From a virus: DNA of 64,000 nt. Of this stretch, positions 1-64,000 are shown in pieces. How positions within the stretch are numbered: the stretch's first letter is position 1; each line of letters starts with the position of its first letter. The DNA lies in the IMG/VR virus record IMGVR_UViG_3300003877_000001, positions 62,001 through 126,000 of that record. The stretch is one strand, 5' to 3'. The position numbers and the translations under genes were made by a program. The notes under the pieces were generated by a model, which had not been told where the DNA came from, made no database searches, and saw only the letters and a list, made by a program, of their open reading frames with translations.

Positions 1-1
1 T

Positions 2-1318
2 CCTCTTCAATCTAAAAAAATAAAAGAAAAACAAAGAAATACGATTTATAATAAATACGGAGTAAAAAATCTATCCAATTCAAAAATAATCCAAGAAAAG
101 AAAAAAGAAACTTCATTAAAAAAATATGGTGTTGAACACCCCTTCCAAAATAAAGAAATAAAAGAAAAAATAAGAGAAACAAATTTAAAAAAATATGGTG
201 TTGAATATTATGTTTCTTCAGAAAAAAATAAAATCTATTTAAAAGAAAAATTAGAATTAAATAAAAAATTAATATGGAAAAATAAACTAAACATTAGTGA
301 AAAAGATATAATAACACTAAAAGATAATTCTTTTCAAATTAAAAACAATTGTAATAATCATTTAGATGGATTTGAAATTAATAAATATAATTTATATAAT
401 AGAATAAAATATGGTGTAAAAAATATTTGTACGATCTGTAACCCAATTTCCGAACAATCATCAATTAAAGAAAATGAAATTAAGGATTGGTTGAAAAACG
501 ATTTAAAATTAAATATTATTGAAAATGATAGAGAAATCCTTAATGGTAAAGAATTAGATATTTATCTTCCTGATTTTAACTTAGCAATTGAATTTAATGG
601 TCTTTATTATCATTCAGATAAGTTTTTACCTAATAATTATCATTTAGATAAAACTGAATTATGTGAAGAAAAGGGAATACAGTTACTTCATATCTTCGAA
701 GACGAATGGATATATAAATCTGACATTGTTAAAAGTATAATTAAGGCTAAATTAGGATTAATAGGAAATAAAATATTTGGTAGGAAAACGGAATTAAAAG
801 AAATAACTTCTAAAGAAAGTAGAGAATTTCTTAATAATAATCATATACAAGGTAATGTAAATTCAAGCATTAGAATTGGTTTATTTCATGAAAATGAATT
901 AGTTAGTTTAATGACTTTTGGTAAAAAAAGGGTTATAATGAAATCTAAATCAAAAGAAGGTGAATATGAAATGTATAGATTTTGTAATAAACTAAATACT
1001 TCAGTCATTGGTGGTGCAAGTAAATTATTTAAATATTTTATTAATAATTATAAACCAGAAGAAGTAATATCATATGCAGATAGAAGATATTTTGATGGTA
1101 AAATGTACAAAAAATTGGGTTTTAATTTAGAAACTATTACCAAACCTAATTTTTGGTATGTTAAGGGGTTAAATAGATTTTATAGGTTTAACTTTAGAAA
1201 AGATAAATTAGTTTCAGAGGGCTATAACCCCAATAAAACAGCAGAAGAAATAATGATTCAAAGGAACTATTTTAAAATATATGATTCTGGAAATTTAAAA
1301 TATAGTCTTTATTTTTAA
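2..1318 (+). CDS. Hef-like homing endonuclease, 5' end outside the window
   Basis: The reading frame is open from the window edge, so this is the C-terminal part of a longer protein. Its first part carries repeated KYGV...(I)KEK units (for example [16 protein letters not shown]), common in phage homing endonucleases. The next part holds [10 protein letters not shown] and [13 protein letters not shown], which fit a PD-(D/E)xK-type nuclease core. The C-terminal third (NHIQGN..., [17 protein letters not shown]) closely matches the same part of the 13826-15463 protein, so the two are paralogues. A TTG at 491 is an internal codon, not the start. Probable role: double-strand cleavage of endonuclease-free alleles. 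Confidence 0.75.
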
Positions 1319-1423
1319 GCTTTATTCATTCCACATGGGTATATGATACAACCAATCATAATATTAATTCTTTTTTATAAATACTCTTTACTTTTATGTT
1401 TTTTTATATTATATTTGTAAAAT

Positions 1424-1753
1424 ATGATAGTACAAACGAAAACACACACAGAAGAAGATGGAACTACGGGATATATAGAATGTATTTTTGATTCATCAAA
1501 TATCCTAATGAGTACATATTTCCCAAAAACAGAAACTCTATATATTTCATTTAATAGAGGTGGTGTCTATTCGTATGGTGGTGTTGATCAAGAAAAATAT
1601 GATCAATTCGAATCATCGGATTCACAAGGTAAATTTTTTGTAAAAGAAATAAAAGGTGGTGATCATCCATTTAGAAAAGAATTTAAACTGTTTGAATCAG
1701 AAATAACAGCAGCGAAAGATATATTAAACGAATGGAAAGAAAACCAGAAGTAG
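1424..1753 (+). CDS. KTSC-domain protein
   Basis: 109 aa. SSNILMSTYFP, LYISFNRGGVYSYGGV and SQGKFFVKEIKG match the KTSC domain, a small fold found in phages and bacteria and sometimes linked to RNA or lysyl-tRNA synthetase functions. The biochemical role is unknown. The ATG is preceded by a TATATTTG-like -7 box. Its 3' end overlaps the next gene by 22 nt in another frame, so the 1424-2703 genes are probably co-transcribed with dUTPase. Confidence 0.7.
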   Translation: MIVQTKTHTEEDGTTGYIECIFDSSNILMSTYFPKTETLYISFNRGGVYSYGGVDQEKYDQFESSDSQGKFFVKEIKGGDHPFRKEFKLFESEITAAKDILNEWKENQK

Positions 1754-2016
1754 AAGATTTATTAAGTCAAATAAAATTATTAGAAATAACATTAGATTTT
1801 TACGGAAATGAAATGAATTATCCAGAAATGGTTAATAAAGACTTGGGAAATCAAGCTAGGTTTGCATTAAAACAAATTAAAAATACAAATAAATATACTG
1901 ATGATTTAATTGTTAATTTTAATAAAGCAATTGAAGGAAGAGATGATATTGACCAAGATCAAATTGATAAGGCAATGGAAATAATTAATAAGATTAAAAT
2001 AGAATTCAATAAATAA
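1732..2016 (+). CDS. hypothetical protein
   Basis: 94 aa, mostly helical and charged, family not recognised. It overlaps the KTSC gene at its 5' end. Its stop codon shares a base with the dUTPase ATG (TAATG), so translation of the two is probably coupled. Confidence 0.6.
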   Translation: MERKPEVEDLLSQIKLLEITLDFYGNEMNYPEMVNKDLGNQARFALKQIKNTNKYTDDLIVNFNKAIEGRDDIDQDQIDKAMEIINKIKIEFNK

Positions 2017-2570
2017 TGATATCTGCAACAAGAATAGAATTTAAAAAATTACATAAAGATGCTATTGAACCAACAAAAGCACATAAACCAGATGGTGGTT
2101 TTGATTTAACATGTACATCAATAAAATATACAGATAAATATATTCAATATGGTACTGGTATTGCAATGCATATACCTGAAGGTTATGTTGGTCTTATATT
2201 TCCTAGAAGTTCTGTAACAAAAAAAGATTTAATGTTAAAGAATTCTGTTGGAGTAATTGATAGTGGGTATCTAGGGGAAATATCTTTCAGATTTTGGGAA
2301 TTAAATCATGAAGGACAAAGATTTAAAATCGATATTAACACAATACCAGACGATATATCTGTTTCAGATTATATTGATAAATATATGGTGCAGGGTATTA
2401 CAATTAAAAATATTCCTGAAATGAATAGAATATATGAACAATATGAAATAGGTGATAGAATAGGTCAAATAATAATATTTAAATTACCAGATGTTTTATT
2501 TATAGAAACAGATGAATTAGTTGATTCAGATAGAGGAACAGGTGGTTATGGTTCAACAGATAAAAAATAA
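2016..2570 (+). CDS. dut: dUTPase
   Basis: 184 aa trimeric-type dUTP diphosphatase (dUTP to dUMP and PPi), which keeps uracil out of phage DNA and feeds dTMP synthesis. All five family motifs are present in order: GGFDL (motif 1), PRSS (2), GVIDSGYLGEI (3, with the catalytic Asp), GDRIGQIII (4) and RGTGGYGST (5, the flexible C-terminal arm). About 35 extra residues lie between motifs 3 and 4, which makes it longer than the usual ~150 aa. It begins inside the stop of the preceding gene. Confidence 0.93.
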   Translation: MISATRIEFKKLHKDAIEPTKAHKPDGGFDLTCTSIKYTDKYIQYGTGIAMHIPEGYVGLIFPRSSVTKKDLMLKNSVGVIDSGYLGEISFRFWELNHEGQRFKIDINTIPDDISVSDYIDKYMVQGITIKNIPEMNRIYEQYEIGDRIGQIIIFKLPDVLFIETDELVDSDRGTGGYGSTDKK

Positions 2571-2574
2571 AATT

Positions 2575-2703
2575 ATGAATTCAGAAATTGAAAAAGTATA
2601 TAAGATTAACATATTTATAAAAGCGTTTCAAGATATTTGTGAGCATGATAGTCATAAAGATCACTATGAATGTAAAATTTGTACATATAAAGATGCATAC
2701 TAA
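2575..2703 (+). CDS. small Cys/His-rich protein
   Basis: 42 aa read from the ATG at 2575; the longer frame that opens inside dut is unlikely. CEHDSHKDHYECKIC contains Cys/His pairs that could bind zinc. No family recognised. It starts 4 nt after the dUTPase stop. Confidence 0.5.
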   Translation: MNSEIEKVYKINIFIKAFQDICEHDSHKDHYECKICTYKDAY

Positions 2704-2715
2704 ATAATTAAAATT

Positions 2716-2898
2716 ATGAAAGCAGGAAGACACGAAAGAAGACAAAGTGCACTAACAAGATTAGAAGCACAACTAAAATCAGGTAAAAAACCTGAAAAGG
2801 TAAATAAGAAATCAACAGGTAAAATGGTTGAACTTAATGATAAGGATAAGACTAGAATTTCTGGTGAAATAAATGTTTTAAAAGAAAGAGTAGTATAA
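2716..2898 (+). CDS. small basic hypothetical protein
   Basis: 60 aa, Lys/Arg-rich (KAGRHERRQSALTRLEAQL), predicted helical. Resembles small basic proteins of other T4-like phages, but no function is known. Stop and next start share a base (TAATG). Confidence 0.6.
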   Translation: MKAGRHERRQSALTRLEAQLKSGKKPEKVNKKSTGKMVELNDKDKTRISGEINVLKERVV

Positions 2899-3092
2899 TG
2901 GAAGATTTTAAGAAAGAATTAGAAGTTTTAATTAATAAACATTCTATGGAGAATGACTCCAATACACCAGATTACATCCTTGCAGAATATCTTACAGATT
3001 GTTTAATGGTTTTTAATAAAACAACACAAATAAGAAACGATTGGTACGGTAAAGAAGAAAAGAATAATATTTTTTTTAAAGAAGAAATATGA
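2898..3092 (+). CDS. hypothetical phage protein
   Basis: 64 aa. The segment SNTPDYILAEYLTDCLMVFN resembles a small protein common in tailed phages, of unknown role. Ends in an ATGA overlap with the next reading frame. Confidence 0.6.
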   Translation: MEDFKKELEVLINKHSMENDSNTPDYILAEYLTDCLMVFNKTTQIRNDWYGKEEKNNIFFKEEI

Positions 3093-3272
3093 GTAGACCA
3101 TATCAAGTACAATATTACGAAATAACCAAACGATTAATTGAAAATCCAATGAAAGTTGGTGATAGTAGAATTGGTAAAATCAATTAATAATATTGATGAA
3201 ATTACTGCTGGCGATATTGAAATTATCAATTATAATCCACAAGGATTTATTAAAGCACCATTATTAACATGA
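3089..3272 (+). pseudogene. frameshifted small ORF
   Basis: Starts ATGA-coupled at 3089 (MSRPYQVQYYEITKRLIENP...) but stops at 3187. The +1 frame then continues SINNIDEITAGDIEIINYNP and ends at 3272, where its TGA overlaps the ATG of the HNH-cupin gene. Correct coupling at both ends suggests one gene of about 60 codons broken by a 1-nt shift. The cause could be mutation, an assembly error or programmed frameshifting; no obvious slippery site was seen. Confidence 0.5.
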
Positions 3273-4453
3273 TAGTAAAAAACCAAGAAATTCCTACAAC
3301 AAAAAGTAGTAAAAAAATATTACAATTTAAATGTGATGATTGTAATCTTCTTTATGAAAGAAGGTGGGATTCTAGAATCAACTCAAATCTAAAACAAGGT
3401 AAAGATTTATGTAGAAGTTGTGCAAATAAAAACAGTTTTAATATAGATATCAATAAAAATTATGATAACATAAAGATTGAAAATTCATATACAATAACAT
3501 GTAAAAAATGTCAGAAAGAATTTAAAGTACCTAAGCACGAAAAGAATAGAATTTTTTGCTCAAAAAAATGTCAAATTAGTGGTATAAAAAGATCAAAAAA
3601 TTTAAACATTACAAATTGTTTGATTTGCAATAAAGAATTTTCACATTATGGTGAAAGGATTGTTTGCTCAAGAGAATGTTTAAGTGAATATATGAGTGAA
3701 AAGAGACTTAATGAAAACAATCCTTCTTGGATTGAAAATAAAGAAACTAATGTTTGCAAAAGATGTAATGAATCTTTTGAATATACAAGAAGAAACCTAC
3801 ATAAAGGACAAAAAAGAGTATTTTGTTCGTTAGCGTGTTCACGAAATAATGGAAACAATAAAGAATTCATTGAAAATAATGATAACAACTATAAATACCC
3901 TAGAGTTTTCAATAATAAATTGAAAAATAGAATTAAAGATAGAGATGGTCATAAATGTCAATTATGTTCATCAGAGAAAAATTTGGAAATACACCATATC
4001 GATTATGATAAAAAAAATTGTGAAGATGATAATTTAATTACATTATGTAAAAAATGCCATAATATAACTAATCACAATAGGGGGTTTTGGTTACAAGTAT
4101 TTATTGGATTACAATCTAACTCAAAAATAGTTAAAAAGGGTTGGGGTTTAGAAATACATATTGTTAATCATAACGAATATTGTTTGAAATATTTAATATT
4201 CTTTAATGGTAAAAAGTTTAGTTGGCATAAACATCTGCTAAAAAAAGAATTATGGGTATGTATGTGGGGTAAATTTGAATGTGTTATAAATACAAATGAA
4301 CATTATGAATATTTAAAATTATCTAAAGGAGATAAAATAGAAATACTACCATCAACAGAACATCAAGTTCAGGCATTGACAAATTCAATACTTATGGAAG
4401 TATCCACAAAAGATTTTCTAGAAGATTCAATAAGAATAGAAAAGGGCGATTAA
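3269..4453 (+). CDS. HNH endonuclease fused to a cupin (sugar isomerase-like) domain
   Basis: 394 aa. Residues about 20-200 hold four CxxC-type zinc fingers. About 220-270 form an HNH motif (DGHKCQLC, LEIHHIDYDKK, LITLCKKCHN). The last ~115 residues are a cupin: KKGWGLEIHIV, FSWHKHLLKKELWV (metal-binding His/Glu pattern) and a PSTEHQVQAL second motif, as in small mannose-6-phosphate-isomerase-like cupins. The frame is continuous, so a homing nuclease appears to have landed at the 5' end of a sugar-metabolism gene and fused to it. The next gene is a sugar-nucleotide transferase, which fits the cupin's native context. Confidence 0.75.
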   Translation: MIVKNQEIPTTKSSKKILQFKCDDCNLLYERRWDSRINSNLKQGKDLCRSCANKNSFNIDINKNYDNIKIENSYTITCKKCQKEFKVPKHEKNRIFCSKKCQISGIKRSKNLNITNCLICNKEFSHYGERIVCSRECLSEYMSEKRLNENNPSWIENKETNVCKRCNESFEYTRRNLHKGQKRVFCSLACSRNNGNNKEFIENNDNNYKYPRVFNNKLKNRIKDRDGHKCQLCSSEKNLEIHHIDYDKKNCEDDNLITLCKKCHNITNHNRGFWLQVFIGLQSNSKIVKKGWGLEIHIVNHNEYCLKYLIFFNGKKFSWHKHLLKKELWVCMWGKFECVINTNEHYEYLKLSKGDKIEILPSTEHQVQALTNSILMEVSTKDFLEDSIRIEKGD

Positions 4454-4468
4454 ATTTATAAAAAAATC

Positions 4469-4891
4469 ATGAAAAAAGTTTGGGTAAACGGTTGTTTTGA
4501 TATTTTACATTCAGGTCATATTGAATTACTTGAATATGCTAAAAGTATGGGTGACCATTTAATAGTTGGGTTAGATACTGACGAAAGAGTAAGAAAATCT
4601 AAAGGTAAATATAGACCAATAATACCTTTAAGTGATAGAAGAGTAATTATCGAAGCATTAGAATGCGTTGACCATGTTGTTTATTTTAATTCAAATGAAG
4701 AATTAAAATTTTTAATTAAACATAATTATATTAATATGATGGTAGTTGGTGAAGAATATAAAGATAAGGAAGTAATTGGTGCTGAACATGTCAATAATAT
4801 AATGTATTTTAATCTTAAAACTGGTAGATCAACAACTGGAATTATTAATAAAATATTAGGAGAACATTGTAAAGAAAAATTTCACAAATGA
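4469..4891 (+). CDS. RfaE/TagD-like nucleotidyltransferase
   Basis: 140 aa cytidylyltransferase-family enzyme. Shows VWVNGCFDILHSGH (HxGH nucleotide-binding motif) and GRSTTGII near the C-terminus, as in the adenylyltransferase domain of HldE/RfaE and in glycerol-3-phosphate cytidylyltransferases. The likely reaction joins a sugar- or polyol-phosphate to a nucleotide. With the upstream cupin it could make an activated sugar for DNA, capsid or cell-surface modification; the substrate cannot be told from sequence. Confidence 0.8.
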   Translation: MKKVWVNGCFDILHSGHIELLEYAKSMGDHLIVGLDTDERVRKSKGKYRPIIPLSDRRVIIEALECVDHVVYFNSNEELKFLIKHNYINMMVVGEEYKDKEVIGAEHVNNIMYFNLKTGRSTTGIINKILGEHCKEKFHK

Positions 4892-5244
4892 AAGTAATTA
4901 TTGCAGGTGGAAGAAAATATGATGATTATGACACACTAAAAAAATATTGTGATTATATTCTTCAAAATTCAAATGATATTGAAATCGTTTGTGGAACTGC
5001 ATATGGTGCTGATAAATTAGGTGAACAATATGCTATTGAAAATGAATTTAAAATAAAATATTTTAAACCTGATTGGGGTAAATTTGGAAAATCTGCTGGA
5101 TATATACGTAATGATGAAATGGCTAAATATGGAGATTCTGCTATTGTTTTTTGGGATGGAAAAAGTAAAGGAAGTAAACATATGATTGATTTATCAATAA
5201 AATATAATTTAAAATTAAGAGTTTTCAATTATCAGCACCTTTAG
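4888..5244 (+). CDS. DUF2493/YspA-like SLOG-family protein
   Basis: 118 aa, ATGA-coupled to the preceding gene. MKVIIAGGRKYDDYDTL, VCGTAYGADKLGEQYA and AIVFWDGKSKGSKHMI match the Rossmann-like SLOG/DUF2493 family, thought to bind nucleotides or ADP-ribose-type ligands. No catalytic role is established. Confidence 0.7.
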   Translation: MKVIIAGGRKYDDYDTLKKYCDYILQNSNDIEIVCGTAYGADKLGEQYAIENEFKIKYFKPDWGKFGKSAGYIRNDEMAKYGDSAIVFWDGKSKGSKHMIDLSIKYNLKLRVFNYQHL

Positions 5245-5448
5245 CACCACTAATAAAAAATAGATTAGGTCAGCCAACATTAAAAATAATATTAAGATTA
5301 GATATTAATGGTAGTGTTATTGATGAATGGAATAAAATTTATGAGTAGAGAATTAAAAGAATATAAATTAAATGATGCTGCTGTTGTAAGAGTTGCAAAA
5401 GGAAAACAAAATTATCACAAAGGATTTAAATTCAAATATAAAAATTAA
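5233..5448 (+). pseudogene. remnant of a NUMOD-type homing endonuclease
   Basis: One frame reads LRLDINGSVIDEWNKIYE then a stop. The +1 frame continues from an ATG at 5341 as SRELKEYKLNDAAVVRVAKG...GFKFKYKN, ending at 5448. Joined, these resemble a NUMOD1 DNA-binding repeat (LDxNGxxIxxW...GFxFxY) of HNH/GIY-YIG endonucleases. No nuclease domain remains, so this is a degenerate scar. The 35-codon ORF 5341-5448 is coupled to the next gene and might still be translated. Confidence 0.5.
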
Positions 5449-5687
5449 TGAGTATATTTGCATGGATATTAATTATAATTCTTGCTTTAGTTATCTTATT
5501 ATTATCAATAGCATTGGTAATGGTAATAAAAAAAGCAACATATCTTTCTAATAAAGAGAAGGATATGATTAAATTTAGTATCGATATGTATGTTGACTAT
5601 GGTGAAGAAATTGGAATAACTGATGAAAAACAACATCCAATTATAGTAAATGAATTAGAAAAAATTAAAAAGAAAATCAATGTTTAG
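5448..5687 (+). CDS. small membrane protein
   Basis: 79 aa with an N-terminal transmembrane helix (about residues 4-26, Ile/Leu-rich) and a charged cytoplasmic tail. Function unknown. Its 3' end overlaps the hydroxylase gene by 8 nt. Confidence 0.6.
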   Translation: MSIFAWILIIILALVILLLSIALVMVIKKATYLSNKEKDMIKFSIDMYVDYGEEIGITDEKQHPIIVNELEKIKKKINV

Positions 5688-6402
5688 TCAAGTAGAAACA
5701 AAACAAGTTTATAGTAAATATACTGCATCAGATAAGAAAGTGTGGAAATTACTTTTTGAAAAGCAAGTTGCTAATCTAAAAGAAAACGATATGGCTGTTA
5801 TGGAGTTTTGGAATGGACTTGGTAGATTAAAATTAGATAATACAATACCAAATATTGAAGAAATCAACCAACGTTTAAAAGAATTAGATAGTGATTTTCA
5901 GTTAATACCTGTAAATGGTATAGTTCCAGATGATAAATTTTTTGAATATCTTAGACTAAGTAAATTCCCTGTTACTGTTTGGATTAGATCAATTGATTCA
6001 TTGGATTATATTGAAGAACCTGATATGTTTCATGATTTATTTGGTCACGTACCATTTCTTTTAAATAAAAACTACACACATTTTTTGAAAAAAATAGGTG
6101 AAGCATCAAAGAAAATTTTTAGATATAAAAAATATAAACATTTAAGAAACCACATGTCTAGACTATATTGGTATACAATTGAGTTTGGTCTTGTAAAAAT
6201 GAATCATAGATATAAAATTTATGGTGCAGGCATCTTATCATCATATCATGAATCAATTAAAGCATTAAGTAGTTCTTCAGAGAAAATAAGATATAATATA
6301 GGACTATTGAAAGAACAATTTGAAAAAGACGACTACCAAGAATTCTACGCTTATATTGAAAAGAATACAAAATTTTTAATTAAAATAAATGTAAACTTAT
6401 GA
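5680..6402 (+). CDS. phhA: phenylalanine-4-hydroxylase-like aromatic amino acid hydroxylase
   Basis: 240 aa, close to the length of bacterial monomeric PheH. The iron-binding site is complete: H118 and H123 in EPDMFHDLFGH and E168 in YWYTIEFG. The substrate/pterin regions WIRSIDSLDYIEEPD and YGAGILSSYHES are also recognisable. Expected reaction: L-Phe + O2 + reduced pterin to L-Tyr. There is no regulatory ACT domain, as in bacteria. Unusual for a phage. The N-terminus is somewhat short and divergent, so activity and substrate need a test. Tightly packed between its neighbours (8-nt and 4-nt overlaps). Confidence 0.85.
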   Translation: MFSQVETKQVYSKYTASDKKVWKLLFEKQVANLKENDMAVMEFWNGLGRLKLDNTIPNIEEINQRLKELDSDFQLIPVNGIVPDDKFFEYLRLSKFPVTVWIRSIDSLDYIEEPDMFHDLFGHVPFLLNKNYTHFLKKIGEASKKIFRYKKYKHLRNHMSRLYWYTIEFGLVKMNHRYKIYGAGILSSYHESIKALSSSSEKIRYNIGLLKEQFEKDDYQEFYAYIEKNTKFLIKINVNL

Positions 6403-6938
6403 AAAATTTAGAAAAAAGGATGTACTTTTTAGTTCCGTATAATATTTCAGACATACAAAAATCGATCCAAGCAGGACATGCAGCATTAGAATATGCACAT
6501 ATACATGGTAATGATGAAGAATATATAGATTTTATTGAAAACTGGAAAACTTGGATTATATTAAATGGTGGTACAACAAATTCAAATTTAGATTCTGAAG
6601 AAATACCACGTGGCACTCTTGATAGAGATTTTCTTTCAATAATTGAATATAATGAAACAACCAAACATGGTGTTATTTCACCAAAAATTAAATATTCTAG
6701 ATTTAATGAACCAGATTTAAATAATGCATTAACAGCAGTTTGTTTAGTTGTAGACGAAAGAGTCTTCAATAGAGAAGATTATCCTGATTTTAGAGAATGG
6801 ACAAAAAAATGGGAACATGAAGCCGAATATTTTAATTGGAGTGTTGAAAAACAAATCGATGAATATATTAAGGATATTGGTATAGATTATAAAACTTACT
6901 TCCTTAAAGAATTATTAAATACTAAAAAACTAGCATAA
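6399..6938 (+). CDS. conserved phage protein with a Pth2-like N-terminal motif
   Basis: 179 aa. YFLVPYNISDIQKSIQAGHAALEYA and WIILNGGTTN are a signature I associate with a family of T4-like phage proteins of unknown role. The QAGHAALEYA stretch recalls the type-2 peptidyl-tRNA hydrolase active-site region, but the rest does not clearly follow that fold. ATGA-coupled to the hydroxylase gene. The hydrolase idea is only a guess. Confidence 0.6.
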   Translation: MKNLEKRMYFLVPYNISDIQKSIQAGHAALEYAHIHGNDEEYIDFIENWKTWIILNGGTTNSNLDSEEIPRGTLDRDFLSIIEYNETTKHGVISPKIKYSRFNEPDLNNALTAVCLVVDERVFNREDYPDFREWTKKWEHEAEYFNWSVEKQIDEYIKDIGIDYKTYFLKELLNTKKLA

Positions 6939-7161
6939 TGAATAAAAGAGACATTCTAGCCGATATGGAAGGTGAATGGTTATTTGCAGACGGTTTTGAT
7001 GAAGCAATTATTAGTATATATGATGAAAAGGTGGTATATTCACTTAATGTATTGAAATATTAAATACTGATTTTGGTATGTCTGAAGAAGAAGCAATTGA
7101 ATATTATTATTTCAATGTTGTTGGAGCATATGTGGGTAAGAAAACACCAATATTTGTATAA
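6938..7161 (+). pseudogene. conserved small phage protein with an internal frameshift
   Basis: An ATG at 6938 (coupled, TAATG) opens NKRDILADMEGEWLFADGFD... which stops at 7063. The adjacent frame continues EILNTDFGMSEEEAIEYYYF...GKKTPIFV to 7161. Together they give a ~74-residue protein of a type seen in other phages. One base appears to be missing near 7052, either a real mutation or a base-calling error. Confidence 0.55.
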
Positions 7162-7221
7162 GACGAATTATTTGTTTAACAAGTAAAGTGTTAAATTTAT
7201 TCCATTTTAAATTTTCACAGT

Positions 7222-7230
7222 ATTTATGTT
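7222..7230 (+). promoter_or_regulatory. late-type promoter box
   Basis: GTATTTATG lies 8 nt before the GIY-YIG gene start and matches the GTATTTATA box seen upstream of many virion genes here. Confidence 0.45.
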
Positions 7231-7238
7231 AAAGAAAT

Positions 7239-8048
7239 ATGAAGAATCTAAAATGTTCTGGAATATATGTTATTGAAAATATTATTAATAATAAAAAATA
7301 TATAGGGTCTTCCAAAAATATTCATAAAAGAATTAAAAAACATTTTGAATTATTAAAAAGAAATAAACATCATTCACTTTATTTACAAAATTCATATAAT
7401 AAACACGGTAAATCTAATTTTAAATATTATCTTTTAGAAGATTGTCTAACTGAAAATTTATTAAAAACCGAACAAAAACATTTAGATAATATTAAAAATT
7501 GGAAAAATTCATTTAATATGTCAAAAATTGCAAAGGGAAATTCTTTTGATTTATCTACACACCCTAATGAAATAGAAATAAGAAAAAAAATTAGTGAAGC
7601 AAGTAAAGGTAGGGGTAGTAAACCATTTATTATTGATAATAATAAATATAAGACACTTAAAGATGCTGCAAACGAATTTAATGTTGATATTAAAACAATT
7701 TCATATAAAATAAAAAATTGGAAATATAAAAATTATTATTATGAAAATAAACCAAAGGAAGGTGAATTTATTAATAATAAATATGGGTGTTATTGGTATA
7801 AACCAAAAATTAATAAAGAGAAGAAAATAAATTATTGTGTTTGTGGGAATAAAATAACATATAAAGCAATTAATTGTCGTAAATGTGCTGGAATTAAATA
7901 TGCACATACTAAAAAAATAATAATTAATGGAATTATTTACGATAGTATATCAATTGCAGCTAAAGATTTAAACATATCAAAACCACTATTGTTTTATAGA
8001 TTAAAATCAAATACAATACAATTTAAAAAATATCAATATGTAAATTAA
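7239..8048 (+). CDS. GIY-YIG homing endonuclease
   Basis: 269 aa. GIYVIENIINNKKYIGSSKNIHKR is the GIY-YIG core with the catalytic Tyr and Arg. A NUMOD3-like segment (IEIRKKISEASKG), a NUMOD1-like repeat (TLKDAANEFNVDIKTISYKI), a zinc ribbon (CVCGNKITYKAINCRKC) and a second helix-turn-helix repeat (SISIAAKDLNISKPLLFYRL) follow. This is the usual Seg-type layout of nuclease plus modular DNA-binding arms. Confidence 0.85.
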   Translation: MKNLKCSGIYVIENIINNKKYIGSSKNIHKRIKKHFELLKRNKHHSLYLQNSYNKHGKSNFKYYLLEDCLTENLLKTEQKHLDNIKNWKNSFNMSKIAKGNSFDLSTHPNEIEIRKKISEASKGRGSKPFIIDNNKYKTLKDAANEFNVDIKTISYKIKNWKYKNYYYENKPKEGEFINNKYGCYWYKPKINKEKKINYCVCGNKITYKAINCRKCAGIKYAHTKKIIINGIIYDSISIAAKDLNISKPLLFYRLKSNTIQFKKYQYVN

Positions 8049-8051
8049 TCA

Positions 8052-8606
8052 CTATTTTAATGAATCTCCTTGTAAAAATGGAATAGTATCCAATCTCACT
8101 GGAACACCTATGATCTGCTTCCAGTAAGGTTTAAAACCAGCAATTGTTTGTTGTGTAGAGTCAACTACATTTTGAGCAGATTCTACTTCATAATAACGTG
8201 GTTTTTCACCAGATTGATTAAATTCCATAATATCACCACGATCAATATCAAGTTTCTTTCTTTTTAATTCATTAAGATATACACTAACTCTAAGTTCACC
8301 AGTATCATCACGTGATATTCCACCTTCACCACCAGCATAATATTCACCATCCTTTTCAGCAATATTAATCATTACATTAATTTTAACAGGTGGTAAATAT
8401 TTTTTATCTTTAGCTTTAGATTGTCCATAAAGATCATGTGTTTTGGTTTCAATAATATTTATTTTATGAATTAATACAAAATAATTCACATCAACATCCA
8501 AATAATGTTCACCATACATAACATCAAGGTCAAATGATTCATCATCCATAAATAAACCATAACGTTGGTTTTCTAAATCAATATGTTTTTCTTTCTTCTT
8601 AGCCAT
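8052..8606 (-). CDS. 14: T4 gp14-like neck/head-completion candidate
   Basis: 184 aa from the ATG at 8606, which follows the upstream stop by one base; the TTG-initiated longer frame is not needed. DLYGQSK and the following β-rich region resemble neck proteins of T4-like phages. It lies directly downstream of the gp13 homologue and one small ORF, the expected position for gp14. Identification rests mainly on position. Confidence 0.5.
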   Translation of the reverse strand: MAKKKEKHIDLENQRYGLFMDDESFDLDVMYGEHYLDVDVNYFVLIHKINIIETKTHDLYGQSKAKDKKYLPPVKINVMINIAEKDGEYYAGGEGGISRDDTGELRVSVYLNELKRKKLDIDRGDIMEFNQSGEKPRYYEVESAQNVVDSTQQTIAGFKPYWKQIIGVPVRLDTIPFLQGDSLK

Positions 8607-8607
8607 T

Positions 8608-8814
8608 TTAACTATCAAATACTACAATTTCAATATTCTTAATTTCAAAATTATCCATAGATAACTCACAACCTTCTTGTGATTTTATATATTTTCTAAA
8701 TGCTTCTTCATTCATTGTATCTGGAAATACTTGTGGATGTGATGCTGTTGCAAATTCACCTTTACCTAAATAGTGACCATATTCACCAGTATGTTTATGT
8801 ATAAAAACTTTCAT
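8608..8814 (-). CDS. hypothetical protein in the neck operon
   Basis: 68 aa, no recognised family. It sits between the gp13- and gp14-like genes with stop/start overlaps on both sides, so it is co-translated with the neck proteins. Confidence 0.55.
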   Translation of the reverse strand: MKVFIHKHTGEYGHYLGKGEFATASHPQVFPDTMNEEAFRKYIKSQEGCELSMDNFEIKNIEIVVFDS

Positions 8815-9929
8815 TAATATGTCATTATTGGAAATTTAGGTGGTTGATAACCTCTTTCTCTATTTATATTTTCAGCGATTGTTGCTCTATCTGTCGTTAA
8901 TTGAACGAGTGATATTTTATTTAATGTTTCAAAAATTTTATCTTTTGTAGCTGTTTTCAATTCTTGACCTTCATCAATTAAATGGCGATAATCCATTGTT
9001 AATTGTTTTTCAGTAGCACCAACTTCACCAGAGAAGAATCCTCTCACACCACCAACATTTATTTTGGTTCTAGAAATTAATAAATCTCTTATTTGCTGAC
9101 GAGCAACAGAATTTACTTCATCGTAACTCAATTCATCAATAGGTGCATCAGAAGGTAACTTAACAACGTCTTTATTATCCTTCAAACACTCTTCTCTATT
9201 TCCTTCAGTATCATAATAGAAATACCAAACTTTACGACCAGCATAATGCTTACCCCATCTATCACGTATTTCTTCTCTACTACCCGGAATTGGATATAGA
9301 TGTAATAATTTTCTACCATCTTCTAAACCAGTAATTCTAAAGGTTAATTCAGATTGCATTATTCTCTCTTTTGTTCTTCTATCTTGTGATGCCATTAATA
9401 ATGAATATGTTGGTTGAACATACATTGCTGGACGACCCATATAAGACCAACCCATACCACCTGCTTGAAAATTACCTAAAGCAAATGGATCAACTAACCC
9501 TTGATTAATTGATGGTGATGTTTCCCATAATACTTCATTAACTTCCCTATTTGCTGGAATAATATAATGTTGTGTATTGGCTGATGTAGTAATAAAATCT
9601 CTTTTTAGTTCCCATTTGTTACCTGTAGGTGCATTAGTACCTAAACCAACTTGTTTAGAATATGCATATGTAAAAGATTGCATAAAGTCATTAGATTTTG
9701 TAGTAAATGCATTAAAAAAATCACCACCATCTATTTCTAATCCCTGTAAACCAACCCATTGTTGTTCAATTAACCACTCATTAACATAAGCGGAATAATC
9801 TTCAATAGCCATTTCAAGATAAGTATCCATCATAGGATCAGTTAATTCAAACTTTCTAAGAGGATATCCTAACTCATGTTTAACTTGTCTTAATAATTTA
9901 TTTCTTGAAACTGTTGATATTGTAGCCAT
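8814..9929 (-). CDS. 13: neck protein gp13 homologue
   Basis: 371 aa. The N-terminus (ISTVSRNKLLRQVKHELGYPL) and the LTDPMMDTYLEMAIEDYS helix match the gp13 neck family of T4-like phages, which closes the DNA-filled head and carries the tail. Somewhat longer than T4 gp13 (about 309 aa). The ATG at 9929 lies 25 nt downstream of a late-type box (9955-9964). Confidence 0.75.
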   Translation of the reverse strand: MATISTVSRNKLLRQVKHELGYPLRKFELTDPMMDTYLEMAIEDYSAYVNEWLIEQQWVGLQGLEIDGGDFFNAFTTKSNDFMQSFTYAYSKQVGLGTNAPTGNKWELKRDFITTSANTQHYIIPANREVNEVLWETSPSINQGLVDPFALGNFQAGGMGWSYMGRPAMYVQPTYSLLMASQDRRTKERIMQSELTFRITGLEDGRKLLHLYPIPGSREEIRDRWGKHYAGRKVWYFYYDTEGNREECLKDNKDVVKLPSDAPIDELSYDEVNSVARQQIRDLLISRTKINVGGVRGFFSGEVGATEKQLTMDYRHLIDEGQELKTATKDKIFETLNKISLVQLTTDRATIAENINRERGYQPPKFPIMTY

Positions 9930-9954
9930 AATGTAATATATTTGTGAATTATAA

Positions 9955-9964
9955 TTATAAATAC
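9955..9964 (-). promoter_or_regulatory. late-type promoter box for the neck operon
   Basis: Reads GTATTTATAA on the minus strand, 25 nt before the gp13 start. It belongs to a set at similar spacing upstream of genes for scaffold, portal, terminase and other virion proteins. Confidence 0.6.
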
Positions 9965-9980
9965 TTAAAGAAATTACTTT

Positions 9981-10277
9981 ATGAAGAATTTTGAATATGA
10001 AATTAAATTAAATGATGATGGTAGACCTTATATCCACATAGATGATCCTAAGTTAGAAGTATCACATAGATTTGCATGTTTAGAATTAACTAAATACATG
10101 TTATTTGAGTTAATGAAAAATAAAGAGGAACTTCCTGAAGATTTTTTAAAAGATTTAGCAATAGCAGGTGATATGGTTAGCGGTATTTCAGATAAAATGG
10201 CTGATATATTAAAAGGTCAAATGAATGCTATGAGTGATCTTGATGATATGTTAAATACAGACACAGAAGACAAATAA
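9981..10277 (+). CDS. conserved hypothetical protein upstream of the helicase
   Basis: 98 aa, acidic. LNDDGRPYIHIDDP and EVSHRFACLELTKYML resemble small proteins of other T4-like phages. Its stop shares a base with the helicase ATG, so the two are translated together. Confidence 0.6.
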   Translation: MKNFEYEIKLNDDGRPYIHIDDPKLEVSHRFACLELTKYMLFELMKNKEELPEDFLKDLAIAGDMVSGISDKMADILKGQMNAMSDLDDMLNTDTEDK

Positions 10278-12697
10278 TGGGATTTAAACCTACAAAAGAA
10301 CAAGAAAAAATATTTCACTTCATTAAAAACAGAAAAGAAAACCTATTAATTGGTGCTCTTGCAGGTTGTGGTAAAACAACTACTGTTGTTGAAGGGTCTA
10401 AATTATTACCCAAAGATTCTAAAAAAATATATCTTGCATTCAATAAACATATTCAAATGGAATTGAAACAAAGATTACCAGATGATGTATTTTGTTATAC
10501 ATTTCATGGATTGGGTATGCAAGCAATTAAAAATGTATATGGGGATTCTATTAAATTTGATGAATTTAAAGTAGATGATATTGTTAATAAAAAATCAAAA
10601 AAATGGAATCTTAGTAGTGAACTACATAATAAAGAAGATATTGGTATATATTTAGGTAGAATAAAAAAGTTTGTTAATCTATGTAGATTAACAATAACAC
10701 TAGATAAAAAATATTTACCACATCTTTCAACTAAATATGATATAGAATTAGATGAACCTAGAGATCATAAAAGAGTATTTTCTGTTTTAGAAGAAATACT
10801 TAATGATCGTAAAACATTTGATTTTACAGATATGGTATTTTTACCTGCAATTGATAATAAAATTTGGATGTATCAATATGATAATGTAATGGTTGATGAA
10901 ATTCAAGATTTAAATCGTGCACAACAATATATATTAAAGAAAATTTTAAAGAAAGATAGAATATCTAAAAAGACTACTGGTAGATTAATTGCGGTTGGGG
11001 ACGTTAATCAATGTCAACCTAAAGGTAGTAAAATATTGATGCACGATGGTAGTGAAAAAAATATTGAGGACATTAAGAAGGGTGATTTTGTTGTTTCATA
11101 TAATAGAAAAGAAAAGGGTCGGTTTGTTGGAAGATATAAAAACAAAATGAGTGATTGGTTAAAAGAAAGAGCACCAATGGTTGAAGAAGTTTCTAAAAGA
11201 AAAATATATGAAAACTTAATAAAAATTAGTTCAAATAATAAAATTTCATCATATACTGAAAACCATAAAACTATGGTTAGATTTAAAAAAGAATCATTAA
11301 ATAAACATATTTTATATTTAATGAAAAAGGATGATAAGTATAGAATTGGTATTGTTAAACTATGGAACGGAAAAAATGATTTTGGATCATTCAGAGCAAG
11401 ACAAGAATCTGCCGATTCTTTTTGGATATTAAATACATATAATAATAAATTTGAAGCATACAGTGATGAACAATATTATTCATTAAAATATAAAATACCA
11501 CAATTAATTTTTAATTATAGAGATCAAAAGGGTAATATTAATCAAAAATATATTGATAAATTTTATAATAGAATAGACCTAAATGAATTACATAGTAACA
11601 TTTTTTTATTATTAAAAAATTTTAATAAAAGCATTGATTATCCCTTTTGGGAAAAAAATAAACATCAATATTTTAGTAAAAATCATATGTTTGAATTATA
11701 TGCAGTGAATATTCTTCCTAATGATATGGAAATGATCCATTATGATGTAAATAATACAGCAATTAGAACACATGGAAAAGGTTATCCATCTAAAATAGTT
11801 AAACCAACATATAAATCTATTGATTCTTTAGAATATGTACATTACTCTGATTATGTATATTCATTAAAAATAAAAAAATATGAATTATATGTTGCTGATG
11901 GTATTTTAACACATAATAGTATTTACGGATTTTCTGGTGTATCTGATAAATCATATGATTGGTTTCTTAAATTTCCTAATACAAAAATATTACCACTCAC
12001 TACTACATTTAGATGTGCTAAGAATATTGTTATAGAAGCACAAAAGATAGTGCCTACGCTACAAGCGTTACCTAATGCGATAGATGGCATCGTAAGAGAG
12101 GGTAGTGTCTTAGACGAGCCTGAAGATGGTGATTTTGTATTGTGTAGAACTACTACTCCATTAATAAAACTATTTTTTCATTATTTATTAGATGGTAAGA
12201 AAGCTGTTATTAAAGGAAGTGATATGGGAATATCATTAATTGAAATGGTACAAGGTCATAAAACACTATCACAATTAATGGCATTTTATACAAATGAATT
12301 AAAAAAATATGAAGCAGCTTTAAGAAAAAGAGGTATTCTTAATTATAGTGATGATAGTAGATATGTTGCTTTACAAGATAATGTTATGACGTTAGATTTT
12401 ATGGCTAAACTATCTACGGATATTGCAGACTTAAAAGATAAAATTAAAATGATATTTAGTGATGATTTATTTGGTATTGTTTTAAGCACTGTACATAAAT
12501 CAAAAGGATTAGAAGCAAGTCGAGTATTTATAGCAAGACCAGATAAAATGCCTCTACCAACAAAAAAAGCATGGCAATACCAACAAGAAATGAATTTAAA
12601 ATATGTTGCAATAACAAGAGCAAAACACGAACTAGTATTTGATTATGAATGGACTGATGAAGAAGAGGGTGGTAGTTTTGATATAGAAGAAGAATAA
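10277..12697 (+). CDS. Dda/UvrD-like SF1 helicase containing an intein
   Basis: 806 aa precursor. Helicase motifs: GALAGCGKTTT (Walker A), VMVDEIQDLN (II), GDVNQ|SIYGFSG (III), TTFRCA (IV) and STVHKSKGLEASRVF/YVAITRAKHELV (V, VI). Residues 246-547 (nt 11012-11917) form a 302-aa intein beginning CQPKGSKILMHDGS and ending VADGILTHN, inserted between Gln and Ser of motif III. Removal gives a ~504-aa helicase. No LAGLIDADG motif was seen in the intein; its middle holds a WILNTYN/YKIPQLIF domain. Probable role: replication or recombination helicase. Confidence 0.9.
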   Translation: MGFKPTKEQEKIFHFIKNRKENLLIGALAGCGKTTTVVEGSKLLPKDSKKIYLAFNKHIQMELKQRLPDDVFCYTFHGLGMQAIKNVYGDSIKFDEFKVDDIVNKKSKKWNLSSELHNKEDIGIYLGRIKKFVNLCRLTITLDKKYLPHLSTKYDIELDEPRDHKRVFSVLEEILNDRKTFDFTDMVFLPAIDNKIWMYQYDNVMVDEIQDLNRAQQYILKKILKKDRISKKTTGRLIAVGDVNQCQPKGSKILMHDGSEKNIEDIKKGDFVVSYNRKEKGRFVGRYKNKMSDWLKERAPMVEEVSKRKIYENLIKISSNNKISSYTENHKTMVRFKKESLNKHILYLMKKDDKYRIGIVKLWNGKNDFGSFRARQESADSFWILNTYNNKFEAYSDEQYYSLKYKIPQLIFNYRDQKGNINQKYIDKFYNRIDLNELHSNIFLLLKNFNKSIDYPFWEKNKHQYFSKNHMFELYAVNILPNDMEMIHYDVNNTAIRTHGKGYPSKIVKPTYKSIDSLEYVHYSDYVYSLKIKKYELYVADGILTHNSIYGFSGVSDKSYDWFLKFPNTKILPLTTTFRCAKNIVIEAQKIVPTLQALPNAIDGIVREGSVLDEPEDGDFVLCRTTTPLIKLFFHYLLDGKKAVIKGSDMGISLIEMVQGHKTLSQLMAFYTNELKKYEAALRKRGILNYSDDSRYVALQDNVMTLDFMAKLSTDIADLKDKIKMIFSDDLFGIVLSTVHKSKGLEASRVFIARPDKMPLPTKKAWQYQQEMNLKYVAITRAKHELVFDYEWTDEEEGGSFDIEEE

Positions 12698-12699
12698 TT

Positions 12700-13008
12700 A
12701 TGAAGAAAAAACTAAGTATACTTGAAAAATTACCTAATGGTGAGGTAGTAGAACCTAATGTAAGATTAATGATTGATATTCATTTGGATAGGTTAACATT
12801 AATAATTCAGAAAAAATTAAAATCTATGGAAATTAGAGAAGAATTTTCTGAAACATTCCAAATTGATGAAAAAACACCAATAGATGATATTATAAATGAT
12901 TTTTATTTAAAATATCTTAAATTAAAAGATATTGAAATATATTGGGACAATACATTAAAAGATACTGAAGTTATTGAATTTGATTTATTGAATGAGGATG
13001 AAGATTAA
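12700..13008 (+). CDS. acidic hypothetical protein
   Basis: 102 aa with an Asp/Glu-rich C-terminus and no recognised domain. It follows the helicase by 2 nt in the same operon and converges with the next minus-strand gene (4-nt overlap). Confidence 0.55.
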   Translation: MKKKLSILEKLPNGEVVEPNVRLMIDIHLDRLTLIIQKKLKSMEIREEFSETFQIDEKTPIDDIINDFYLKYLKLKDIEIYWDNTLKDTEVIEFDLLNEDED

Positions 13009-13316
13009 TTACTAAAACCACCACCTTCATCGGTTCTGATATTATTTAAATCTCTAAATCTATTGTTAATACCTTCAATATTTCCATTAAGAGTACCAAT
13101 ACCCATATATAATTCTTGAAGATTACTATTCATATCATCTAATCCTGTTGAAATTTTTTCTTCAATTTTAACCATTTTAGTTTCATGATCATACAATTTG
13201 GGTACAATGAATATAGAATAAAACCCATACATAATACTTAATATCCCTAGAAGGAAACTAATTACATGTTTAAATCCTACTTCTATTTTTGTTTGTTCGT
13301 TTAGTTTTTTTGACAT
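13005..13316 (-). CDS. membrane-anchored coiled-coil protein
   Basis: 103 aa from the ATG at 13316. One transmembrane helix (VISFLLGILSIMYGFYSIF) is followed by a heptad-like segment (KIEEKISTGLDDMNSNLQEL). The layout would suit a lysis accessory or holin-type protein, but this is not supported by homology. Confidence 0.5.
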   Translation of the reverse strand: MSKKLNEQTKIEVGFKHVISFLLGILSIMYGFYSIFIVPKLYDHETKMVKIEEKISTGLDDMNSNLQELYMGIGTLNGNIEGINNRFRDLNNIRTDEGGGFSN

Positions 13317-13321
13317 TTTAG

Positions 13322-13792
13322 TTAAATTCTTGGTTCGTAAGCTGAAGATTCCCATTTTAAATAAAAGACACCAATATTTTCTGCACTAGTATACCAATTA
13401 TAAATGGCTGTTGGTGATGTGTTAACATAAACAGTCACACCATTGGGATATTGATTATATGTTAATTCATTATTATCTAAAAATACTCTAGTATTATATA
13501 GCCATGTTTTAGTTGTTTGTCTATTATGTACGGATTTACTAACAGCAGTTAATACATATTCATATTTAAATTGTTTATATATTCCACTATTATTTTCTCT
13601 TTTCCATATATATGCTTCAACACTAATTAATGAACCATCTGCCATTTGCAAAGCATATGTACCTAATGTTCTATAAACATAACCTTGATTTAATAATTCA
13701 AAATTTAATAATATTTCACTATGTAAATTTTTAGTACTCAAACCAAAAGAAGTAAATATAAAAAGGATAATTATTAATATGAATTTATACAT
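13322..13792 (-). CDS. hypothetical exported protein
   Basis: 156 aa. MYKFILIIILFIFTSFGLS looks like a Sec signal peptide, and the rest is β-strand-rich. A CATAAATAC late-type box (13810-13818) lies about 20 nt upstream. Function unknown; periplasmic or envelope location inferred. Confidence 0.55.
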   Translation of the reverse strand: MYKFILIIILFIFTSFGLSTKNLHSEILLNFELLNQGYVYRTLGTYALQMADGSLISVEAYIWKRENNSGIYKQFKYEYVLTAVSKSVHNRQTTKTWLYNTRVFLDNNELTYNQYPNGVTVYVNTSPTAIYNWYTSAENIGVFYLKWESSAYEPRI

Positions 13793-13825
13793 AATATTTA
13801 TATTCTAACCATAAATACTATCAAT

Positions 13826-15463
13826 TTAAAAATTTAACTCATATTTAAATTTACCACAATCCCAAATTCTATCAAATCCCAATTCTTGCATCATTTCCCA
13901 CTCAGTTTTATTTTCGTTATAGTGACTTGGAAATTTTTTCTTAATACTATTTTTACCAAAACCAAATTTATGAAATCTTTTATCTCTAGAGTATTTAGGG
14001 TTAAAATACCAATAATCTGGTTTTAATGTTTTAGTTAATTCAAACCCTAATTTAGAATATAAATTATTATTTGAATTTGGTGTCCACCTTCTATCTGCAA
14101 ATGATATAATTTTGGTTGGTTCATATGTTTTAATAAAATATGATAATAATCTAGAGGCAATACCTGTTATAACATATTCATTTTTAATTGTAAATCTTGC
14201 TAGTTCATATACTGTGTTATTATGATTATTTGATTTATTCATATATCTTTTATTATCAAATGTCATAATTCCAACAATTTCATCATTATAATGGGCAACT
14301 ATTGAAATTTTTGATTTATCATTACCTTGTATATGATTTTCATTTAAGAATATACTTTTATCATTTTTCGCAATATTTTCAGAAATAATACATTTTCTTG
14401 CATGAATTTTTGTGGATTCATTTAAATTAAGAATATGATTAATTTTATTTATAATTAGGGTTGGGTTATTTAATAATTCATCACTAAAAATATGTATTAA
14501 ATCATAACCCTCTTTTAAAGCCAACTCAGTTTTATTTAAATGATAATTTTTATCTTTACCACCAAATAATTCAGTATGGAAAATATTACCATTAATTTCA
14601 ATACCAATTTTATTTTTTTCATCAATTAAATCAATTTCTTTACCATTTAAAATTTTTCTATTATTCTCAATAAATTTTATATTAACATTTTCTTTTATAA
14701 ATTCTTCTAATTTTGATTTCTTATTTCCAGAGTAAAATTTTAAATATTTATTATATGTTTTAATTAATTTATTTCTTGTTTTTGGTGAAATAAGATAATA
14801 TCCATATCTTAATTTATATTCTTCAGGTGTTATATTGTGTTTTTCTTTTAAATGAGTATTAGTTATTGATTTAAATTCTTCATTACAAATTTTACAAGTA
14901 ATTAAGATATTATAAATTTCTTTTTTAATAAAATCTCGATCTTCAGGATAATTTTTTAAATGTGTTTTAAGATTTATATTGTGAATATTAATTAAATGCT
15001 TTTCATATGCACCAGATTTATTATATATGTCCTTAGTCATCCAATCACAATATGAACATTTTTTTACTTTTTTTATTGGAATATAATTTATTGTAAAATA
15101 ATTATCATACCAAAATTTACCTGTTTTATACTCAATAGATTTTCTTTTATAGTTTGAGTCAATGATAATATTTGGAAATATATTTAGGATATGACTAGTA
15201 ATAACGCCAGATTGATTTTTGTAATCCACAAAAATTTTATTTGTTTTTTTACATTTTAATGTTAATTGATAATTATTTTTTAAAGGATAATTATTTTTTA
15301 TATGTTTTTCAAACTCGAATGAATGAATTTGTTTTTGTATAAATGAATATGAGTATGGAAAATTTTCACTTACTTTTCTAATTGATTTTTTTTTCTTATA
15401 ATATAACTCTTTAATTTTATTTATTTCATATTTAGTTAATTCTTTCTTATTTTTCATATCCAT
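13826..15463 (-). CDS. Hef-like homing endonuclease
   Basis: 545 aa. N-terminal helix-turn-helix (KKKKSIRKVSENFPYSYSFI), then C2H2-like fingers (CSYCDWM...HLINIHN; CKICNEEF...HLKEKHN), a nuclease core (NGKEIDLIDEKNKIGIEING) and a C-terminal domain (NENHIQGND..., FADRRWTPNSNNNLYSKLGF) shared with the gene at 2-1318. It sits directly downstream of the capsid gene and has its own TTGTAACC...ACGTATTTATT promoter. Confidence 0.8.
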   Translation of the reverse strand: MDMKNKKELTKYEINKIKELYYKKKKSIRKVSENFPYSYSFIQKQIHSFEFEKHIKNNYPLKNNYQLTLKCKKTNKIFVDYKNQSGVITSHILNIFPNIIIDSNYKRKSIEYKTGKFWYDNYFTINYIPIKKVKKCSYCDWMTKDIYNKSGAYEKHLINIHNINLKTHLKNYPEDRDFIKKEIYNILITCKICNEEFKSITNTHLKEKHNITPEEYKLRYGYYLISPKTRNKLIKTYNKYLKFYSGNKKSKLEEFIKENVNIKFIENNRKILNGKEIDLIDEKNKIGIEINGNIFHTELFGGKDKNYHLNKTELALKEGYDLIHIFSDELLNNPTLIINKINHILNLNESTKIHARKCIISENIAKNDKSIFLNENHIQGNDKSKISIVAHYNDEIVGIMTFDNKRYMNKSNNHNNTVYELARFTIKNEYVITGIASRLLSYFIKTYEPTKIISFADRRWTPNSNNNLYSKLGFELTKTLKPDYWYFNPKYSRDKRFHKFGFGKNSIKKKFPSHYNENKTEWEMMQELGFDRIWDCGKFKYELNF

Positions 15464-15481
15464 TAAATGGTTTACAATAAT

Positions 15482-15513
15482 AAATACGTATAAATAAAAA
15501 AAAGGTTACATAA
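15482..15513 (-). promoter_or_regulatory. promoter of the homing endonuclease
   Basis: On the minus strand: TGTAACC, about 16 nt, then ACGTATTTATT, about 20 nt before the ATG. It matches the TTGTAACC...ACGTAT class and overlaps the capsid terminator. Confidence 0.55.
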
Positions 15514-15525
15514 ATGCAACCTTTT
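15495..15525 (-). terminator. terminator after the major capsid gene
   Basis: Minus-strand RNA forms GGTTGCATTTATGTAACC (stem with one mismatch) followed by eight U residues. An A-run on the other side makes it potentially bidirectional. It separates the capsid gene from the inserted endonuclease. Confidence 0.65.
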
Positions 15526-15548
15526 TAACTTTATAATTTATTTACGTA

Positions 15549-17201
15549 TTATTGTAAATCACCAATTCCGAATACTTCAAGACCGTCACAGTATACTCTA
15601 CCATAATATCTATTAAGTATCATTTTCTTAGCATAACGTGTCATAATACCTCTAATTGGTTTGAAATCAAAAGGATTATACATAACAGGAGTTAACTGCA
15701 TAGGTATGTATGGAGCATAGATATATCCACTTTCAAGGATTGATGAACCTTTGTGACCTATTAACATAGTGTTAGCAGGAGCATAAGGATCACGATACAC
15801 TTGGTATCTTCCTGAAAGAGTACCTATCTTCTCGATACCCATATTATACTTATCTTGTTCTGGGGCAGCATTAGAAACATGGAAATACTCCAAGTCATCA
15901 AATACAGCAGAAATTTCAGGAGAAACAACTACCCATGATGCACCACCTCTAAGAACAGCTTTATGGATTTGAGCTGAGATTTGATTAATTTTAGTAATCA
16001 AAGTTTGATTCCAATCCTTCTGTGTACCATAATATGTAGAAGTTTGTTTTCTTAAACCGTTGTAATCCCAACGTAAAGTCCAAGCAGCACCTCTTCTTAA
16101 ATCTCTCAAGATTTCTCTATCGATTTCAGCAGCCATTTGCTCTGATAATAAAGCAGTTAATTCTGCTTCGGCATCGATGTTGTGGAATGCACTAACATCT
16201 TGTGCTAATTCAGGAGTCCATTGTGCTCTCATTTTTCTTGTTTCTACTGAAACAGTTACTTCATCAAGACCAAATGTAACTTCTGCCATTTCCGAATCTT
16301 CTTCAAGATCAGAATATACTCTATATGTATAATTAAATACAGGAGTACTTGCAGCACTGAATGGTTGATACCCATCTTGACCAGCATAAGTTAAGTCAAT
16401 TATTAATACTAAATCACCAGCTTCGTTAACGATAGCTTGACCGTATTTTTGTACCTTCACACTATAAGGAACACCATCACCAGCAGTAATAGTTGCATCT
16501 GCAAAAGGTGCAGGTGCAGTTAAATCAACATTAGATGTCATTATTAGTGATGCTAAGAATGATTCAGTGTCCATTGGTACACCAGCAGGTCCTACCAATT
16601 TACCTTGTTCTGTAATTGTAAATCCGTTAACAGTAACAGTAACACTTCTATCACCAGCAATATATGCAGGTGATTGAACACTAGTACCTGTTATGAATTG
16701 GATTCTACCCTTACTTCTGTCAAATAGACCAGTACCTTCTTTATCATACTCTGTTGCGTAGAACGCATCGTATAATGATCTAGATTCGAATGGAGTACCA
16801 CCAGAAGTAGTTGCAGCATTCGAATAAGCACCATCAGGTGATGTATGCTCAGTACCGTTTACTCTTACAGATACTTTAGGGTTAATGTAATATAACTTAC
16901 CTATTGGTAAGTTTAAAGCCTGAACTGAAACTAAGTCGTTTGCTAATAATTTAGCAAATACTCTTCTAATTACAGGGAACGCAACAGTTTCGAATTGACC
17001 ACTTGATGCTGAATCTGTTGATTCATTAATCATGTGAGACAATTGATTTTCGAATAATTGTGCACAGTTCTCTCTAACGTTTCCATCAAGACCTTCTAAA
17101 AGACCGATACTATCCCATTTCTGTGTAGTTATCTCTCTTTGTTCTCTTAATTGTTTAAGACCGATGTTACCTACTTCAGCCGATTCTGTTAAAAAACTCA
17201 T
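15549..17201 (-). CDS. 23: major capsid protein gp23 homologue
   Basis: 550 aa. KWDSIGLLEGL, ENCAQLFENQLSHMINES and FPVIRRVFAKLLANDLVSVQ are the gp23 N-terminal signature of T4-like phages. The C-terminal MTRYAKKMILNRYYGRV matches the family end. Expected to be cleaved after an (L/I)xE-type site near residues 58-65 by the gp21 protease. Builds the hexameric head lattice. Codon use is noticeably richer in C and G than in neighbouring accessory genes, as expected for high expression. Confidence 0.92.
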   Translation of the reverse strand: MSFLTESAEVGNIGLKQLREQREITTQKWDSIGLLEGLDGNVRENCAQLFENQLSHMINESTDSASSGQFETVAFPVIRRVFAKLLANDLVSVQALNLPIGKLYYINPKVSVRVNGTEHTSPDGAYSNAATTSGGTPFESRSLYDAFYATEYDKEGTGLFDRSKGRIQFITGTSVQSPAYIAGDRSVTVTVNGFTITEQGKLVGPAGVPMDTESFLASLIMTSNVDLTAPAPFADATITAGDGVPYSVKVQKYGQAIVNEAGDLVLIIDLTYAGQDGYQPFSAASTPVFNYTYRVYSDLEEDSEMAEVTFGLDEVTVSVETRKMRAQWTPELAQDVSAFHNIDAEAELTALLSEQMAAEIDREILRDLRRGAAWTLRWDYNGLRKQTSTYYGTQKDWNQTLITKINQISAQIHKAVLRGGASWVVVSPEISAVFDDLEYFHVSNAAPEQDKYNMGIEKIGTLSGRYQVYRDPYAPANTMLIGHKGSSILESGYIYAPYIPMQLTPVMYNPFDFKPIRGIMTRYAKKMILNRYYGRVYCDGLEVFGIGDLQ

Positions 17202-17239
17202 TTTATTTATTGTTTATTTTCTTTATTATTATTATTAAT

Positions 17240-18763
17240 TTATGATAAGATTTTTTTGTTACCATGATTATCAACATATTCCATCAATTGCTTGATTTTA
17301 TCAACATGTTCATTTTTAAAAGCTGTTTGCTCGATAATTTTCTCACTTTTTACTGAAGAAGTTTCGATACTATCATTCACTTTTTCTTCAACACTTTCTT
17401 CAAGAGGTTTTTTAGTTTGCATTTCTGCAACTACTCTTTTGTAAGTTTCTTCAGATTCAGTAATAGTACTAACATCTTTAAATTGGTTAATTACGTTTTT
17501 CTTATCTTCAGCAGTTAATGCTAAACTTTCGTTTACTAAAATGTTATTCACACTAGCAAGATTAGTATTAAATACTGCCATTTCTTGTAATTGATTACGA
17601 TACTTAACTAAAGCTTCTGAAAGTTTCTTTTGATCATTAGAAAGACTTTCGAATTTCTTAGAATCATCTTTAATTACATTTAATTCTTTAGTTACTTTTT
17701 TATTTTCATTAATCAAACTTGCCATACGTTTTTCCATTATTGCTTTAGATACATTCAATTTTTCTACGCTTTCATTTGACCATTGAGGACGATTTCTACT
17801 ATGACCTTTACGATCTCTATACTCTGCACCATCGTTAGGAAGTGTACCTGCTCTTACCTTACCACTTGAGAATGATTGTCCATGAATTTCATCAACAGTT
17901 TCTTTATCATCAACAGTATCAACTTCATCAAGAACTTTTTCATTTTCTTCAGATTCACCCATTCTATATTGTTCAGGACTTTTATTTGCATTAGCAGCAG
18001 TACCTAATTGTTCTAGAGCAGCAGCAGCTTTAGGGTTTTTTTGTTTTAACCATTGCATTAATGCAGCAGCACCCCCACCAGCAACTAATACACCAACAGC
18101 ACCACCAATTGCACTAAGCATAGTAGGATCAACAGCTTCATCAATCACAACTTCATTGATTCCGTTAGGAGTTGTATTGTGTCCAGTTTCAGCAGGAGCA
18201 GTAGCACCATGTGGTACTTTCTCATGCATTTCATTAGTTTCGATGTGCTGTTCAACACCATTCATTTCATTTACCATTTCTCCAAGCATTTCGTATATTT
18301 TTTTTATTTTTTTATCATAAGGATCAGTTTCACTTTTCCCATTAAGGATAGCTTCAACTTCATTTGTTTGTCCTTCCATTTCACCTAATTCTCTACTAAC
18401 ATCATCGATGTTGATTTGGTCAGTAGAAACTTCAAATTCATCAGAAGTACTTGCATTATTATATGCTTCCTCAATATCATCGATTGACAATTCTCTTAAA
18501 TCAATTTCTTCCATCTCGTTTAGAGATTCTTTAATATTATCAGTATTTTTTTTACCCTCAATTACGGGTTCTTTAACATTATCTTCAATAGACTCTTTTA
18601 CCGATTCTTTATTCTTTAAAATTTCCTCTTTAAGAAGAGATTCAAATTTTTCAGGTAGTTCTTTTGCTATTCTATCTTTAGCAGATTTATCGGCAGCTTC
18701 AATAATTGATTGTAACTCGATTACTGCTTCTTCTAAAATAGACTTCTTTTTTTTATTTTCCAT
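17240..18763 (-). CDS. 22: prohead core scaffold protein (gp22-like)
   Basis: 507 aa, strongly acidic and helical, between protease and capsid genes as gp22 is in T4. The C-terminal ~200 residues (coiled-coil MASLINENKKVTKELN, NQLQEMAVFNTNLASVNNILV) match scaffold proteins of T4-like phages. An Ala/Gly-rich hydrophobic stretch (AIGGAVGVLVAGGGAAALM) near residues 215-235 is unusual. Several LxE-type sites suggest degradation by gp21 during maturation. Confidence 0.75.
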   Translation of the reverse strand: MENKKKKSILEEAVIELQSIIEAADKSAKDRIAKELPEKFESLLKEEILKNKESVKESIEDNVKEPVIEGKKNTDNIKESLNEMEEIDLRELSIDDIEEAYNNASTSDEFEVSTDQINIDDVSRELGEMEGQTNEVEAILNGKSETDPYDKKIKKIYEMLGEMVNEMNGVEQHIETNEMHEKVPHGATAPAETGHNTTPNGINEVVIDEAVDPTMLSAIGGAVGVLVAGGGAAALMQWLKQKNPKAAAALEQLGTAANANKSPEQYRMGESEENEKVLDEVDTVDDKETVDEIHGQSFSSGKVRAGTLPNDGAEYRDRKGHSRNRPQWSNESVEKLNVSKAIMEKRMASLINENKKVTKELNVIKDDSKKFESLSNDQKKLSEALVKYRNQLQEMAVFNTNLASVNNILVNESLALTAEDKKNVINQFKDVSTITESEETYKRVVAEMQTKKPLEESVEEKVNDSIETSSVKSEKIIEQTAFKNEHVDKIKQLMEYVDNHGNKKILS

Positions 18764-18796
18764 ACCTAATTATTCCATTTTTAAAAACTTAATTTA

Positions 18797-18806
18797 TTAT
18801 AAATAC
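18797..18806 (-). promoter_or_regulatory. late-type promoter box for scaffold/capsid
   Basis: GTATTTATAA on the minus strand, 34 nt upstream of the scaffold start. Confidence 0.6.
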
Positions 18807-18911
18807 ATATCAAAAGATAAAAAGTACAAAATTTTATATTTTTGCTTTAAATTTCTTGATTTTTTGTATTTTTTTCGTTATTTTTACAACTTTTTTCGTT
18901 ATTTTTTATTA

Positions 18912-19619
18912 TTATAATAAAAACTGATCAATTGCATCAAGAACTTTTTTATCATTTTCATTTAAATTCACAATTCCATTTCCAGTTTTTAAGAATTTAT
19001 TCTCACCAACTTGCATTTCATTTCTATCAGGAAATAAATATGCACCCGGTGTACTTGGACTAGCAACCAAATCAAAACATATTAATTCAAAATCTTTTTG
19101 AACAATATTTTTACCGTTTGATTCTTTTAATGACCCAACACCACGTGATGATATACCTAATCTAATACCTCTCTTTAAATACTCAACAATTTTATCTCCA
19201 ACCATAGACACAATTCCTTCACGCATATATGCTGGTGATGTTATAATTTCTAATTGTCCATAAAGTATATTTTCTTTCTCTCCTTCACCCCACCATATTT
19301 TTTTTATTAAATGTGATGTATTAAGTAATGATACTACTGATGAATCAGGATGATCTGCTTCAGATATTGCAGAATTGGTATCAACCAATTTTTGATATTC
19401 TTCAACTTGTGGTATTAATACTTCCTTTGGATATATTCTATTATTCTTATTTTCTACTCCCCATTTTTGAAGAATACAATTAATTAATACTGGTTCATTC
19501 GGTTTTACTACAAAACCTTCAGTTATTAAATGTTGATTTAAATCACTCGAAATATAACCAGCATCCGTTTCTATTAATATACCGAAGCCTGTTTCGCCAC
19601 GTTCTAAAATTTTGCTCAT
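18912..19619 (-). CDS. 21: prohead protease gp21 homologue
   Basis: 235 aa serine protease that processes scaffold and capsid. Recognisable blocks: QKWGVENKNNRIYPKEVL, catalytic His in SEADHPDSS, catalytic Ser in RLGISSRGVGS, and FELICFDLVASPSTPGA. The layout is that of the T4 gp21/herpesvirus-type protease. It overlaps its upstream gene by 4 nt (ATGA). Confidence 0.88.
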   Translation of the reverse strand: MSKILERGETGFGILIETDAGYISSDLNQHLITEGFVVKPNEPVLINCILQKWGVENKNNRIYPKEVLIPQVEEYQKLVDTNSAISEADHPDSSVVSLLNTSHLIKKIWWGEGEKENILYGQLEIITSPAYMREGIVSMVGDKIVEYLKRGIRLGISSRGVGSLKESNGKNIVQKDFELICFDLVASPSTPGAYLFPDRNEMQVGENKFLKTGNGIVNLNENDKKVLDAIDQFLL

Positions 19620-20053
19620 ACCTTAATTTTTTTATTATAAATAGTTTCTTGTTGTTTTATTATAAAATTCTTAGCAGTTTTCTTTGATATATATATACTT
19701 ATGAGTTCACAATCTTCAAGTGCTTCAATTATATATCTACTGTTTGGGAGTATTAATTGTGTATTTGGTGTTGTAATAATTACATCATCTTTAAATCTGA
19801 TGTATTTTATTTTTATTGATCCTTTAGTACAAACAATTCTATTAAATACATCATTCGTAATAATATTGGACTTCATACCCTTCTTTAATTTAAAAATATT
19901 GGTAGAGGTCGTATCATTTTCTCCATGATATTTTACATCAACAAGATAATCATTACTTTCATTATTTGTTGTAAGACAACTATTATTTGTTATTTCTTTA
20001 ATTCGATGTTGTATAAAATTATTTGTCTTTTTTAATTCACTAATTTTATCCAT
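19616..20053 (-). CDS. cupin-like hypothetical protein
   Basis: 145 aa. The second half (FKLKKGMKSNI, CTKGSIKIKYI, PNSRYIIEALEDCELISIY) has the strand and turn pattern of a cupin barrel without clear metal ligands. Located in the head-maturation operon between a membrane protein and gp21. Role unknown. Confidence 0.5.
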   Translation of the reverse strand: MDKISELKKTNNFIQHRIKEITNNSCLTTNNESNDYLVDVKYHGENDTTSTNIFKLKKGMKSNIITNDVFNRIVCTKGSIKIKYIRFKDDVIITTPNTQLILPNSRYIIEALEDCELISIYISKKTAKNFIIKQQETIYNKKIKV

Positions 20054-20450
20054 TTCTTTTTTTGTTTATTTCAATTGTTGTTTTAATAGATGTCTCTAAT
20101 GAATCAATTTTATTAATAATTTTTTCGGTATCATTTTCTTTCATTTTTTCACTCATTTCTAATACACTATTTACACCCTTTAAAACTGTTAATGTTTCCT
20201 TTTCAGATTCTCTCCAATGAAGATTTCTCTCATCTTCCTTCACAATACCATCTTTTCTAATTTCATCAATTTTTTTTAAATATGTTTCTTGTATTTTTCT
20301 AAGTTCATTAAATAAAAAAAGAATAATACCAAACAAGATTAATACTAAAGACACCAAAATCGCAAAAATTGTATTCTGTTCTGCTGCTGCCTCAAATCCC
20401 TCTAAATTAATTTGTCCTAATATTGGTAATATGGATAATATAAAATTCAT
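20046..20450 (-). CDS. membrane protein with a coiled-coil tail
   Basis: 134 aa. One strong transmembrane helix (about residues 28-48, IFAILVSLVLILFGIILFLF) is followed by a charged helical tail. First gene of the gp21-22-23 minus-strand run, with a TATATAAATAG late-type box 11 nt upstream. In this position it might initiate prohead assembly on the membrane or act in lysis; both are guesses. Confidence 0.5.
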   Translation of the reverse strand: MNFILSILPILGQINLEGFEAAAEQNTIFAILVSLVLILFGIILFLFNELRKIQETYLKKIDEIRKDGIVKEDERNLHWRESEKETLTVLKGVNSVLEMSEKMKENDTEKIINKIDSLETSIKTTIEINKKRNG

Positions 20451-20460
20451 ATTTATTGTT

Positions 20461-20520
20461 TTATATAAATAGTTTTTAATTCTCTAAACGAATAGGGTTT
20501 TTTTGAAATGACTATTTATA
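20461..20520. promoter_or_regulatory. divergent late-type promoters
   Basis: CTATTTATATAA reads leftward at 20461-20472 and CTATTTATA reads rightward at 20512-20520, serving the gp21 operon and the hub gene respectively. Confidence 0.5.
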
Positions 20521-20537
20521 TTAAATTATAAAACATA

Positions 20538-23500
20538 ATGGCAAACAGCGTTAAATTAATAGATCCTTTAGATTCGGTAACAAAACTACCTAATGGAACT
20601 CCTGAATATGAAAAAATGTTCATGTTCGCAGAATTATTAGGTGAAAGAAGAGAAAGAAGTATACTTACATTAAATGCTAATCAAGGCGGTGTGTCTCTTA
20701 AAACTGCATTAAGTAATACTAATGTTAATATGATGGGTGTTGATTTTAATGAAAATGTAAAAAATTCATCAAAATTTACAACAAAATGGACTGATAGTAC
20801 AAGTCAAAATGAAAAAATTCTCGATGGTTTTGGTGTATCAAAAATAAATGTTAATATTAATTCATCATTTATACCAACGGTAACTATTGAATTTGTTGAT
20901 ATTCGTGGTATGACGTTTTTTAATTTAGGTGAAAAATCACCATATTCATTAATATATGATTTTCCACCACCAATATTTAAAATGACTTTAAAAGGATATT
21001 ATGGTAGAGCATTAGATTATGATTTACATTTAGTTAAACATAAAACAAGATTTGATTCTAAAACAGGTAATTATTATATTACTGTTGATTTTGTTGCAAG
21101 AACATTTGCACCATTAGCAGATATTCCATTTAAATTTGCTGAAATAGTATCATTAATGTCAACAAACACACATCTAGAACCAGATGAAAAGGTTAATGAA
21201 TCTGCAATGCAAGATAATGTGAATCCAATTAATCCAAATCAATTAAATTCTGATCCTAGAGTAGTACCAAGAAATACATATGAATTAGTTCAAAAATTAA
21301 AAAGATTAATGGATGAATTAAAGAAATTAAAAAATACATCAAGAGAATCGAAAAAATTTGATGATGCTAAATTAGGTCTTCAGAATGGTAAAGATGTTAT
21401 TAATACTATGAATCAGTTTAGTGGAAGGGTAGATAGTATATTTCAAAAAAATGCTCATTTAATACTTAAAAATAATGGTACAATACCTGAAAATCAGACA
21501 TCTGATGATGGTGGTGATTTTAGTATTGTGCAACCTGAAAACGTAAGTGTATATGATAGTATTATAAAAGAAGCTACCGATAGTGGTAATAATAGTAAAA
21601 CAGAAGATACTAGAATGTATATGGGTATTCAATATATACCATCTAGAGATGGTAATATTAATGTTCCATTACCTGATGATGCAGCAACTAAAATGAAAGA
21701 TGCTTTACTTAGTTATAGAACAGCCTTATTAGATGAAGGTAAAATATTTTCAAGAAATAATATTGTTGATACTGATATAGGACAACCTATTTTCATTAAA
21801 GATCAAACACCACCAAACGCAACTACTGAAAATGATTATGATCAATACAATGTAATTGACGTAACTGAATTTTATATTAAATTAAGAAAAATTATTAAAG
21901 AAAAACAAGATATTGTTAAAGAATCACAACAAGAATTAGTTGGTGTTGTTAACAATAAAATCGAAGATATACTTGGTTTTAAACCATCAATATATAATAT
22001 ATTTAAAATACTTTGTGATGATATTGATAATTTCTTCAAGGTTTTGGGTGGTGTTAGTAAAAATGCAGAAACACATCATAATAAATTCTTTAATAATATT
22101 ATTGGTGAAATTCAAGAACAAAAAAGTAAAAATGTTACAAAAAAAATATATCCGTTTCCTTTATATGTTAAAGAAGATATTACTTGTGGTGTTACTAGAA
22201 AAGTTCGTAGAATGCCAGAATTTAAAATAGATGAACAATTTCCTGAAGTAGATTTTATTGAAAAATTTATAGATAAAATTATTGCAATTAAAAAAGAAGA
22301 AACAATTGCAGAAATGAGAACTCAAATAGATTCTAATGGTAATAACGAATGGATACCTATAACACCTGCTGATAGTTCTTTATATAAAGACCTTGGGGAT
22401 ATATATCCATCACCATATTCAAAATTAGAGCAAGTTCAAGGACAACCAGACTCTATAACAGCCTTTTATGATAGACTATTAAATAGATTTTATATAGCAT
22501 CACAATTTACATATGGTGATACATTCTATTCAGATGAAAGAAATGCAGCACTTGGTATTGTAGTACCAGTAGGATTAACCGTACCATCATTTGCATGGTT
22601 TGGTGGTGGTGGATTAAAAAGAGATGATTTAATTAAATATATTGCAAATGCTGAAGCAATAAATGTTGGTAATTCAATTATTAGTGATTCAGTATTAAAT
22701 AGTTTAATTGATAAAGCAAAATATGGTGGATTTAAAGGTGATGCTGATTTATTTTATGATACAATAAAAGATATTACCTCATTTAATTCAGTAAATGGTA
22801 TATTTCAAACATTAACCAACGGTGAAACAAAACTATATAGAAATACTGATGATCCAAATTTTGAAGGAATGTCAATACTTGATAACCCACCTAGTACAAA
22901 TATGAATGAAGATACTAATAATCCAATTGGTGGATTTTTAAATGATACTAAAAATACATTTATTGATTGGATGTATAATAATGATCGTTCAAATATTAAA
23001 CAATTTACAAAAGAAAATATACCATATTTTCCTGATTCAGCAGATGATTTTACTGGTAATCTTAATACAATTTATCAAAATAGAATAGATAATTCAATTA
23101 TCAATGATTATACTGATAGTGAAAATTCATTTTTATCATTTCTAGATACCGTAACATTTACAGATGATCAAGAAAAAAGAAAAGGAAATGGTAATTTTGG
23201 ATTTAATTTAGCAACATCACTTGCAAATTATGGAACAGAAATTAGAGATGTTTTAACGGGTGGTTCTTATAATATTAGAACAAATGCTTTTTTATTGTCA
23301 TCAATGTTTGGAAATTCTAGATCATATTTTAGTAAATTACAAATTGATCTAGACGATGATGCTATTACTGTTAATGATTCTTTTCTAACGCCAGCAGTTG
23401 TTGAAGTACCCAATTTTAGTGTTTTATATATGGGGTCATTAATTGAATATAATAATTCAAGTATTCCAGTAAAAAGTGAAATTAATACTCTTCTAGATCA

Positions 23501-25175
23501 AAATTGGTTTAAAGCACTTAGTTTTAATGGACATTATATTAAAATTGATACAAATACTATTAATCAATTATCAGCTAAAGATAGTGCTTCATTTTTAGAT
23601 TTTTTAGATGATTGGATTACGAGAGGGAATGGTGGATATAATGATTATCTTGACTTAATATTAGATATTATGAGTGCTGTTGATGATGCAACAGATTTAG
23701 ATAAAACCGATAATGGTGAAGTATATGATTTCATTAAGGATTATATGATTAAAAAAAATATTGATAATGAAATCACAGATAATATGTTTTTGACAAGATC
23801 AATACTTAATTTTTCTGAATATACTTTTAAAAATATCGATAGTACGCAACCAAATCCAACTAGAAGTTATCAATCTTTATTAGATTCTAATGGTAATGCA
23901 GAAAGAAAAAAAGCAAACGATACTTTTTTTGAAGCATTTTGGCTTAAATTAAGTGAAGTGTTACCAAAAAGAAAAAAAGAATTAACAGAAATAGATAGTG
24001 GGTTTAGAAGTCAAGTTGAAGACGAGGATATTAAAACACAATTATATTATTCATTTAAAAATATATCAGATAAATGGGTATCTGGTATTGATACTGAAAA
24101 AAGAGGATTCCCATTAAATATTAATGATAAAGATAGTTTAATTAGTAAATTTGCATTTGTTGATAGAGCAATGAATCCTATTGGTGATGATGTTGTAATA
24201 AATGTTGATGCAATTATTGAAATGTCACAAGATTACGATTTAAATATGTTCCAAGTATTTTCAAGAATATTATCTTTAAATGGGTTCGAATTCTTTCCAT
24301 TACAAAATTTTATGGTTTTTGATGGTAATAAAGATGATGATAAAAAAACAGGTAATGGTAATGATAGTTGGGAAAATGCATTTAGTATTTTTGAAACAGT
24401 AGAACAACCTGCAACAGCAGCATTTGTATGTATGTATATTGGTGGTACATCATCTACATTAGATAATGTTAATAGTCAATACGATAATGATGGTATACTT
24501 GATTTGGAGGAAGGTGGTTTACCTGATTTTATAAATGTTGGTGAATGTGATGATTCACTAGAAGTTAAGAATGCAGCAAAAAGACCTACAAATCCTAATG
24601 AACCCAAATTTAATTATTCTGAACCTAAAGCATTTAGAGTAAGATTTGGTGAACAAAATCAATCATTTTTTACGGATATTCAATTAGAGGGTAGAGAATT
24701 TCCAGAAACCGCAGACTCGTTAGCTATTTTATCTCGTATTGCAGGTGATGGTAAAACAACAGCACCAGTACCTAAAGGTCAAAATTTATTTAGTCTTTAT
24801 GAAAATAGGGCATATTCTGTTAAGGTAAGTATGTTGGGTAATGTAATGATACAACCAACGCAATATTTTCAATTAGAAAATATACCAATGTATTCTGGTG
24901 CATATATGATTACTGATGTTAAGCATACGGTAAAAGCAAATCATATGACAACAGAATTTGAAGGTGTTAAAATATTAAAATATCCTAATCCATTTGTAAA
25001 AAGTTTTGCAACCATAGTAGGTATTGAAACAGGTAGTGCTGAAGATTTAAGTAGTAATAATGGGAGTGATGATGTGATACTAATGTCATCATCAACATTA
25101 AAAAATGTTAAAGATGTAAACGGTGAACCAAATTATAATAACTCAATGTTTGGATTATCAATAAGCCCAAATTAA
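20538..25175 (+). CDS. large baseplate hub-like structural protein
   Basis: 1545 aa. Residues about 95-200 (FIPTVTIEFVDIRGMTFFNL, IFKMTLKGYYGRALDYDLHL) and the C-terminus (VSMLGNVMIQPTQYFQLENI, GAYMITDVKHTVKANHMTTE) resemble the gp27/VgrG/gpD hub fold, here split by a very long middle region. The next gene is a peptidoglycan hydrolase, as gp5 is partnered with gp27 in T4. Predicted to form the central hub of the baseplate; its size is far above T4 gp27 (391 aa). Confidence 0.65.
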   Translation: MANSVKLIDPLDSVTKLPNGTPEYEKMFMFAELLGERRERSILTLNANQGGVSLKTALSNTNVNMMGVDFNENVKNSSKFTTKWTDSTSQNEKILDGFGVSKINVNINSSFIPTVTIEFVDIRGMTFFNLGEKSPYSLIYDFPPPIFKMTLKGYYGRALDYDLHLVKHKTRFDSKTGNYYITVDFVARTFAPLADIPFKFAEIVSLMSTNTHLEPDEKVNESAMQDNVNPINPNQLNSDPRVVPRNTYELVQKLKRLMDELKKLKNTSRESKKFDDAKLGLQNGKDVINTMNQFSGRVDSIFQKNAHLILKNNGTIPENQTSDDGGDFSIVQPENVSVYDSIIKEATDSGNNSKTEDTRMYMGIQYIPSRDGNINVPLPDDAATKMKDALLSYRTALLDEGKIFSRNNIVDTDIGQPIFIKDQTPPNATTENDYDQYNVIDVTEFYIKLRKIIKEKQDIVKESQQELVGVVNNKIEDILGFKPSIYNIFKILCDDIDNFFKVLGGVSKNAETHHNKFFNNIIGEIQEQKSKNVTKKIYPFPLYVKEDITCGVTRKVRRMPEFKIDEQFPEVDFIEKFIDKIIAIKKEETIAEMRTQIDSNGNNEWIPITPADSSLYKDLGDIYPSPYSKLEQVQGQPDSITAFYDRLLNRFYIASQFTYGDTFYSDERNAALGIVVPVGLTVPSFAWFGGGGLKRDDLIKYIANAEAINVGNSIISDSVLNSLIDKAKYGGFKGDADLFYDTIKDITSFNSVNGIFQTLTNGETKLYRNTDDPNFEGMSILDNPPSTNMNEDTNNPIGGFLNDTKNTFIDWMYNNDRSNIKQFTKENIPYFPDSADDFTGNLNTIYQNRIDNSIINDYTDSENSFLSFLDTVTFTDDQEKRKGNGNFGFNLATSLANYGTEIRDVLTGGSYNIRTNAFLLSSMFGNSRSYFSKLQIDLDDDAITVNDSFLTPAVVEVPNFSVLYMGSLIEYNNSSIPVKSEINTLLDQNWFKALSFNGHYIKIDTNTINQLSAKDSASFLDFLDDWITRGNGGYNDYLDLILDIMSAVDDATDLDKTDNGEVYDFIKDYMIKKNIDNEITDNMFLTRSILNFSEYTFKNIDSTQPNPTRSYQSLLDSNGNAERKKANDTFFEAFWLKLSEVLPKRKKELTEIDSGFRSQVEDEDIKTQLYYSFKNISDKWVSGIDTEKRGFPLNINDKDSLISKFAFVDRAMNPIGDDVVINVDAIIEMSQDYDLNMFQVFSRILSLNGFEFFPLQNFMVFDGNKDDDKKTGNGNDSWENAFSIFETVEQPATAAFVCMYIGGTSSTLDNVNSQYDNDGILDLEEGGLPDFINVGECDDSLEVKNAAKRPTNPNEPKFNYSEPKAFRVRFGEQNQSFFTDIQLEGREFPETADSLAILSRIAGDGKTTAPVPKGQNLFSLYENRAYSVKVSMLGNVMIQPTQYFQLENIPMYSGAYMITDVKHTVKANHMTTEFEGVKILKYPNPFVKSFATIVGIETGSAEDLSSNNGSDDVILMSSSTLKNVKDVNGEPNYNNSMFGLSISPN

Positions 25176-25185
25176 AAAAATAAAT

Positions 25186-26526
25186 ATGCCATATAAAAAA
25201 TTAACAAATACAGGAATACAGTTTATTAAAACAATATGTAAAGGAACTAGTAATAGTTTACTTGTAGGTAAACAATCATATGGATTACCAAATAGTGGTA
25301 ATCCTTCAAGTACTATTTATACTGCTAATCCTACATTAAATGGAGAACCCATTGTTACTAATTTTCAATTAGGAGAGTCCCTAATACAATGGTTTAATTT
25401 TTATGCAGATTTATATGATTTAGATGCTAATATTATTGCAGCACAAGCATATATTGAAAGTAAATATAATTTATGGGCATACTCAAGTACTGGTGCACAA
25501 GGAATTAGTCAATTTTTAAGTGCAACATTATATGATGTTGCTATTGGTGGTTTTGGTGATGCGAGTCATATTAGTATAGAATTTACTGATGATGAAAAAG
25601 ATAAATTAATATTAAATCTAACAAACGGAAAACAACAAAATTCATACGTATATAAAGATTCAAATCCAGCATTACAAACAGCAAAAAACAATAAAATCCC
25701 ATTTTTTCAAAATATTATGGATAATCCTGATTTAATAATTAAAGCACAATGTAGACTTATGGCTGGTATTGGGTATAAAGCAGCATATAACGCAGCTAGT
25801 AGTTTATATGGTTATAATCAAGGATCAAAATATGTAAGATCAACATTTACAGGAACAGCTAAATTAGCTGAAAATAAAAAGGGGTATGATGAAGGAATTA
25901 ATTATATTAAAAGAATATTTAATGTGTTAGGTAATATTAATAAAACAGATCACAAACCACAAGGTATTTGGTTTGGATATGATATTGATTTCACATTTGA
26001 TACTTTTCAAGCAGATGTTGAAACATCTAATATTGATATAGATAATGTTGACAGAACAAAAATATTATCTAAAGATTATGTTTTAGGTGATTTAATTGTA
26101 ACTAGTACAGGAATATTAAATATTCCAAATAAAGCTGAAATTAATAATTTAGAATCATTAGCTAAAAACGTATTACAAAGAATAACAGATGATATTATTG
26201 GTGGTGAAAAGTTAACGGTGAATAGTTCGTTCAGAAATAAACAATTGAATTCTAAGGTTGGTGGGGTTGTTACCAGCCAACATCAAACAGGGGAAGCTGC
26301 TGATGTGCGTATTAGTGCAACAAATAGTAAAGACTTGTTTAAAGTATTTCAAGAAATTGTTGTATCAACAATACCCTATGATCAAATTATCTATGAAAAA
26401 AAGAGTGAAAATATTACATCGATTTGGATACATATTTCTCATAATGCCGCAGGTGTTAATAAAAAACATGCTAAATTGGCAACACTAGGTACTGACGGTA
26501 GTATGAAATATCAAAAATATGTTTAA
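25186..26526 (+). CDS. two-domain tail lysin (SLT transglycosylase + M15 peptidase)
   Basis: 446 aa. Residues about 60-240 form a lytic-transglycosylase domain: AAQAYIESKYN with catalytic Glu91, then STGAQGISQF. Residues about 330-435 form an M15 D-Ala-D-Ala peptidase domain: SSFRNKQLNSKVGG, H366xxxxxxD373 in HQTGEAAD, and WIHIS with H416. It would cut both glycan and peptide. Placed after the hub gene, it is best read as the cell-puncturing lysin of the tail rather than the endolysin. Confidence 0.82.
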   Translation: MPYKKLTNTGIQFIKTICKGTSNSLLVGKQSYGLPNSGNPSSTIYTANPTLNGEPIVTNFQLGESLIQWFNFYADLYDLDANIIAAQAYIESKYNLWAYSSTGAQGISQFLSATLYDVAIGGFGDASHISIEFTDDEKDKLILNLTNGKQQNSYVYKDSNPALQTAKNNKIPFFQNIMDNPDLIIKAQCRLMAGIGYKAAYNAASSLYGYNQGSKYVRSTFTGTAKLAENKKGYDEGINYIKRIFNVLGNINKTDHKPQGIWFGYDIDFTFDTFQADVETSNIDIDNVDRTKILSKDYVLGDLIVTSTGILNIPNKAEINNLESLAKNVLQRITDDIIGGEKLTVNSSFRNKQLNSKVGGVVTSQHQTGEAADVRISATNSKDLFKVFQEIVVSTIPYDQIIYEKKSENITSIWIHISHNAAGVNKKHAKLATLGTDGSMKYQKYV

Positions 26527-27317
26527 ATTAAGTTTTGTTTAAGATTGTATAATAAAATAAGATTTTCATTAACAGTATCAACATTAAAATCCATTTGATT
26601 TAGTTTATCAATACCTTCATTTATTTTATCTTCTACACCGTTTTTTTCACTATGAGTTAAAATGTTTATATTTTCAGTTTTTAAAGATTCAAATAAATCT
26701 TCTTTCTTTTTTGGATCACCATAAATAATATCAATCAACATATTTTTTTCATCTTCATTAAGTGTTTCAAACTTAGTATTAAATTTTTCAATTGCTACTT
26801 CAACAACAGCATCTAAATCAATATTTTCATCAAGTAATTCAAATTTATCTTCAATTTCAGTTCCTTCATTGATGTTTTCTTTTAGATAATTTAATACATT
26901 TGAATATGCATTATGTGATTCATTAATATTATTTGATCCTTTAGCTTTTTCAAAAACCAATGTACTAATTGATTTATATAATAATTTTTTTGATTCAGAT
27001 ATATTAACAGTATCTTCATTAGTAATAAACTCATTTAATTTCTCATGTACATCAATTACTTCTTCTTGAGTAAATGCTTCAAATAATTTTACATTTTCAT
27101 CAATATATTTTGCAGCTAAAACATCATTTTCAATATGTTTATTCTCAATATTTTCTATAATTGAATATTCAAACATTAAAATTGGAGATTCTTTTACTAC
27201 ATTAATAAAATTACTTGCTAATTTTTTTGAGTTGTTAATATTCGATTCATTTAAAAATTCATTACTAACTTTATTCGCTACTATTGTTTTAGCAATACCA
27301 AAATTCTTATCTTCCAT
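26523..27317 (-). CDS. hypothetical helical protein, possibly head-internal
   Basis: 264 aa, acidic and helical, with many N-E-S stretches (FLNESN, NINESH). No recognised family. It has a late-type box (ATATAAATAC at 27331-27340) 14 nt upstream and overlaps the lysin convergently by 4 nt. LxE-like sites suggest a virion or core protein processed by gp21; this is inference. Confidence 0.5.
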   Translation of the reverse strand: MEDKNFGIAKTIVANKVSNEFLNESNINNSKKLASNFINVVKESPILMFEYSIIENIENKHIENDVLAAKYIDENVKLFEAFTQEEVIDVHEKLNEFITNEDTVNISESKKLLYKSISTLVFEKAKGSNNINESHNAYSNVLNYLKENINEGTEIEDKFELLDENIDLDAVVEVAIEKFNTKFETLNEDEKNMLIDIIYGDPKKKEDLFESLKTENINILTHSEKNGVEDKINEGIDKLNQMDFNVDTVNENLILLYNLKQNLI

Positions 27318-27375
27318 AATACATAATTTTATATAAATACTCTCTCTATTATAAAAAAGTATTAAAAATCAATTA

Positions 27376-27385
27376 GTATTTATAG
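27376..27385 (+). promoter_or_regulatory. late-type promoter box
   Basis: GTATTTATAG ends 3 nt before the ATG at 27388. If this is a -10 element, the transcript would be leaderless or use a later start. Confidence 0.45.
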
Positions 27386-27387
27386 AT

Positions 27388-27759
27388 ATGAAATTCATAA
27401 AATTTTATACACCAAACCATTATAATTGTTTTCTAAAAAAATCAGAACAATTTATTGATGATTTCAATGATATTGATAAGTGGGTAAAAACTAGAAACGA
27501 TTCAACAATTGTTAAATGGGTTCGTCTTATTATATTATTTGAAACAAATAATACTGAATATTATGAAGAAATGTCTATATTATTAACACATATAATTAAA
27601 TTTTTTATAATAGAATTAGATATTGACAATAATCAAATCAAACTAAAAAACAGTGAAATATTAAAGATTTTCAAAAAATTTAAAAACATAATATATTTAG
27701 AATACGCATTTAGAAATGGTATTACTGAAATTAAAACACCAAAATATAGTTTATTATAG
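27388..27759 (+). CDS. hypothetical protein
   Basis: 123 aa, helical, lying alone on the plus strand between two minus-strand virion genes. No family recognised. The start is uncertain because the promoter box is almost adjacent. Confidence 0.5.
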   Translation: MKFIKFYTPNHYNCFLKKSEQFIDDFNDIDKWVKTRNDSTIVKWVRLIILFETNNTEYYEEMSILLTHIIKFFIIELDIDNNQIKLKNSEILKIFKKFKNIIYLEYAFRNGITEIKTPKYSLL

Positions 27760-27760
27760 A

Positions 27761-29833
27761 TTATTTCTTTTTAATGTTTTCAACATCTTCAATATTTAAA
27801 TTCATAATATCAACACCTTCAGCAATTTTCTTTTTAGAATCTTTAGTTGGTTTATCGATATCATTTCTTTTACTTTCGAAATTTCTTGTAGATACTTCAT
27901 CTTTATTTGTATTAATAGTATCAGAATTTTCTAACAAAGCATCTATTTCACTAGTCATTTGATCAGCTTTTTCGTTAAGTTTTTTATTTTTAGAATCGTT
28001 TTCTCTTATAATTTTCTTTGTTTCAGCTTTCTTTTGGACTTTTTTATTGTCATTATTTACCATTTCTTCAATAAAATTATCGAATTTAGCACCATATTTT
28101 TTATAATTATCTTCTGAAACTATTGATGGTCGTTTACCGTAACCTATTATAGGTCTTTTATCTCCAAATCCTTGACCTTGACCAATTACTACTGGTAAAT
28201 CATTTGGAGATTGTGGTGCATCCATTCCACCACCATCTGCTGGTGGAATATTCATATCACCACCAGCATCACCAAATTCATCATCCATTCCACCAGCAGT
28301 ATCACCACTAATTGGTAATTCACCAGAACCATATTTATTATCAATATCGGTAAATAATCCAGTTTCTCTAATAACCAGAGGTGAATCTTGAAGTTCTTGA
28401 GATACTGCACGTTCCATTCTTTGCATTTTAAGATCATTAATAATCTCTTTTTCTGACATATTTAATACTAGTTTCTTAGCTTCAGTATGTGACATTGCAG
28501 CAATTCCACCTTCACTTCTAGTAAGTTCAGTATAAACTTGTGCCTTAGATTGTAATAATTCAGTTTGTAAAATATCTTGTTGTGTTGAAGGATTAGTTAA
28601 TGAAAGACTAAAATTACTTAAATCTTCTTTACTAAAACCAAGTAAATAAAGATGAATTATAGCCATTTTATTTAATTCCTGTATAACTGCTTGTTGAATA
28701 CGATTAATCTTCTTAGAGAAACGTATATCCATTTGTGCAAGATTTTTACCATCACCTGCTGATTCTTGAAATCCGAGAAATGGTTTCGGAATTCCTAAAC
28801 CTGTAAATAAATTATCTCTTAGATATTCAATATCTTGTATTTGATCTAAGTTAGAAGCACCGGGTAATGTATCTATACCTGTTTGAACATTGGCATTTCT
28901 TACTGGAATAATATAATCTTCATCATTACCTAAAATATTAAAACGGTAATCAATTTGACCTGTATCACCATGTACTTGTTGTTGCTTTTTAAATCTAGCA
29001 GCTATTTTTTGTGTGTATGATTCAATATCATCTTCATCAATATTACCAACATCAATTTTAAATACTCTTTTTTCACCTGCACGTATAATACGATATGTAA
29101 GCATAGCATCTTCAGCCATAATTAATTGACGGAAAACTCTACGTACTTTGTTTAATGTAGATGAACCATATGGTAAATATTTATCATCACCAAGCAATCT
29201 AAAATGTGCAATTTCAAATAAATTAAATTCATCATTAGTTTCTCTTTGTTTAAACTTAACTGATGCCTTACCATTATGAATACGTTCAATACGTTCCATT
29301 TCATAGTTAACCATTTGCTTCATGAAGGTAATACCTCTTTTCTTCTCACCTAACATATAAACAAAATTATCACCATATTTAACTAAATTTCTAGTCCAAA
29401 ACGGTAAGTTTACGTTTACATTTACAATATCATAAAATAATTCTTCAAGATGATTTTTTATTCTTTCTTTATCTGAATAAATTTTCAACATTTGACCATC
29501 AGAACCAATAGTAGTTGCTTCTTCCATCAATAAATCCAATGAAGATGCTATTATTGGGTAATATTCCATACCTTCATAATCTAAATATGCAGGTAAACGA
29601 GCAGCTTCATATTGCATAGCCTTTTGAAAGCCATGATCAATGGTGCTGAACATTTTATTTTTAAGTGCCTCTTGTTGCTGTAGTTCAAGACCTTTTCTTT
29701 TAATTTCGTCAGGTGAATTACCTCTAATTACAACCTTCTTGTTTTGTAAGGGTTCTACTATATCATACCCAGTCCCATCTAAATTCATCATTGAATTTAA
29801 ATTTTGATATACTGTTTTATTTTGTTTTGCCAT
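27761..29833 (-). CDS. 20: portal protein gp20 homologue
   Basis: 690 aa. ARLPAYLDYEGMEYYPIIAS, KYLPYGSSTLNKVRRVF, YRIIRAGEKRVFKIDVG and NLDQIQDIEYLRDNL are hallmark blocks of T4-like portals, which form the dodecameric DNA entry ring and terminase docking site. Longer than T4 gp20 (524 aa): the last ~170 residues are a Gly/Asp- and Lys-rich tail. Confidence 0.9.
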   Translation of the reverse strand: MAKQNKTVYQNLNSMMNLDGTGYDIVEPLQNKKVVIRGNSPDEIKRKGLELQQQEALKNKMFSTIDHGFQKAMQYEAARLPAYLDYEGMEYYPIIASSLDLLMEEATTIGSDGQMLKIYSDKERIKNHLEELFYDIVNVNVNLPFWTRNLVKYGDNFVYMLGEKKRGITFMKQMVNYEMERIERIHNGKASVKFKQRETNDEFNLFEIAHFRLLGDDKYLPYGSSTLNKVRRVFRQLIMAEDAMLTYRIIRAGEKRVFKIDVGNIDEDDIESYTQKIAARFKKQQQVHGDTGQIDYRFNILGNDEDYIIPVRNANVQTGIDTLPGASNLDQIQDIEYLRDNLFTGLGIPKPFLGFQESAGDGKNLAQMDIRFSKKINRIQQAVIQELNKMAIIHLYLLGFSKEDLSNFSLSLTNPSTQQDILQTELLQSKAQVYTELTRSEGGIAAMSHTEAKKLVLNMSEKEIINDLKMQRMERAVSQELQDSPLVIRETGLFTDIDNKYGSGELPISGDTAGGMDDEFGDAGGDMNIPPADGGGMDAPQSPNDLPVVIGQGQGFGDKRPIIGYGKRPSIVSEDNYKKYGAKFDNFIEEMVNNDNKKVQKKAETKKIIRENDSKNKKLNEKADQMTSEIDALLENSDTINTNKDEVSTRNFESKRNDIDKPTKDSKKKIAEGVDIMNLNIEDVENIKKK

Positions 29834-29855
29834 TATTATAAAAATTTATAATTTA

Positions 29856-29865
29856 TTATAAATAC
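29856..29865 (-). promoter_or_regulatory. late-type promoter box for the portal gene
   Basis: GTATTTATAA on the minus strand, 22 nt upstream of the ATG. Confidence 0.6.
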
Positions 29866-29909
29866 TAATTTTTCATGAAAAATCTCAATTATAAATACAT
29901 TTATAATTC

Positions 29910-31976
29910 TTAATTTTTTAATCCATCAAATAACCAAGAATTTGCACCATTTGGGTTTGTTCTAGTAACCCTATAATCGGGTGTTCTAGTAAGAACATTA
30001 TGTTTATCTTTTTCTTTTTTTACATCTTCAACTATAACATCACTACCTAAAACTATTATTGCATCAAGCATTTTTTTTATTCTTTCTTTGCTTTCTACCA
30101 TTTTAAATAGTTCATGGAACAAAGAATATAATGCCATAGCAGTTCCCATAATAGAATCATCGTGAAACGATCTTTTATGGTCAGCAACTCGATTACCTGC
30201 AACAGTCACGAAAGTCTTTAATTCATCAAGTAAACGTACTGAGCGTATAGTTACATCACCCATGTTGATACTTCTTTGTAGTTCAATTAAAACTGAACCT
30301 CTATTACTCCCAATAAAGAAACCCGGAATTAAATCTATTTTACTTATTTTACCATCGGGCATTGTTTTTTGAGATACTTTAATATATCCATTTAATCTAT
30401 CTCTAGTTGGTTTATGAGTTATTTCACCATAATGGATATGTTCATAACCTAATTCGAATAATTTTTCTAATGTTTGTGCACCATAACCACCAGTAACATC
30501 AACAATAGTATATGCATTATTATATCTAACACCATACTCATATCCAATTTCACCTAATACACTAGGAAGGACTTTATTATAATATTCTGCAACTTGAACT
30601 GCTTTATGTCTTCTAACTTTCTTTTCTTTAGTTTTACCATTTTTGGTAAGTTTTTTAATTTCAATAGTTTCTTCTATTCTAAATATATTAACTGTTGAAT
30701 AATCTAAACCATGACCAGAAGAAACATCAATAGATTGAATGTATGTCTCATCTGGTTCAGGGTCTTCCCAAATATACATTTCATTATCTAAATATTCTTG
30801 ACGAAGAGGTGTTTGAATTTGATTATCTTCAATATATTTAATATATTCTTCAGCAATAAAGTTGTCACCAGAACCTAAGAATGAACAAAGTAACTCTTGT
30901 GCAAGTTTCTTATTATCACCATTATATTCCATAATTTGATCATCCATCCATGAAGAAACTGCTAACCAACCATCATTATGCATTTGAATTCTTTTTTCTT
31001 TAGACCAACCTTCGTCTTCTAATACAATTTCATCTTGATGTCCTCTATTTTTAACCCATTTTAAATCAAGTTCACGTGTTTCTTCATGAACAATATATCT
31101 TGGATCATTAAACCACCAAAGTTCAACAGCATTAAATTTACTTTTACCCTTTCTAGCAGCATCAAATGTTTTATAAAAAATTGGGTCAAGACCATTAGGT
31201 GTTGATACAAAAATTGCTCTACCACCAGTATTCATTACAGCAGGTCTAGTTGCAGTCCAGAACTTCTCACTATTATCTGCCCAAGCAGTTTCATCCCAAA
31301 AAAGTAATGTTGGAGTATAACCTCGAAGACCTGAAGTTGCAAATGCTTTTATTTGAGAACCATTAGAATAAATCTTATGTTTTTCATTATCTTTTTCAGT
31401 TGGTTGAGGGACTAACCAATCAGGACATGCTTCAAGAAAATCAACAACATCCTTCATCATCTCATTCATTGCAGTTTCTTGCTTATCGGCAACTATTGCA
31501 ACGTTTCTTGCAATAGTAGTAAATGCCATATACCAAGCAATATATGCGGATGTTGATGTTGAAATACCTGCCTGACGATATTTATTTGCAATATTTAACC
31601 TATTTTTTTGATAATCATGAATAAGGTCTTTTTGGAAATCAAACAATTTAAATGGTACAATACTACCATCTTCACCTTGTGTTTTATCAGTCTGATCAAA
31701 AATTGTAAAATATGTTTCAATAAAATAAATAGCATTAACAGCACATTTAGCAATTTCAATTTCTCTTTCAACTAAATCCAGTTGACTAGCTAGTTTAGGA
31801 GTTCCATCAGCAGTAACAATAACAGCTTCAAGATTTCCAGTATCTTCTCTTAATTTTTTAGCTAAAATTCTTGCTTTCTTTTTCTTCTCTTCCAACTCAA
31901 TATTCATTGGAATAACCGAAACATGCTCTACACCACTATCTTTTACTGATTCAATTTTTTTGATTTTTTTAACCAT
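29910..31976 (-). CDS. 17: terminase large subunit gp17 homologue
   Basis: 688 aa DNA-packaging ATPase/nuclease. ATPase part: NKYRQAGISTSTSAYIAWY (Walker A-type), TLLFWDETAWAD (Walker B with catalytic Glu), AIFVSTPNG (coupling motif). RNase H-like nuclease part: SIDVSSGHGLDYSTVNIF, TIVDVTGGYGAQ and HDDSIMGTAMA supply the acidic metal ligands. Length is close to T4 gp17 (610 aa). Confidence 0.93.
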   Translation of the reverse strand: MVKKIKKIESVKDSGVEHVSVIPMNIELEEKKKKARILAKKLREDTGNLEAVIVTADGTPKLASQLDLVEREIEIAKCAVNAIYFIETYFTIFDQTDKTQGEDGSIVPFKLFDFQKDLIHDYQKNRLNIANKYRQAGISTSTSAYIAWYMAFTTIARNVAIVADKQETAMNEMMKDVVDFLEACPDWLVPQPTEKDNEKHKIYSNGSQIKAFATSGLRGYTPTLLFWDETAWADNSEKFWTATRPAVMNTGGRAIFVSTPNGLDPIFYKTFDAARKGKSKFNAVELWWFNDPRYIVHEETRELDLKWVKNRGHQDEIVLEDEGWSKEKRIQMHNDGWLAVSSWMDDQIMEYNGDNKKLAQELLCSFLGSGDNFIAEEYIKYIEDNQIQTPLRQEYLDNEMYIWEDPEPDETYIQSIDVSSGHGLDYSTVNIFRIEETIEIKKLTKNGKTKEKKVRRHKAVQVAEYYNKVLPSVLGEIGYEYGVRYNNAYTIVDVTGGYGAQTLEKLFELGYEHIHYGEITHKPTRDRLNGYIKVSQKTMPDGKISKIDLIPGFFIGSNRGSVLIELQRSINMGDVTIRSVRLLDELKTFVTVAGNRVADHKRSFHDDSIMGTAMALYSLFHELFKMVESKERIKKMLDAIIVLGSDVIVEDVKKEKDKHNVLTRTPDYRVTRTNPNGANSWLFDGLKN

Positions 31977-31992
31977 TTATAAATTTATATGT

Positions 31993-32002
31993 TTATAAAT
32001 AC
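31993..32002 (-). promoter_or_regulatory. late-type promoter box for the terminase gene
   Basis: GTATTTATAA on the minus strand, 16 nt upstream of the start codon. Confidence 0.6.
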
Positions 32003-32027
32003 TTAATTTGTGAGTTTTAGGTGTATT

Positions 32028-32525
32028 CTATTTTGTGAGTGCACTTGTGTTAATAAATTTTTCTCCTTTTAAGATAATATTTCTTTCATATAATTTATTT
32101 TCAACATCTTTTAATGTATTTCCATAATGAAAAACTAATAAAGGTAAATCATCATTATTTTCAAACATTTCATCATAATCTTTAAATTCACTTTCATATT
32201 CGGGAGAATCAATATCTTCATCTTCATATGCTAAAGCATGTATCAAATGATAACCATGAATATAGGGTCTATCAACAGCATCATGTAGACAAAACAACGT
32301 AAAATCACTTGTAGTTAATGAAAATACTTTAGAAATATATTCAGAGTCTGGGACACTATATTCTTTATGTTCTATCGCTGGTGATCTATCCCAATTCCAC
32401 ATTTCCCATATATCAGCATTAATACTATCAGGATTATCTGAAAAAATAAACTCATAGACACCCTCATTTTTGGAATTCTTACCAACTTTGAGAATATATA
32501 TGAGTTTTAGTTTATCTGTACTCAT
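32028..32525 (-). CDS. conserved hypothetical protein
   Basis: 165 aa, acidic. Blocks such as IWEMWNWDRSPAIEHKEY and FCLHDAVDRPYIHGYHLIH are distinctive and likely conserved among T4-like phages. Function unknown. It lies between terminase and the 998-aa acidic protein. Confidence 0.55.
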   Translation of the reverse strand: MSTDKLKLIYILKVGKNSKNEGVYEFIFSDNPDSINADIWEMWNWDRSPAIEHKEYSVPDSEYISKVFSLTTSDFTLFCLHDAVDRPYIHGYHLIHALAYEDEDIDSPEYESEFKDYDEMFENNDDLPLLVFHYGNTLKDVENKLYERNIILKGEKFINTSALTK

Positions 32526-32535
32526 ATTAATTTAT

Positions 32536-35532
32536 TTATACACATTTTTTAACACTTTCACCAAGCATCTTCCATTGTTGTTCAATAAGTTTATCTAATT
32601 TTTTTAAATTATCTGATTTCTTACTTTCATTGATATTCATTTTCTTCTTACCTGCAAGTTCTTCTAATTTTTCTTTAACATATTTTCTAACCTTATTTTC
32701 ACCTTCGGTAACTTCAAGTTTAACAGTTCCAGCATTAACATCAACTTCAACAGATTTTGTTTTAGGAGCAAGTCCATTATCTGGTCTTGGCATTCCAGCA
32801 CCCATAACTTCAGTATCTGTTGCAAATCCCATTGCAGGTGCAACATCTACTGGTTCATCGGCAGGTTCACCTATTGAAACCGCACCAGCTTTTTCACCAC
32901 CATCTATTTCTGCATGTTCAATACCATCAACATCTTCAATTTCATCTGCAATTCCTTCTTCTTCCATTTCAATTGCAGGTAATGTTGGTTCTGTCATACC
33001 AAAACTCATTCCTTCACCTTCCATAAATGGTTTTACTTTATTAGCAAATTCACCATGACCGTATTCAATAAGTTCAGTTGCAACATTATCGTTCATATAT
33101 TTACCAATTTCTTGGTAATCAGATTCTCCTAAACCTTCACCATTTTCAGTAGCATAACCACTCATAATGCTTCCCATTTCAGAATCTGAACATTCTTCAA
33201 GATTATCTTTAGAATATCCTCTTGATTCCATATATGTTTCAAAAGTACTTCCAGCACCTTCACCATCAGGAATAGCATCATCTAATTTAGGTTCACCATT
33301 AATTTCAATAGGTGCATCTTCTTCCATTTGTGGTTCTTCAGCAGTATCCATAGCTGGTTCACCACTCATTTCTGGTGCAACTTCTTCTTCACCACTCATT
33401 TCTGGTGCAACTTCTTCTTCACCACCCATTTCTGGTGCAACATTCCCATCAGTATGACCACCCATTTGATCTGGATTTTTTATGTCTTTAGCCACTTCTT
33501 CTCTAGCATCTAAATCAATTTCAGGTAACTTATCTTTAAACGATGTGACTACTGATTTCAAGAAACCTTCAGCAGTTTCTGGTTCTAAATTAGTTGTTCT
33601 AATTTTTTCAGTAACCTTACCTACTAATTTTTCAATTTCTTGAACTGCAAGGTTTTCTGCATTTCCTTCTTCACTTTCTTCATCAGGTATTTCATCACCC
33701 ATTTCACCACCTAATTCAGCACCCATTTCAGTATCAACAGGTTCTTCACTAGTACTCATTTCTGGTGCAGTTTCTTCTGCATCGGTAGCAATATCTAAAT
33801 CATCAAGAGCACTTGCAGCAGCATCAATTTCTTCACCAGCTTCTTCTGCTTCAGCAATTGCATTATCATTCATATGAAGTGATGTTCCTTGTACTAGTTT
33901 TCCAACATTATAATCAATATCACCACCCTTATCTTGATTAGCAATAGAATCTGCAGGTTTAATATGTGAATCTTTAGTAATTAATGATTCTCCTTCTGAC
34001 ATGTCTGCTTTAGCAGCAGCTTGTGCATCACCAGCAGCAGCTTCTATATTAGCTAATTCAGCAGCATCTGCATCATCATCATCATCAATACCTTCTGCAA
34101 TTGCATCAGGTAAATTTGTTGTTGTTTTATTTGCTAATGTTTCTTTTGGATTCATATCTGAATCTGCAACAATCTCTGATTTACTTGTTTTTTTTGGTAA
34201 ATTAGTTTTTGTCATATCAGCAAGAGCATCGGCAGCTTTAATTTCAGAATCTTTAACAATTAAAGATTCACCTTCTCCAATTACTTTTTCCTTAGCAGTA
34301 TCTTTCAATGGTTCACCCTTTTCTTCTTTTTGACCTTTTTCAGGTTGATTATAATTATTATAATCAGCATCAGGGTTTTCATGTTTTGTTTCATCATCAA
34401 CTCTATCAACATCCTTTTCATCTGAATCAGCAGCTACAATATCACCACTAGTATTAAGTTTAGCTTTATCATCAAAAGGTTCACTATCTTTATGTTCATG
34501 ACCTTCAGTTACAATATCACCTTTTCCATCACCAACATTTTCTTTATCATCAAATGGATCACTTTCAGGTTGTTCTTCTACATTATTTTGAATTGCTGAA
34601 CTTGTACTTCTACTACCTGTTGCTTTATCAGCTTCTGCTTTTGCGTTAGTATCGTTGATAGGTGCTTGTGAGGGTTCATGTTTTTGATTTACTTTATCAG
34701 CAACATTATCAGCATCATTAATTTCAGAATCATCAGTCACTAAAGGACTAGCTTCTTCTTTTAATACTTTATCAGCTTGATTAACAGCTATTGAATCACC
34801 AGCAGCAGGTTTCTTATTGGCATCTTTTTTACTTGTACCTGTTGCTTTTTCAGCTTTAGCTTTAGCATTTTTATCATTGATAGGTGCTTGAGGTGCTTCT
34901 TTACCTTTTTTATCAGACATGATATCACCATCTTTAATTTCAGAATCAGCAGTAACCACTGCTTCTTCACTTACAATACCCAATGCATTCTTAACTGCTA
35001 AATCAGCAGCTTCTGGCATTAAACCTTTTGTTTTACTATTTTCTGTTTGATTTTCTGGAAGAGTAGCTTTAAATTTTTTTTCTCTACTCTGAACTATGTT
35101 TTTTTTTCCTTCTGATATGGTTCTCTTTACTAAAGTAGAAAAATTTTCTTCAGTATCTAATGAAGGTGTTTTGGATTCTTTAGTTTCGTTTACAAAATAA
35201 ACACCACCTTGATCCCATGCTTCATTAATACCATTAAGATAGAAATTTCTTTGTTTTTCTGCTTCAGCAATACTTCCGTATTGATATTTACCTTTGTTTT
35301 CTACCCCATCAATATATGTAAAATCTGTTACTTTTACGTCACCTTCTTTTACTAATGCTTTCTTTATGAAATAATTATGATTTTCTTTTACAATACCATA
35401 AGCAGTCCCATTGTCTGCTCTTTCAAATCCAATAAGAGTTTTGGTATTAGTTTCATTCTTTGACTCGGCTATTGGTGTAATACCAGATAATGTTTTAAGT
35501 CTTTTATAAAATTGTTCGTTGTTAGATGCCAT
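32536..35532 (-). CDS. very acidic repeat-rich protein, probably in the virion
   Basis: 998 aa. The N-terminal ~120 residues look folded (TLIGFERADNGTAYGIVKEN, YQYGSIAEAEKQRNFYLNGI). Most of the rest is Asp/Glu/Ala-rich and repetitive: (A)PINDxNAKAxAxKATG units, ESLIxKDSxIKxADxxA units and APEMSGEEEV decapeptides. The C-terminus is basic and helical. It sits in the head operon and carries many LxE-type sites such as MNINE|SK, so a core or internal head protein cleaved by gp21 is plausible. No clear T4 counterpart. Confidence 0.6.
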   Translation of the reverse strand: MASNNEQFYKRLKTLSGITPIAESKNETNTKTLIGFERADNGTAYGIVKENHNYFIKKALVKEGDVKVTDFTYIDGVENKGKYQYGSIAEAEKQRNFYLNGINEAWDQGGVYFVNETKESKTPSLDTEENFSTLVKRTISEGKKNIVQSREKKFKATLPENQTENSKTKGLMPEAADLAVKNALGIVSEEAVVTADSEIKDGDIMSDKKGKEAPQAPINDKNAKAKAEKATGTSKKDANKKPAAGDSIAVNQADKVLKEEASPLVTDDSEINDADNVADKVNQKHEPSQAPINDTNAKAEADKATGSRSTSSAIQNNVEEQPESDPFDDKENVGDGKGDIVTEGHEHKDSEPFDDKAKLNTSGDIVAADSDEKDVDRVDDETKHENPDADYNNYNQPEKGQKEEKGEPLKDTAKEKVIGEGESLIVKDSEIKAADALADMTKTNLPKKTSKSEIVADSDMNPKETLANKTTTNLPDAIAEGIDDDDDADAAELANIEAAAGDAQAAAKADMSEGESLITKDSHIKPADSIANQDKGGDIDYNVGKLVQGTSLHMNDNAIAEAEEAGEEIDAAASALDDLDIATDAEETAPEMSTSEEPVDTEMGAELGGEMGDEIPDEESEEGNAENLAVQEIEKLVGKVTEKIRTTNLEPETAEGFLKSVVTSFKDKLPEIDLDAREEVAKDIKNPDQMGGHTDGNVAPEMGGEEEVAPEMSGEEEVAPEMSGEPAMDTAEEPQMEEDAPIEINGEPKLDDAIPDGEGAGSTFETYMESRGYSKDNLEECSDSEMGSIMSGYATENGEGLGESDYQEIGKYMNDNVATELIEYGHGEFANKVKPFMEGEGMSFGMTEPTLPAIEMEEEGIADEIEDVDGIEHAEIDGGEKAGAVSIGEPADEPVDVAPAMGFATDTEVMGAGMPRPDNGLAPKTKSVEVDVNAGTVKLEVTEGENKVRKYVKEKLEELAGKKKMNINESKKSDNLKKLDKLIEQQWKMLGESVKKCV
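33361..33441. repeat. 30-bp tandem repeat inside the acidic protein gene
   Basis: About 2.7 copies of a 30-bp unit beginning ACCACTCATTTCTGGTGCAA, encoding APEMSGEEEV on the minus strand. Confidence 0.8.
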
Positions 35533-35584
35533 ATCTATATTTTTTTACTATTAATTATTAATGTTAATTTATCGTTACATTTTT

Positions 35585-35594
35585 TTATAAATAC
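35585..35594 (-). promoter_or_regulatory. late-type promoter box
   Basis: GTATTTATAA on the minus strand, 52 nt upstream of the 998-aa gene. Confidence 0.5.
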
Positions 35595-35620
35595 TATTTT
35601 TAAAGGAAAAAAACATTTTA

Positions 35621-35875
35621 TTATAATTTTATGTTTTTTAATTGTGATTCTGTTACTTTTCCTGAATTTATTAGTTGATCTTTAATGTAATTATTTATTA
35701 ATCCCTTTTTATTATAAATTTTTAATATATCACTTACAGCTTCATTTATAATAATACTTTCATTTAAATTTTTATTCACTTTATCAATTTTAGCAATAAT
35801 TTTACTTACTATTTTCTTATCTTGTTTTCTTTGGATAAGTTCATTAATTTGACTTTCTTTAATAATATATTTCAT
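35621..35875 (-). CDS. small hypothetical protein
   Basis: 84 aa, basic and helical (KYIIKESQINELIQRKQDKK). It follows the nucleotidyltransferase-like gene by 11 nt. No family recognised. Confidence 0.5.
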   Translation of the reverse strand: MKYIIKESQINELIQRKQDKKIVSKIIAKIDKVNKNLNESIIINEAVSDILKIYNKKGLINNYIKDQLINSGKVTESQLKNIKL

Positions 35876-35886
35876 ATACTTTATTT

Positions 35887-36831
35887 TTAATTAAAAAAAT
35901 CACCCTCTAAAGTTAATTCTTTTGTTAAATAATCTTTCTTAATATCTACAAGGTCTTTTAAATAACCATTGTTTCTTAATACTTTAAATACTATATTTTC
36001 AGTTGAAAATTCACCCTCTTTAGATAAACCATCCTCTCTCATTAGTTTAATTTTTTCCATAAGACTATCAACTTTACCAACAACATCAACATTATTATGT
36101 GTTTCTTTAAGATCATCAATAGCATTCATAATATGTGCAGCTTTTAATTGCACATTTACAGTATCAATTGCAATCATTTTTTTTATTGGTTTAGTTAACC
36201 ATTCATTATTCATTAATGAATATACACCTGTTGATGTATGTGGTTCAGAAATATCTTGTATATAAAGTTCAACATCATGACCTTTTATTTTAGCTGGATA
36301 TGTTTCATTCCATAGATTTTTTTTATTTCTAAAATACTCACCAACAAATTCTTTATCTTCAGAAATTTGATCAAAATTCATTAATATGTGAACATCAATA
36401 TCGGAATTTTTACCATAATTATAATTTGCCATACTACCAGTAACAGTAATATCTTTAAATTTTTGATTATCAATTTTTGAATATTTAATAAATTCTAATG
36501 CATTTTTTAATAGAACTTTTCTAACTTCATCATCCATACTATCATCACACCAAATTTTAGGTGATAGTTCATCTTTTAAATGTAAATCTTTGACATCAAC
36601 AGAATCTGGTTCAATAATTTCATTTAATATATCTGTTACTGGATTTTTATCCCAATAAGGTGCTGACCAATATCTAGGATTTTTTTTGTCTTTTTTATTC
36701 TCATTACGAGATTTAAATGATTTATTTTTTTTCATAGACATTTGTGAATCTACTACATCTAATAATGCTGGTGGTAAATCCACCTCGTTAATTTGATTTG
36801 TTATTATATTTTTAGTAAAAACTTTCTTCAT
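35887..36831 (-). CDS. nucleotidyltransferase-fold protein
   Basis: 314 aa from the ATG at 36831, which lies 4 nt after a late-type box; the longer frame starting at 36873 would span the promoter. The GSMANYNYGKNSDIDVHILM motif (GSxAx...SDxD) and VELYIQD supply the three carboxylates of a DNA polymerase-β-type nucleotidyltransferase, as in antibiotic adenylyltransferases and MNT proteins. Its place among virion genes is unexpected; it could be packaged. Substrate unknown. Confidence 0.65.
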   Translation of the reverse strand: MKKVFTKNIITNQINEVDLPPALLDVVDSQMSMKKNKSFKSRNENKKDKKNPRYWSAPYWDKNPVTDILNEIIEPDSVDVKDLHLKDELSPKIWCDDSMDDEVRKVLLKNALEFIKYSKIDNQKFKDITVTGSMANYNYGKNSDIDVHILMNFDQISEDKEFVGEYFRNKKNLWNETYPAKIKGHDVELYIQDISEPHTSTGVYSLMNNEWLTKPIKKMIAIDTVNVQLKAAHIMNAIDDLKETHNNVDVVGKVDSLMEKIKLMREDGLSKEGEFSTENIVFKVLRNNGYLKDLVDIKKDYLTKELTLEGDFFN

Positions 36832-36835
36832 ATTA

Positions 36836-36845
36836 TTATAAATAC
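36836..36845 (-). promoter_or_regulatory. late-type promoter box
   Basis: GTATTTATAA on the minus strand, directly upstream of the nucleotidyltransferase-like gene. Confidence 0.5.
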
Positions 36846-36923
36846 TAATATATTGAATCTTTATATGATTCAAATTTGTTTAATAGGAAAATAATATATA
36901 TATATTGATAATTTTTCCATAAA

Positions 36924-36979
36924 ATTTTGTTTTCTATAAATACTTGTTTATATTAAGAAGTATTTATAGAAAACAAAAT
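36924..36979. promoter_or_regulatory. palindromic bidirectional late promoter
   Basis: A perfect 22-bp inverted repeat (arms 36924-36945 and 36958-36979, 12-nt spacer) carries AGTATTTATAGAAAAC in each direction. It can drive the leftward nucleotidyltransferase operon and the rightward tail gene. Confidence 0.65.
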
Positions 36980-36985
36980 ACCAAA

Positions 36986-39076
36986 ATGAATCTAGAATGT
37001 TATAATAATATAATTAGCGATAGACTCGCAATACACATAGATGTTAGTGATATAAATTCATGGAATTTAAACACAGCATATACATCTATTAGTTTAAATA
37101 CATGGTCTGGTGCTGTATCAGATAATATATATTTATATGATTTTGGATTAATGGGTTACGATAATGGAAGAGTTAATGATATGAAAGCCGATCTAACATT
37201 AATACCTGACGATGTGAAATTAAATTTATATAGAGTAGGGTATAATAATGCTACTGGTGGTACTTTCTATGACCTCTATTCAATGAGTGGTGTAACAACA
37301 GGTACAACAGTAGGAAACTACTTTGAATTGAATGGTGGTTATTTAAACGGATTTTTTAAATTACAAGATGAAAATTATGAAATACTTCCACCTAGATATG
37401 GTGAAGGTATTACAATTGAAAATATTATAAGAATTGATGTAAATTCTTCAGGTATCTTTTATTTAATGGGTGCAAGAGCAGAAGATAAATATAATTCATT
37501 CTTTTCTGGTGAAACAAAATTAATTACCGAAACAACCGTAGAAAAGGTAAAAACAGGTATTGTTGGAAAATATAATCAAATTTTAAATTCTACAACAGGA
37601 TTTAGTGGTGTAACCACAAGTAAAATACATTATCTAAATGCATTTTTAGAGGAAGAAGTTAGAAAAGAAGCATTCGCTGACTTTCAAGATGCATTTGAAA
37701 CTAAAGAAATAGAACAACCTAAAGATGCAACATTTGAAAATATAATTGCATTTGAAATAACAACAGATAAAAGACTTCGAATAAAAAGAATTAATGATGA
37801 AGGTGTTTTAGTAATAAAAACATCACCACAAATAATTCCAACAACTGGTTGGACAATTATAACACATGTATTTACACCAGATGATATAATTCTTGATCCT
37901 GAAGAATTAAAATGTGCAGAAAGAAGATTAGGAACATTAAAATTTTATGTTAATGGTAGATTATTCTGGACACTAAACGATTATTCTGAATATTATTTTG
38001 TAGATATTAAAAATCATGGTGAAAAAGTTATCGGTCTTCCATATAATATAAGTTGGGGTGGTGGTTCTTTTGGATTAAAACATTCATGGCATTATGATTT
38101 AGAAACATATGAATTATATACAGGGCAAACACGACAATATATTGATAACTATTTTATTGTAACAGATAATCCATTAGTTGATGATACATGTAATATAATA
38201 CCACCAATAACAACAGGAGCAACAGGTAATTCTCTTATCCTATTAGAAAATAATAATACTTTCATGATTGAAGATGATTGTGATCCAACAACTGGTACTA
38301 CAATTACAGTAATGGAAACAGCATATAGCGGTGCAACTGGAAATACTTTAAATGAATATTTTATTGAATTTTCAGAACCAATAGAATTAATAAGTAATAG
38401 GGATTACGATTTTAGTGTTGATATATATAATAATGGAATATTTCAATCAAATTTTGATAATGAAACTGTTGTAAGTTCGATTAGTTTGGTTGTGTATGGA
38501 ACTGAAGATGTATCAATTATTAGTGATGTAGTATATAAACAACCTATAACAGAAGAAGATTTGAATATTGATGCACCATTTCCTATTCATAAATCAGTAT
38601 TTGAATATGAAGATGAAGCAACAGGTTTATTAATTGACGGTACAACTGGTTATCCTATTATTAATAGTGCTAATCTAGCTATTCTTCAACAAGATTTGGA
38701 AAATTCAATTGTTACTGGTGAAGATGAATGGCATAGATTAAAAGCCAAGATAGAAACTAAAAAGAATACGAGTAATCAAATTTTTCGTGTTGGAATATTA
38801 ATTGAATCAACAGTACCAATCACTGAAGATGGTAAATTATATATCAATAATTTTAAATATATTGGTTCTGATATTCTAAATCAAGATTCAACAAAAGATA
38901 ATTTATTGGTTCAACAAAATTTTGATTCATCATATATTGGTGGTATTCAAAAATTAAGAATTTATGATATTGCATTTAATTCACAAGAAGTTTTACATAA
39001 TGCAAAATATGAATCAATTAATAATCCAGAATATGGACTCATCATTAGAGGTGGTGGTAGAATTATTTATAGTTGA
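36986..39076 (+). CDS. tail/adhesin-like structural protein
   Basis: 696 aa from the ATG at 36986, chosen because the late box lies 18 nt upstream and the longer frame would begin inside the promoter palindrome. β-strand-rich throughout. Residues about 250-350 (IIAFEITTDKRLRIKRIND, GWTIITHVFTP, LGTLKFYVNGRLFWTLND) look like a LamG/concanavalin-type jelly roll, and a similar strand pattern recurs near the C-terminus. Probably a tail-fibre or baseplate protein binding host surface sugars. Confidence 0.55.
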   Translation: MNLECYNNIISDRLAIHIDVSDINSWNLNTAYTSISLNTWSGAVSDNIYLYDFGLMGYDNGRVNDMKADLTLIPDDVKLNLYRVGYNNATGGTFYDLYSMSGVTTGTTVGNYFELNGGYLNGFFKLQDENYEILPPRYGEGITIENIIRIDVNSSGIFYLMGARAEDKYNSFFSGETKLITETTVEKVKTGIVGKYNQILNSTTGFSGVTTSKIHYLNAFLEEEVRKEAFADFQDAFETKEIEQPKDATFENIIAFEITTDKRLRIKRINDEGVLVIKTSPQIIPTTGWTIITHVFTPDDIILDPEELKCAERRLGTLKFYVNGRLFWTLNDYSEYYFVDIKNHGEKVIGLPYNISWGGGSFGLKHSWHYDLETYELYTGQTRQYIDNYFIVTDNPLVDDTCNIIPPITTGATGNSLILLENNNTFMIEDDCDPTTGTTITVMETAYSGATGNTLNEYFIEFSEPIELISNRDYDFSVDIYNNGIFQSNFDNETVVSSISLVVYGTEDVSIISDVVYKQPITEEDLNIDAPFPIHKSVFEYEDEATGLLIDGTTGYPIINSANLAILQQDLENSIVTGEDEWHRLKAKIETKKNTSNQIFRVGILIESTVPITEDGKLYINNFKYIGSDILNQDSTKDNLLVQQNFDSSYIGGIQKLRIYDIAFNSQEVLHNAKYESINNPEYGLIIRGGGRIIYS

Positions 39077-39108
39077 TTATATGAAAAATTTTAATTAATT
39101 TTACAATT

Positions 39109-39282
39109 ATGAAAAATAAAAAAATCGAAGAAAATCATCGTATTATATCTCCAAATTTATTATTAACAGATAATAAAAAAGATATTGAAATGCTTTTAAA
39201 TATAATAGCAAAAAAGTATAAAATTACAATTGATGATGCTGCTGTTGCATTATCTAAAACACTAGAAAATATATCACAATAA
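39109..39282 (+). CDS. small hypothetical protein
   Basis: 57 aa (NKKIEENHRIISPNLLL...). Helical C-terminus, no family recognised. One base separates it from the next gene. Confidence 0.5.
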   Translation: MKNKKIEENHRIISPNLLLTDNKKDIEMLLNIIAKKYKITIDDAAVALSKTLENISQ

Positions 39283-39283
39283 T

Positions 39284-39487
39284 ATGTCACAATTAAATGA
39301 AATTATTATGGGTTGGAAGAATTATATTTTTCTGAATGAAAAAGCAGAAAAATTAGCAACTAAACGTATGAAAATTTGTTTAGAATGTCCTAAATTAAAA
39401 GATAATAAAAGATGTGGTATGTGTGGTTGTTTTATGCCAGCTAAAGTTAGGTGTGAGAATGCAACTTGCCCTTTAAAAGAGTGGTGA
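39284..39487 (+). CDS. small zinc-ribbon protein
   Basis: 67 aa. CLECPKLKDNKRCGMCGCFM...CENATCPLKEW has two Cys clusters typical of a phage zinc-ribbon family found near tail genes. Role unknown. Confidence 0.6.
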   Translation: MSQLNEIIMGWKNYIFLNEKAEKLATKRMKICLECPKLKDNKRCGMCGCFMPAKVRCENATCPLKEW

Positions 39488-39925
39488 TTTGAACTTAATA
39501 CTAATAAGATAATTAACATCATCAAAATTTTGAATTTCTAATTTTGTTCCTTTCATAAAACTTACAACAGAAAATGGTTTCATATGTATAATCTCACCAT
39601 CAACAATAAAGTCGAAAGACCCATCAAGATTAATATAAAGAACATCATACTCTAATTCAAAACTTTTAACCTCAAAATCATTAGCAAAATACATAATAAC
39701 ATCCTCAATATTCTCTTTATTTAAAACATCAAAAACTCTTCTTTTAATACCGATTTTAGTACCATTATATACCTTAACAATATCTTCCCAATTTTCAAAA
39801 AATTGTAAAAAAATTCCAGAATCAAGATTTTGAATATCAGGTTTAATATGTGAACCAATATCATCTATTCTTAACTTAATTAGATTTTTCGCTTTTTTAA
39901 ATTCTTCTTTACAAACTGGGTTCAT
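39473..39925 (-). CDS. cupin-like hypothetical protein
   Basis: 150 aa. C-terminal half (LEYDVLYINLDGSFDFIVDG, HMKPFSVVSFMKGTKLEI) has a cupin-like strand pattern, as does the 19616-20053 protein. Overlaps the zinc-ribbon gene convergently by 15 nt. Function unknown. Confidence 0.5.
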   Translation of the reverse strand: MNPVCKEEFKKAKNLIKLRIDDIGSHIKPDIQNLDSGIFLQFFENWEDIVKVYNGTKIGIKRRVFDVLNKENIEDVIMYFANDFEVKSFELEYDVLYINLDGSFDFIVDGEIIHMKPFSVVSFMKGTKLEIQNFDDVNYLISIKFKSPLF

Positions 39926-40150
39926 TTCAATTATAATTTAGTGTTATATATTGCTATTATTTAAGAAATTTGATTTTATGAAAATCATGTGATTTAACAT
40001 AAATAAATATTTTTCTTGTATTTTAGATATCTTTTTATTAACTTCGCCAATAATTACCTTTTGACATTAATCAGAATAAAAATAATTACTTTATTTATAA
40101 TAAATAGTTTTTTTCTGTAAAGAAATTTAAAAAGTTATATTATTTATTTT

Positions 40151-40342
40151 ATGAGAAAAAAAATATATAGTGGTAGAAAGTTTAAATTTGTACAAATATG
40201 TGATAGTAGGCAATGTAGAAAAGAATTTAATGGTGATATTATTAAAAACTTTTCAGAAGGAATAACAACCCCACACGAGTATGATGGTAGTAATAAAACA
40301 ATTACATGTTTATATTGTTGGAAAATATCAAAATTAAAATAA
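40151..40342 (+). CDS. small Cys-rich protein
   Basis: 63 aa, basic, with CDSRQC and CLYC pairs that could bind zinc. The AT-rich regions on both sides (about 225 and 180 nt) show no other gene; a TTATTTATAA box lies at about 40090. Confidence 0.45.
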   Translation: MRKKIYSGRKFKFVQICDSRQCRKEFNGDIIKNFSEGITTPHEYDGSNKTITCLYCWKISKLK

Positions 40343-40520
40343 TATATATATATTTGTGATTATAAGATAAAAAAACTTTTTTCATTCTAGACAAAAGTGT
40401 GATATTATTCAAATATATTTTGTAGATATAAATGATTACCCATTAAGTATTAGAATAATATAAATATTATTATGATATCGAATTTAAAGAAAAAAATAAA
40501 TATAGTAATAAAAAACAAAT

Positions 40521-42617
40521 ATGAAAATATTAAAAGAGAAAAAAAGAGAAATTCTTGAAAAAAAAGAAATTCTAAATAATGCTAAAATAAATTTAAAAAA
40601 AGAATTTGTTGGTATTGATGATGTAATAGATGAACTATTAGATGATATTCAATCTTGGTATCTATTTCCAGAAGGTCAAATAAGACCAACTATTATTAAT
40701 TTATGGGGTTTAACTGGTGTTGGTAAAACATCACTAGTTCAAGCTATGTTTAAACATATTAATTTAGACGACATTATATATAAATTTAATGTTGGTGATT
40801 ATGCTGGTCAGGGTGATGGTTCATTATCACATGTTTTCAGTAGAGATTTAAAAGATAAAGAAAATAAACCTGTTGCTGTAATGTTTGATGAATTCCAATT
40901 AGGTAGAACTATCGATGAAAATGGTGCTGAAGTTCAAAAATCAGGATTAAGGGTTATATGGGATTTACTTGATTCTGGTAAATTGGAACACATTGATTAT
41001 AGTTGGTCTGGTGGTGAAATAATGAGATTTGTTTATAAATTAGAAAAATGTGTTAATGAAGGTGTTGAAGTTGAAAATGGTATTATTACAAAAGGATTAA
41101 ATAAATTTAAAGATATTTTTGATCTTGATGATGAAGTTGAAGAAGAAGAAATAGCCGAACCTCAAACAACAGGTAGTGGTTCTAATAAAAAAATGGTAAA
41201 AAGAAGTAGCATACCTGAAAACTTCGTTATACCATCATCATATATTTATTCAATGAAGAATTGTTTTAATGATGAATATTATTCTGAAAATTTAATATAT
41301 GAAGCATTTAAAAATTTAAATGCAAAACAAACTATCGATTTATTAGAGTTAAAATTAAAAGTAGTCTTTAAACCTAGATTATATGATTATACTAAATCTT
41401 GTATATTCATTATAGGTAATTTAGATGAAGCATATCAAATGACATCACAAGTTTCACCAGATAATAATGCAGATGATTTCCATAAACATTCATTATCAAT
41501 CGGTTTAAGTGAAATTAAAGCATCATTAAAAACCAGATTTAGAGTTGAACAAATAGGTAGATTGGGAAATAATCATATTATTTACAAAGCATTTAGTTCT
41601 CAAACATATAGAGATTTAATTAATCTAGAATTAAATAGAGTAAAAAATGATATAATGGAAAGATTTGAAATTGATGTTAATTTCGATGATTCTATTAATG
41701 ACATCCTATATAAAGAAGGTGTATTTCCAACATTAGGAACAAGACCAGTATTTACAACAATCAATTCAATGATTGAATCAACAATGAGTAAAATTACATT
41801 GGATATTGCTATTTCTAGTAAAGATGTGGATCAAATAAATTGGTCTTTTGAATATGATGAAGATGCTTATCATATTATTGATTTTGTTCATAAAAATAAA
41901 ACCATATTAAATAAAAAATATGATGTTAAACTAAAATTAGAAAATAGAAGAAAATCTGATGGTAGTGAGATTCAATTATTAAATGCTGTACATGAAAGTG
42001 GACATGCAGTAACGTGTATGTTAATAATGGGTATCATTCCACAAGTTATTGTAAGTAAAACAAGTGAAAGTGATAATGCATTTACTAATTCAAAACAACC
42101 TAGTATGCATTTAAAAACTTGGTATGAAAATGATATTATTGTATCATTAAGTGGGATGATTGCTGAAAAAATGATTTTTGGTGAAGATTTCCAATCTAGT
42201 GGTTCTGAAAGTGATTTAGTAAGAGCAACTAATAATGCATTAATTGCAGCACAAAGATATGGTATGTTATCTGAAAATAGTGCATTTGGTATTCCTAATG
42301 CACCAACACAATATAATGAATTTAAAGATACTCAAGCAACAGATATTGAGGCAAAAACTTGGGTTAATGAATGTTATAAAGAAGCCGAAAAGTGTTTAAA
42401 TGAAAATAAAATATTATTAATAGAATTATCAAAATATCTATCCCAAAATTCTCAAATGAAAAAGGAACAAATAATTGAAGTTTTAGATAGATTAAATTAT
42501 AATGTTGATAATAAAGACTTAGAAAAATATTATAATTTACACGATAAATTTAATCATTTTGAAACTAAATATGAACTTGTAAGACCAAAAAGTCCTGCTC
42601 CAAGCATAATGGAATGA
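40521..42617 (+). CDS. soluble Clp-type AAA+ ATPase fused to an FtsH-type M41 metallopeptidase
   Basis: 698 aa. AAA+ module: GLTGVGKT (Walker A, 63-70), VAVMFDEF (Walker B, D123/E124), KTRFRVEQIGRLGN (sensor/Arg-finger region) and the Clp-type small domain LGTRPVFTTINSMIE. Peptidase: HESGH at 491-495 with third zinc ligand D565 in SESDLVRATNNA, as in FtsH. There is no transmembrane segment, unlike FtsH, and the ATPase is closer to ClpX/ClpB than to FtsH. A ~60-residue acidic insert lies near 190-225. Probably an ATP-driven cytoplasmic protease. Confidence 0.85.
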   Translation: MKILKEKKREILEKKEILNNAKINLKKEFVGIDDVIDELLDDIQSWYLFPEGQIRPTIINLWGLTGVGKTSLVQAMFKHINLDDIIYKFNVGDYAGQGDGSLSHVFSRDLKDKENKPVAVMFDEFQLGRTIDENGAEVQKSGLRVIWDLLDSGKLEHIDYSWSGGEIMRFVYKLEKCVNEGVEVENGIITKGLNKFKDIFDLDDEVEEEEIAEPQTTGSGSNKKMVKRSSIPENFVIPSSYIYSMKNCFNDEYYSENLIYEAFKNLNAKQTIDLLELKLKVVFKPRLYDYTKSCIFIIGNLDEAYQMTSQVSPDNNADDFHKHSLSIGLSEIKASLKTRFRVEQIGRLGNNHIIYKAFSSQTYRDLINLELNRVKNDIMERFEIDVNFDDSINDILYKEGVFPTLGTRPVFTTINSMIESTMSKITLDIAISSKDVDQINWSFEYDEDAYHIIDFVHKNKTILNKKYDVKLKLENRRKSDGSEIQLLNAVHESGHAVTCMLIMGIIPQVIVSKTSESDNAFTNSKQPSMHLKTWYENDIIVSLSGMIAEKMIFGEDFQSSGSESDLVRATNNALIAAQRYGMLSENSAFGIPNAPTQYNEFKDTQATDIEAKTWVNECYKEAEKCLNENKILLIELSKYLSQNSQMKKEQIIEVLDRLNYNVDNKDLEKYYNLHDKFNHFETKYELVRPKSPAPSIME

Positions 42618-42721
42618 AAGCAATAAAAAATCCTAAGAGAATTCCTAGAAAACTAAAAAGGAAATCAAGAAAGTCTTTTTTTCAAAAGACTTCAAAAAAC
42701 ATAATGCATATCAAGAAATAA
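42614..42721 (+). CDS. small very basic protein
   Basis: 35 aa, Lys/Arg-rich (NPKRIPRKLKRKSRKSFF), ATGA-coupled to the protease gene. Could bind nucleic acid; unrecognised. Confidence 0.45.
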   Translation: MKAIKNPKRIPRKLKRKSRKSFFQKTSKNIMHIKK

Positions 42722-42843
42722 TGAAAGGTAGAATGTTTATAGCACCTAAGTTAGTCAATCGTATGACTGATTTAGGATGGGTTACTGAAGATCATGGAAT
42801 GTGTTTATTTTTTGTTATTGATGATTCTTTTAGTACCTCTTGA
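42721..42843 (+). CDS. small ORF truncated by the HNH gene
   Basis: 40 aa (MKGRMFIAPKLVNRMTDLGW...), coupled to the preceding stop. Its last residues run into the antisense end of the HNH gene, so the original 3' end was probably lost on insertion. Confidence 0.35.
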   Translation: MKGRMFIAPKLVNRMTDLGWVTEDHGMCLFFVIDDSFSTS

Positions 42844-43083
42844 ATTTTTATTTTTTCCACAATGTGTATCTAATGTTGCATTACAATTTGGACATGCAAT
42901 TCTTAGGTTTTTAATCCTATTATCATTATTCGTTCCATTAATATGATCAAGAATTAGACTCATTTTTTTTCCTCTCCATTCTTCACCTTGTCCACATAAT
43001 TCACATTCACGTTTTTTTAAACCTTCTTTATATAATCTTTCTTTTAAATTGGAAGTGTGTCTATATTCTGAATTTTCAATCAA
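42805..43083 (-). CDS. HNH endonuclease
   Basis: 92 aa. CELCGQGEEWRGKKMSLILD, HINGTNNDNRIKNLRI and CPNCNA form the phage-type HNH fold with its zinc-binding Cys pairs. Lies immediately beyond the 3' end of the minus-strand tRNA cluster, a typical landing place for homing genes. Confidence 0.8.
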   Translation of the reverse strand: MIENSEYRHTSNLKERLYKEGLKKRECELCGQGEEWRGKKMSLILDHINGTNNDNRIKNLRIACPNCNATLDTHCGKNKNSRGTKRIINNKK

Positions 43084-43093
43084 TATTTATTTG

Positions 43094-43164
43094 CACCCAT
43101 AATAGGTTACGCTCCTATGGCTCAACATTCAAAGTGTTGCGAGTTACTATTACCCCATATGGGA
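43094..43164 (-). tRNA. tRNA-Gln(TTG)-like, degenerate
   Basis: Anticodon arm CAACA-CTTTGAA-TGTTG gives TTG. The T-stem ATAGG/CCTAT is perfect but its loop is AGCGTAA instead of TTCRANN, and acceptor pair 1:72 is T-T. Probably a decaying copy. Confidence 0.5.
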
Positions 43165-43172
43165 ATATTTTG

Positions 43173-43245
43173 GGTGTTCGACCAGAATCGAACAGGCATT
43201 ACTTGAATCACAATCAAGCGTGTTTACCGTTATACTACGAACACC
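43173..43245 (-). tRNA. tRNA-His(GTG), second copy
   Basis: Anticodon arm CTTGA-TTGTGAT-TCAAG. An extra G at -1 faces C73, the His identity feature. One T-T mismatch in the T-stem. Confidence 0.75.
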
Positions 43246-43250
43246 ATTTG

Positions 43251-43323
43251 CTGACCTATCTGGAATCGAACCAGAATCTCCAAATTCAAAATTTGGCGTA
43301 ATAAACCGTTATACAATAAGTCA
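43251..43323 (-). tRNA. tRNA-Gln(TTG)
   Basis: Acceptor TGACTTA/TAGGTCA, anticodon arm CCAAA-TTTTGAA-TTTGG, T-arm TCTGG-TTCGATT-CCAGA, G73. No encoded CCA. Confidence 0.88.
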
Positions 43324-43328
43324 ATATG

Positions 43329-43401
43329 GGTGTTTAATGGAAATCGAATCCATACCTTCGGGGTCACGACCCGACAATGCTACCGTTACAACATAAACAC
43401 C
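43329..43401 (-). tRNA. tRNA-His(GTG)
   Basis: G-1/C73 present, acceptor GTGTTTA/TAAACAC, anticodon arm TCGGG-TCGTGAC-CCCGA, T-arm ATGGA-TTCGATT-TCCAT. Position 33 is C instead of the usual T. Confidence 0.8.
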
Positions 43402-43406
43402 ATGTG

Positions 43407-43463
43407 ATAACTTTTCATATATGAAACAAAAACAATCAATATGTTTCATATATGAAAAGTTAT
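43407..43463. repeat. 21-bp perfect inverted repeat between tRNAs
   Basis: ATAACTTTTCATATATGAAAC and its exact complement are separated by 15 nt, between tRNA-His and tRNA-Pro. In the transcript it makes a long hairpin without a U-run, so RNA processing is more likely than termination. Confidence 0.8.
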
Positions 43464-43466
43464 AAG

Positions 43467-43542
43467 TCGGGTAAGAGGGAATCGAACCCCCATGATGTCT
43501 TCGTCCCAAACGAAGCGACTTACCTGATTAGTCCATTACCCG
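43467..43542 (-). tRNA. tRNA-Pro(TGG)
   Basis: Acceptor CGGGTAA/TTACCCG, anticodon arm CTTCG-TTTGGGA-CGAAG with G37 typical of tRNA-Pro, T-loop TTCGATT, A73. Confidence 0.87.
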
Positions 43543-43568
43543 ATATTAATAAATCAAAGAACAATAAG

Positions 43569-43644
43569 TCTAAGTGACAGGAGTTGAACCTGTAAATAAT
43601 CTCGATTCCAAGTCGAGCAACCACACCTCATGGATCGCACCTAG
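43569..43644 (-). tRNA. tRNA-Pro(TGG)-like
   Basis: Acceptor CTAGGTG/CACTTAG, anticodon arm CTCGA-CTTGGAA-TCGAG, T-arm ACAGG-TTCAACT-CCTGT. Anticodon reads TGG, but position 37 is A, unusual for Pro. First tRNA of the minus-strand cluster. Confidence 0.75.
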
Positions 43645-43690
43645 ATATTTAATATTAAAATTTGTAACGTTTTACAAAAGTATGAACATA

Positions 43691-43726
43691 AAAAAACCCT
43701 GTTCATTTTGATGTGAACAGGGTTCT
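43691..43726 (-). terminator. attenuator terminator of the Pro/His/Gln tRNA operon
   Basis: 11-bp stem AACCCTGTTCA/TGAACAGGGTT with an 8-nt loop, followed by a run of U in the minus-strand RNA. Lies between the leader ORF and the first tRNA. Confidence 0.88.
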
Positions 43727-43749
43727 ATTAATTATTATAATTACAATAG

Positions 43750-43833
43750 TTAACTAGACATATTCTCCCCGTTCAACATCTGATGTTGATGCTGCGGTTG
43801 GGGTTGACCTACTATGTTAACTAATCTTTTCAT
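43750..43833 (-). CDS. leader peptide of the Pro/His/Gln tRNA operon
   Basis: 27 codons. After MKRLVNIV comes GQPQPQHQHQ, then MLNGENMSS and stop. Nine consecutive codons (CAA CCC CAA CCG CAG CAT CAA CAT CAG) are Gln, Pro or His, exactly the amino acids of the downstream tRNAs. The following codons contain TGAACGGGG, which can pair with the terminator's 5' arm. The peptide itself probably has no function; ribosome position on it would be the signal. Confidence 0.85.
   Translation of the reverse strand: MKRLVNIVGQPQPQHQHQMLNGENMSS
43767..43775 (-). promoter_or_regulatory. antiterminator arm in the leader
   Basis: TGAACGGGG in the leader RNA pairs with CCCTGTTCA (43714-43722) of the terminator: 9 bp with one G-U. 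Pairing excludes the terminator. A ribosome stalled on the Gln/Pro/His codons just upstream would leave this arm free. Confidence 0.75.
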
Positions 43834-43874
43834 TGTTCTATTTTTTAATTCAACGCAATTATAATACATATAAT

Positions 43875-43990
43875 TTAAATAAACAAGTCATTTTGCAAAA
43901 AACTTTTACCTACCCTCAGTTATTACACTAGGGAGAAGCTATTTTCTTTTCTTTTTTAAAGACTTAACTTAAACGTTTAAGCGATAACTT
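43875..43990 (-). promoter_or_regulatory. structured 5' leader RNA of the Pro/His/Gln operon
   Basis: About 160 nt of transcript precede the leader ORF. It contains the hairpin GCGA-AGTTA-TCGC, the palindrome CTTAAACGTTTAAG, and a CCCT-AGT...ACT-AGGG hairpin. No matching riboswitch class is recognised. Confidence 0.45.
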
Positions 43991-43997
43991 CGCTTTC

Positions 43998-44037
43998 TTG
44001 CTAATAAATACGTAGTACTTTAGGTTTTGGTTACAAA
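43998..44037 (-). promoter_or_regulatory. promoter of the minus-strand tRNA operon
   Basis: On the minus strand: TTTTGTAACC, about 15 nt, then ACGTATTTATT. Same class as the promoters of the other tRNA units. Confidence 0.6.
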
Positions 44038-44068
44038 AATTTAAAATTTATTTTTATTAAACTATAAT

Positions 44069-44078
44069 GTATTTATAA
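44069..44078 (+). promoter_or_regulatory. late-type promoter box
   Basis: GTATTTATAA, 10 nt before the ATG at 44089. Confidence 0.55.
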
Positions 44079-44088
44079 TAAAGATTTT

Positions 44089-44544
44089 ATGAAAAGAAAA
44101 GAACTATATAGAGTAATCAATGAAGAACTGTCTGAATTTGATTTTTTAGGTATGACAGGTGTTAAAGACGAATTCGAACATAATAATCTTCTTAACTCAA
44201 AAGAATTCCAAACAAATTTAATTAAAGATATTATCACAAGCCTAAGTGATAAAAATAAATTCAAGAAATTTTCATCAACATTTGTAAATAAAGAAACTAA
44301 TGTTAATAATGATACTGAAAATATTGAATTAGAAATTGAATTAACATATACGTTTGATGAAAAAGATTATGATTTAATTTTATTTATTGATGGTGATCAA
44401 GAAAACGATAAAATAAATTTTGAAAATTTTGACATTAAATTATTTTCTAAAGCTGGTGATCAAATCAAAATGGGGTGGGTAGAAAAAAATAATGAGTTAT
44501 ATAAAAGACTAATTGAAAGTTTAATTCAACCATTTTTAGGATAA
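44089..44544 (+). CDS. acidic hypothetical protein
   Basis: 151 aa with alternating helical N-terminus and β-rich Asp/Glu-rich C-terminus. Late-type box upstream suggests late expression. No family recognised. Confidence 0.55.
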   Translation: MKRKELYRVINEELSEFDFLGMTGVKDEFEHNNLLNSKEFQTNLIKDIITSLSDKNKFKKFSSTFVNKETNVNNDTENIELEIELTYTFDEKDYDLILFIDGDQENDKINFENFDIKLFSKAGDQIKMGWVEKNNELYKRLIESLIQPFLG

Positions 44545-44582
44545 TCCTTGATATTATTAATATTATTTAATATATTTGCCGT

Positions 44583-44906
44583 ATGATATTAAATAGACTG
44601 AAGAAAGGTGATTCGACTCTTTGTACATATACTAAATGTGGTAATGAAATTAAAGAAGGTGATATTCTAGGATATGGTGATAACTATCCTTGTGTAATAC
44701 TTTACAATAAATTTGAAGCTAAATTTGATGCTATCGAATTTGGATATATGACTGATGAAAATTATGAGTATAGAGCACATGATATGTTATGTTCTACTGT
44801 TGAATGGGAAATTTTAGGTAATATTGATAACGAATTTTATCATAAACTATTAAAAGAAGTACCTAAAAATTTTGATTATATGAAAGATTTAGAAGAGTAT
44901 TATTAG
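44583..44906 (+). CDS. hypothetical protein
   Basis: 107 aa. CTYTKCGNEIKEGDILGYGD suggests a small β-barrel-like fold. Shares a base with the GTG start of the next gene. Function unknown. Confidence 0.55.
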   Translation: MILNRLKKGDSTLCTYTKCGNEIKEGDILGYGDNYPCVILYNKFEAKFDAIEFGYMTDENYEYRAHDMLCSTVEWEILGNIDNEFYHKLLKEVPKNFDYMKDLEEYY

Positions 44907-45481
44907 TGGGAGTAAAGAGTAGAATTAAACGTAGTTATAAAAAAAGGAAGAAAAAAGTTCTTAAAAAGAAAGGAAAGGGTTTATCACATCAAGATGTTGT
45001 AGATTATAGTGCAAAAGTATTAAATAGATCAGGTTATAATTGGAAATGTGGTGTAATATTTAAAGAAATTTCTAGTGCTTCTGCTGAAAGACCAGATGTT
45101 ATAGGATTTGGTAGTGGAATATCATCACTTATTGAAGCAAAAGTAAGTAGAACTGATTTCTTAAAAGATAAGAAGAAACACTTTAGAAAACATCCTGAAC
45201 TAGGAATGGGTAAGTATAGATTTTATGCTTGTCCAACTAATTTAATTAAAGAAGAAGAATTACCCAAGAATTGGGGATTGATATATGTAAGTGAAAAGGG
45301 TAGATGTATAATTAAAGTTCAACCTAAAGCACAAAAAATATCGATAGAAAGCGAACATTTGTTTATGTATTCCGTATTAAGAAGAACATTAGTTTATATG
45401 GACAATGATGAATTGGACAAATTTGCTAAAAAAAGTATGGATACTACACAAAGAAATTATTATTTAAACTCAAATAGATGA
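44906..45481 (+). CDS. PD-(D/E)xK-type nuclease-like protein
   Basis: 191 aa, GTG start overlapping the previous stop. The first ~30 residues are very basic. SAERPDVIGFGSG, SLIEAKVSRTDFLKD and GKYRFYACPTNLI with PKNWGLIYVS match a phage/bacterial nuclease-like family with the D...ExK active-site pattern (D in RPDVIGF, E-A-K in SLIEAK). May act in DNA repair or host-DNA breakdown. ATGA-coupled to the cREC gene. Confidence 0.65.
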   Translation: MGVKSRIKRSYKKRKKKVLKKKGKGLSHQDVVDYSAKVLNRSGYNWKCGVIFKEISSASAERPDVIGFGSGISSLIEAKVSRTDFLKDKKKHFRKHPELGMGKYRFYACPTNLIKEEELPKNWGLIYVSEKGRCIIKVQPKAQKISIESEHLFMYSVLRRTLVYMDNDELDKFAKKSMDTTQRNYYLNSNR

Positions 45482-45903
45482 AAGGATATAGGTTATTTTT
45501 AGACGACATACGCAATCCAATTGATGCGTATGAATATACTAGTTTTACATCATATAGAGATGATCATTGGAAAATTGTACGTGATTATAATCAATTCGTA
45601 GATTATATTACACGTAATTATGAAAAACATGATGTAATGCCAACTATAATTGGTTTTGATCACGACCTTGCCGATGAACATTATGCACCAAAAGAACATT
45701 GGGATGATAAATATGATTCATGGGCAGAAAATCAAGGATTTAAAGAAAAAACAGGTATGGATTGTGCTAAGTGGTTAGTAGAATTCTGTATGGATAATAA
45801 TTTAAAATTACCTGATTGGTTTGGACATTCAATGAATCCAGCAGGTAGAGAAAATATTGATAATTATTTATTAAATTATAGAAAACATGAAGAAAACAAT
45901 TAA
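45478..45903 (+). CDS. cyclic-phosphate-processing receiver (cREC) domain protein
   Basis: 141 aa. YRLFLDDIRNP, TIIGFDHDLADEH, DCAKWLVEFCMD and HSMNPAGRENIDNYL match the receiver-like cREC family, proposed in the literature to process RNA 2',3'-cyclic phosphate ends. Its presence in a phage that also has KptA and RNA ligase supports an RNA-repair role. It overlaps both neighbours. Confidence 0.7.
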   Translation: MKGYRLFLDDIRNPIDAYEYTSFTSYRDDHWKIVRDYNQFVDYITRNYEKHDVMPTIIGFDHDLADEHYAPKEHWDDKYDSWAENQGFKEKTGMDCAKWLVEFCMDNNLKLPDWFGHSMNPAGRENIDNYLLNYRKHEENN

Positions 45904-46177
45904 ATATCTAAGTAATAAATTATATTTTACATATGATTTAACTCAAGAACATCTTGAAACATTATTTTTAATTAATGCAAATGATGGGTGTGCTGAATTT
46001 GAAAATCGTGATCCTAATCACGATGAAGATATTGATGGTAATTTACTTTCATGGAAAGTTTGTGATGAATTAGTTGAACTTGATCTATTAGAGGAAGATG
46101 AAGAAGCATTTAGTATATTCTATGAACTAACGGGTGATGGTAAAGAAGTTATACGACAAATAGCGTTAGAACACTAA
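45887..46177 (+). CDS. acidic hypothetical protein
   Basis: 96 aa, overlapping the cREC gene by 17 nt. Acidic, with a helix-turn-helix-like C-terminus (LTGDGKEVIRQIALEH). Unrecognised. Confidence 0.5.
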   Translation: MKKTIKYLSNKLYFTYDLTQEHLETLFLINANDGCAEFENRDPNHDEDIDGNLLSWKVCDELVELDLLEEDEEAFSIFYELTGDGKEVIRQIALEH

Positions 46178-46232
46178 TTTTATTCTTGAGTATTTAATTT
46201 TAGAATCATTTTATTTTTAAAATTAATACTGA

Positions 46233-46496
46233 ATGAAGAAATACTGGTTTTATGGTATTATGCCAAGAGATTCCATCGAAGAAACGGAACTAACAACAAT
46301 ACAAAAGCAAATTATAGAAGAAGAAAATAATAAGTTAACTAAAGAAAATCTTGAATTTGGTTGGCTTGGTTATTTTAGAGGTGATAAATGGGAATTTATG
46401 AGACATGGTATCGAATCTATTTTTATTAATGATACTAGGGGTAATGTTGCAAGAAAAAAATTTATTGAAATTCTAAAAGAAAAATATATAATATGA
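46233..46496 (+). CDS. hypothetical protein
   Basis: 87 aa. FGWLGYFRGDKWEFMRHGIE is distinctive but not assigned. ATGA-coupled to a tiny membrane ORF. Confidence 0.5.
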   Translation: MKKYWFYGIMPRDSIEETELTTIQKQIIEEENNKLTKENLEFGWLGYFRGDKWEFMRHGIESIFINDTRGNVARKKFIEILKEKYII

Positions 46497-46576
46497 CAAT
46501 ATTTGGCTATATGGCACTTATTTTAATAATTGCCGTTTTCTATCTTAAATTAAGAAAATGGTTATTTAAAGATTAA
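46493..46576 (+). CDS. 27-aa membrane peptide
   Basis: MTIFGYMALILIIAVFYLKL plus a basic tail: a single transmembrane helix with positive C-terminus. Start overlaps the preceding stop (ATGA). Too short to assign. Confidence 0.5.
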   Translation: MTIFGYMALILIIAVFYLKLRKWLFKD

Positions 46577-46577
46577 T

Positions 46578-46610
46578 GTAACCTTTCATATTATTGTTGC
46601 GTATAATGTT
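46578..46610 (+). promoter_or_regulatory. TTGTAACC-class promoter
   Basis: TGTAACC, about 14 nt, then TTGCGTATAATG, directly upstream of the ATG at 46613. Confidence 0.5.
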
Positions 46611-46612
46611 TT

Positions 46613-47002
46613 ATGGAAGTTAGAGAAAAAATTATATTCGATTATACAAATGCAAAAGAAAATAATCATAGATTATTAAGATTTGCGTTAGAGGATTTAA
46701 TATCATTAACAAAAACTAAATTAAATCAAAGTGAACTTTTAGATGCTATTGAAACTTTAATAGATAAAAAGGGTAAAAAAATTATTAATAAAGCAAAAAA
46801 AAGAAAAAATATTGAATCTGATGTTTTTCAAATGATTATATTTAATAGCTATATTTGTAATTTTAGATTTGATGGGAAACATAGACCAATCTTATTAGAA
46901 TATATTAAAGGGCAAGATTTTGGTCATGATTGGGATAGAAAATTACAAGCACCACCAAAGACTATTTTATCTAAAAGGGGGTTTTTTAAAAATATTTTTT
47001 AA
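46613..47002 (+). CDS. basic hypothetical protein
   Basis: 129 aa, helical and Lys-rich, no recognised domain. Precedes the tRNA operon promoter. Confidence 0.55.
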   Translation: MEVREKIIFDYTNAKENNHRLLRFALEDLISLTKTKLNQSELLDAIETLIDKKGKKIINKAKKRKNIESDVFQMIIFNSYICNFRFDGKHRPILLEYIKGQDFGHDWDRKLQAPPKTILSKRGFFKNIF

Positions 47003-47006
47003 AAAA

Positions 47007-47045
47007 CTTGCATCTTAACTAAACCTTTTTTATATTTGCAACGTA
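47007..47045 (+). promoter_or_regulatory. promoter of the plus-strand tRNA operon
   Basis: CTTG at 47007-47010 and TATATTTG at 47031-47038 are 20 nt apart, a good match to the Bacteroidota TTTG/TAnnTTTG consensus. Predicted start of RNA is near 47045. Confidence 0.7.
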
Positions 47046-47089
47046 TTTAATATAGAACAAAGTATAATAACTTTAAAATAATTAAAAAG

Positions 47090-47209
47090 ATGAAGAATTC
47101 AAGAACAATTTTAAACACCAATATGGAAGCCATGTTATGGTCAGTTGCGGAAGCAGTTGAGGTGGACGATTTGTGTCTAGGGTCTTCAGGAGAAGGTGAA
47201 TTAGTTTAA
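47090..47209 (+). CDS. leader peptide of the large plus-strand tRNA operon
   Basis: 39 codons. After MKNSRTILNTN comes MEAMLWSVAEAVEVDDLCL, then GSSGEGELV and stop. The middle stretch uses Met, Glu, Ala, Leu, Trp, Ser, Val, Asp and Cys codons. tRNAs for Ala (2), Glu, Val, Trp, Asp, Met and Leu follow downstream. GGGTCTTCA (Gly-Ser-Ser codons) at 47180-47188 can pair with the segment overlapping the terminator. The composition makes sense only as a ribosome-sensing leader. Confidence 0.82.
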   Translation: MKNSRTILNTNMEAMLWSVAEAVEVDDLCLGSSGEGELV

Positions 47210-47241
47210 CTACTAAAACATCCAAACGAAATTGAAGACCC
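47180..47241 (+). promoter_or_regulatory. antiterminator pairing (attenuator)
   Basis: GGGTCTTCA (47180-47188) pairs perfectly over 9 bp with TGAAGACCC (47233-47241). The last three bases are also the start of the terminator's 5' arm, so the two hairpins compete. Confidence 0.8.
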
Positions 47242-47268
47242 AATCCTAACAGATTGGGTTTTTTGTTT
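47236..47268 (+). terminator. attenuator terminator of the plus-strand tRNA operon
   Basis: CCCAATC-CTAACA-GATTGGG followed by TTTTTTG, 27 nt after the leader stop and before the first tRNA. Confidence 0.88.
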
Positions 47269-47286
47269 TATAAGGGTTTAGAAATT

Positions 47287-47430
47287 ATGATAAGAGTTTA
47301 TATTGAAGATAAAGAAAAGGGTGTAGTATTTGCGTACATAAAAGATGTACCAGCAATTTGCAGCCAAGGTAAAACAAAAGAAGAAGTCGATAAAAAGATT
47401 GATAAGTATTTTGAAGTGATTAAAAAGTAA
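47287..47430 (+). CDS. HicB-like antitoxin-fold protein
   Basis: 47 aa. MIRVYIEDKEKGVVFAYIKD and SQGKTKEEVDKKIDKYFEVI match the small partial-RNase-H fold of HicB antitoxins. No HicA toxin was seen next to it, and it lacks a DNA-binding tail. It lies between the attenuator and tRNA-Ala, so it is under the same control. Confidence 0.6.
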   Translation: MIRVYIEDKEKGVVFAYIKDVPAICSQGKTKEEVDKKIDKYFEVIKK

Positions 47431-47432
47431 AT

Positions 47433-47502
47433 GGGTCTGATGCTAAAGGCAGGTCGTTGGTTTTGCATACCAAACGTTTCGGTTCGATTCCGACAGTATC
47501 CA
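47433..47502 (+). tRNA. tRNA-Ala(TGC), somewhat degenerate
   Basis: Anticodon arm TTGGT-TTTGCAT-ACCAA; G3-T70 (the Ala identity pair) and A73 present. Two acceptor mismatches and a T-C at the T-stem base. Confidence 0.7.
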
Positions 47503-47637
47503 CAATAAAGTTATTTGACGTATTGTTTATTAAAAAATTATTTGTGAAGAGAGAGCAGAGACTCTTGACGGCAGCACTATAATGGTGGCTTCGAACAAAT
47601 ACATGTCGTGTGTATTGTCCGTGATAAGCAAATATAT

Positions 47638-47709
47638 GGGGAGTTAGTATAATGGCTATTATTATTGACTTGCACTCAATGGATAAGGGTTCGACTCCCT
47701 TACTCTCCA
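47638..47709 (+). tRNA. tRNA-Ala(TGC)
   Basis: Acceptor GGGGAGT/ACTCTCC with G3-T70, anticodon arm ATTGA-CTTGCAC-TCAAT, T-arm AAGGG-TTCGACT-CCCTT, A73. The 135 nt before it hold no recognised gene. Confidence 0.9.
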
Positions 47710-47888
47710 CTAATGTTGAAAGGAAGCGGTTGTTTATAGACTATCGACAGCATAAGATTAGTATCGGCTTTATGTGTAATATGACGACTCTAACATGGTC
47801 TGGCTTTTCCAACATCATATATTGAAACCGTACTCGTACTGTTAGATTACACCAATATGTGAAAGAACTATAAACTCAACATTTATTT
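47710..47888 (+). other. intergenic region with a long-range hairpin
   Basis: No gene seen. ATGTTG near 47713 can pair with CAACAT near 47810, enclosing about 90 nt. Possibly a structured RNA or a degraded tRNA. Confidence 0.3.
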
Positions 47889-47960
47889 GCTCGGTTCGTC
47901 TAACGGTTAGGACGGGTGGTTTTCAGCCATCAGATAGGGGTTCGATTCCCCTACCGAGTA
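47889..47960 (+). tRNA. tRNA-Glu(TTC)
   Basis: Acceptor GCTCGGT/ACCGAGT, anticodon arm GGTGG-TTTTCAG-CCATC, T-arm AGGGG-TTCGATT-CCCCT, A73. Confidence 0.92.
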
Positions 47961-48011
47961 CTTTTGGTCGTTTTTGTACCTTTGTAATATTTATAATTAA
48001 ACATTGTAAAT

Positions 48012-48656
48012 ATGGCAAGAAAACAAAAGAAATATCATTATTTGTATAAGACAACAAATAATTTAAACGGTAAATACTATTATGGTATGCATAGTACTGA
48101 TGATTTAAATGATGGTTATTATGGTTCAGGTAAAAGATTAAGATATTCGATTAATAAATATGGTAAAGAAAATCATAGTGTTGAAGTATTAGAGTTCTTT
48201 GAAAATAGAATTGATTTAAAAAATAAAGAAAAGGAGATTATTAATTTAAATGAAATTGCCAAAAAAGATTGTATGAATTTAGTTGTTGGTGGTGGTGGTG
48301 GATTAATAGGATTATCTGAAGACAAAAGAGAAAATATTCGTAATGGTGCATCTAAATTTTTAAAAGAAAAATGGAAAGACCCTTCATATAGAAAAATGCA
48401 AATAAAACTTTCTTCGGAAAGAATAAAAAAAACACATAAAGAAGGAAAACTTAAATATAATAATTTTAAAAATAAATATCATAATGAAGAAAGTAAAAGA
48501 AAAATGAGTGAATCTAGCAAGGGAATGGGAAAAGGGAAAAGTAACTCCCAATATGGAACATGTTGGATAACAAAAAATGATGTTAATAAAAAAATTAAAT
48601 TATTTGATTTAAATGACTATATAAAAAACGATTGGATTAAAGGTCGTATAATATAA
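48012..48656 (+). CDS. GIY-YIG homing endonuclease
   Basis: 214 aa. HYLYKTTNNLNGKYYYGMHS with GYYGSGKRLRYSINKYGKEN is a GIY-YIG variant (YLY...YYG) as in Seg-type phage enzymes. NUMOD3-like repeats (NEESKRKMSESSKG) follow. Inserted in the tRNA cluster between tRNA-Glu and a Glu-bodied tRNA. Confidence 0.82.
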   Translation: MARKQKKYHYLYKTTNNLNGKYYYGMHSTDDLNDGYYGSGKRLRYSINKYGKENHSVEVLEFFENRIDLKNKEKEIINLNEIAKKDCMNLVVGGGGGLIGLSEDKRENIRNGASKFLKEKWKDPSYRKMQIKLSSERIKKTHKEGKLKYNNFKNKYHNEESKRKMSESSKGMGKGKSNSQYGTCWITKNDVNKKIKLFDLNDYIKNDWIKGRII

Positions 48657-48665
48657 ATTTTGATC

Positions 48666-48727
48666 CTTACCTTTGGTTTGGATTCTACAAAGGTTTTCAA
48701 CGTTGAACCCGTTAATCAACGTTGTTT
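48666..48727 (+). repeat. inter-tRNA hairpin element, copy 1
   Basis: Two adjacent hairpins: CCTTTG...CAAAGG, then TCAACGTTGA...TCAACGTTG. A second copy lies at 49026-49089, also just 5' of a tRNA. Confidence 0.75.
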
Positions 48728-48729
48728 AT

Positions 48730-48805
48730 GATCGGTTCGTCTAATGGAACTAGGATAGGTGGGGTCAAAAGCCACCAGATAGAGGTTTAAATCCTTTACC
48801 GATTA
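48730..48805 (+). tRNA. tRNA with Glu-like body and CAA anticodon
   Basis: Acceptor GATCGGT/ACCGATT, D-stem and variable loop (AGATA) nearly identical to tRNA-Glu at 47889. The anticodon region GGTGG-GGTCAAAAG-CCACC gives either a 9-nt loop or a 7-nt loop with a G-G closing pair, in which case the anticodon is CAA (Leu). T-loop is TTTAAAT. Confidence 0.6.
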
Positions 48806-48812
48806 CTATGAA

Positions 48813-48935
48813 TTGTTAGTGGTGGAACAGGTATACACTATCACCGTTGAAGGTGGTTTGTAGGGGTTATAGAAAACCCCTGCTGCATGGTAACATGTGG
48901 GACATCCCTTGTAGGTTCGAGTCCTACCTAGTGGT
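48813..48935 (+). tRNA. class II tRNA-like gene, unresolved
   Basis: Leu-type D-arm (GTGGAACAGGTATACAC) and a good T-arm GTAGG-TTCGAGT-CCTAC; acceptor TTGTTAG/CTAGTGG pairs only with several G-U. About 40 nt more than a normal Leu/Ser tRNA lie between anticodon arm and T-arm. Anticodon not certain. Confidence 0.4.
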
Positions 48936-48946
48936 TCATAATTTAT

Positions 48947-49019
48947 TGGGTGTTCGTCTAGTGGCAAAGGCATCTGTTTTACATGCAGAATATCGTGGGT
49001 TCGAGTCCCACACACCCAA
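48947..49019 (+). tRNA. tRNA-Val(TAC)
   Basis: Acceptor TGGGTGT/ACACCCA, anticodon arm TCTGT-TTTACAT-GCAGA, T-arm GTGGG-TTCGAGT-CCCAC, A73. Confidence 0.92.
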
Positions 49020-49025
49020 CTGGTC

Positions 49026-49089
49026 TTTACCTTATGGTCTGGATTTAAAAAAGGTTTTCAACGTTGAACCAGATATCAACGTTGTTTTA
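49026..49089 (+). repeat. inter-tRNA hairpin element, copy 2
   Basis: ACCTT...AAGGT hairpin then TCAACGTTGA...TCAACGTTG, matching copy 1 at 48666-48727; directly upstream of tRNA-Trp. Confidence 0.75.
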
Positions 49090-49092
49090 TAT

Positions 49093-49165
49093 TCGCTCTT
49101 GGTGATCAACGGTAACATAGCAGTCTCCAAAACTGAAGATGAAAGTTCAAATCTTTCAGGGCGAG
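49093..49165 (+). tRNA. tRNA-Trp(CCA)
   Basis: Acceptor TCGCTCT/AGGGCGA, anticodon loop CTCCAAA, T-arm GAAAG-TTCAAAT-CTTTC, G73 as expected for Trp. Confidence 0.88.
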
Positions 49166-49199
49166 CAAAGTAGTTGAAAATCAACTAGTTATAACATAA

Positions 49200-49270
49200 C
49201 GTCCATTGGTGTAATGATAACATGATCGGTTGTCTCCCGATTGCCGAGGGTTTGATTCCCTCATGGACGG
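49200..49270 (+). tRNA. tRNA-Asp(GTC)
   Basis: Acceptor CGTCCAT/ATGGACG, anticodon arm ATCGG-TTGTCTC-CCGAT, T-arm GAGGG-TTTGATT-CCCTC, G73. Confidence 0.9.
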
Positions 49271-49671
49271 CAAAATTTTGTAGTCGTTCTTGTGTTGGTA
49301 AATATAGAGCAAATAAAGTAAAAAAATCAAATAAAGTTAGACGAAGTAAAAATGAAATCTATTTTGCGGATTTATGTATAGAATATTTTAAAAATGTTGA
49401 AACTAATGAAAAAATTTTTAATGGATGGGATGCTGATGTTATTATTCACGATATTAAAATAGCAATTTTATGGAATGGTAAATGGCATTATGAAAAAATA
49501 ATCAAAAATCATTCAGTAAAACAAGTACAAAATAGGGATAGATTGAAATTAATTGAAATTAAAAATTATGGATATGAACCGTACATAATAAAAGATATGG
49601 GTTCATATAATAAAAAGTTTGTTGAAGAACAATTCAAAGAATTTATAAATGCCGATGTCGCCAAGTGGTAA
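49271..49671 (+). pseudogene. truncated homing-endonuclease-like fragment
   Basis: The frame runs out of tRNA-Asp as KFCSRSCVGKY (zinc-finger remnant), then NEIYFADLCIEYFKNVETNE, DADVIIHDIKIAILWNGKWH and a Lys-rich end, resembling the restriction-like core of Vsr/EDxHD-type endonucleases. There is no in-frame ATG after the tRNA, so it is probably a fragment left by insertion or recombination at the tRNA. Its end overlaps tRNA-Met. Confidence 0.55.
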
Positions 49672-49722
49672 GGCACATTTCTCATAAGAATGTATACGAG
49701 TGTTCGATTCACTCCATCGGTA
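49651..49722 (+). tRNA. tRNA-Met(CAT)
   Basis: Acceptor GCCGATG/CATCGGT, anticodon arm CATTT-CTCATAA-GAATG, T-arm GAGTG-TTCGATT-CACTC, A73. Could be elongator Met or, if C34 becomes lysidine, Ile (ATA). Confidence 0.85.
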
Positions 49723-49740
49723 CAAAATTTTTAAATAAAT

Positions 49741-49770
49741 TGTAACCTTTTAAAAAAGTTTACGTATTAT
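49741..49770 (+). promoter_or_regulatory. TTGTAACC-class promoter
   Basis: TGTAACC, about 12 nt, then TTTACGTATTATAAA, directly before the ATG at 49777. Confidence 0.55.
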
Positions 49771-49776
49771 AAATAT

Positions 49777-50220
49777 ATGGTTGATAAAGAAATATGTAGA
49801 TTTAAATATGAAGATATTGAATATCAAATAAGCCATTTAATATTTCAATATGGTAATATTAAAATTTCAATGCCTAGTATATTAATTACAACCAAATCTT
49901 CTAATAGTAAAAGAAGTACATATGTAAGTAAAACTGATGGACATTATAACTTAGTTGGATTGAATAACCCAATTAAATTAATTAGAAAAATTAGTAATAT
50001 TTACAATGATGAACTTAAATCTTTTGATTATGTTTGTTTTAGTGCACATACAGATGCAACAGATAAATGTACTGAAGTATATGGTGGCATTCTTAATAAA
50101 ATGGGATTTGTTAAATTATTAAATAATAAATATTATCATTTTTATAGTAGAAAAGATAAAAAACTAAAACGTAAAGAAGTTGTTAAAATTTTTAAAGATT
50201 TTGAAATTTATTTACATTAA
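49777..50220 (+). CDS. hypothetical protein, weakly GNAT-like
   Basis: 147 aa. FDYVCFSAHTDATDK followed by NKMGFVKL and YYHFYSRK has the order of the last strands of a GNAT acetyltransferase, but no acetyl-CoA loop is clear. Flanked on both sides by TTGTAACC promoters. Confidence 0.5.
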   Translation: MVDKEICRFKYEDIEYQISHLIFQYGNIKISMPSILITTKSSNSKRSTYVSKTDGHYNLVGLNNPIKLIRKISNIYNDELKSFDYVCFSAHTDATDKCTEVYGGILNKMGFVKLLNNKYYHFYSRKDKKLKRKEVVKIFKDFEIYLH

Positions 50221-50221
50221 T

Positions 50222-50254
50222 ATGTAACCTTTTAAAAAAGTTTACGTATATTTG
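50222..50254 (+). promoter_or_regulatory. internal promoter of the tRNA cluster
   Basis: TGTAACC, about 17 nt, ACG, then TATATTTG (50247-50254), a perfect Bacteroidota -7 box. Initiation near 50260 would place the 5' end of tRNA-Asp almost at the transcript start. Confidence 0.7.
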
Positions 50255-50264
50255 AAATATAAAC

Positions 50265-50336
50265 GGAGCATTGGTCTAACGGCTAGGATATATGACTATC
50301 ACTCATAGGGTAGGGGTTCGATTCCCCTATGTTCCG
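50265..50336 (+). tRNA. tRNA-Asp with anticodon ATC
   Basis: Acceptor GGAGCAT/ATGTTCC, anticodon arm TATGA-CTATCAC-TCATA, T-arm AGGGG-TTCGATT-CCCCT, G73. The anticodon reads ATC, with A34 instead of the standard G34. Confidence 0.8.
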
Positions 50337-50346
50337 CACTGGTCAT

Positions 50347-50465
50347 TAAAGTATGGTGTAATGTGCACGATACTTCCATGTACCGACCAACGATAGCCTA
50401 TTAGTATGGTGACAATAGGTTGGCAACAGAAGTAAAGGATTAAGGTTAAATTCCTTATTACTTGA
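50347..50465 (+). tRNA. interrupted tRNA-like gene
   Basis: 5' half TAAAGTA-TG-GTG...CAC and 3' half AAGTA...TAAGG-TTAAATT-CCTTA-TTACTTG-A are separated by a ~45-nt hairpin-forming insert (CCTATT...AATAGG). Anticodon unclear. Suggestive but not proven. Confidence 0.3.
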
Positions 50466-50909
50466 AGACCTAAAAAAATATGCTGTAATGGAATGAAGTG
50501 AAAACGATAAAGTATAATGCATTGAAATATCGTGGAAACTATTAGTCACTAGCGATAATTGGCATTAATCATTTAACATAGGGGTAATTTCCTATTATGG
50601 GTTCGAGTCCCCAATATGGCACAAAATTATGGTATGATGGAATTGGTATACATGTGGGTGTGACCTTCGAAAGAATAGGTGCAGATCAAACGGATATGTT
50701 AACAAATGAAGTAAAAGGGTTAAATGATGATTTAAATGTCTTGGCTTAAAATAGTTTCAATATTTAAATATGTAGTTTATCGTTAAGGTTCAATTCCTTA
50801 TACTTCACAAAAGTCTGGCAGAAGTATGCGATAGGTACGACAATACCGATAGCAGAAAATGAAGGACACATTGAACTCGAAGCATTGTCGTGTGGAGATA
50901 GTAAATGTT
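50466..50909 (+). other. unresolved tRNA-like / structured RNA stretch
   Basis: No protein gene. T-arm-like motifs occur at about 50600 (GGGTTCGAGTCCC) and 50788 (TAAGGTTCAATTCCTTA), and a Leu-type D-arm at about 50640 (ATGGAATTGGTATACAT), but they do not assemble into normal-length tRNAs. They may be interrupted or decayed tRNAs. A copy of the ATCAAACGGATAT hairpin is at 50685-50697. Confidence 0.35.
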
Positions 50910-50981
50910 TAACTAGTGGACAAGTGGTAAAGTCGCCCCTTTTAAATGGGGAGAACGTGGGTTCGAATCCTACCTAGTTAA
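50910..50981 (+). tRNA. tRNA-Leu(TAA)-like with short variable loop
   Basis: Perfect acceptor TAACTAG/CTAGTTA, D-stem GAC/GTC, T-arm GTGGG-TTCGAAT-CCTAC, A73. The anticodon arm CCCCT-TTTAAAT-GGGGA gives anticodon TAA with a C-A mismatch; an 8-nt loop is the alternative. The variable region is 4 nt, unlike normal tRNA-Leu. Confidence 0.65.
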
Positions 50982-51209
50982 CTAAACTTCTGTGATGTGG
51001 AAGAATTGAAGTTCATGTTTGTTTAATATTTGGGTCGCTCCTGAATACTGACAATAAAGAATAGTTTATATTTGAGGTGAGTACGTATTAACCGATATAT
51101 GAAGTTACTATTTTGAATGAACGCACTTCGCACTCGTCAAAGGGAGAGAAAGCAGGTTCGATACCTGTCTACGCTACAAATATTATATCAAACGGATATA
51201 ATTTAAAAT
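50982..51209 (+). other. unresolved region with one tRNA 3' half
   Basis: Contains a clear T-arm GCAGG-TTCGATA-CCTGT and CTACGCT-A at about 51152-51177 but no convincing 5' half. A TATATCAAACGGATATA hairpin closes the region at 51184-51200. Confidence 0.3.
51184..51200 (+). repeat. TATATCAAACGGATATA hairpin repeat
   Basis: A 17-nt hairpin element, repeated at 51371-51387 and 51623-51639 and partly at 50685-50697, each time between RNA genes. Probably a processing signal. Confidence 0.75.
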
Positions 51210-51364
51210 TAACTAATGGCAGAGTGGCTTAATGCGGATGTCTAGTTCTATATGATTGATAGAGGGTGAACTTCTTTATCTTTTGCTCATGAACGGAAAC
51301 AATTACCCTGATTACGAGAAGCAAATATCGAAAGGGGTCATAGGTTCGAATCCTATTTAGTTAG
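51210..51364 (+). tRNA. interrupted Ser-type tRNA-like gene
   Basis: Acceptor TAACTAA/TTAGTTA, Ser-type D-arm (GCAGAGTGGCTTAATGC), T-arm ATAGG-TTCGAAT-CCTAT and G73 are all good. GATGT can pair with ATATC as the anticodon stem, but about 75 extra nt lie between T33 and the 3' part of the loop. Anticodon not secure. Confidence 0.5.
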
Positions 51365-51370
51365 CAATAT

Positions 51371-51387
51371 TATATCAAACGGATATA
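51371..51387 (+). repeat. TATATCAAACGGATATA hairpin repeat
   Basis: Second full copy, between the Ser-type and Leu genes. Confidence 0.75.
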
Positions 51388-51397
51388 ATGAAAATAT

Positions 51398-51616
51398 GAG
51401 GATGTGGTGGAAAGGTAAACACGCTTGTTTTAGAATAAGTACAAAGTTCATTTGGGAATAAATAATACTGATGAAGAGATGAATACCATAATGCTTACTG
51501 CTTAGTTGAACCAAGTTACCCTTCGGGATATGTCGGTAAAATAGAAATCGAAATCTAAATGATAGTAGAGGTAAGAGAGAAAGTCTGGTTTGAGGGTTCG
51601 AGTCCTTCCATCTTCA
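51398..51616 (+). tRNA. tRNA-Leu(TAG) interrupted by a ~135-nt insert
   Basis: 5' part (51398-51430): acceptor GAGGATG, Leu D-arm, anticodon 5' stem CTTGT and TT. 3' part (51566-51616): TAGAG, stem GTAAG, 16-nt variable arm, T-arm GAGGG-TTCGAGT-CCTTC, acceptor CATCTTC, A73. Joined they give an 84-nt tRNA-Leu with a proper stem and anticodon TAG. The insert sits after T33, ends in G, and shares TAGA at both junctions. Confidence 0.65.
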
Positions 51617-51622
51617 CTAAAT

Positions 51623-51639
51623 TATATCAAACGGATATA
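51623..51639 (+). repeat. TATATCAAACGGATATA hairpin repeat
   Basis: Third full copy, 16 nt upstream of the tmRNA 5' end. Confidence 0.75.
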
Positions 51640-51655
51640 ATAAAAATTGAAATAT

Positions 51656-52009
51656 GGGGGTAACAGGAATTGACAGGATACGATAGGTAGACGGTGCAAG
51701 TATGAGGAAATTGCTCTACTCATTAAAAATAGGTAATGAACGTTTAAGTGGCGAAGCACTTGCAATGGCAGCATAACCGAAAGGTTTTTGTACCATTCGA
51801 GATACCACCAACTAGGTAGGTGTTCTCATAGATACTGATCACGTAAAGAGATCAAAAAATGTTGTGGAACATAAAACCAAAAAGTCTAATGTAATAAAGT
51901 GTTTGTAAATAAAAAACATAATGACTTAAAAATAATAAACAAACTAAACTTGTGAATGACTTTTTATTTGTAATATAACTGGACAGGAGTTCAAGTCTCC
52001 TTACTTCCA
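51656..52009 (+). ncRNA. ssrA: transfer-messenger RNA (tmRNA)
   Basis: Acceptor GGGGGTA/TACTTCC includes a G3-T pair as in tRNA-Ala. The 5' end ACAGGAATTGACAGG resembles the tmRNA D-domain. T-arm AGGAG-TTCAAGT-CTCCT, A73. Length 354 nt is typical. The reading frame before the pseudoknot region ends GNERLSGEALAMAA-stop (51732-51776); the exact resume codon is inferred. tmRNA rescues stalled ribosomes and tags the peptide for proteolysis. Confidence 0.85.
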
Positions 52010-52015
52010 CAATAT

Positions 52016-52112
52016 GGTGATCTATTGGTATCTACACGCCTTTCATCGGGAAGTAGAAGGATAACTTTAATGATGAATATGAGTTATATTGGTTCGAATC
52101 CCCTGATCGCCA
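52016..52112 (+). tRNA. tRNA-like gene, unresolved
   Basis: Acceptor GGTGATC/GATCGCC and T-loop TTCGAAT are good, A73 present. The T-stem is weak, and a hairpin ATAACT...AGTTAT occupies the variable region. Anticodon in the TTTCATC segment is uncertain (TTC or TCA). Confidence 0.45.
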
Positions 52113-52130
52113 CTTAAATAAAAAACTAAT

Positions 52131-52544
52131 ATGGATATTGAAAAGTTTAAAAGGGATATGAAAGAAGATATGGAAAATCCTGATGGTTTCTTTGCTAGAT
52201 TGGCAAAAAAAAATGCTAATCTTGAGAAAAGATATAATAAATTTGAAAAATGGTTAGAAACAAACGAGTTTGAACCTATTTTCCAAAAATTGCTAGAAAA
52301 AAATGGTGATGAAAGAAGTACATATTGTTTTAATAAAGGACATGAAAAAAATGGTACACCTTTAATGGAATTTCTTTGTGGCTATATAACTACTAGAATT
52401 GAAACTGTTGAAAATGAAAAATTTAGTGGTGATTTTAGTTCTGGTATTTGGTTTTTTAAAGATTATTGGTTTCAATTAATTTGTGGTCAAGGATGTTTTT
52501 GGAAAATATATAATAAAGATTTTGAATGTATTGAACACGTATAG
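52131..52544 (+). CDS. hypothetical protein
   Basis: 137 aa: charged helical N-terminus and a C-terminal aromatic/Cys-containing part (GIWFFKDYWFQLICGQGCFW). Unrecognised. Ends in an overlap with a 25-codon ORF. Confidence 0.55.
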   Translation: MDIEKFKRDMKEDMENPDGFFARLAKKNANLEKRYNKFEKWLETNEFEPIFQKLLEKNGDERSTYCFNKGHEKNGTPLMEFLCGYITTRIETVENEKFSGDFSSGIWFFKDYWFQLICGQGCFWKIYNKDFECIEHV

Positions 52545-52621
52545 TGGAGCAATACTTGAAATGGTTAGAAGCCTTAAATGAAAATAGAGAATTAAGAATA
52601 AGATTAAATAAAGATGTTTAA
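52544..52621 (+). CDS. 25-aa linking ORF
   Basis: GTG start within the previous stop; VEQYLKWLEALNENRELRIR... forms a helix. Overlaps the next ATG by 8 nt. Could be a coupling peptide. Confidence 0.35.
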   Translation: MEQYLKWLEALNENRELRIRLNKDV

Positions 52622-52811
52622 TATAGGTTTTTTAATTGATAGATATTGGTGGGATATTAAACATAATAAACCACATAATTCTTTAATTGAAGGAGATACC
52701 TCTACAACAACTAACTTAGGATATTTTAAATTAGTAGATGATGAATATAAATTAACAGAGGAAGGTATTAAAAGTTATAAAAAAATGAGAAGAAATAATG
52801 AGAAAGAATAA
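52614..52811 (+). CDS. small hypothetical protein
   Basis: 65 aa. YFKLVDDEYKLTEEGIKSYK resembles the end of a winged-helix domain. Function unknown. Confidence 0.5.
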   Translation: MFNIGFLIDRYWWDIKHNKPHNSLIEGDTSTTTNLGYFKLVDDEYKLTEEGIKSYKKMRRNNEKE

Positions 52812-52855
52812 AATACATAGTGAACGATTATCCACCACTGAAGCAGATTTAAGAT

Positions 52856-52930
52856 GCCAGCGTGGTGGACGTGGGAATACACGACATTTTTAAGCGATGT
52901 TTTTCGAGGGTTCGAGTCCCTCCGTTGGTA
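52856..52930 (+). tRNA. tRNA-Leu(TAA) with short variable loop
   Basis: Acceptor GCCAGCG/CGTTGGT, Leu-type D-arm, anticodon arm ACATT-TTTAAGC-GATGT, T-arm GAGGG-TTCGAGT-CCCTC, A73. The variable region is only 5 nt (TTTTC), atypical for tRNA-Leu. Confidence 0.75.
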
Positions 52931-52981
52931 CTAATTTATTTTCGAATAGGCACACATAAAAAAATAAATCTAAAAAAGAAA

Positions 52982-53239
52982 ATGAGTGCAATAAACAACA
53001 GGGAGTATCCTAAATGTATATTTTGTGGAAAATTTTGCTTTAAACATAAAAGAAAATATTGTTCAAGAGATTGTTATAATAAAGACATGGAATTAAATAT
53101 TCCTAAAGTACCTGAATTATTAAAAATGTTTAAAAAATATAAAACATTTGTTAGGGTTGGGAAAGAATTTAATGTAAGTGATAATGCTGTTAGAAAATGG
53201 TGTATTAAATATGGTATATTAGAAATGATTAATAAATAA
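52982..53239 (+). CDS. zinc-finger/helix-turn-helix protein
   Basis: 85 aa from the ATG at 52982; the longer frame would overlap tRNA-Leu. CIFCGKFCFKHKRKYCSRDC is a zinc finger of the type found in homing endonucleases. VRVGKEFNVSDNAVRKWCIK is a helix-turn-helix. No nuclease domain, so it may be a regulator or an endonuclease remnant. Confidence 0.6.
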   Translation: MSAINNREYPKCIFCGKFCFKHKRKYCSRDCYNKDMELNIPKVPELLKMFKKYKTFVRVGKEFNVSDNAVRKWCIKYGILEMINK

Positions 53240-53245
53240 TATAAA

Positions 53246-53509
53246 ATGAATAAAACAGAAATAAAGAAAGCATTATATAAGCAAAAGCCAAAGGCTGAAT
53301 TTACACATATTAGAAGAGGTATTGCTTATTATAATACAATATTAAGAATAGAAGAAGAACCATATAGTCATTCAGTATTTTTTGAAATACCTGTTGATGA
53401 TATGGGTGATGCAGACTTTGATAAGCAAATGGATGCAAAATTACTTAATCGTTGGATTGTTGATATACTCATTTTAACAAAAAAAGAAGGTGATTTAAAA
53501 ATGCCCTAA
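53246..53509 (+). CDS. conserved hypothetical protein
   Basis: 87 aa. NKTEIKKALYKQKPKAEFTH resembles a small protein common in phages of Bacteroidota and Cyanobacteria. Its 3' end overlaps tRNA-Leu(CAA) by 7 nt. Confidence 0.55.
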   Translation: MNKTEIKKALYKQKPKAEFTHIRRGIAYYNTILRIEEEPYSHSVFFEIPVDDMGDADFDKQMDAKLLNRWIVDILILTKKEGDLKMP

Positions 53510-53587
53510 TGGTGAAAAGGTAGACACGGCAGGTTCAAACCCTGTTGCTAATAAACTGGCGTGTAGGTTCGAATCCTACTTAGGGTA
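53503..53587 (+). tRNA. tRNA-Leu(CAA)
   Basis: Normal class II: acceptor GCCCTAA/TTAGGGT, anticodon arm GCAGG-TTCAAAC-CCTGT, long variable arm, T-arm GTAGG-TTCGAAT-CCTAC, A73. Confidence 0.92.
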
Positions 53588-53588
53588 C

Positions 53589-53906
53589 ATGAATGGAAAA
53601 GATGATATTGTTGGTGCAAAATTTGCTTTAGTTAAAGAAGGTGATTTAGTTGTTCATATGAGTAGGGAATCTTATGATGATTTAATGCATGAAGTTATTG
53701 AAGAGTTAAGAAAACAAATTATGATTAAAGTAAAAGAAGTTACAAAGTATATGGATGGTGGAACAACTAAATATATTGATGAAAAAGGTAATGAATATTT
53801 TAAAGACAATAGATTAGGTACAAAAACTAAAGGTAAAATTTTTGATAAATATCCTAAAGAAGAAGATGCTAAAATATTAGATGTTGAACTTGAAATATTA
53901 TTGTGA
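53589..53906 (+). CDS. hypothetical protein
   Basis: 105 aa. The ATG lies 2 nt after tRNA-Leu. Helical N-terminus (DDLMHEVIEELRKQIMIKVK). Unrecognised. Confidence 0.5.
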   Translation: MNGKDDIVGAKFALVKEGDLVVHMSRESYDDLMHEVIEELRKQIMIKVKEVTKYMDGGTTKYIDEKGNEYFKDNRLGTKTKGKIFDKYPKEEDAKILDVELEILL

Positions 53907-54096
53907 TGAACAAAGACATTTAGTGTGTGTTCCTTATTCAAAAGAGAACCTACATTTGATGGCTGATGATTTAAACATCAAAAGATGTTGGTTTCATAAA
54001 GATCATTATGATATACCTAAAAGAAGAATAAAAGAAATAAGTGCAAAGTGCACAATAATTAATAGTAAAGAAATAGTTAAAATAATAAGAAAATGA
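53881..54096 (+). CDS. DUF4031-like protein
   Basis: 71 aa, overlapping the previous gene by 26 nt. RHLVCVPYSKENLHLMADDL and CWFHKDHYDIPKRRIKEISA match DUF4031-type proteins (conserved His and Tyr), whose function is unknown. The exact start is uncertain. Confidence 0.6.
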   Translation: MLNLKYYCDEQRHLVCVPYSKENLHLMADDLNIKRCWFHKDHYDIPKRRIKEISAKCTIINSKEIVKIIRK

Positions 54097-54186
54097 ACAG
54101 AATTAACAACATATTTGAAAGTGAACAAGAGATTAATTCTGCTCTAGTGATATAGTATAACGGTCACCGAGCAGACGTAAAACTAT

Positions 54187-54261
54187 GCTCGGTTGGACAA
54201 CGGTAGGTTAAGTCACCACCCTTTCAAGGTGGTATAACGGGTTCGACCCCCGTACCGAGTA
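54187..54261 (+). tRNA. tRNA-Glu(TTC), second gene
   Basis: Acceptor GCTCGGT/ACCGAGT identical to the first tRNA-Glu; anticodon arm CCACC-CTTTCAA-GGTGG; T-arm ACGGG-TTCGACC-CCCGT; A73. A tRNA-like 5' fragment (TATAGTATAACGGTCAC) lies just upstream at about 54151-54168. Confidence 0.88.
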
Positions 54262-54288
54262 CAAAAATAATAAATTTAAAGAGTCATA

Positions 54289-54422
54289 TTGATTAGTGGG
54301 TTGGGTTTGATTTCGACTGTTACTCTGATCAGGGGTGTTATTAGCGGTTTAAAACGTGAACACATTTGTAAGTATTTGGTAGGTAAGTTCGACTCTTGCT
54401 ACTTATTAACAACACTAATTAA
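54289..54422 (+). ncRNA. structured RNA with a T-arm-like module
   Basis: The ends close in a 10-bp stem, TTGATTAGTG with CACTAATTAA, extended by TTG/CAA. Inside are GATTTCGACTG near the 5' side and a T-arm-like GTAAG-TTCGACT-CTTGC with TACTT/AAGTA pairing. It cannot be folded as a normal tRNA. A terminal stem plus a tRNA-like module recalls bacterial Y RNAs; this is only a resemblance. Confidence 0.45.
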
Positions 54423-54500
54423 TTTAACTTTTAAAATATGATTAGTTATCATATAAAAATATACTTAACTATTAACATATTGGTAGTTATAATGAAATAT

Positions 54501-54586
54501 TGTGAGTTGGAGAAGTTGGTATCTCGCTGGTTTCATAAGCCAGAGTCCCTACGGGGTTTACGGGGGTTCGAATCCCTCACTCGCTA
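54501..54586 (+). tRNA. class II-type tRNA with CAT anticodon, copy 1
   Basis: D-stem GAG/CTC, anticodon arm CTGGT-TTCATAA-GCCAG, long variable arm with TCCC-TAC-GGGG, T-arm GGGGG-TTCGAAT-CCCTC, acceptor TGTGAGT/ACTCGCT with unpaired 1:72, A73. Confidence 0.75.
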
Positions 54587-54615
54587 CTAAAAAGAATTAA
54601 AAATAAATAAGAAAA

Positions 54616-54648
54616 TTGTAACATATTAAAAATATTTACGTATATTTG
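54616..54648 (+). promoter_or_regulatory. promoter of the tandem structured RNAs
   Basis: TTGTAAC (from 54616), 18 nt, then TATATTTG (54641-54648). Predicted transcript start near 54655. Confidence 0.7.
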
Positions 54649-54654
54649 TAATAT

Positions 54655-54718
54655 AACAGACAACAAAAGTTCCTATAATTTATATTTGGATAAAAAATAC
54701 TTTTCGTCTGTTTTTTTA
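54655..54718 (+). ncRNA. short structured RNA ending in a terminator (element 1)
   Basis: AGAC-AAC-AAAAGT...ACTTTT-C-GTCT followed by GTTTTTTT. GTTCCTATAA lies in the 5' part of the loop. Begins at the predicted transcription start. Confidence 0.6.
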
Positions 54719-54731
54719 TAAATTAAAACAT

Positions 54732-54804
54732 AAAGGTAAATGATGTTCCTATAAAACTCAATAGGGGAAACCCTATTTTTACTGTAAATACATCTCACCT
54801 TTTT
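54732..54804 (+). promoter_or_regulatory. second structured element with a terminator-like U-run (element 2)
   Basis: AAAGGT...ATGATG pairs with CATC...ACCTTT followed by TTTT. It again carries GTTCCTATAA and an inner AATAGGG-GAAA-CCCTATT hairpin. Ends 13 nt before the ATG of the 584-aa gene, so it may be a cis-regulatory leader. Confidence 0.55.
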
Positions 54805-54817
54805 AAAAAATTAAATT

Positions 54818-56572
54818 ATGAAAACTTTAGAACTATTTAATGCGGTTGTAAAAAAAGATACAAAAGATAATGTTTTTGTATCAGAAGATGGATATATTAT
54901 CGAATCTGGTGCTTTATGGGCAAAAGATAGAATTGTAACCTATTATAATAGTCGTAGATTAAATGGTAATGATTTAAATAAAACATTTCATAAATCATGG
55001 TTAAAAATAAAAAATAGTTCAAGATATGAACTATTGGTTGATCAAATAAAACATTATATATCTACATATGGTAGTGGATTTAAAGATGATGTTTATATCC
55101 CTGATGAAGTATTAGATATTTCAGGATTAAAAATATCATTTAAAGTTGTTAAAGCATATACTAAAGATGAATTAATTGATAAATCATTATCATTACTTCA
55201 ATCTGGTATTGCTTTGAAAGAAGAAACAATAAATGATTTATTATCAATTCTTGTAGATGAACTTGATTATGAATTTACTGGTAAAGAAAATATTCGTAAC
55301 AAAGAAGCAATAATTAAAATTGCAGATATATATGGGGTATTACCAATAGATACTATGGAGTTTTTTAGATATATTATCTATCGTACAACAGGACAATCAT
55401 TATTAATTAAAAATTATAAAATGATTGAATTGATAAAAGATAGTAATTATAATCCATCTGCACAATTTAAGAAATTTGGATTAGAAAAACTTTCTGAAAT
55501 ATTTAATAGATTTAAGCCGTTATTTTTAGCTTTTAAACCTAAATGTAGTGGTACTATTAATAGAATTTCAAAGTTATCTAAAAAATATCATAAGCCACTT
55601 CTTAGTAATCCATTAAATGAAGTAACTTCGGTTACATTTAATGAAGGTGATGATCACTGGTTAGATAATGCAACACCATTTGCTTTATTTAAAGCATTGT
55701 CTGCTTGTTGGACAAGAATGAATGGACAAGATGCTTTTGTATATAGAATTAGAAATGGTAAATCATTTGCTAAGATGAATTCTACTGATGCAGGTATTGC
55801 AGGATATAATTATGGACATATTCTTAATTATATTAAAAATAGATTTGATCTTTCAGGTAAGAAAATATTTCTTCCAGAAGATGTAGAATATGCTTTACCA
55901 ACATCTGAAAAGATGTACGTAGGTAATGTTCCAACAGGAACAAGATTCTATGGTAATGCTCTTGCTGTTGGTATTTATTGGAAAAACTCTTGGGGTGCAA
56001 CTGACCTTGATTTATCTGGTTTGAATATCGGTGGAAAAGTCGGTTGGAATTCAGATTATAAACAAGGTGGATCATTGTATTTCTCTGGTGATATTACCAA
56101 CGCACCTAATGGTGCTGTTGAGTATCTTTATGCAAATAGAGGACTTAGTGAACCAACTTTGGTAATGAATAATGTATTTAGTGGAAACCCTGATTCAGAA
56201 TTCAAGATCATCGTAGGTAAAGGTGATAATATCAATAAGAATTATATGATGAACCCTGAAAAGTTGTTCGTGGATATTAAGACACAATCAGTTCAAACTC
56301 AAAGTGTGTTAGGTATATTTCTTCCAGTTGGTAACGAGAGACAATCTTTTGTTATTTTGAACTTCGGTTCTGGTAGAGAACATATTTCTAGTTATGGTGA
56401 AGTTGCAAATATAACAACAAAGGCACTTTATCAACAATGGAACAATGCACTTACTTTGAGAGAAGTAATTGGAAAATTAGGTGTTGAATTTGTTACTGAT
56501 CCTGAAAAGGCAGATAATGATTTAAGTTTAAATACAATTGAAAAAGATTCTATAATGAATCTTTTTATATAA
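54818..56572 (+). CDS. large hypothetical protein, TerD-like C-terminal half
   Basis: 584 aa. The N-terminal ~300 residues are helical (ALWAKDRIVTYYNSRRL, LLVDQIKHYISTYGSG). Residues about 370-480 (WGATDLDLSGLNIGGKVGWN, GGSLYFSGDITNAPNGAVEY) have the DLDL and SGD pattern of TerD-like domains. Codon use is relatively strong, and it is preceded by two structured RNA elements. A helical domain joined to a TerD-like domain beside tRNA-like RNA suggests an RNA- or stress-related role; the function is unknown. Confidence 0.55.
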   Translation: MKTLELFNAVVKKDTKDNVFVSEDGYIIESGALWAKDRIVTYYNSRRLNGNDLNKTFHKSWLKIKNSSRYELLVDQIKHYISTYGSGFKDDVYIPDEVLDISGLKISFKVVKAYTKDELIDKSLSLLQSGIALKEETINDLLSILVDELDYEFTGKENIRNKEAIIKIADIYGVLPIDTMEFFRYIIYRTTGQSLLIKNYKMIELIKDSNYNPSAQFKKFGLEKLSEIFNRFKPLFLAFKPKCSGTINRISKLSKKYHKPLLSNPLNEVTSVTFNEGDDHWLDNATPFALFKALSACWTRMNGQDAFVYRIRNGKSFAKMNSTDAGIAGYNYGHILNYIKNRFDLSGKKIFLPEDVEYALPTSEKMYVGNVPTGTRFYGNALAVGIYWKNSWGATDLDLSGLNIGGKVGWNSDYKQGGSLYFSGDITNAPNGAVEYLYANRGLSEPTLVMNNVFSGNPDSEFKIIVGKGDNINKNYMMNPEKLFVDIKTQSVQTQSVLGIFLPVGNERQSFVILNFGSGREHISSYGEVANITTKALYQQWNNALTLREVIGKLGVEFVTDPEKADNDLSLNTIEKDSIMNLFI

Positions 56573-56579
56573 ATATTAA

Positions 56580-56700
56580 AGACGATTAGTAACACGTTGG
56601 CTTCGTGTTGAAATTGTGGGATAACGTGCCTGATAGCTGAAAAGCAAAAAGAACCACCCACTGAAAGGAAAGTTCGCAACTAAACCTGCTTTTCTAGTTT
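56580..56700 (+). ncRNA. structured intergenic RNA candidate
   Basis: AACACG-TTGGCTT-CGTGTT hairpin and GTGGG...CCCAC pairing between the 584-aa gene and the next tRNA. No known RNA class recognised. Confidence 0.35.
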
Positions 56701-56719
56701 GAAACGTAAACTAGTATAT

Positions 56720-56803
56720 CGTGAGTTGGAGAAGTGGCATCTCGCTGTCCTCATAAGGTAGAGTCCCTACGGGTTTACGAAGGTTCGAGTCCTTCACTCG
56801 CTA
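56720..56803 (+). tRNA. class II-type tRNA with CAT anticodon, copy 2
   Basis: Paralogue of 54501-54586: same D-arm, anticodon arm CTGTC-CTCATAA-GGTAG, variable arm with CCC-TAC-GGG, T-arm GAAGG-TTCGAGT-CCTTC, acceptor CGTGAGT/ACTCGCT with unpaired 1:72, A73. Confidence 0.75.
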
Positions 56804-57036
56804 CTAAACTATAAGAATATGAAAAATAACATACCGCTTGGAAGCGGAATACATGTTAAATACTGTTACAGGTTCGTTGAGAACTTCACGTTTTTCTATC
56901 TCGTTAATCGAACAAGGTTAATCACCTTTTGCGGATCACGAATAGAATTTATCGGTGATTCCTCTCCCCCTTTATAGTCAAGATACTAATTATACTTGTG
57001 GATGTGCATGTATTAGAATGATATTAAATCATTTTT
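56804..57036 (+). other. gene-free stretch with hairpins
   Basis: No gene seen. CCGCTT-GG-AAGCGG at about 56835-56848 and AAGGT-TAATC-ACCTTTT (terminator-like) at about 56917 suggest a short RNA or read-through control. Confidence 0.35.
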
Positions 57037-57213
57037 ATGCACGATCCATTTAGAGGTGCTAAATCAAATTTCCAAATAAAGAAGTTTCTTAGAAATAATT
57101 GGAACATTAATCATAAAAAATATAATGTATCAGATAGTTATTATTCCGATTTAGTATTTGATCCAAAGATGGATAGAAAACGTTATTGGTTAGCATATAA
57201 GAAGGGGGATTAA
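57037..57213 (+). CDS. small hypothetical protein
   Basis: 58 aa, basic (MHDPFRGAKSNFQIKKFLRN..., FDPKMDRKRYWLAYKKGD). Unrecognised, but its codon pattern and intact frame support a real gene. Confidence 0.5.
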   Translation: MHDPFRGAKSNFQIKKFLRNNWNINHKKYNVSDSYYSDLVFDPKMDRKRYWLAYKKGD

Positions 57214-57283
57214 TTCTTCTTTCTTTTTAAAAATTTTTAAACTATATTTGTATTATGAGAAGTTTTGATTAAAGCAAAAAAAT

Positions 57284-57459
57284 AATGGATAATACAATTG
57301 GAATATTTTTAATAACAAAGTTGTGAAAGTATGGTTGAAATTGATGGTTAAAAACCATTTCCAGAAGTAGATAAATTTAAATGGGTTGATTTTGATGATG
57401 CATTAGAATTAATTCATGATACACAAGTAATAGCATTAAATGAATATATAAGAAAATAA
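57284..57459 (+). pseudogene. NUDIX hydrolase remnant
   Basis: TIGIFLITK followed by stops, then in the final frame KPFPEVDKFKWVDFDDALEL and IHDTQVIALNEYIRK, the typical C-terminal end of phage NUDIX hydrolases. The NUDIX box itself is missing. Ends one base before the phosphoesterase gene. Confidence 0.5.
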
Positions 57460-57460
57460 A

Positions 57461-58108
57461 ATGAAAATATTATTAATTAGTGATAGTCATGGACTACACA
57501 AAGCATGGGAAAAAATCTTCCCCCTCCCTAAAGTTGATATGATAATTCATGCAGGTGATCTAACTAATGTAGGTGCAATTCATGAAATGAATGAATTTAT
57601 GTTTTGGTTTAAGAATCTTGATATTGAATATAAAATAATGATTGCAGGAAATCACGATAAAGGTCTTGATAATTTTAACAGATATACTATGCTTGATATG
57701 ATTCAAGATAGTGAAATCCATTATCTTGAAGATTCTGGAGTAGAGATTGAAGGAATTAAGTTTTGGGGTTCACCTATGACACCACCATTTTTCAATTGGG
57801 CATTTATGCGTGACGAAGAACAAATCAAAAAGCATTGGGATGCAATTCCTGATGATACTGATTTTCTAATCACTCACGGTCCTGCCAATGGTATTTTGGA
57901 TTGGGTTGATTATAAAAATGGTGGAAGTGTAGGGTGTCCTTATCTTCTTGAAACAATTCAAGAAAGAGTGAAGCCTAAATATCATGTATTTGGTCATATA
58001 CATGAGATGTATGGGACTAGAGTAGTTGGTGAGACTACACATATATGTGCATCTGTTTTAGATGGTAGATATCATCCTGTTAGATCAGGCATTATAATTA
58101 ATTTCTGA
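57461..58108 (+). CDS. calcineurin-like metallophosphoesterase
   Basis: 215 aa. Metal-binding motifs in order: ISDSHG (DxH), IHAGDLTN (GDx), IAGNHDKG (GNHD), LITHGP (GH-type) and VFGHIHEMYG (GHxH). Similar in size to MPPED/Rv0805-like enzymes acting on cyclic nucleotides or 2',3'-cyclic ends. Close to KptA and RNA ligase, so an RNA-end-processing role is possible but not shown. Confidence 0.82.
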   Translation: MKILLISDSHGLHKAWEKIFPLPKVDMIIHAGDLTNVGAIHEMNEFMFWFKNLDIEYKIMIAGNHDKGLDNFNRYTMLDMIQDSEIHYLEDSGVEIEGIKFWGSPMTPPFFNWAFMRDEEQIKKHWDAIPDDTDFLITHGPANGILDWVDYKNGGSVGCPYLLETIQERVKPKYHVFGHIHEMYGTRVVGETTHICASVLDGRYHPVRSGIIINF

Positions 58109-58148
58109 ATCTCTTGCAATTGTCAGGAGATTTATGTATTTTTGAATT

Positions 58149-58418
58149 ATGGTAATAGAAAATAACAAAAAAGAAATAAAATTTTTAAAATCACTAGGTT
58201 TTAAAAAAGATGGTTTTGATGATAATTTAGGGGTTTGGTATACAAAAAAAATTAAACATTTCGTTCTAGGTAAATGCCTAATAGATGTCCAAGATTTTCA
58301 AAATAAAGCAATGATTAATATTGATACTATGGACGATAATCAAAATTATGTTACTATAACAGAAAACATACCATATAATAGAGAAAATCTTTTAATGGTA
58401 ATTGGGTTTTTAACATGA
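58149..58418 (+). CDS. hypothetical protein
   Basis: 89 aa, mixed α/β (FLKSLGFKKDGFDDNLGVWY). Its TGA overlaps the ATG at 58415 that opens the kptA frame, so it is in the same operon. Confidence 0.5.
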   Translation: MVIENNKKEIKFLKSLGFKKDGFDDNLGVWYTKKIKHFVLGKCLIDVQDFQNKAMINIDTMDDNQNYVTITENIPYNRENLLMVIGFLT

Positions 58419-58447
58419 GTAAATTTTTAAAAGATAAAGGATGATAT

Positions 58448-58948
58448 ATGTCATTATTATTAAGACATAAACCAGAGAAAGAAGATTTAAATCTTGATTC
58501 TCAAGGTTATGTCTTAGTTGATGAATTAATAAATAAACTTGAAATCACAATTACTGATCTCAAGTGGATTATCGATAATAATGATAAAAAAAGATTTAGT
58601 TTTAATGCTGATGAAACAATGATACGTGCAGCACAAGGACATTCTATTGATGTTGATCTTAAAATGAAAAGAATATTACCACCAGATTTATTATATCATG
58701 GTACTACAATAGCTAATGCTGAAAAAATACATAAGAGTGGTTTAAATAAAATGAATAGAAATCATGTTCATTTAACAGATAATAGAGAAACTGCATATTC
58801 GGTAGGAATGAGATATGCCAAATATCAAAATAAAATTTGGATGATTACTATTGATGCAAAACAATTGAATAAAGATGGTTATGAATTTTATAAATCTGAA
58901 AATGGAATATATTTAACAGAAGAAGTACCTTCAAAATATTTTATTTAA
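58448..58948 (+). CDS. kptA: KptA/Tpt1-type RNA 2'-phosphotransferase
   Basis: 166 aa. SLLLRHKPEKEDLNLDSQGY, DKKRFSFNADETMIRAAQGHSI, LYHGT, HVHLTDNRETAYSVGMRY and SENGIYLTEEVPSKYF are the family motifs, including the Arg-His-Arg-Arg NAD/RNA-binding residues. It removes an internal RNA 2'-phosphate using NAD+. The frame actually opens at 58415 (ATG coupled to the upstream stop) with SKFLKDKG and is cut by an in-frame TGA at 58442; the ATG at 58448 has an AAAGGA upstream and can restart it. The family usually begins SKFLSxxLRHxPE, so the break falls inside the conserved N-terminus. Confidence 0.88.
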   Translation: MSLLLRHKPEKEDLNLDSQGYVLVDELINKLEITITDLKWIIDNNDKKRFSFNADETMIRAAQGHSIDVDLKMKRILPPDLLYHGTTIANAEKIHKSGLNKMNRNHVHLTDNRETAYSVGMRYAKYQNKIWMITIDAKQLNKDGYEFYKSENGIYLTEEVPSKYFI

Positions 58949-59202
58949 TCTACAATGACAATAGGATATAAATACTTTCTATTAACTCGACCAAAGACCA
59001 TACTATCATTTCTAACTTTAGTATCCCTAATTAATATACCTTCGATAATTGAAATACGATCAATATAAACAATAATACGATGATCACCATCATCATAATA
59101 CCATGCAGAATTAATTGGATATTTATTTGTTTTCTTTAATGTAACACATGAATATGGTAATAATAATAATAATAAAAATAATATGTATTTTTTTAGTTTC
59201 AT
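58945..59202 (-). CDS. small lipoprotein
   Basis: 85 aa. KKYILFLLLLLLPYSC is a lipoprotein signal with the lipobox Cys at residue 19. The mature part is small and β-rich. A GTATTTATT late-type box (about 59221-59229) lies upstream. May be an outer-spanin-like lysis protein; no partner gene identified. Confidence 0.6.
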   Translation of the reverse strand: MKLKKYILFLLLLLLPYSCVTLKKTNKYPINSAWYYDDGDHRIIVYIDRISIIEGILIRDTKVRNDSMVFGRVNRKYLYPIVIVD

Positions 59203-59292
59203 AAGTTTAGATTATATAAAAATAAATACTTATTTTTCTTATGTAAAATTTTATAAAATGATAAAAAAATATATAATAAAATATAGAATAAA

Positions 59293-60327
59293 ATGATTAA
59301 TAAATCAGAAATCTTTAAAAACAAATCACATTGGGTGAATATGACAGAAATTGAATTATTATCATATCAAACAAAAATTTTTAAATACTATTGTGAGAAT
59401 GGATTTCCATATTATCCAACGGATGATGAATATCGTAAAAGGGAATTTAATAAACTTCAAAAATATAATTATTCTGAATTAATTGAAAATGGAATTGTTA
59501 AACAAACAATGCATGGTCTTGGTCTTGCATGGTCATACTTTCCACACTCATTTGATGTTAAATGTAATAATAAAAAAACACCCATAGAAGTATTTAATAA
59601 TGATGATTTTTTTATGGAAGTGATTAGTAAACGATTACAAATAGGAACATTTATTTCAGATGCTGGAATTCGAAAAATGTTAAAAATGTTTACCAATACA
59701 CAAGGTGTTTCTAATTTTAGACCAACAGCAGCAGCAGCAATATATGATAAATATGCAGCTAATGGTGTTGTATGGGATATGTCTGGTGGTTGGGGAGGTA
59801 GAATGCTTGGTGCTGCGATAAGTAGCGTTAAGAAATATATTACAACTGAACCATCAATAAAAACATTTCTTGGATTGGTTGATTTATCTAAATTAATATC
59901 AAAAGTTGGTGTTAATATGGAATTTGTTTTATCAGCACAAGGTAGTGAAATATTTATACCTGAAAAAAATTCATTAAATTTATGTTTTACATCTCCACCA
60001 TATTTTGATTTAGAAAAATATTCGGATGAAGATAGTCAAAGCTATATTAAATATAGTAATAAACAAGATTGGGTTAGTGGTTTTTTAAAAAACACTTTTA
60101 ATAATTGTTATTACGGTTTAAAAAATAATGGACACATGTTAATTAATATTGCTGACTCAAAGAAAAATAACAATATTTCACTAGAACAAGCAACTATCGA
60201 TACAGCAATTAGTTGTGGATTTAAACATGTTGACACATTAAAATTGGCATTATCAAATCCAAACATGAAAAATAGAACATCAGCATTTAAATATGAACCA
60301 ATATTTGTTTTTAAGAAATATGAGTAA
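59293..60327 (+). CDS. DNA methyltransferase (amino-MTase type)
   Basis: 344 aa. Catalytic TSPPYFD at about 233-239 and the SAM-binding-like VVWDMSGGWGGRMLGA at about 155-170 indicate an N4-cytosine/N6-adenine methyltransferase (TSPPY favours the N4-cytosine class). Motif order is SAM-binding before catalytic. Probably protects phage DNA from host restriction; no partner nuclease seen. Confidence 0.75.
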   Translation: MINKSEIFKNKSHWVNMTEIELLSYQTKIFKYYCENGFPYYPTDDEYRKREFNKLQKYNYSELIENGIVKQTMHGLGLAWSYFPHSFDVKCNNKKTPIEVFNNDDFFMEVISKRLQIGTFISDAGIRKMLKMFTNTQGVSNFRPTAAAAIYDKYAANGVVWDMSGGWGGRMLGAAISSVKKYITTEPSIKTFLGLVDLSKLISKVGVNMEFVLSAQGSEIFIPEKNSLNLCFTSPPYFDLEKYSDEDSQSYIKYSNKQDWVSGFLKNTFNNCYYGLKNNGHMLINIADSKKNNNISLEQATIDTAISCGFKHVDTLKLALSNPNMKNRTSAFKYEPIFVFKKYE

Positions 60328-60406
60328 ACACAATATTGGTACTGCGCATCAACATTATAGAGGAATTGAAAACAAATAACCTAACTATTTAAAGTAAATA
60401 AAATAA

Positions 60407-60901
60407 ATGAAAAAACATATTCTTAATGAAAGAATAAGAGGCTCTGAAATTAGATTAGTAGGACATCAAATTTATGAAAATAATATTATACCAACTGCCG
60501 AAGCATTAAATTTAGCAAATACAGAAGGGTTAGACTTGGTATTAATAAATCCAAACGAGTCACCTGCTATTTGTAAGATTATGGATTATAATAAATTCAC
60601 ATATAATCAAAAAAAGAATGAAAAGAAAAGTAGTTCTCCAAAACTAAAAGAAATAAAATTTACTCCAAATATTACTGACAATGATTTGAATGTAAAAGTA
60701 AAACAAGCTAGAAAATTTCTTGAAAAGGGAAGTGTAATTAACATACATGTATTCTTTAAAGGAAGAGAAATTGCACATAAAGATAGAGGTAAGGAAGTAT
60801 TATTTAAATTCTTAAACGAACTTATAGATATTGGTATATTTAATTTGGATATAGTCTTTAAAGGAAAAAGAATTATCCACCAAATAAGACCTAAAAGATA
60901 G
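60407..60901 (+). CDS. infC: translation initiation factor IF-3
   Basis: 164 aa, near full bacterial length. N-domain: LNERIRGSEIRLVG, TAEALNLANTEGLDLVLINP, AICKIMDYNKFTYNQKK. C-domain: KLKEIKFTPNITDNDLNVKV and FLEKGSVINIHVFFKGREIA. IF-3 binds the 30S subunit and controls start-codon selection. Rare in phages; it could bias the host ribosome towards phage mRNAs. Confidence 0.93.
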   Translation: MKKHILNERIRGSEIRLVGHQIYENNIIPTAEALNLANTEGLDLVLINPNESPAICKIMDYNKFTYNQKKNEKKSSSPKLKEIKFTPNITDNDLNVKVKQARKFLEKGSVINIHVFFKGREIAHKDRGKEVLFKFLNELIDIGIFNLDIVFKGKRIIHQIRPKR

Positions 60902-60933
60902 TAACCATTTTATAATATTTTTAATTTGAAAGA

Positions 60934-60943
60934 GTATTTATAG
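60934..60943 (+). promoter_or_regulatory. late-type promoter box
   Basis: GTATTTATAG, 11 nt before the LAGLIDADG remnant; a GTAACC lies at 60901. Confidence 0.45.
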
Positions 60944-60954
60944 GTGATAATGAT

Positions 60955-61590
60955 TTGAAATTAATTGAAATGGTTCAAAAATGGTTGGAATATGATGGTA
61001 AAATATATCACAAAAAAACAACACATGAATTAGCACATTCAATCACTATTACATCAAAAAATATGGTTACAAAATTAAATGAACATAATGTAACCCCAAA
61101 CAAAAGTTTTACGTATAAATATAATAACATTGCATTGTTTAATGAATTTTTACAGGGTTATGTTGAGGGTGATGGTTGTGTTGGAATATATAATAGTTCA
61201 ACAACTGACTATTATTATATTAGTTTTTTTGGTAATGAAGATTTTAAAGATAGTATTATAAATTTATTACCTACAAAACCTAAACTAAGAAAAGTTAATA
61301 ATAAATTTTATGAAATTAAATTTTTGGGTAAAATAGGAATTGAATTTAGTGATTGGTTATAGAATGACCCAATATATATTGATAGTCCTAAATATAAAAA
61401 ATATATTGACTTTAAAAAAAATTATTTAACTAAGACAAAATATTATAAATATGGTTTATTAAATAGAAAAATAGATAATTTATTAAATGAAAATGTAGAA
61501 CCAAAAATTATAGCAGAAAAACTTAATATTAATAAAAGGACTGTATATAATTATAAATATAATAAGAAAAATGGAAAAAATACTTACTAA
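60955..61590 (+). pseudogene. LAGLIDADG-type homing endonuclease with an in-frame TAG
   Basis: TTG start. FNEFLQGYVEGDGCVGIYNS is a LAGLIDADG-like motif. The frame stops at TAG 61360-61362, then continues as NDPIYIDSPKYKKYIDFKKN and a helix-turn-helix (EPKIIAEKLNINKRTVYNYK) to 61590, overlapping the RNA ligase start. Probably a single nonsense mutation in a former homing gene; the first part may still be made. Confidence 0.65.
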
Positions 61591-62668
61591 AATAGAATGG
61601 AGTGTTATTAATGAATATATTGAAAAGGGTTTATTAATTACTAATAAACACCCAACTAAAGATATATGGGTTCTAAATTATTCTAAAACATGTGCATTTG
61701 AAAAGGAATGGGATTTAATTACATTATCTTGTCGTGGACTTTTTGTTGACATCGATGGTAATATTGTTGGTCGAAGCATGAAAAAATTCTTCAATTTAGA
61801 AGAACACGATCCTTCTGATATTCCAACTGATTTATCATTTGAAGCATTTGAAAAAATGGATGGTTCATTGGGTATTTTATTTAATTATGAAGGTGATTGG
61901 ATATTTGCTTCAAGAGGTTCATTTGAATCAGAACAAGCCATTAAAGGTGGTGAAATCATGCTTAATATTGAAAATTCTTATAGATTTTTAAATGGTGATA
62001 ATACATATGTATTTGAAATTATATATCCTGAAAATCGTATTGTTATTGATTATGGTAAGACTGAAGATTTGGTTCTTTTAGGTGTTATCAATACTGATGG
62101 TGGTGATGAAATGTCATATGATGATATGGTGTATAATCACTCTGATGAATTTACTATTGTTGAAAAGTATGATGTAACATCTGATATTTCTAAATTAAAG
62201 GAATTAGAAGAAGATAACAAAGAAGGATTTGTTGTACGTTATTCTAATGGCTTCCGTGTAAAAGTAAAATTCGATGAATATTGCAGATTACATAGAATCG
62301 TTACTAACGTATCTAATAAGACAATTTGGGAATCATTGAAAAATGGTGAAGGATTGGATGAAGTTATTGATAGAGTTCCTGATGAATTCTACAATTGGGT
62401 TAGACGTACTGAAAAGGGTTTAAATGATATGTATATTGAAATTGAAGTTGAAACATTACGTGAATTCGTTAGGGTAACTAATTTAGTTAGTTTGAAAAAT
62501 GGATTTGATCCTTTTGAAAGAAAGAAAGAATTTGCTTTAATAGCAAAAGAATTTAAACATTCTGGATTATTATTTTCTATGTATAATAATAAAAATTATT
62601 CTGAAGCAATTTGGAAAATGATTAAACCAGACTGGTCAACACCATTTAGAGATGGGTATGAAAATTAG
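61571..62668 (+). CDS. rnlA: T4 Rnl1-type RNA ligase
   Basis: 365 aa. The nucleotidyltransferase motifs are present: I, EKMDGSLG with Lys95 as the AMP-accepting residue; CRGLFVD and KFFNLEE upstream, typical of Rnl1; III, VFEIIYP; IV, EGFVVRY; V, VKVKF. It joins 3'-OH and 5'-P RNA ends with ATP; T4 Rnl1 mends tRNAs cut by host anticodon nucleases. Codon use is good. Followed by a strong terminator. Confidence 0.88.
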   Translation: MEKILTKIEWSVINEYIEKGLLITNKHPTKDIWVLNYSKTCAFEKEWDLITLSCRGLFVDIDGNIVGRSMKKFFNLEEHDPSDIPTDLSFEAFEKMDGSLGILFNYEGDWIFASRGSFESEQAIKGGEIMLNIENSYRFLNGDNTYVFEIIYPENRIVIDYGKTEDLVLLGVINTDGGDEMSYDDMVYNHSDEFTIVEKYDVTSDISKLKELEEDNKEGFVVRYSNGFRVKVKFDEYCRLHRIVTNVSNKTIWESLKNGEGLDEVIDRVPDEFYNWVRRTEKGLNDMYIEIEVETLREFVRVTNLVSLKNGFDPFERKKEFALIAKEFKHSGLLFSMYNNKNYSEAIWKMIKPDWSTPFRDGYEN

Positions 62669-62675
62669 TAAAAAT

Positions 62676-62702
62676 AAAGGGGCGATAATTCGCTCCTTTT
62701 TC
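62676..62702 (+). terminator. terminator after the RNA ligase gene
   Basis: AAAGGGGCGA-TAAT-TCGCTCCTTTTT: 7-bp GC-rich stem with one G-U, flanked by A and T runs. Confidence 0.88.
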
Positions 62703-62732
62703 ATTTTATAGTATTTTACATTAGATATAAAA

Positions 62733-62741
62733 GTATTTATA
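62733..62741 (+). promoter_or_regulatory. late-type promoter box
   Basis: GTATTTATA, 19 nt before the ATG at 62761. Confidence 0.5.
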
Positions 62742-62760
62742 TTTGTAGATAAATAAAAAA

Positions 62761-63069
62761 ATGGAACTAACAGAATACACTATATATAAACATAATAATA
62801 AAGCATATTTGAGATTTGAAAGTACTGAAAGATTTTTATGGTTCTTCAAAAAACAAGTATATAGATTTATACCAAGAAAGCATCTCTACAATAGTAAGGG
62901 AAAGAAAATCCGTAAGTGGACGATACATATGTTCCCAACTGAAATGAGTACATATTATGAGCATTTATTAGTGTGTGGGAATAAAAATGAAAGAGAAAAA
63001 TTTATTGAAAAATACCCACATATTCAACTATATTTAAACGAATTAAACACTTTTATTAAATTTTATTAA
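62761..63069 (+). CDS. basic hypothetical protein
   Basis: 102 aa, basic and aromatic (FLWFFKKQVYRFIPRKHLYN). Unrecognised. Confidence 0.5.
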   Translation: MELTEYTIYKHNNKAYLRFESTERFLWFFKKQVYRFIPRKHLYNSKGKKIRKWTIHMFPTEMSTYYEHLLVCGNKNEREKFIEKYPHIQLYLNELNTFIKFY

Positions 63070-63072
63070 AAA

Positions 63073-63110
63073 TTTGTAACCTTTTTCTTGCATGTTACGT
63101 ATTTATAAAC
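63073..63110 (+). promoter_or_regulatory. promoter of the tRNA-Tyr unit
   Basis: TTTGTAACC, about 14 nt, then TTACGTATTTATAAA. Same class as the other tRNA promoters. Confidence 0.6.
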
Positions 63111-63128
63111 GATTTTTGTAAACAATTA

Positions 63129-63194
63129 ATGAAAAAAGATATTATAATAAGTAAAAAAGACATAACTGGTGGTAGTGTAATACCACCAAAATAA
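63129..63194 (+). CDS. short ORF 5' of the tRNA-Tyr leader
   Basis: 21 codons (KKDIIISKKDITGGSVIPPK), rich in Lys and Ile. Lies in the same transcript as the leader peptide; may be a first sensing ORF or a chance frame. Confidence 0.4.
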   Translation: MKKDIIISKKDITGGSVIPPK

Positions 63195-63204
63195 ATTAGA
63201 AATC

Positions 63205-63288
63205 ATGACAAAAGTTAATACATATAAGAAATATAAAAACTATCCAGATACTGGATCAGGTATTCTATGTACTAACTTTGGTGGCTAA
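63205..63288 (+). CDS. leader peptide of the tRNA-Tyr unit
   Basis: 27 codons. TKVNTYKKYKNYPDT (three Tyr, four Lys, two Asn, three Thr) is followed by GSGILCTNFGG. The codons ACT GGA TCA GG contain TGGATCAGG, which can pair with the terminator. tRNA-Tyr is the first gene after the terminator. Confidence 0.78.
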   Translation: MTKVNTYKKYKNYPDTGSGILCTNFGG

Positions 63289-63323
63289 AGCCATAAAGTT
63301 TAAAATATAGAAACCCTGATTCA
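63252..63323 (+). promoter_or_regulatory. antiterminator pairing (attenuator)
   Basis: TGGATCAGG (63252-63260) pairs with CCTGATTCA (63315-63323), 9 bp with one G-U, and thereby consumes the terminator's 5' arm. Confidence 0.75.
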
Positions 63324-63344
63324 GAAATGAGTCAGGGTTTTTTT
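63308..63344 (+). terminator. attenuator terminator of the tRNA-Tyr unit
   Basis: CCCTGATTCA-GAAA-TGAGTCAGGG, 10 bp with one T-G and a GAAA loop, then TTTTTTT. Ten nt before tRNA-Tyr. Confidence 0.9.
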
Positions 63345-63353
63345 ATGCCATAT

Positions 63354-63434
63354 TGTACGGTTGAACAGGTGGTGAGTTCCGCACACTGTAAATGTGCTGC
63401 TTCGGCTATGGGGGTTCGATTCCCTTCCGTACAA
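63354..63434 (+). tRNA. tRNA-Tyr(GTA)
   Basis: Perfect acceptor TGTACGG/CCGTACA, D-stem GAAC/GTTC, anticodon arm GCACA-CTGTAAA-TGTGC, extended variable arm, T-loop TTCGATT, A73. Confidence 0.92.
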
Positions 63435-63511
63435 CAATTAACATTGTTAATTGAATTAGACTATATTAAAAAGTAATATAGTTCAAAAAACAATATTAAA
63501 ATTGTCATAGA

Positions 63512-63601
63512 ATGGTACATGAAGGACTTATTGATAAAAATAATATAATTCCATTATCAGAATATTTACCTGATAATTGGAAAATTTATTATTATGGATA
63601 A
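63512..63601 (+). CDS. 29-aa ORF or gene fragment
   Basis: VHEGLIDKNNIIPLSEYLPD...WKIYYYG looks like a protein C-terminus and may be a remnant rather than a gene. Confidence 0.35.
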   Translation: MVHEGLIDKNNIIPLSEYLPDNWKIYYYG

Positions 63602-63618
63602 TTTAAAATGATAAAATA

Positions 63619-63966
63619 ATGGTAAGGTTAAGTGAAATATTGCATGGAAGTGGTGTCTTTTCAAAAGACTTCAAAACTAGGATTGCCCAAAAGCAAATCA
63701 GAGTTAATGGAGAAACTATTGAAGGTGACATAGAGATTGACATAGATTTCATTCATAAGGATTTCTTTATGGATATTGGAGATTTAATGTTTAGCTTAAT
63801 GGATAGAGATATTTGGCAATTGCAGTTACAGATTTTCGGTATAGAAAATTTAGCAACATCAAATATTACCAATAGTTTAACTGAAGAATTAAGGAAGTTT
63901 CTAATGGTGAGAACTTCAAAGAAAAATGTTTTTGTAATTAAATTAAATGAAAAGCTGCTGAATTAG
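63619..63966 (+). CDS. S4-like RNA-binding domain protein
   Basis: 115 aa. LSEILHGSGVFSKDFKTRIA and KQIRVNGETIEGD resemble the helix-turn-strand pattern of an S4 RNA-binding domain (as in ribosomal S4 and rRNA-modifying enzymes), followed by an unassigned C-terminal half. In a translation-rich phage a ribosome- or tRNA-binding role is possible. Confidence 0.45.
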   Translation: MVRLSEILHGSGVFSKDFKTRIAQKQIRVNGETIEGDIEIDIDFIHKDFFMDIGDLMFSLMDRDIWQLQLQIFGIENLATSNITNSLTEELRKFLMVRTSKKNVFVIKLNEKLLN

Positions 63967-64000
63967 TTTGGATGTCCAAAGTAAAAACAAATGAATGGAT

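Follow-up and report, generated by a model that had tools for sequence, protein, structure and literature searches.

Leader peptides matched in codon content to the tRNA operons that they precede in a 326-kb phage and in other phages: candidate transcription attenuators

The Pro/His/Gln tRNA locus

The DNA considered here (hereafter the window) is a stretch of 64,000 nucleotides from a virus record of 325,854 bp, a 326-kb phage (G000) that carries 49 tRNAs and has T4-like packaging and head genes. The first of its tRNA operons (op1) lies on the minus strand and contains, in the direction of transcription, the following features.

43856..43886, minus strand: promoter-like sequence, TTG-N20-TATAATTG, 22 nt upstream of the leader; a match to the Bacteroidetes consensus only
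43750..43833, minus strand: leader peptide ORF of 27 codons, MKRLVNIVGQPQPQHQHQMLNGENMSS
43780..43806, minus strand: regulatory codons QPQPQHQHQ (region 1), an in-set run of nine
43767..43776, minus strand: region 2, the antiterminator strand, TTGAACGGGG, complementary to the terminator 5' arm (p=0.010)
43693..43726, minus strand: intrinsic terminator (regions 3:4), 13 bp and a T run
43568..43644, minus strand: tRNA-Pro(TGG), ARAGORN and Rfam
43466..43542, minus strand: tRNA-Pro(TGG), ARAGORN and Rfam
43328..43400, minus strand: tRNA-His(GTG), ARAGORN and Rfam
43250..43323, minus strand: tRNA-Gln(TTG), ARAGORN and Rfam
43172..43244, minus strand: tRNA-His(GTG), ARAGORN and Rfam
43094..43164, minus strand: tRNA-Gln(TTG), the sixth tRNA; Rfam tRNA hit of 44.5 bits, missed by ARAGORN, anticodon read by eye

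The original prediction had placed here a 27-codon leader with Pro, His and Gln codons, a strong terminator, and tRNAs for Pro, Pro, His, Gln and His followed by a Gln-like gene. All of these are present, the last as the Rfam hit, and the tRNA array indeed lies downstream of the leader, while its end had been set too early, the array reaching 43094. Codons 10-18 of the leader (CAA CCC CAA CCG CAG CAT CAA CAT CAG) all specify Pro, His or Gln, and with the codon use of G000 the chance of nine consecutive residues of this set is about 8e-11 per site. The Pro and Gln codons chosen are rare, CCC and CCG together accounting for 27 of the 410 Pro codons and CAG for 23 of the 386 Gln codons counted in the window. 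Such rarity may raise the sensitivity of the leader, or it may reflect the constraints of pairing. No Pro, His or Gln tRNAs were found outside op1 in the regions of G000 that were examined.

It had also been proposed that a strand just past these codons pairs with the terminator 5' arm. This is borne out by TGAACGGGG (43775-43767), whose pairing with that arm amounts to -16.2 kcal/mol against a shuffle mean of -9.0 (p=0.010) and competes with the terminator's own 3' arm, TGAACAGGG. The folding of the leader region is much stronger than that of its shuffles (z -5.35), and there are 3 terminator-like sites, this terminator among them, against 0.6 in shuffles. An Rfam scan of window positions 42500-44500 returned only tRNA at gathering score, and no amino-acid operon leader (His, Trp, Leu, Thr, Phe or others), T-box or other riboswitch.

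The Bacteroidetes promoter consensus is TTG-N19-TAnnTTTG, and by this consensus the promoters of G000 look Bacteroidetes-like.

Some further features of the surroundings may be mentioned here. A near-perfect long inverted repeat with arms of ~22 bp (TATAACTTTTCATATATGAAAC...) occupies window positions 43401-43471, between the second tRNA-Pro and the first tRNA-His, and in the near-identical contig L005 one arm of this repeat and the beginning of that tRNA-His are lost through a 59-nt deletion. L005 was considered as an independent relative and rejected, being the same phage with this deletion. On the opposite strand, a gene for a 698-aa AAA+/protease-like protein (40521-42617; partial-length match to a PHROG ATP-dependent protease) has its end ~0.5 kb away from that of the op1 array. 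HNH homing endonuclease-like genes occur repeatedly between or beside operon tRNAs (window 42805-43083; L056 1386-1892; L052 1800-2450 and 3430-3850), one of them annotated and the others identified by eye.

Other tRNA operons of the same phage

G000 has four separate tRNA operons, each with a leader matching its own tRNAs and each with its own terminator and a strand complementary to the terminator 5' arm. The features of op2 and op3 within the window are as follows.

47008..47038, plus strand: op2 promoter-like sequence, TTG-N20-TATATTTG
47090..47209, plus strand: op2 leader, MKNSRTILNTNMEAMLWSVAEAVEVDDLCLGSSGEGELV, with the run MEAMLWSVAEAVEVDDL at 47123-47173
47180..47188, plus strand: op2 region 2, GGGTCTTCA, complementary to TGAAGACCC at the terminator (p=0.048)
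47238..47265, plus strand: op2 intrinsic terminator
47638..56804, plus strand: op2 tRNA array with interspersed ORFs (Ala Glu Leu Val Trp Asp Met Asp Leu Leu Leu Glu Met Met)
63205..63288, plus strand: op3 leader, MTKVNTYKKYKNYPDTGSGILCTNFGG
63251..63261, plus strand: op3 region 2, CTGGATCAGGT (p=0.002)
63311..63344, plus strand: op3 intrinsic terminator, ACCCTGATTCAGAAATGAGTCAGGGTTTTTTT
63354..63435, plus strand: tRNA-Tyr(GTA), the first of op3, with three tRNA-Lys just past the window end

The op2 leader (MKNSRTILNTNMEAMLWSVAEAVEVDDL...) precedes tRNAs for Ala, Glu, Leu, Val, Trp, Asp and Met, the op3 leader (MTKVNTYKKYKNYP..., containing YKKYKNY) those for Tyr, Lys, Lys and Lys, and the op4 leader (MKNNNTYISRISNLLTSSICGNGTFNGRR...) those for Thr, Gly, Leu, Ile, Asn, Phe, Ser and Arg. 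The Leu tRNAs of op2 read UUR, and 4 of the 5 Leu codons in its leader are TTR; those of op4 read CUN, and both Leu codons of its leader are CTN (2/2).

Between the op2 terminator and the first tRNA there is a small ORF (window 47288-47431, MIRVYIEDKEKGVVFAYIKDVPAICSQGKTKEEVDKK...) that resembles a HicB-type antitoxin by eye and that, by its position, would share the op2 attenuator. ARAGORN also assigns a tRNA-Pyl(CUA), amber-reading-like, at G000:C1:157717-157787 (L052), and likewise in G009 and the Lak phage (also L267 and L287), outside the leader-controlled arrays.

The arrangement in other phages

Relatives were taken by their large terminase (TerL), and the leaders were not considered in the choice. 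Had relatives kept the tRNAs and lost the leader codons or the pairing, the original prediction would have been refuted; the outcome is in its favour. Two of them, G009 and G010, keep the Pro/His/Gln tRNAs behind diverged leaders (MKNLIHIQPQPQQHPQ... and MKNLVNIVPQPQQHPQ...) that retain the codons, and their antiterminator and terminator sequences differ from those of op1 with mutual complementarity retained. G009 has three operons, with the leaders HIQPQPQQHPQ for Pro/His/Gln, VLDILVSEMAVVLLWADAED for Asp/Glu/Val/Leu/Trp and TTNIFSSISTTTSRIGRTIFCSNFIGRNSN for Thr/Cys/Ile/Ser/Phe/Gly/Asn/Arg. The arrangement is likewise present in G008, G010 and the more distant G013.

The arrangement spans several unrelated phage groups and extends beyond Bacteroidetes phages. 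In Cellulophaga phages, HIQRLPQP stands before the Pro/Gln/His/Leu/Arg tRNAs of phi19:1, and WSYSCFSYSF before the Tyr/Trp/Phe/Ser/Cys tRNAs of phi10:1 (Trp, Ser and Cys assigned by eye). Phage phi17:2 has three such leaders: QRLHLQELEQP before Pro/Glu/Gln/His/Leu/Leu/Arg, TKTGITVIDKTKGARA before Ala/Lys/Ile/Gly/Met/Asp/Thr/Val/Arg and YNNSNWSFSY before Tyr/Ser/Asn/Trp/Phe. The arrangement is also found in Tenacibaculum phage Gundel_1 and in an uncultured 635-kb phage (SKSSSRSSS before Arg/Ser tRNAs), and probably in a Prevotella Lak phage, which is a weaker case. The leaders of Caulobacter phages are RQFVRQIQFVRVNR before Val/Ile/Val/Gln/Asn/Arg/Phe and HTTLPTAKPASTGALTLASWPASSKPLL before Pro/Thr/Lys/Leu/His/Ala/Ser/Trp; leaders of this type are conserved, with divergence, in Karma, Rogue, phiCbK, Colossus, PW and Brevundimonas Domovoi, and CcrSC has the arrangement as well. 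The hypothetical proteins CcrSC gp144, Karma gp083 and phi17:2 gp077 (L296 7923-8042, L302 1106-1243 and L293 4255-4374) probably act as attenuator leader peptides and not as proteins with a function of their own. For CcrSC, the better-placed gp144 replaced an earlier leader candidate, MPSRLTAW....

No such leader was found in the tRNA-rich phages T5, Serratia BF, Vibrio VCPH and crAss001, and none in immuto, with only three tRNAs, or in the LR756508 huge phage. Since several tRNA-rich phages lack it, the leader is not required for phage tRNAs. Searches outward from individual leaders gave the following. Of the YSCFS-type pattern matches, only phi10:1 and Gundel_1 are real; the 80 loci found as capsid-protein relatives of phi10:1 hold no tRNA arrays besides that of phi10:1 itself, and the two relatives of Gundel_1 are both without tRNAs. 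The operon G016_2 (Lys/Lys/Ser) was left uncounted, having no terminator.

Several observations concern the make-up of these operons. The tRNAs of phi19:1 serve only CNN codons (Pro, Gln, His, Leu-UAG and Arg-ACG), and those of phi10:1 and of Gundel_1 op1 correspond in essence to UNN codons (Tyr, Trp, Phe, Ser, Cys), some operons thus being grouped by the first codon base (L053 2353-2944, L055 1554-2105, L056 531-1136). In several phages a promoter -7/-10 box lies just 4-7 nt upstream of the leader ATG (L056 1160-1181, L293 3310-3330, L296 15300-15348), and because of this short distance the leader mRNA would be leaderless and would load a ribosome at once. In G017 (L277 3217-3363) a single operon has tRNAs for 19 amino acids and its 48-residue leader uses 18 of the 19; it resembles a general translation-stall sensor, with an antiterminator pairing of p=0.006.

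Codon matching between leaders and operons

Over 29 leader/operon pairs the mean z of the match is 3.30. Shuffled pairings give 0.01, with a maximum of 1.54, and 0 of 200,000 attain the observed value; the same count (0/200,000) is obtained with 19 pairs, one per lineage or operon type. Apart from a few pairs missing one, leaders contain every tRNA amino acid of their own operon. The match is confined to the coding frame, where the mean z is 3.30 compared with -0.40 and -0.35 out of frame. In operons whose tRNAs read a single codon box, the leader codons favour that box for Leu (p=0.04) and Arg (p=0.003), the value for Ser being 0.23.

For G016_1, phi19:1 and G000_3 the composition match alone is not significant, and for G017_1 and Lak_1 matching is uninformative because too many amino acids are covered. 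Where several ORFs precede one terminator (at most four), the matching ORF was taken, and CcrSC_B and Karma_B were selected for their match. With p-values this small the choice makes no difference overall, but the weak cases G016_1, G017_1 and Lak_1 should carry no weight individually. Anticodons were called by ARAGORN or by eye, and CAU tRNAs may be Met or Ile2.

Terminators, antiterminator pairing and the stall model

As in ribosome-mediated attenuators generally, an intrinsic terminator was found between the leader ORF and the tRNA genes. The terminator scan gave none for Lak_2, G010_2, CcrSC_B, Karma_B and some Caulobacter phages; in Lak_2 and G010_2 a hairpin with a T run is seen by eye. 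Measured against dinucleotide shuffles, the late leader pairs better with the 5' arm of the terminator at p<0.05 in 17 of 19 cases (Fisher 2.5e-16); in G016_1 the pairing is not significant, and an antiterminator strand was also found in the Caulobacter phages. In most leaders ~8-18 nt separate the end of region 2 from the stop codon, so that a terminating ribosome would cover it.

To model a stall, the transcript ending before the terminator 3' arm was folded with its upstream part masked by the ribosome, equilibrium folding serving only as a proxy for the co-transcriptional process. The calculated probability that region 3 (the 5' arm) is sequestered by the antiterminator is 0.68 with the ribosome stalled on matching codons, 0.09 with the ribosome at the stop codon and 0.53 in the ribosome-free RNA, and stall exceeds stop in 19 of 19 cases. 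For op1 the values are 0.87 on the matching codons and 0.09 at the stop. Ten Caulobacter phages follow the same trend, with 0.9-1.0 over most of the codon run.

The free RNAs differ from one leader to another. Compared with the average of 0.53, the antiterminator probability is low in G000_1 (0.11), G010_1 (0.16) and phi19:1 (0.08), and the Caulobacter group has a strong 1:2 hairpin of -16 to -22 kcal/mol. A distance of 26-36 nt separates region 2 from the stop codon beyond it in phi19:1 and the Caulobacter phages, so that their OFF state must use the 1:2 hairpin. In long leaders sensitivity may be uneven, because an early stall is far from region 2.

Proposed mechanism and alternatives

Ribosome-mediated transcription attenuation of the phage tRNA operons is, in our assessment, very probably the best explanation of these data, the evidence being the in-frame and partly codon-box-specific codon content, the terminator, the mutually exclusive antiterminator and the modelled polarity. 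In the proposed mechanism, the RNA polymerase would first produce a short leader mRNA with an ORF in which codons for the amino acids of the downstream tRNAs are abundant. With all of the aminoacyl-tRNAs plentiful, the ribosome would reach the leader stop codon and cover or pass region 2 near the ORF end, and the 3:4 hairpin would form and terminate transcription ahead of the tRNA genes. With any one aminoacyl-tRNA scarce, the ribosome would lag on its codon; region 2, left free, would then pair with the 5' arm of the terminator, and transcription would run on through the tRNA operon, refilling exactly those tRNA pools that run short in infection. That the leader is translated, that termination and read-through take place in cells, and what makes the tRNAs scarce are inferences here; for the last, host anticodon-nuclease (tRNA-cutting) defences or late-infection demand are candidates that the present data do not separate.

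The attenuation reading of op1 is supported by the relatives and by the other operons, while its scope has changed from a single Pro/His/Gln peculiarity to a general design covering 2 to ~14 amino acids. The logic of amino-acid operons first ascribed to it stands as regards the competition between antiterminator and terminator, whereas a dominant 1:2 protector hairpin is missing from most of the free RNAs in equilibrium folding. On the folding model, the classical trp-like scheme would apply to op1, G010_1, phi19:1 and the Caulobacter group, which have the protector hairpin. For most other leaders the lack of a dominant 1:2 hairpin makes a simpler, lagging-ribosome logic likely: in these the antiterminator already forms in the free RNA, and the operon would turn ON whenever the ribosome falls behind the polymerase. 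Such lag-based switching would account for the ability of a single leader to serve many amino acids with no need for precise codon placement.

It is hardly credible that the leaders are coincidental or are ordinary small proteins that happen to precede a terminator. Low-complexity C/A-rich runs can occur by chance, and in IMG/VR the contigs with the exact QPQPQHQHQ codon pattern, apart from the same phage, all show it in unrelated frames without tRNAs; however, none of the 200,000 shuffles reaches the observed matching, and codon content and pairing are retained in leaders whose sequences have diverged. Direct, T-box-like sensing of tRNA by base pairing with an untranslated leader RNA would account for the specificity for tRNAs and for the several leaders without an obvious Shine-Dalgarno sequence. 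We regard it as extremely unlikely, given that the matching holds only in the frame that the ATG sets, that serial codons match up to 14 amino acids, that the distance from region 2 to the stop is similar in most leaders, and that Rfam gave no T-box or riboswitch match in window 42500-44500. The opposite polarity, in which stalling terminates transcription and the tRNAs are made only while the codons are read fast, is very unlikely as well, as region 2, the strand complementary to the 5' arm of the terminator, lies downstream of the codons, and the modelled stall favours antitermination over stop occupancy throughout (19/19).

A different question is what the attenuator serves. It may act as homeostatic feedback, tRNA transcription stopping once charged cognate tRNA suffices, rather than as an emergency answer to tRNA-cutting defences. 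This reading deserves tentative consideration: in the proposed circuit the sensed tRNAs act back negatively on their own transcription in a closed loop, and the matched operons of G000 cover nearly all amino acids, beyond the known nuclease targets. Nothing decisive speaks against it, while the argument of PMC10264068 for an answer to anticodon-nuclease depletion would favour the defence-response reading. On balance we incline to the view that the ribosome-mediated attenuators form a widespread regulatory class in phages of two bacterial phyla, in which each tRNA operon would be self-sensing through a multi-amino-acid leader that reports the charging of its own tRNAs; the phage would measure tRNA loss, for example by host anticodon-nuclease immunity, and replace only what is missing, probably by a simplified lagging-ribosome attenuator.

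Relation to known systems

A leader that lists the amino acids of its own operon would tell what the tRNAs respond to, namely a shortage of the matching charged tRNAs, and would give a concrete reason for phage tRNAs. The ideas of codon compensation and defence evasion would become separable in culturable systems (phiCbK with Caulobacter, phi10:1, phi17:2 and phi19:1 with Cellulophaga, Gundel_1 with Tenacibaculum), and the leaders would supply built-in biosensors of tRNA charging. Small annotated hypothetical proteins, such as the three named above, would be reinterpreted as leaders.

According to PMC10264068, phage tRNAs answer the depletion of host tRNAs by anticodon nucleases, the reason for their carriage having been unclear for more than 50 years. 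The phiCbK genome paper (PMC3556154) predicts terminators and discusses the tRNAs within a codon-compensation model. In neither paper was a mention of leader- or attenuation-type tRNA regulation found, PMC3556154 having neither attenuation nor leader peptides. Both models concern the same kind of genes, including the phiCbK-group arrays, and a regulatory input is added here. In agreement with the original prediction, which knew of no phage example, no description of attenuation on phage tRNA genes with operon-tailored multi-amino-acid leaders was found in searches of the open-licence literature on phage tRNAs and tRNA-operon attenuation, and the literature on Lak phage tRNAs gave nothing relevant.

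Ribosome-mediated attenuation is a classical type of mechanism, represented by the leaders of the amino-acid operons trp, his, leu, thr, ilv and phe and by the pheST leader. Like T-box riboswitches, the phage leaders would make expression respond to a specific uncharged tRNA; unlike them, they appear to sense by translated codons, with many per leader, and the op1 region has no Rfam T-box match. With the amino-acid operon attenuators they share a short ORF with regulatory codons, an intrinsic terminator, a mutually exclusive antiterminator downstream of the codons, a stop codon near region 2 and a predicted ON state upon stalling. They differ in having no Rfam leader family match at op1 and, mostly, no dominant 1:2 protector hairpin in equilibrium folding, in sensing up to 8-14 amino acids per leader, and in governing tRNA genes, in a phage setting, rather than biosynthetic enzymes or synthetases. 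Ribosome-mediated attenuation would in this way be extended to tRNA genes and to the simultaneous sensing of many amino acids: the mechanism itself is known, whereas no account of its use on tRNA genes, in phages, and with multi-amino-acid leaders tailored to each operon was found in the literature searched.

Follow-up and report, generated by a model that had tools for sequence, protein, structure and literature searches.

tmRNA genes have been listed in mycobacteriophages Bxz1, Wildcat and their relatives, in DS6A and in Bacillus phage G (PMC4131195), and both tmRNA and SmpB have been found among the translation genes of huge phages (Al-Shayeb et al. 2020; PMC7162821). Phage tmRNAs are already documented, and the one described here adds a further member to a known kind. 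It lies in a 64,000-nucleotide stretch of DNA, referred to as the window, which spans bases 62001 to 126000 of a virus record 325,854 bases long (G000). Like those of the mycobacteriophages and Bacillus phage G, it is a tmRNA gene in a large phage genome; unlike theirs, its probable host belongs to another phylum and its tag is of the Bacteroidota type. The DS6A tmRNA consists of the tRNA-like domain (TLD) only, whereas the window tmRNA is full length. With the one-piece tmRNA of Bacteroidota (RF00023) it shares a G3.U70 pair in the TLD, the pseudoknot PK1, an A at -4 and a short GE...AMAA tag. However, it differs from this bacterial RNA in being phage-encoded within a tRNA cluster, more AU-rich and divergent, and in that CCA is not encoded.

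The tmRNA gene in the window is genuine. Infernal matched RF00023 to positions 51656-52012 across model positions 1-374, with no truncation, at 43.0 bits; the E-value was 1.3e-15 when 901 bases were searched and 1.1e-16 for the complete record of 325,854 bases. The score is 4 bits under the Rfam gathering score of 47 bits, a detection threshold and not a defining feature. ARAGORN, run on the window, did not report a tmRNA at 51656-52009. Of the two programs proposed for checking the gene, Infernal thus found it, below its cut-off, and ARAGORN missed it, so that ordinary annotation would overlook it. A permuted tmRNA (RF04321) was also considered and was rejected at only 19 bits (E 0.11). The original prediction of a full-length tmRNA with an Ala-type G3-T pair, placed in a tRNA cluster, was borne out: the coordinates are exact, the family match runs from end to end, the neighbours are tRNA genes, and the acceptor helix P1 (GGGGGUA/UACUUCC) contains the G3.U70 pair. 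CCA is absent from the 3' end of the gene, where CAA follows the discriminator A73 at 52009. The features of the locus are collected in Table 1.

Table 1. Positions of the tmRNA, its parts and other elements discussed in the text.
Feature	Position in window	Strand	Basis
AAA+ ATPase (Clp/Hsp100-type; GLTGVGKT, FDEF, D2-small) with FtsH-type M41 zinc peptidase (HESGH, SESDLVRAT)	40521..42617	+	Pfam PF00004, PF10431, PF01434; PDB matches
Ser-like tRNA-like element, two extra hairpins	about 48813-48935		
Hairpin AUUAUAUC-AAACG-GAUAUAAU (TTATATCAAACGGATATAAT), three copies	51183-51203, 51369-51389, 51621-51641	+ (51621..51641)	sequence; repeat matches
tRNA-like element, 155 nt	51210-51364		
tRNA-like element, 219 nt	51398-51616		Rfam tRNA with 137-nt insert
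tmRNA (ssrA), one-piece	51656..52009	+	RF00023 end to end; identical copy in IMGVR_UViG_3300003876_000001
TLD, 5' part: acceptor strand GGGGGUA (G3 of G3.U70) and reduced D-loop GGAAUUGAC	51656..51676	+	sequence; P1 pairing
PK1: stem 1 UGAG 51703-51706 / CUCA 51719-51722; stem 2 AUUGC 51710-51714 / GUAAU 51733-51737	51703..51737	+	pairs kept in L078
UAAGU frame-setting sequence, A at -4 like E. coli A86	51745..51749	+	conserved in L078
Tag frame GGC GAA GCA CUU GCA AUG GCA GCA UAA = GEALAMAA, plus Ala carried by tmRNA	51750..51776	+	RF00023 register; gap-free L078 counterpart
P5 hairpin AACC-GAAA-GGUU, overlapping tag stop codon	51775..51786	+	7/8 cells paired across two phages
Helix P2, 3' strand (ACUUGU and ACUUUUUAU), partner 51687-51701	51948..51967	+	alignment and pair count with L078
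T arm AGGAG-UUCAAGU-CUCCU, acceptor UACUUCC (U70), discriminator A73	51985..52009	+	T-stem 5/5 pairs
Sister-phage tag peptide AEDIMSIPTSLTRGKSVFARNTELALAA			

Only one other copy of the exact sequence was found (Table 1), and since it is 100% identical it adds nothing to a test of the fold; a divergent relative was used instead. This phage, IMGVR_UViG_3300037424_001682 (G029), has a portal protein 53% identical to that of the window phage, and its tmRNA (L078) scores 69 bits, over the Rfam cut-off, and is recognised by ARAGORN. We aligned the two tmRNAs and wrote the structure from known tmRNA anatomy, drawing it partly from the window sequence. In this small covariation sample of two sequences, 97.7% of cells are paired, compared with 43-52% when the partners are slid, and nine pairs are changed on both sides, compared with none or one after sliding. 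All 21 pairs of P1, the T stem and PK1 are kept in both phages: 7/7 in P1, with three double-changed; 5/5 in the T stem, with two; and 9/9 in PK1, with four, three of them in stem 1 and one in stem 2. The putative PK2-PK4 fall in the AU-rich middle of the RNA, which aligns poorly with L078 and shares with it one invariant 4-bp outer stem. The pseudoknots and tRNA-like fold, named beforehand as the point on which the assignment could fail, are supported by covariation for the TLD and PK1, and on this comparative evidence the fold of these parts is genuine.

In E. coli tmRNA, A86 sets the frame from a position four bases upstream of the resume codon, and this codon lies 12 nt downstream from PK1 (PMC2481249). 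The window tmRNA matches both rules, with an A at -4 and 12 nt from the end of PK1 (51737) to GGC at 51750. This GGC directly follows UAAGU and is aligned to the consensus resume codon in the RF00023 alignment. In L078, the same UAAGU is followed, gap-free, by GAA GCA GAA AUG CUA AUG GCU GCU UAA, read by ARAGORN as EAEMLMAA; with the charged Ala, the full tags are (A)GEALAMAA in the window phage and (A)EAEMLMAA in its relative. Both tags close with MAA, written AUG GCA GCA in the window and AUG GCU GCU in L078, with synonymous differences at the third base. The frame predicted to end in ALAMAA is indeed the resumed one, as the RF00023 register and L078 agree. A resume codon farther upstream (GGU AAU ...) was discarded, as GGUAAU forms the 3' strand of stem 2 in PK1 and as both the Rfam register and L078 start at GGC/GAA.

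The portal, large terminase, major head protein and head maturation protease are all encoded within the window, and the phage is T4-like. The best named relatives of the portal, all distant, are Microcystis phage Mel-JY01 and the Flavobacterium phages immuto; those of the terminase are the same Microcystis phage and cyanophages. The host phylum is probably Bacteroidota, as judged from the tag type and the distant Flavobacterium phage relatives, although other distant relatives infect cyanobacteria. The Bacteroidota -33/-7 promoter pattern showed no enrichment over shuffles and was not used as host evidence. At the nucleotide level, no relatives of note were found among annotated phages. A viral scan with the 5' end of the tmRNA returned nothing beyond the identical copy and one protein-coding stretch matched by chance, and a viral scan for the ALAMAA codons returned the identical copy and one further match, by eye a chance one. 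Full-length tmRNAs were found in eight further related records besides the identical copy. The tmRNA ends are up to 0.73 identical to bacterial tmRNAs and 0.64-0.73 identical to those of sister phages; since the bacterial identity is no lower than the sister-phage identity, the ends do not distinguish the donor lineage.

The tag end had been considered unusual. For a sample of tags not selected by their end, 90 genomes were taken evenly from across GTDB Bacteroidota, a phylum in that taxonomy; 89 of them have a tmRNA over the cut-off. Among 86 ARAGORN tag readings, two of them evident misreadings, MAA is the commonest end (44, with AMAA in 42), beside LAA (39) and YAA (1). This even draw was made besides a YAMAA pattern scan of 84,980 species genomes because the scan preselects MAA ends. 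Among the matches listed for the scan, ARAGORN confirms 69/80 loci as AMAA-ending tmRNAs, with host tags that include GEDYNYAMAA in Flavobacteriales, GDYNYAMAA in Saprospiraceae and GEDNSYAMAA in Chitinophaga. GEALAMAA resembles the Bacteroidota tags GEDYNYAMAA, GEDNSYAMAA and GETSYAMAA, and a GEALAMAA-type tag with the resume motif had no match in the 84,980 species genomes, which makes the inner part of the tag peculiar to the phage. Compared with the tags of the probable host phylum, its end is not foreign. Since MAA ends are normal among Bacteroidota, an appealing lead proves mistaken: an AMAA end ordinary in that phylum gives no ground for invoking another protease, and the proposed redirection loses its tag-based support.

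It is likely that the locus encodes a functional one-piece tmRNA of a T4-like jumbo phage, a reserve RNA for ribosome rescue that works with the SmpB, alanyl-tRNA synthetase and ClpXP of the host. The host alanyl-tRNA synthetase would charge the phage tmRNA through G3.U70, and with the help of host SmpB it would reach ribosomes that have stalled on truncated mRNA; such mRNA is expected to be plentiful during infection. From GGC 51750, translation would then continue through the tag frame and append (A)GEALAMAA, until the UAA lets the ribosome go; the product would carry a degron of the host type (...AMAA) and pass to ClpXP. By keeping the tmRNA among its tRNA genes, the phage may secure a translation factor for itself. 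SmpB (PF01668) was found neither in the window record, which is possibly incomplete, nor in 20 related records, in contrast to the huge phages in which it was reported; the same family was detected in 10 of 14 control genomes, all ten bacterial. With no phage SmpB in the record, host SmpB is required if the tmRNA works. The proposal that the phage rescues stalled ribosomes itself is the natural reading of a full-length Ala-type tmRNA, but it would hold only with this host protein. The recurrence of full-length tmRNA in this jumbo-phage group without detectable SmpB makes a phage rescue RNA with a borrowed host protein testable.

A different use of tmRNA is conceivable in sister phages, which their portal proteins (about 60% identity) place in the same phage group and which carry the same RNA family. 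An RF00023 search of portal-related records revealed seven more phage tmRNAs. Five of them (L413-L417), found without a tag pattern, carry a tag that ARAGORN reads as 28-29 residues long (AEDIMSIPTSLTRGKAVFARNTELALAA and its variants); L419 has the same tag core, and L418, which has no such core, appears shortened. The consensus of the sister-phage tag, 26-29 residues long, is AEDIMSIPTSLT[RK]G..VFA...ELA.AA, with EDIMSIPTSL as its conserved core; in the window phage the tag encodes just eight residues and has no such core. A scan for EDIMSIPTS that allowed nearly all codons, but for serine only TCN, yielded 26 viral stretches; ARAGORN reads 14 of the 26 as tmRNAs with the motif inside the tag, and two of these 14 have different flanks (GNTYNPEDIMSIPTSLNTAPVV..., ANNSEDIMSIPTSHLIVG...). 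The carriers are L413-L417, L419 and L425-L450, for example IMGVR_UViG_3300044712_001937 (364,702 bases). Across 17 distinct tags, the motif residues P, T, S, L, G, V and F are written with varying synonymous codons, and the residue is kept in at least 15 tags; the scan pattern imposes residues 2-10 but not 11-19. In each of five searched phage records containing the motif, it occurs once only, at the tag itself; it is absent from the window phage. A search for the tag core in known phages gave weak Burkholderia phage matches only (E 7), and a literature search for it found no report.

A fixed core with synonymous codons suggests, at the level of sequence conservation, a protein-level function beyond a degron. 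Tentatively, and with rather low probability, the tmRNA of this group may be a dedicated tagging device, with EDIMSIPTSLT[RK]G..VFA serving as a signal to a factor of phage or host (an adaptor, a protease or a location), and the window phage may have exchanged this for a short degron of host type that is matched to the Clp/M41 protease it encodes. The long conserved tag would be the first thing to test for phage trans-translation beyond rescue.

It is distinctly unlikely that the RNA is instead a decoy or inhibitor, which would block rescue in the host by binding SmpB or ribosomes. This has been proposed for the TLD-only tmRNA of DS6A, a precedent discussed in PMC4131195, and an RNA without a phage SmpB would compete with host tmRNA. 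However, a decoy requires neither PK1 nor the frame-setting sequence, the resume codon, the stop and the tag end, and yet the full length and all of these elements, including the hydrophobic tag end, are kept between divergent phages.

Very unlikely, too, is that the tag diverts tagged proteins from host ClpXP to another protease, such as the Clp/M41 fusion, and so gives the phage command of proteolysis and amino-acid recycling. The fusion is encoded in the same record, 9 kb upstream of the tmRNA, with intact motifs; its 698 residues join AAA and ClpB_D2-small domains to M41 and have PDB matches to FtsH and ClpB/ClpC, and by eye its translation has no membrane segment. No match to it was found among annotated phages. 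Among 16 related records, a comparison that excludes the long-tag relatives, the M41 domain occurs only in the twin of this phage (G001), which likewise bears a tmRNA. Against redirection, the tag end is the one commonest in GTDB Bacteroidota, nothing points away from host ClpXP, and G029 has an MAA-ending tag but no M41 in its fragment. Apart from the tag, the fusion is the sole hint of such a switch, and it is at most a possible partner of the tmRNA.

That the gene is a captured tmRNA decaying into a pseudogene, which would account for the sub-threshold Infernal score (43 bits versus 106-198 bits for Bacteroidota tmRNAs), the ARAGORN miss and the odd neighbouring tRNA-like elements with long inserts, is extremely unlikely, since decay is expected to break pairs and frame, whereas the P1, T-stem and PK1 pairs are all intact with compensatory changes, the tag is open with synonymous changes at its end, and low scores are likewise seen in other phage tmRNAs (G029 69, G128 69 and G136 70 bits).

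Several other elements surround the functional tmRNA favoured here. One copy of a repeated hairpin precedes each of three consecutive RNA genes, which start near 51210, 51398 and 51656, the last being the tmRNA; from its sequence and placement, the hairpin is possibly a processing element of a joint transcript. The tRNA-like elements between 48813 and 51616 have an intact T arm, a 7-bp acceptor and long inserts, and are missed by ARAGORN. At 54290-54420, a tmRNA-like start (GGGTTTGATTTCGACTG) and a T arm (GTAAGTTCGACTCTTGC) lie in a short sequence that could be a TLD-only RNA; it has no Rfam match at E<=1. Homing endonucleases, an HNH domain and a weak intein match occur at 13826-15463, 48012-48656, 3269-4453 and 10277-12697: one endonuclease lies between head genes and one in the tRNA cluster, the HNH domain is inside a cysteine-dioxygenase-like gene, and the weak intein match is inside a UvrD-type helicase. 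A T4 RNA ligase 1-like gene (tRNA repair or tail fibre attachment) is located near the tRNA cluster at 61571-62668 on the plus strand.
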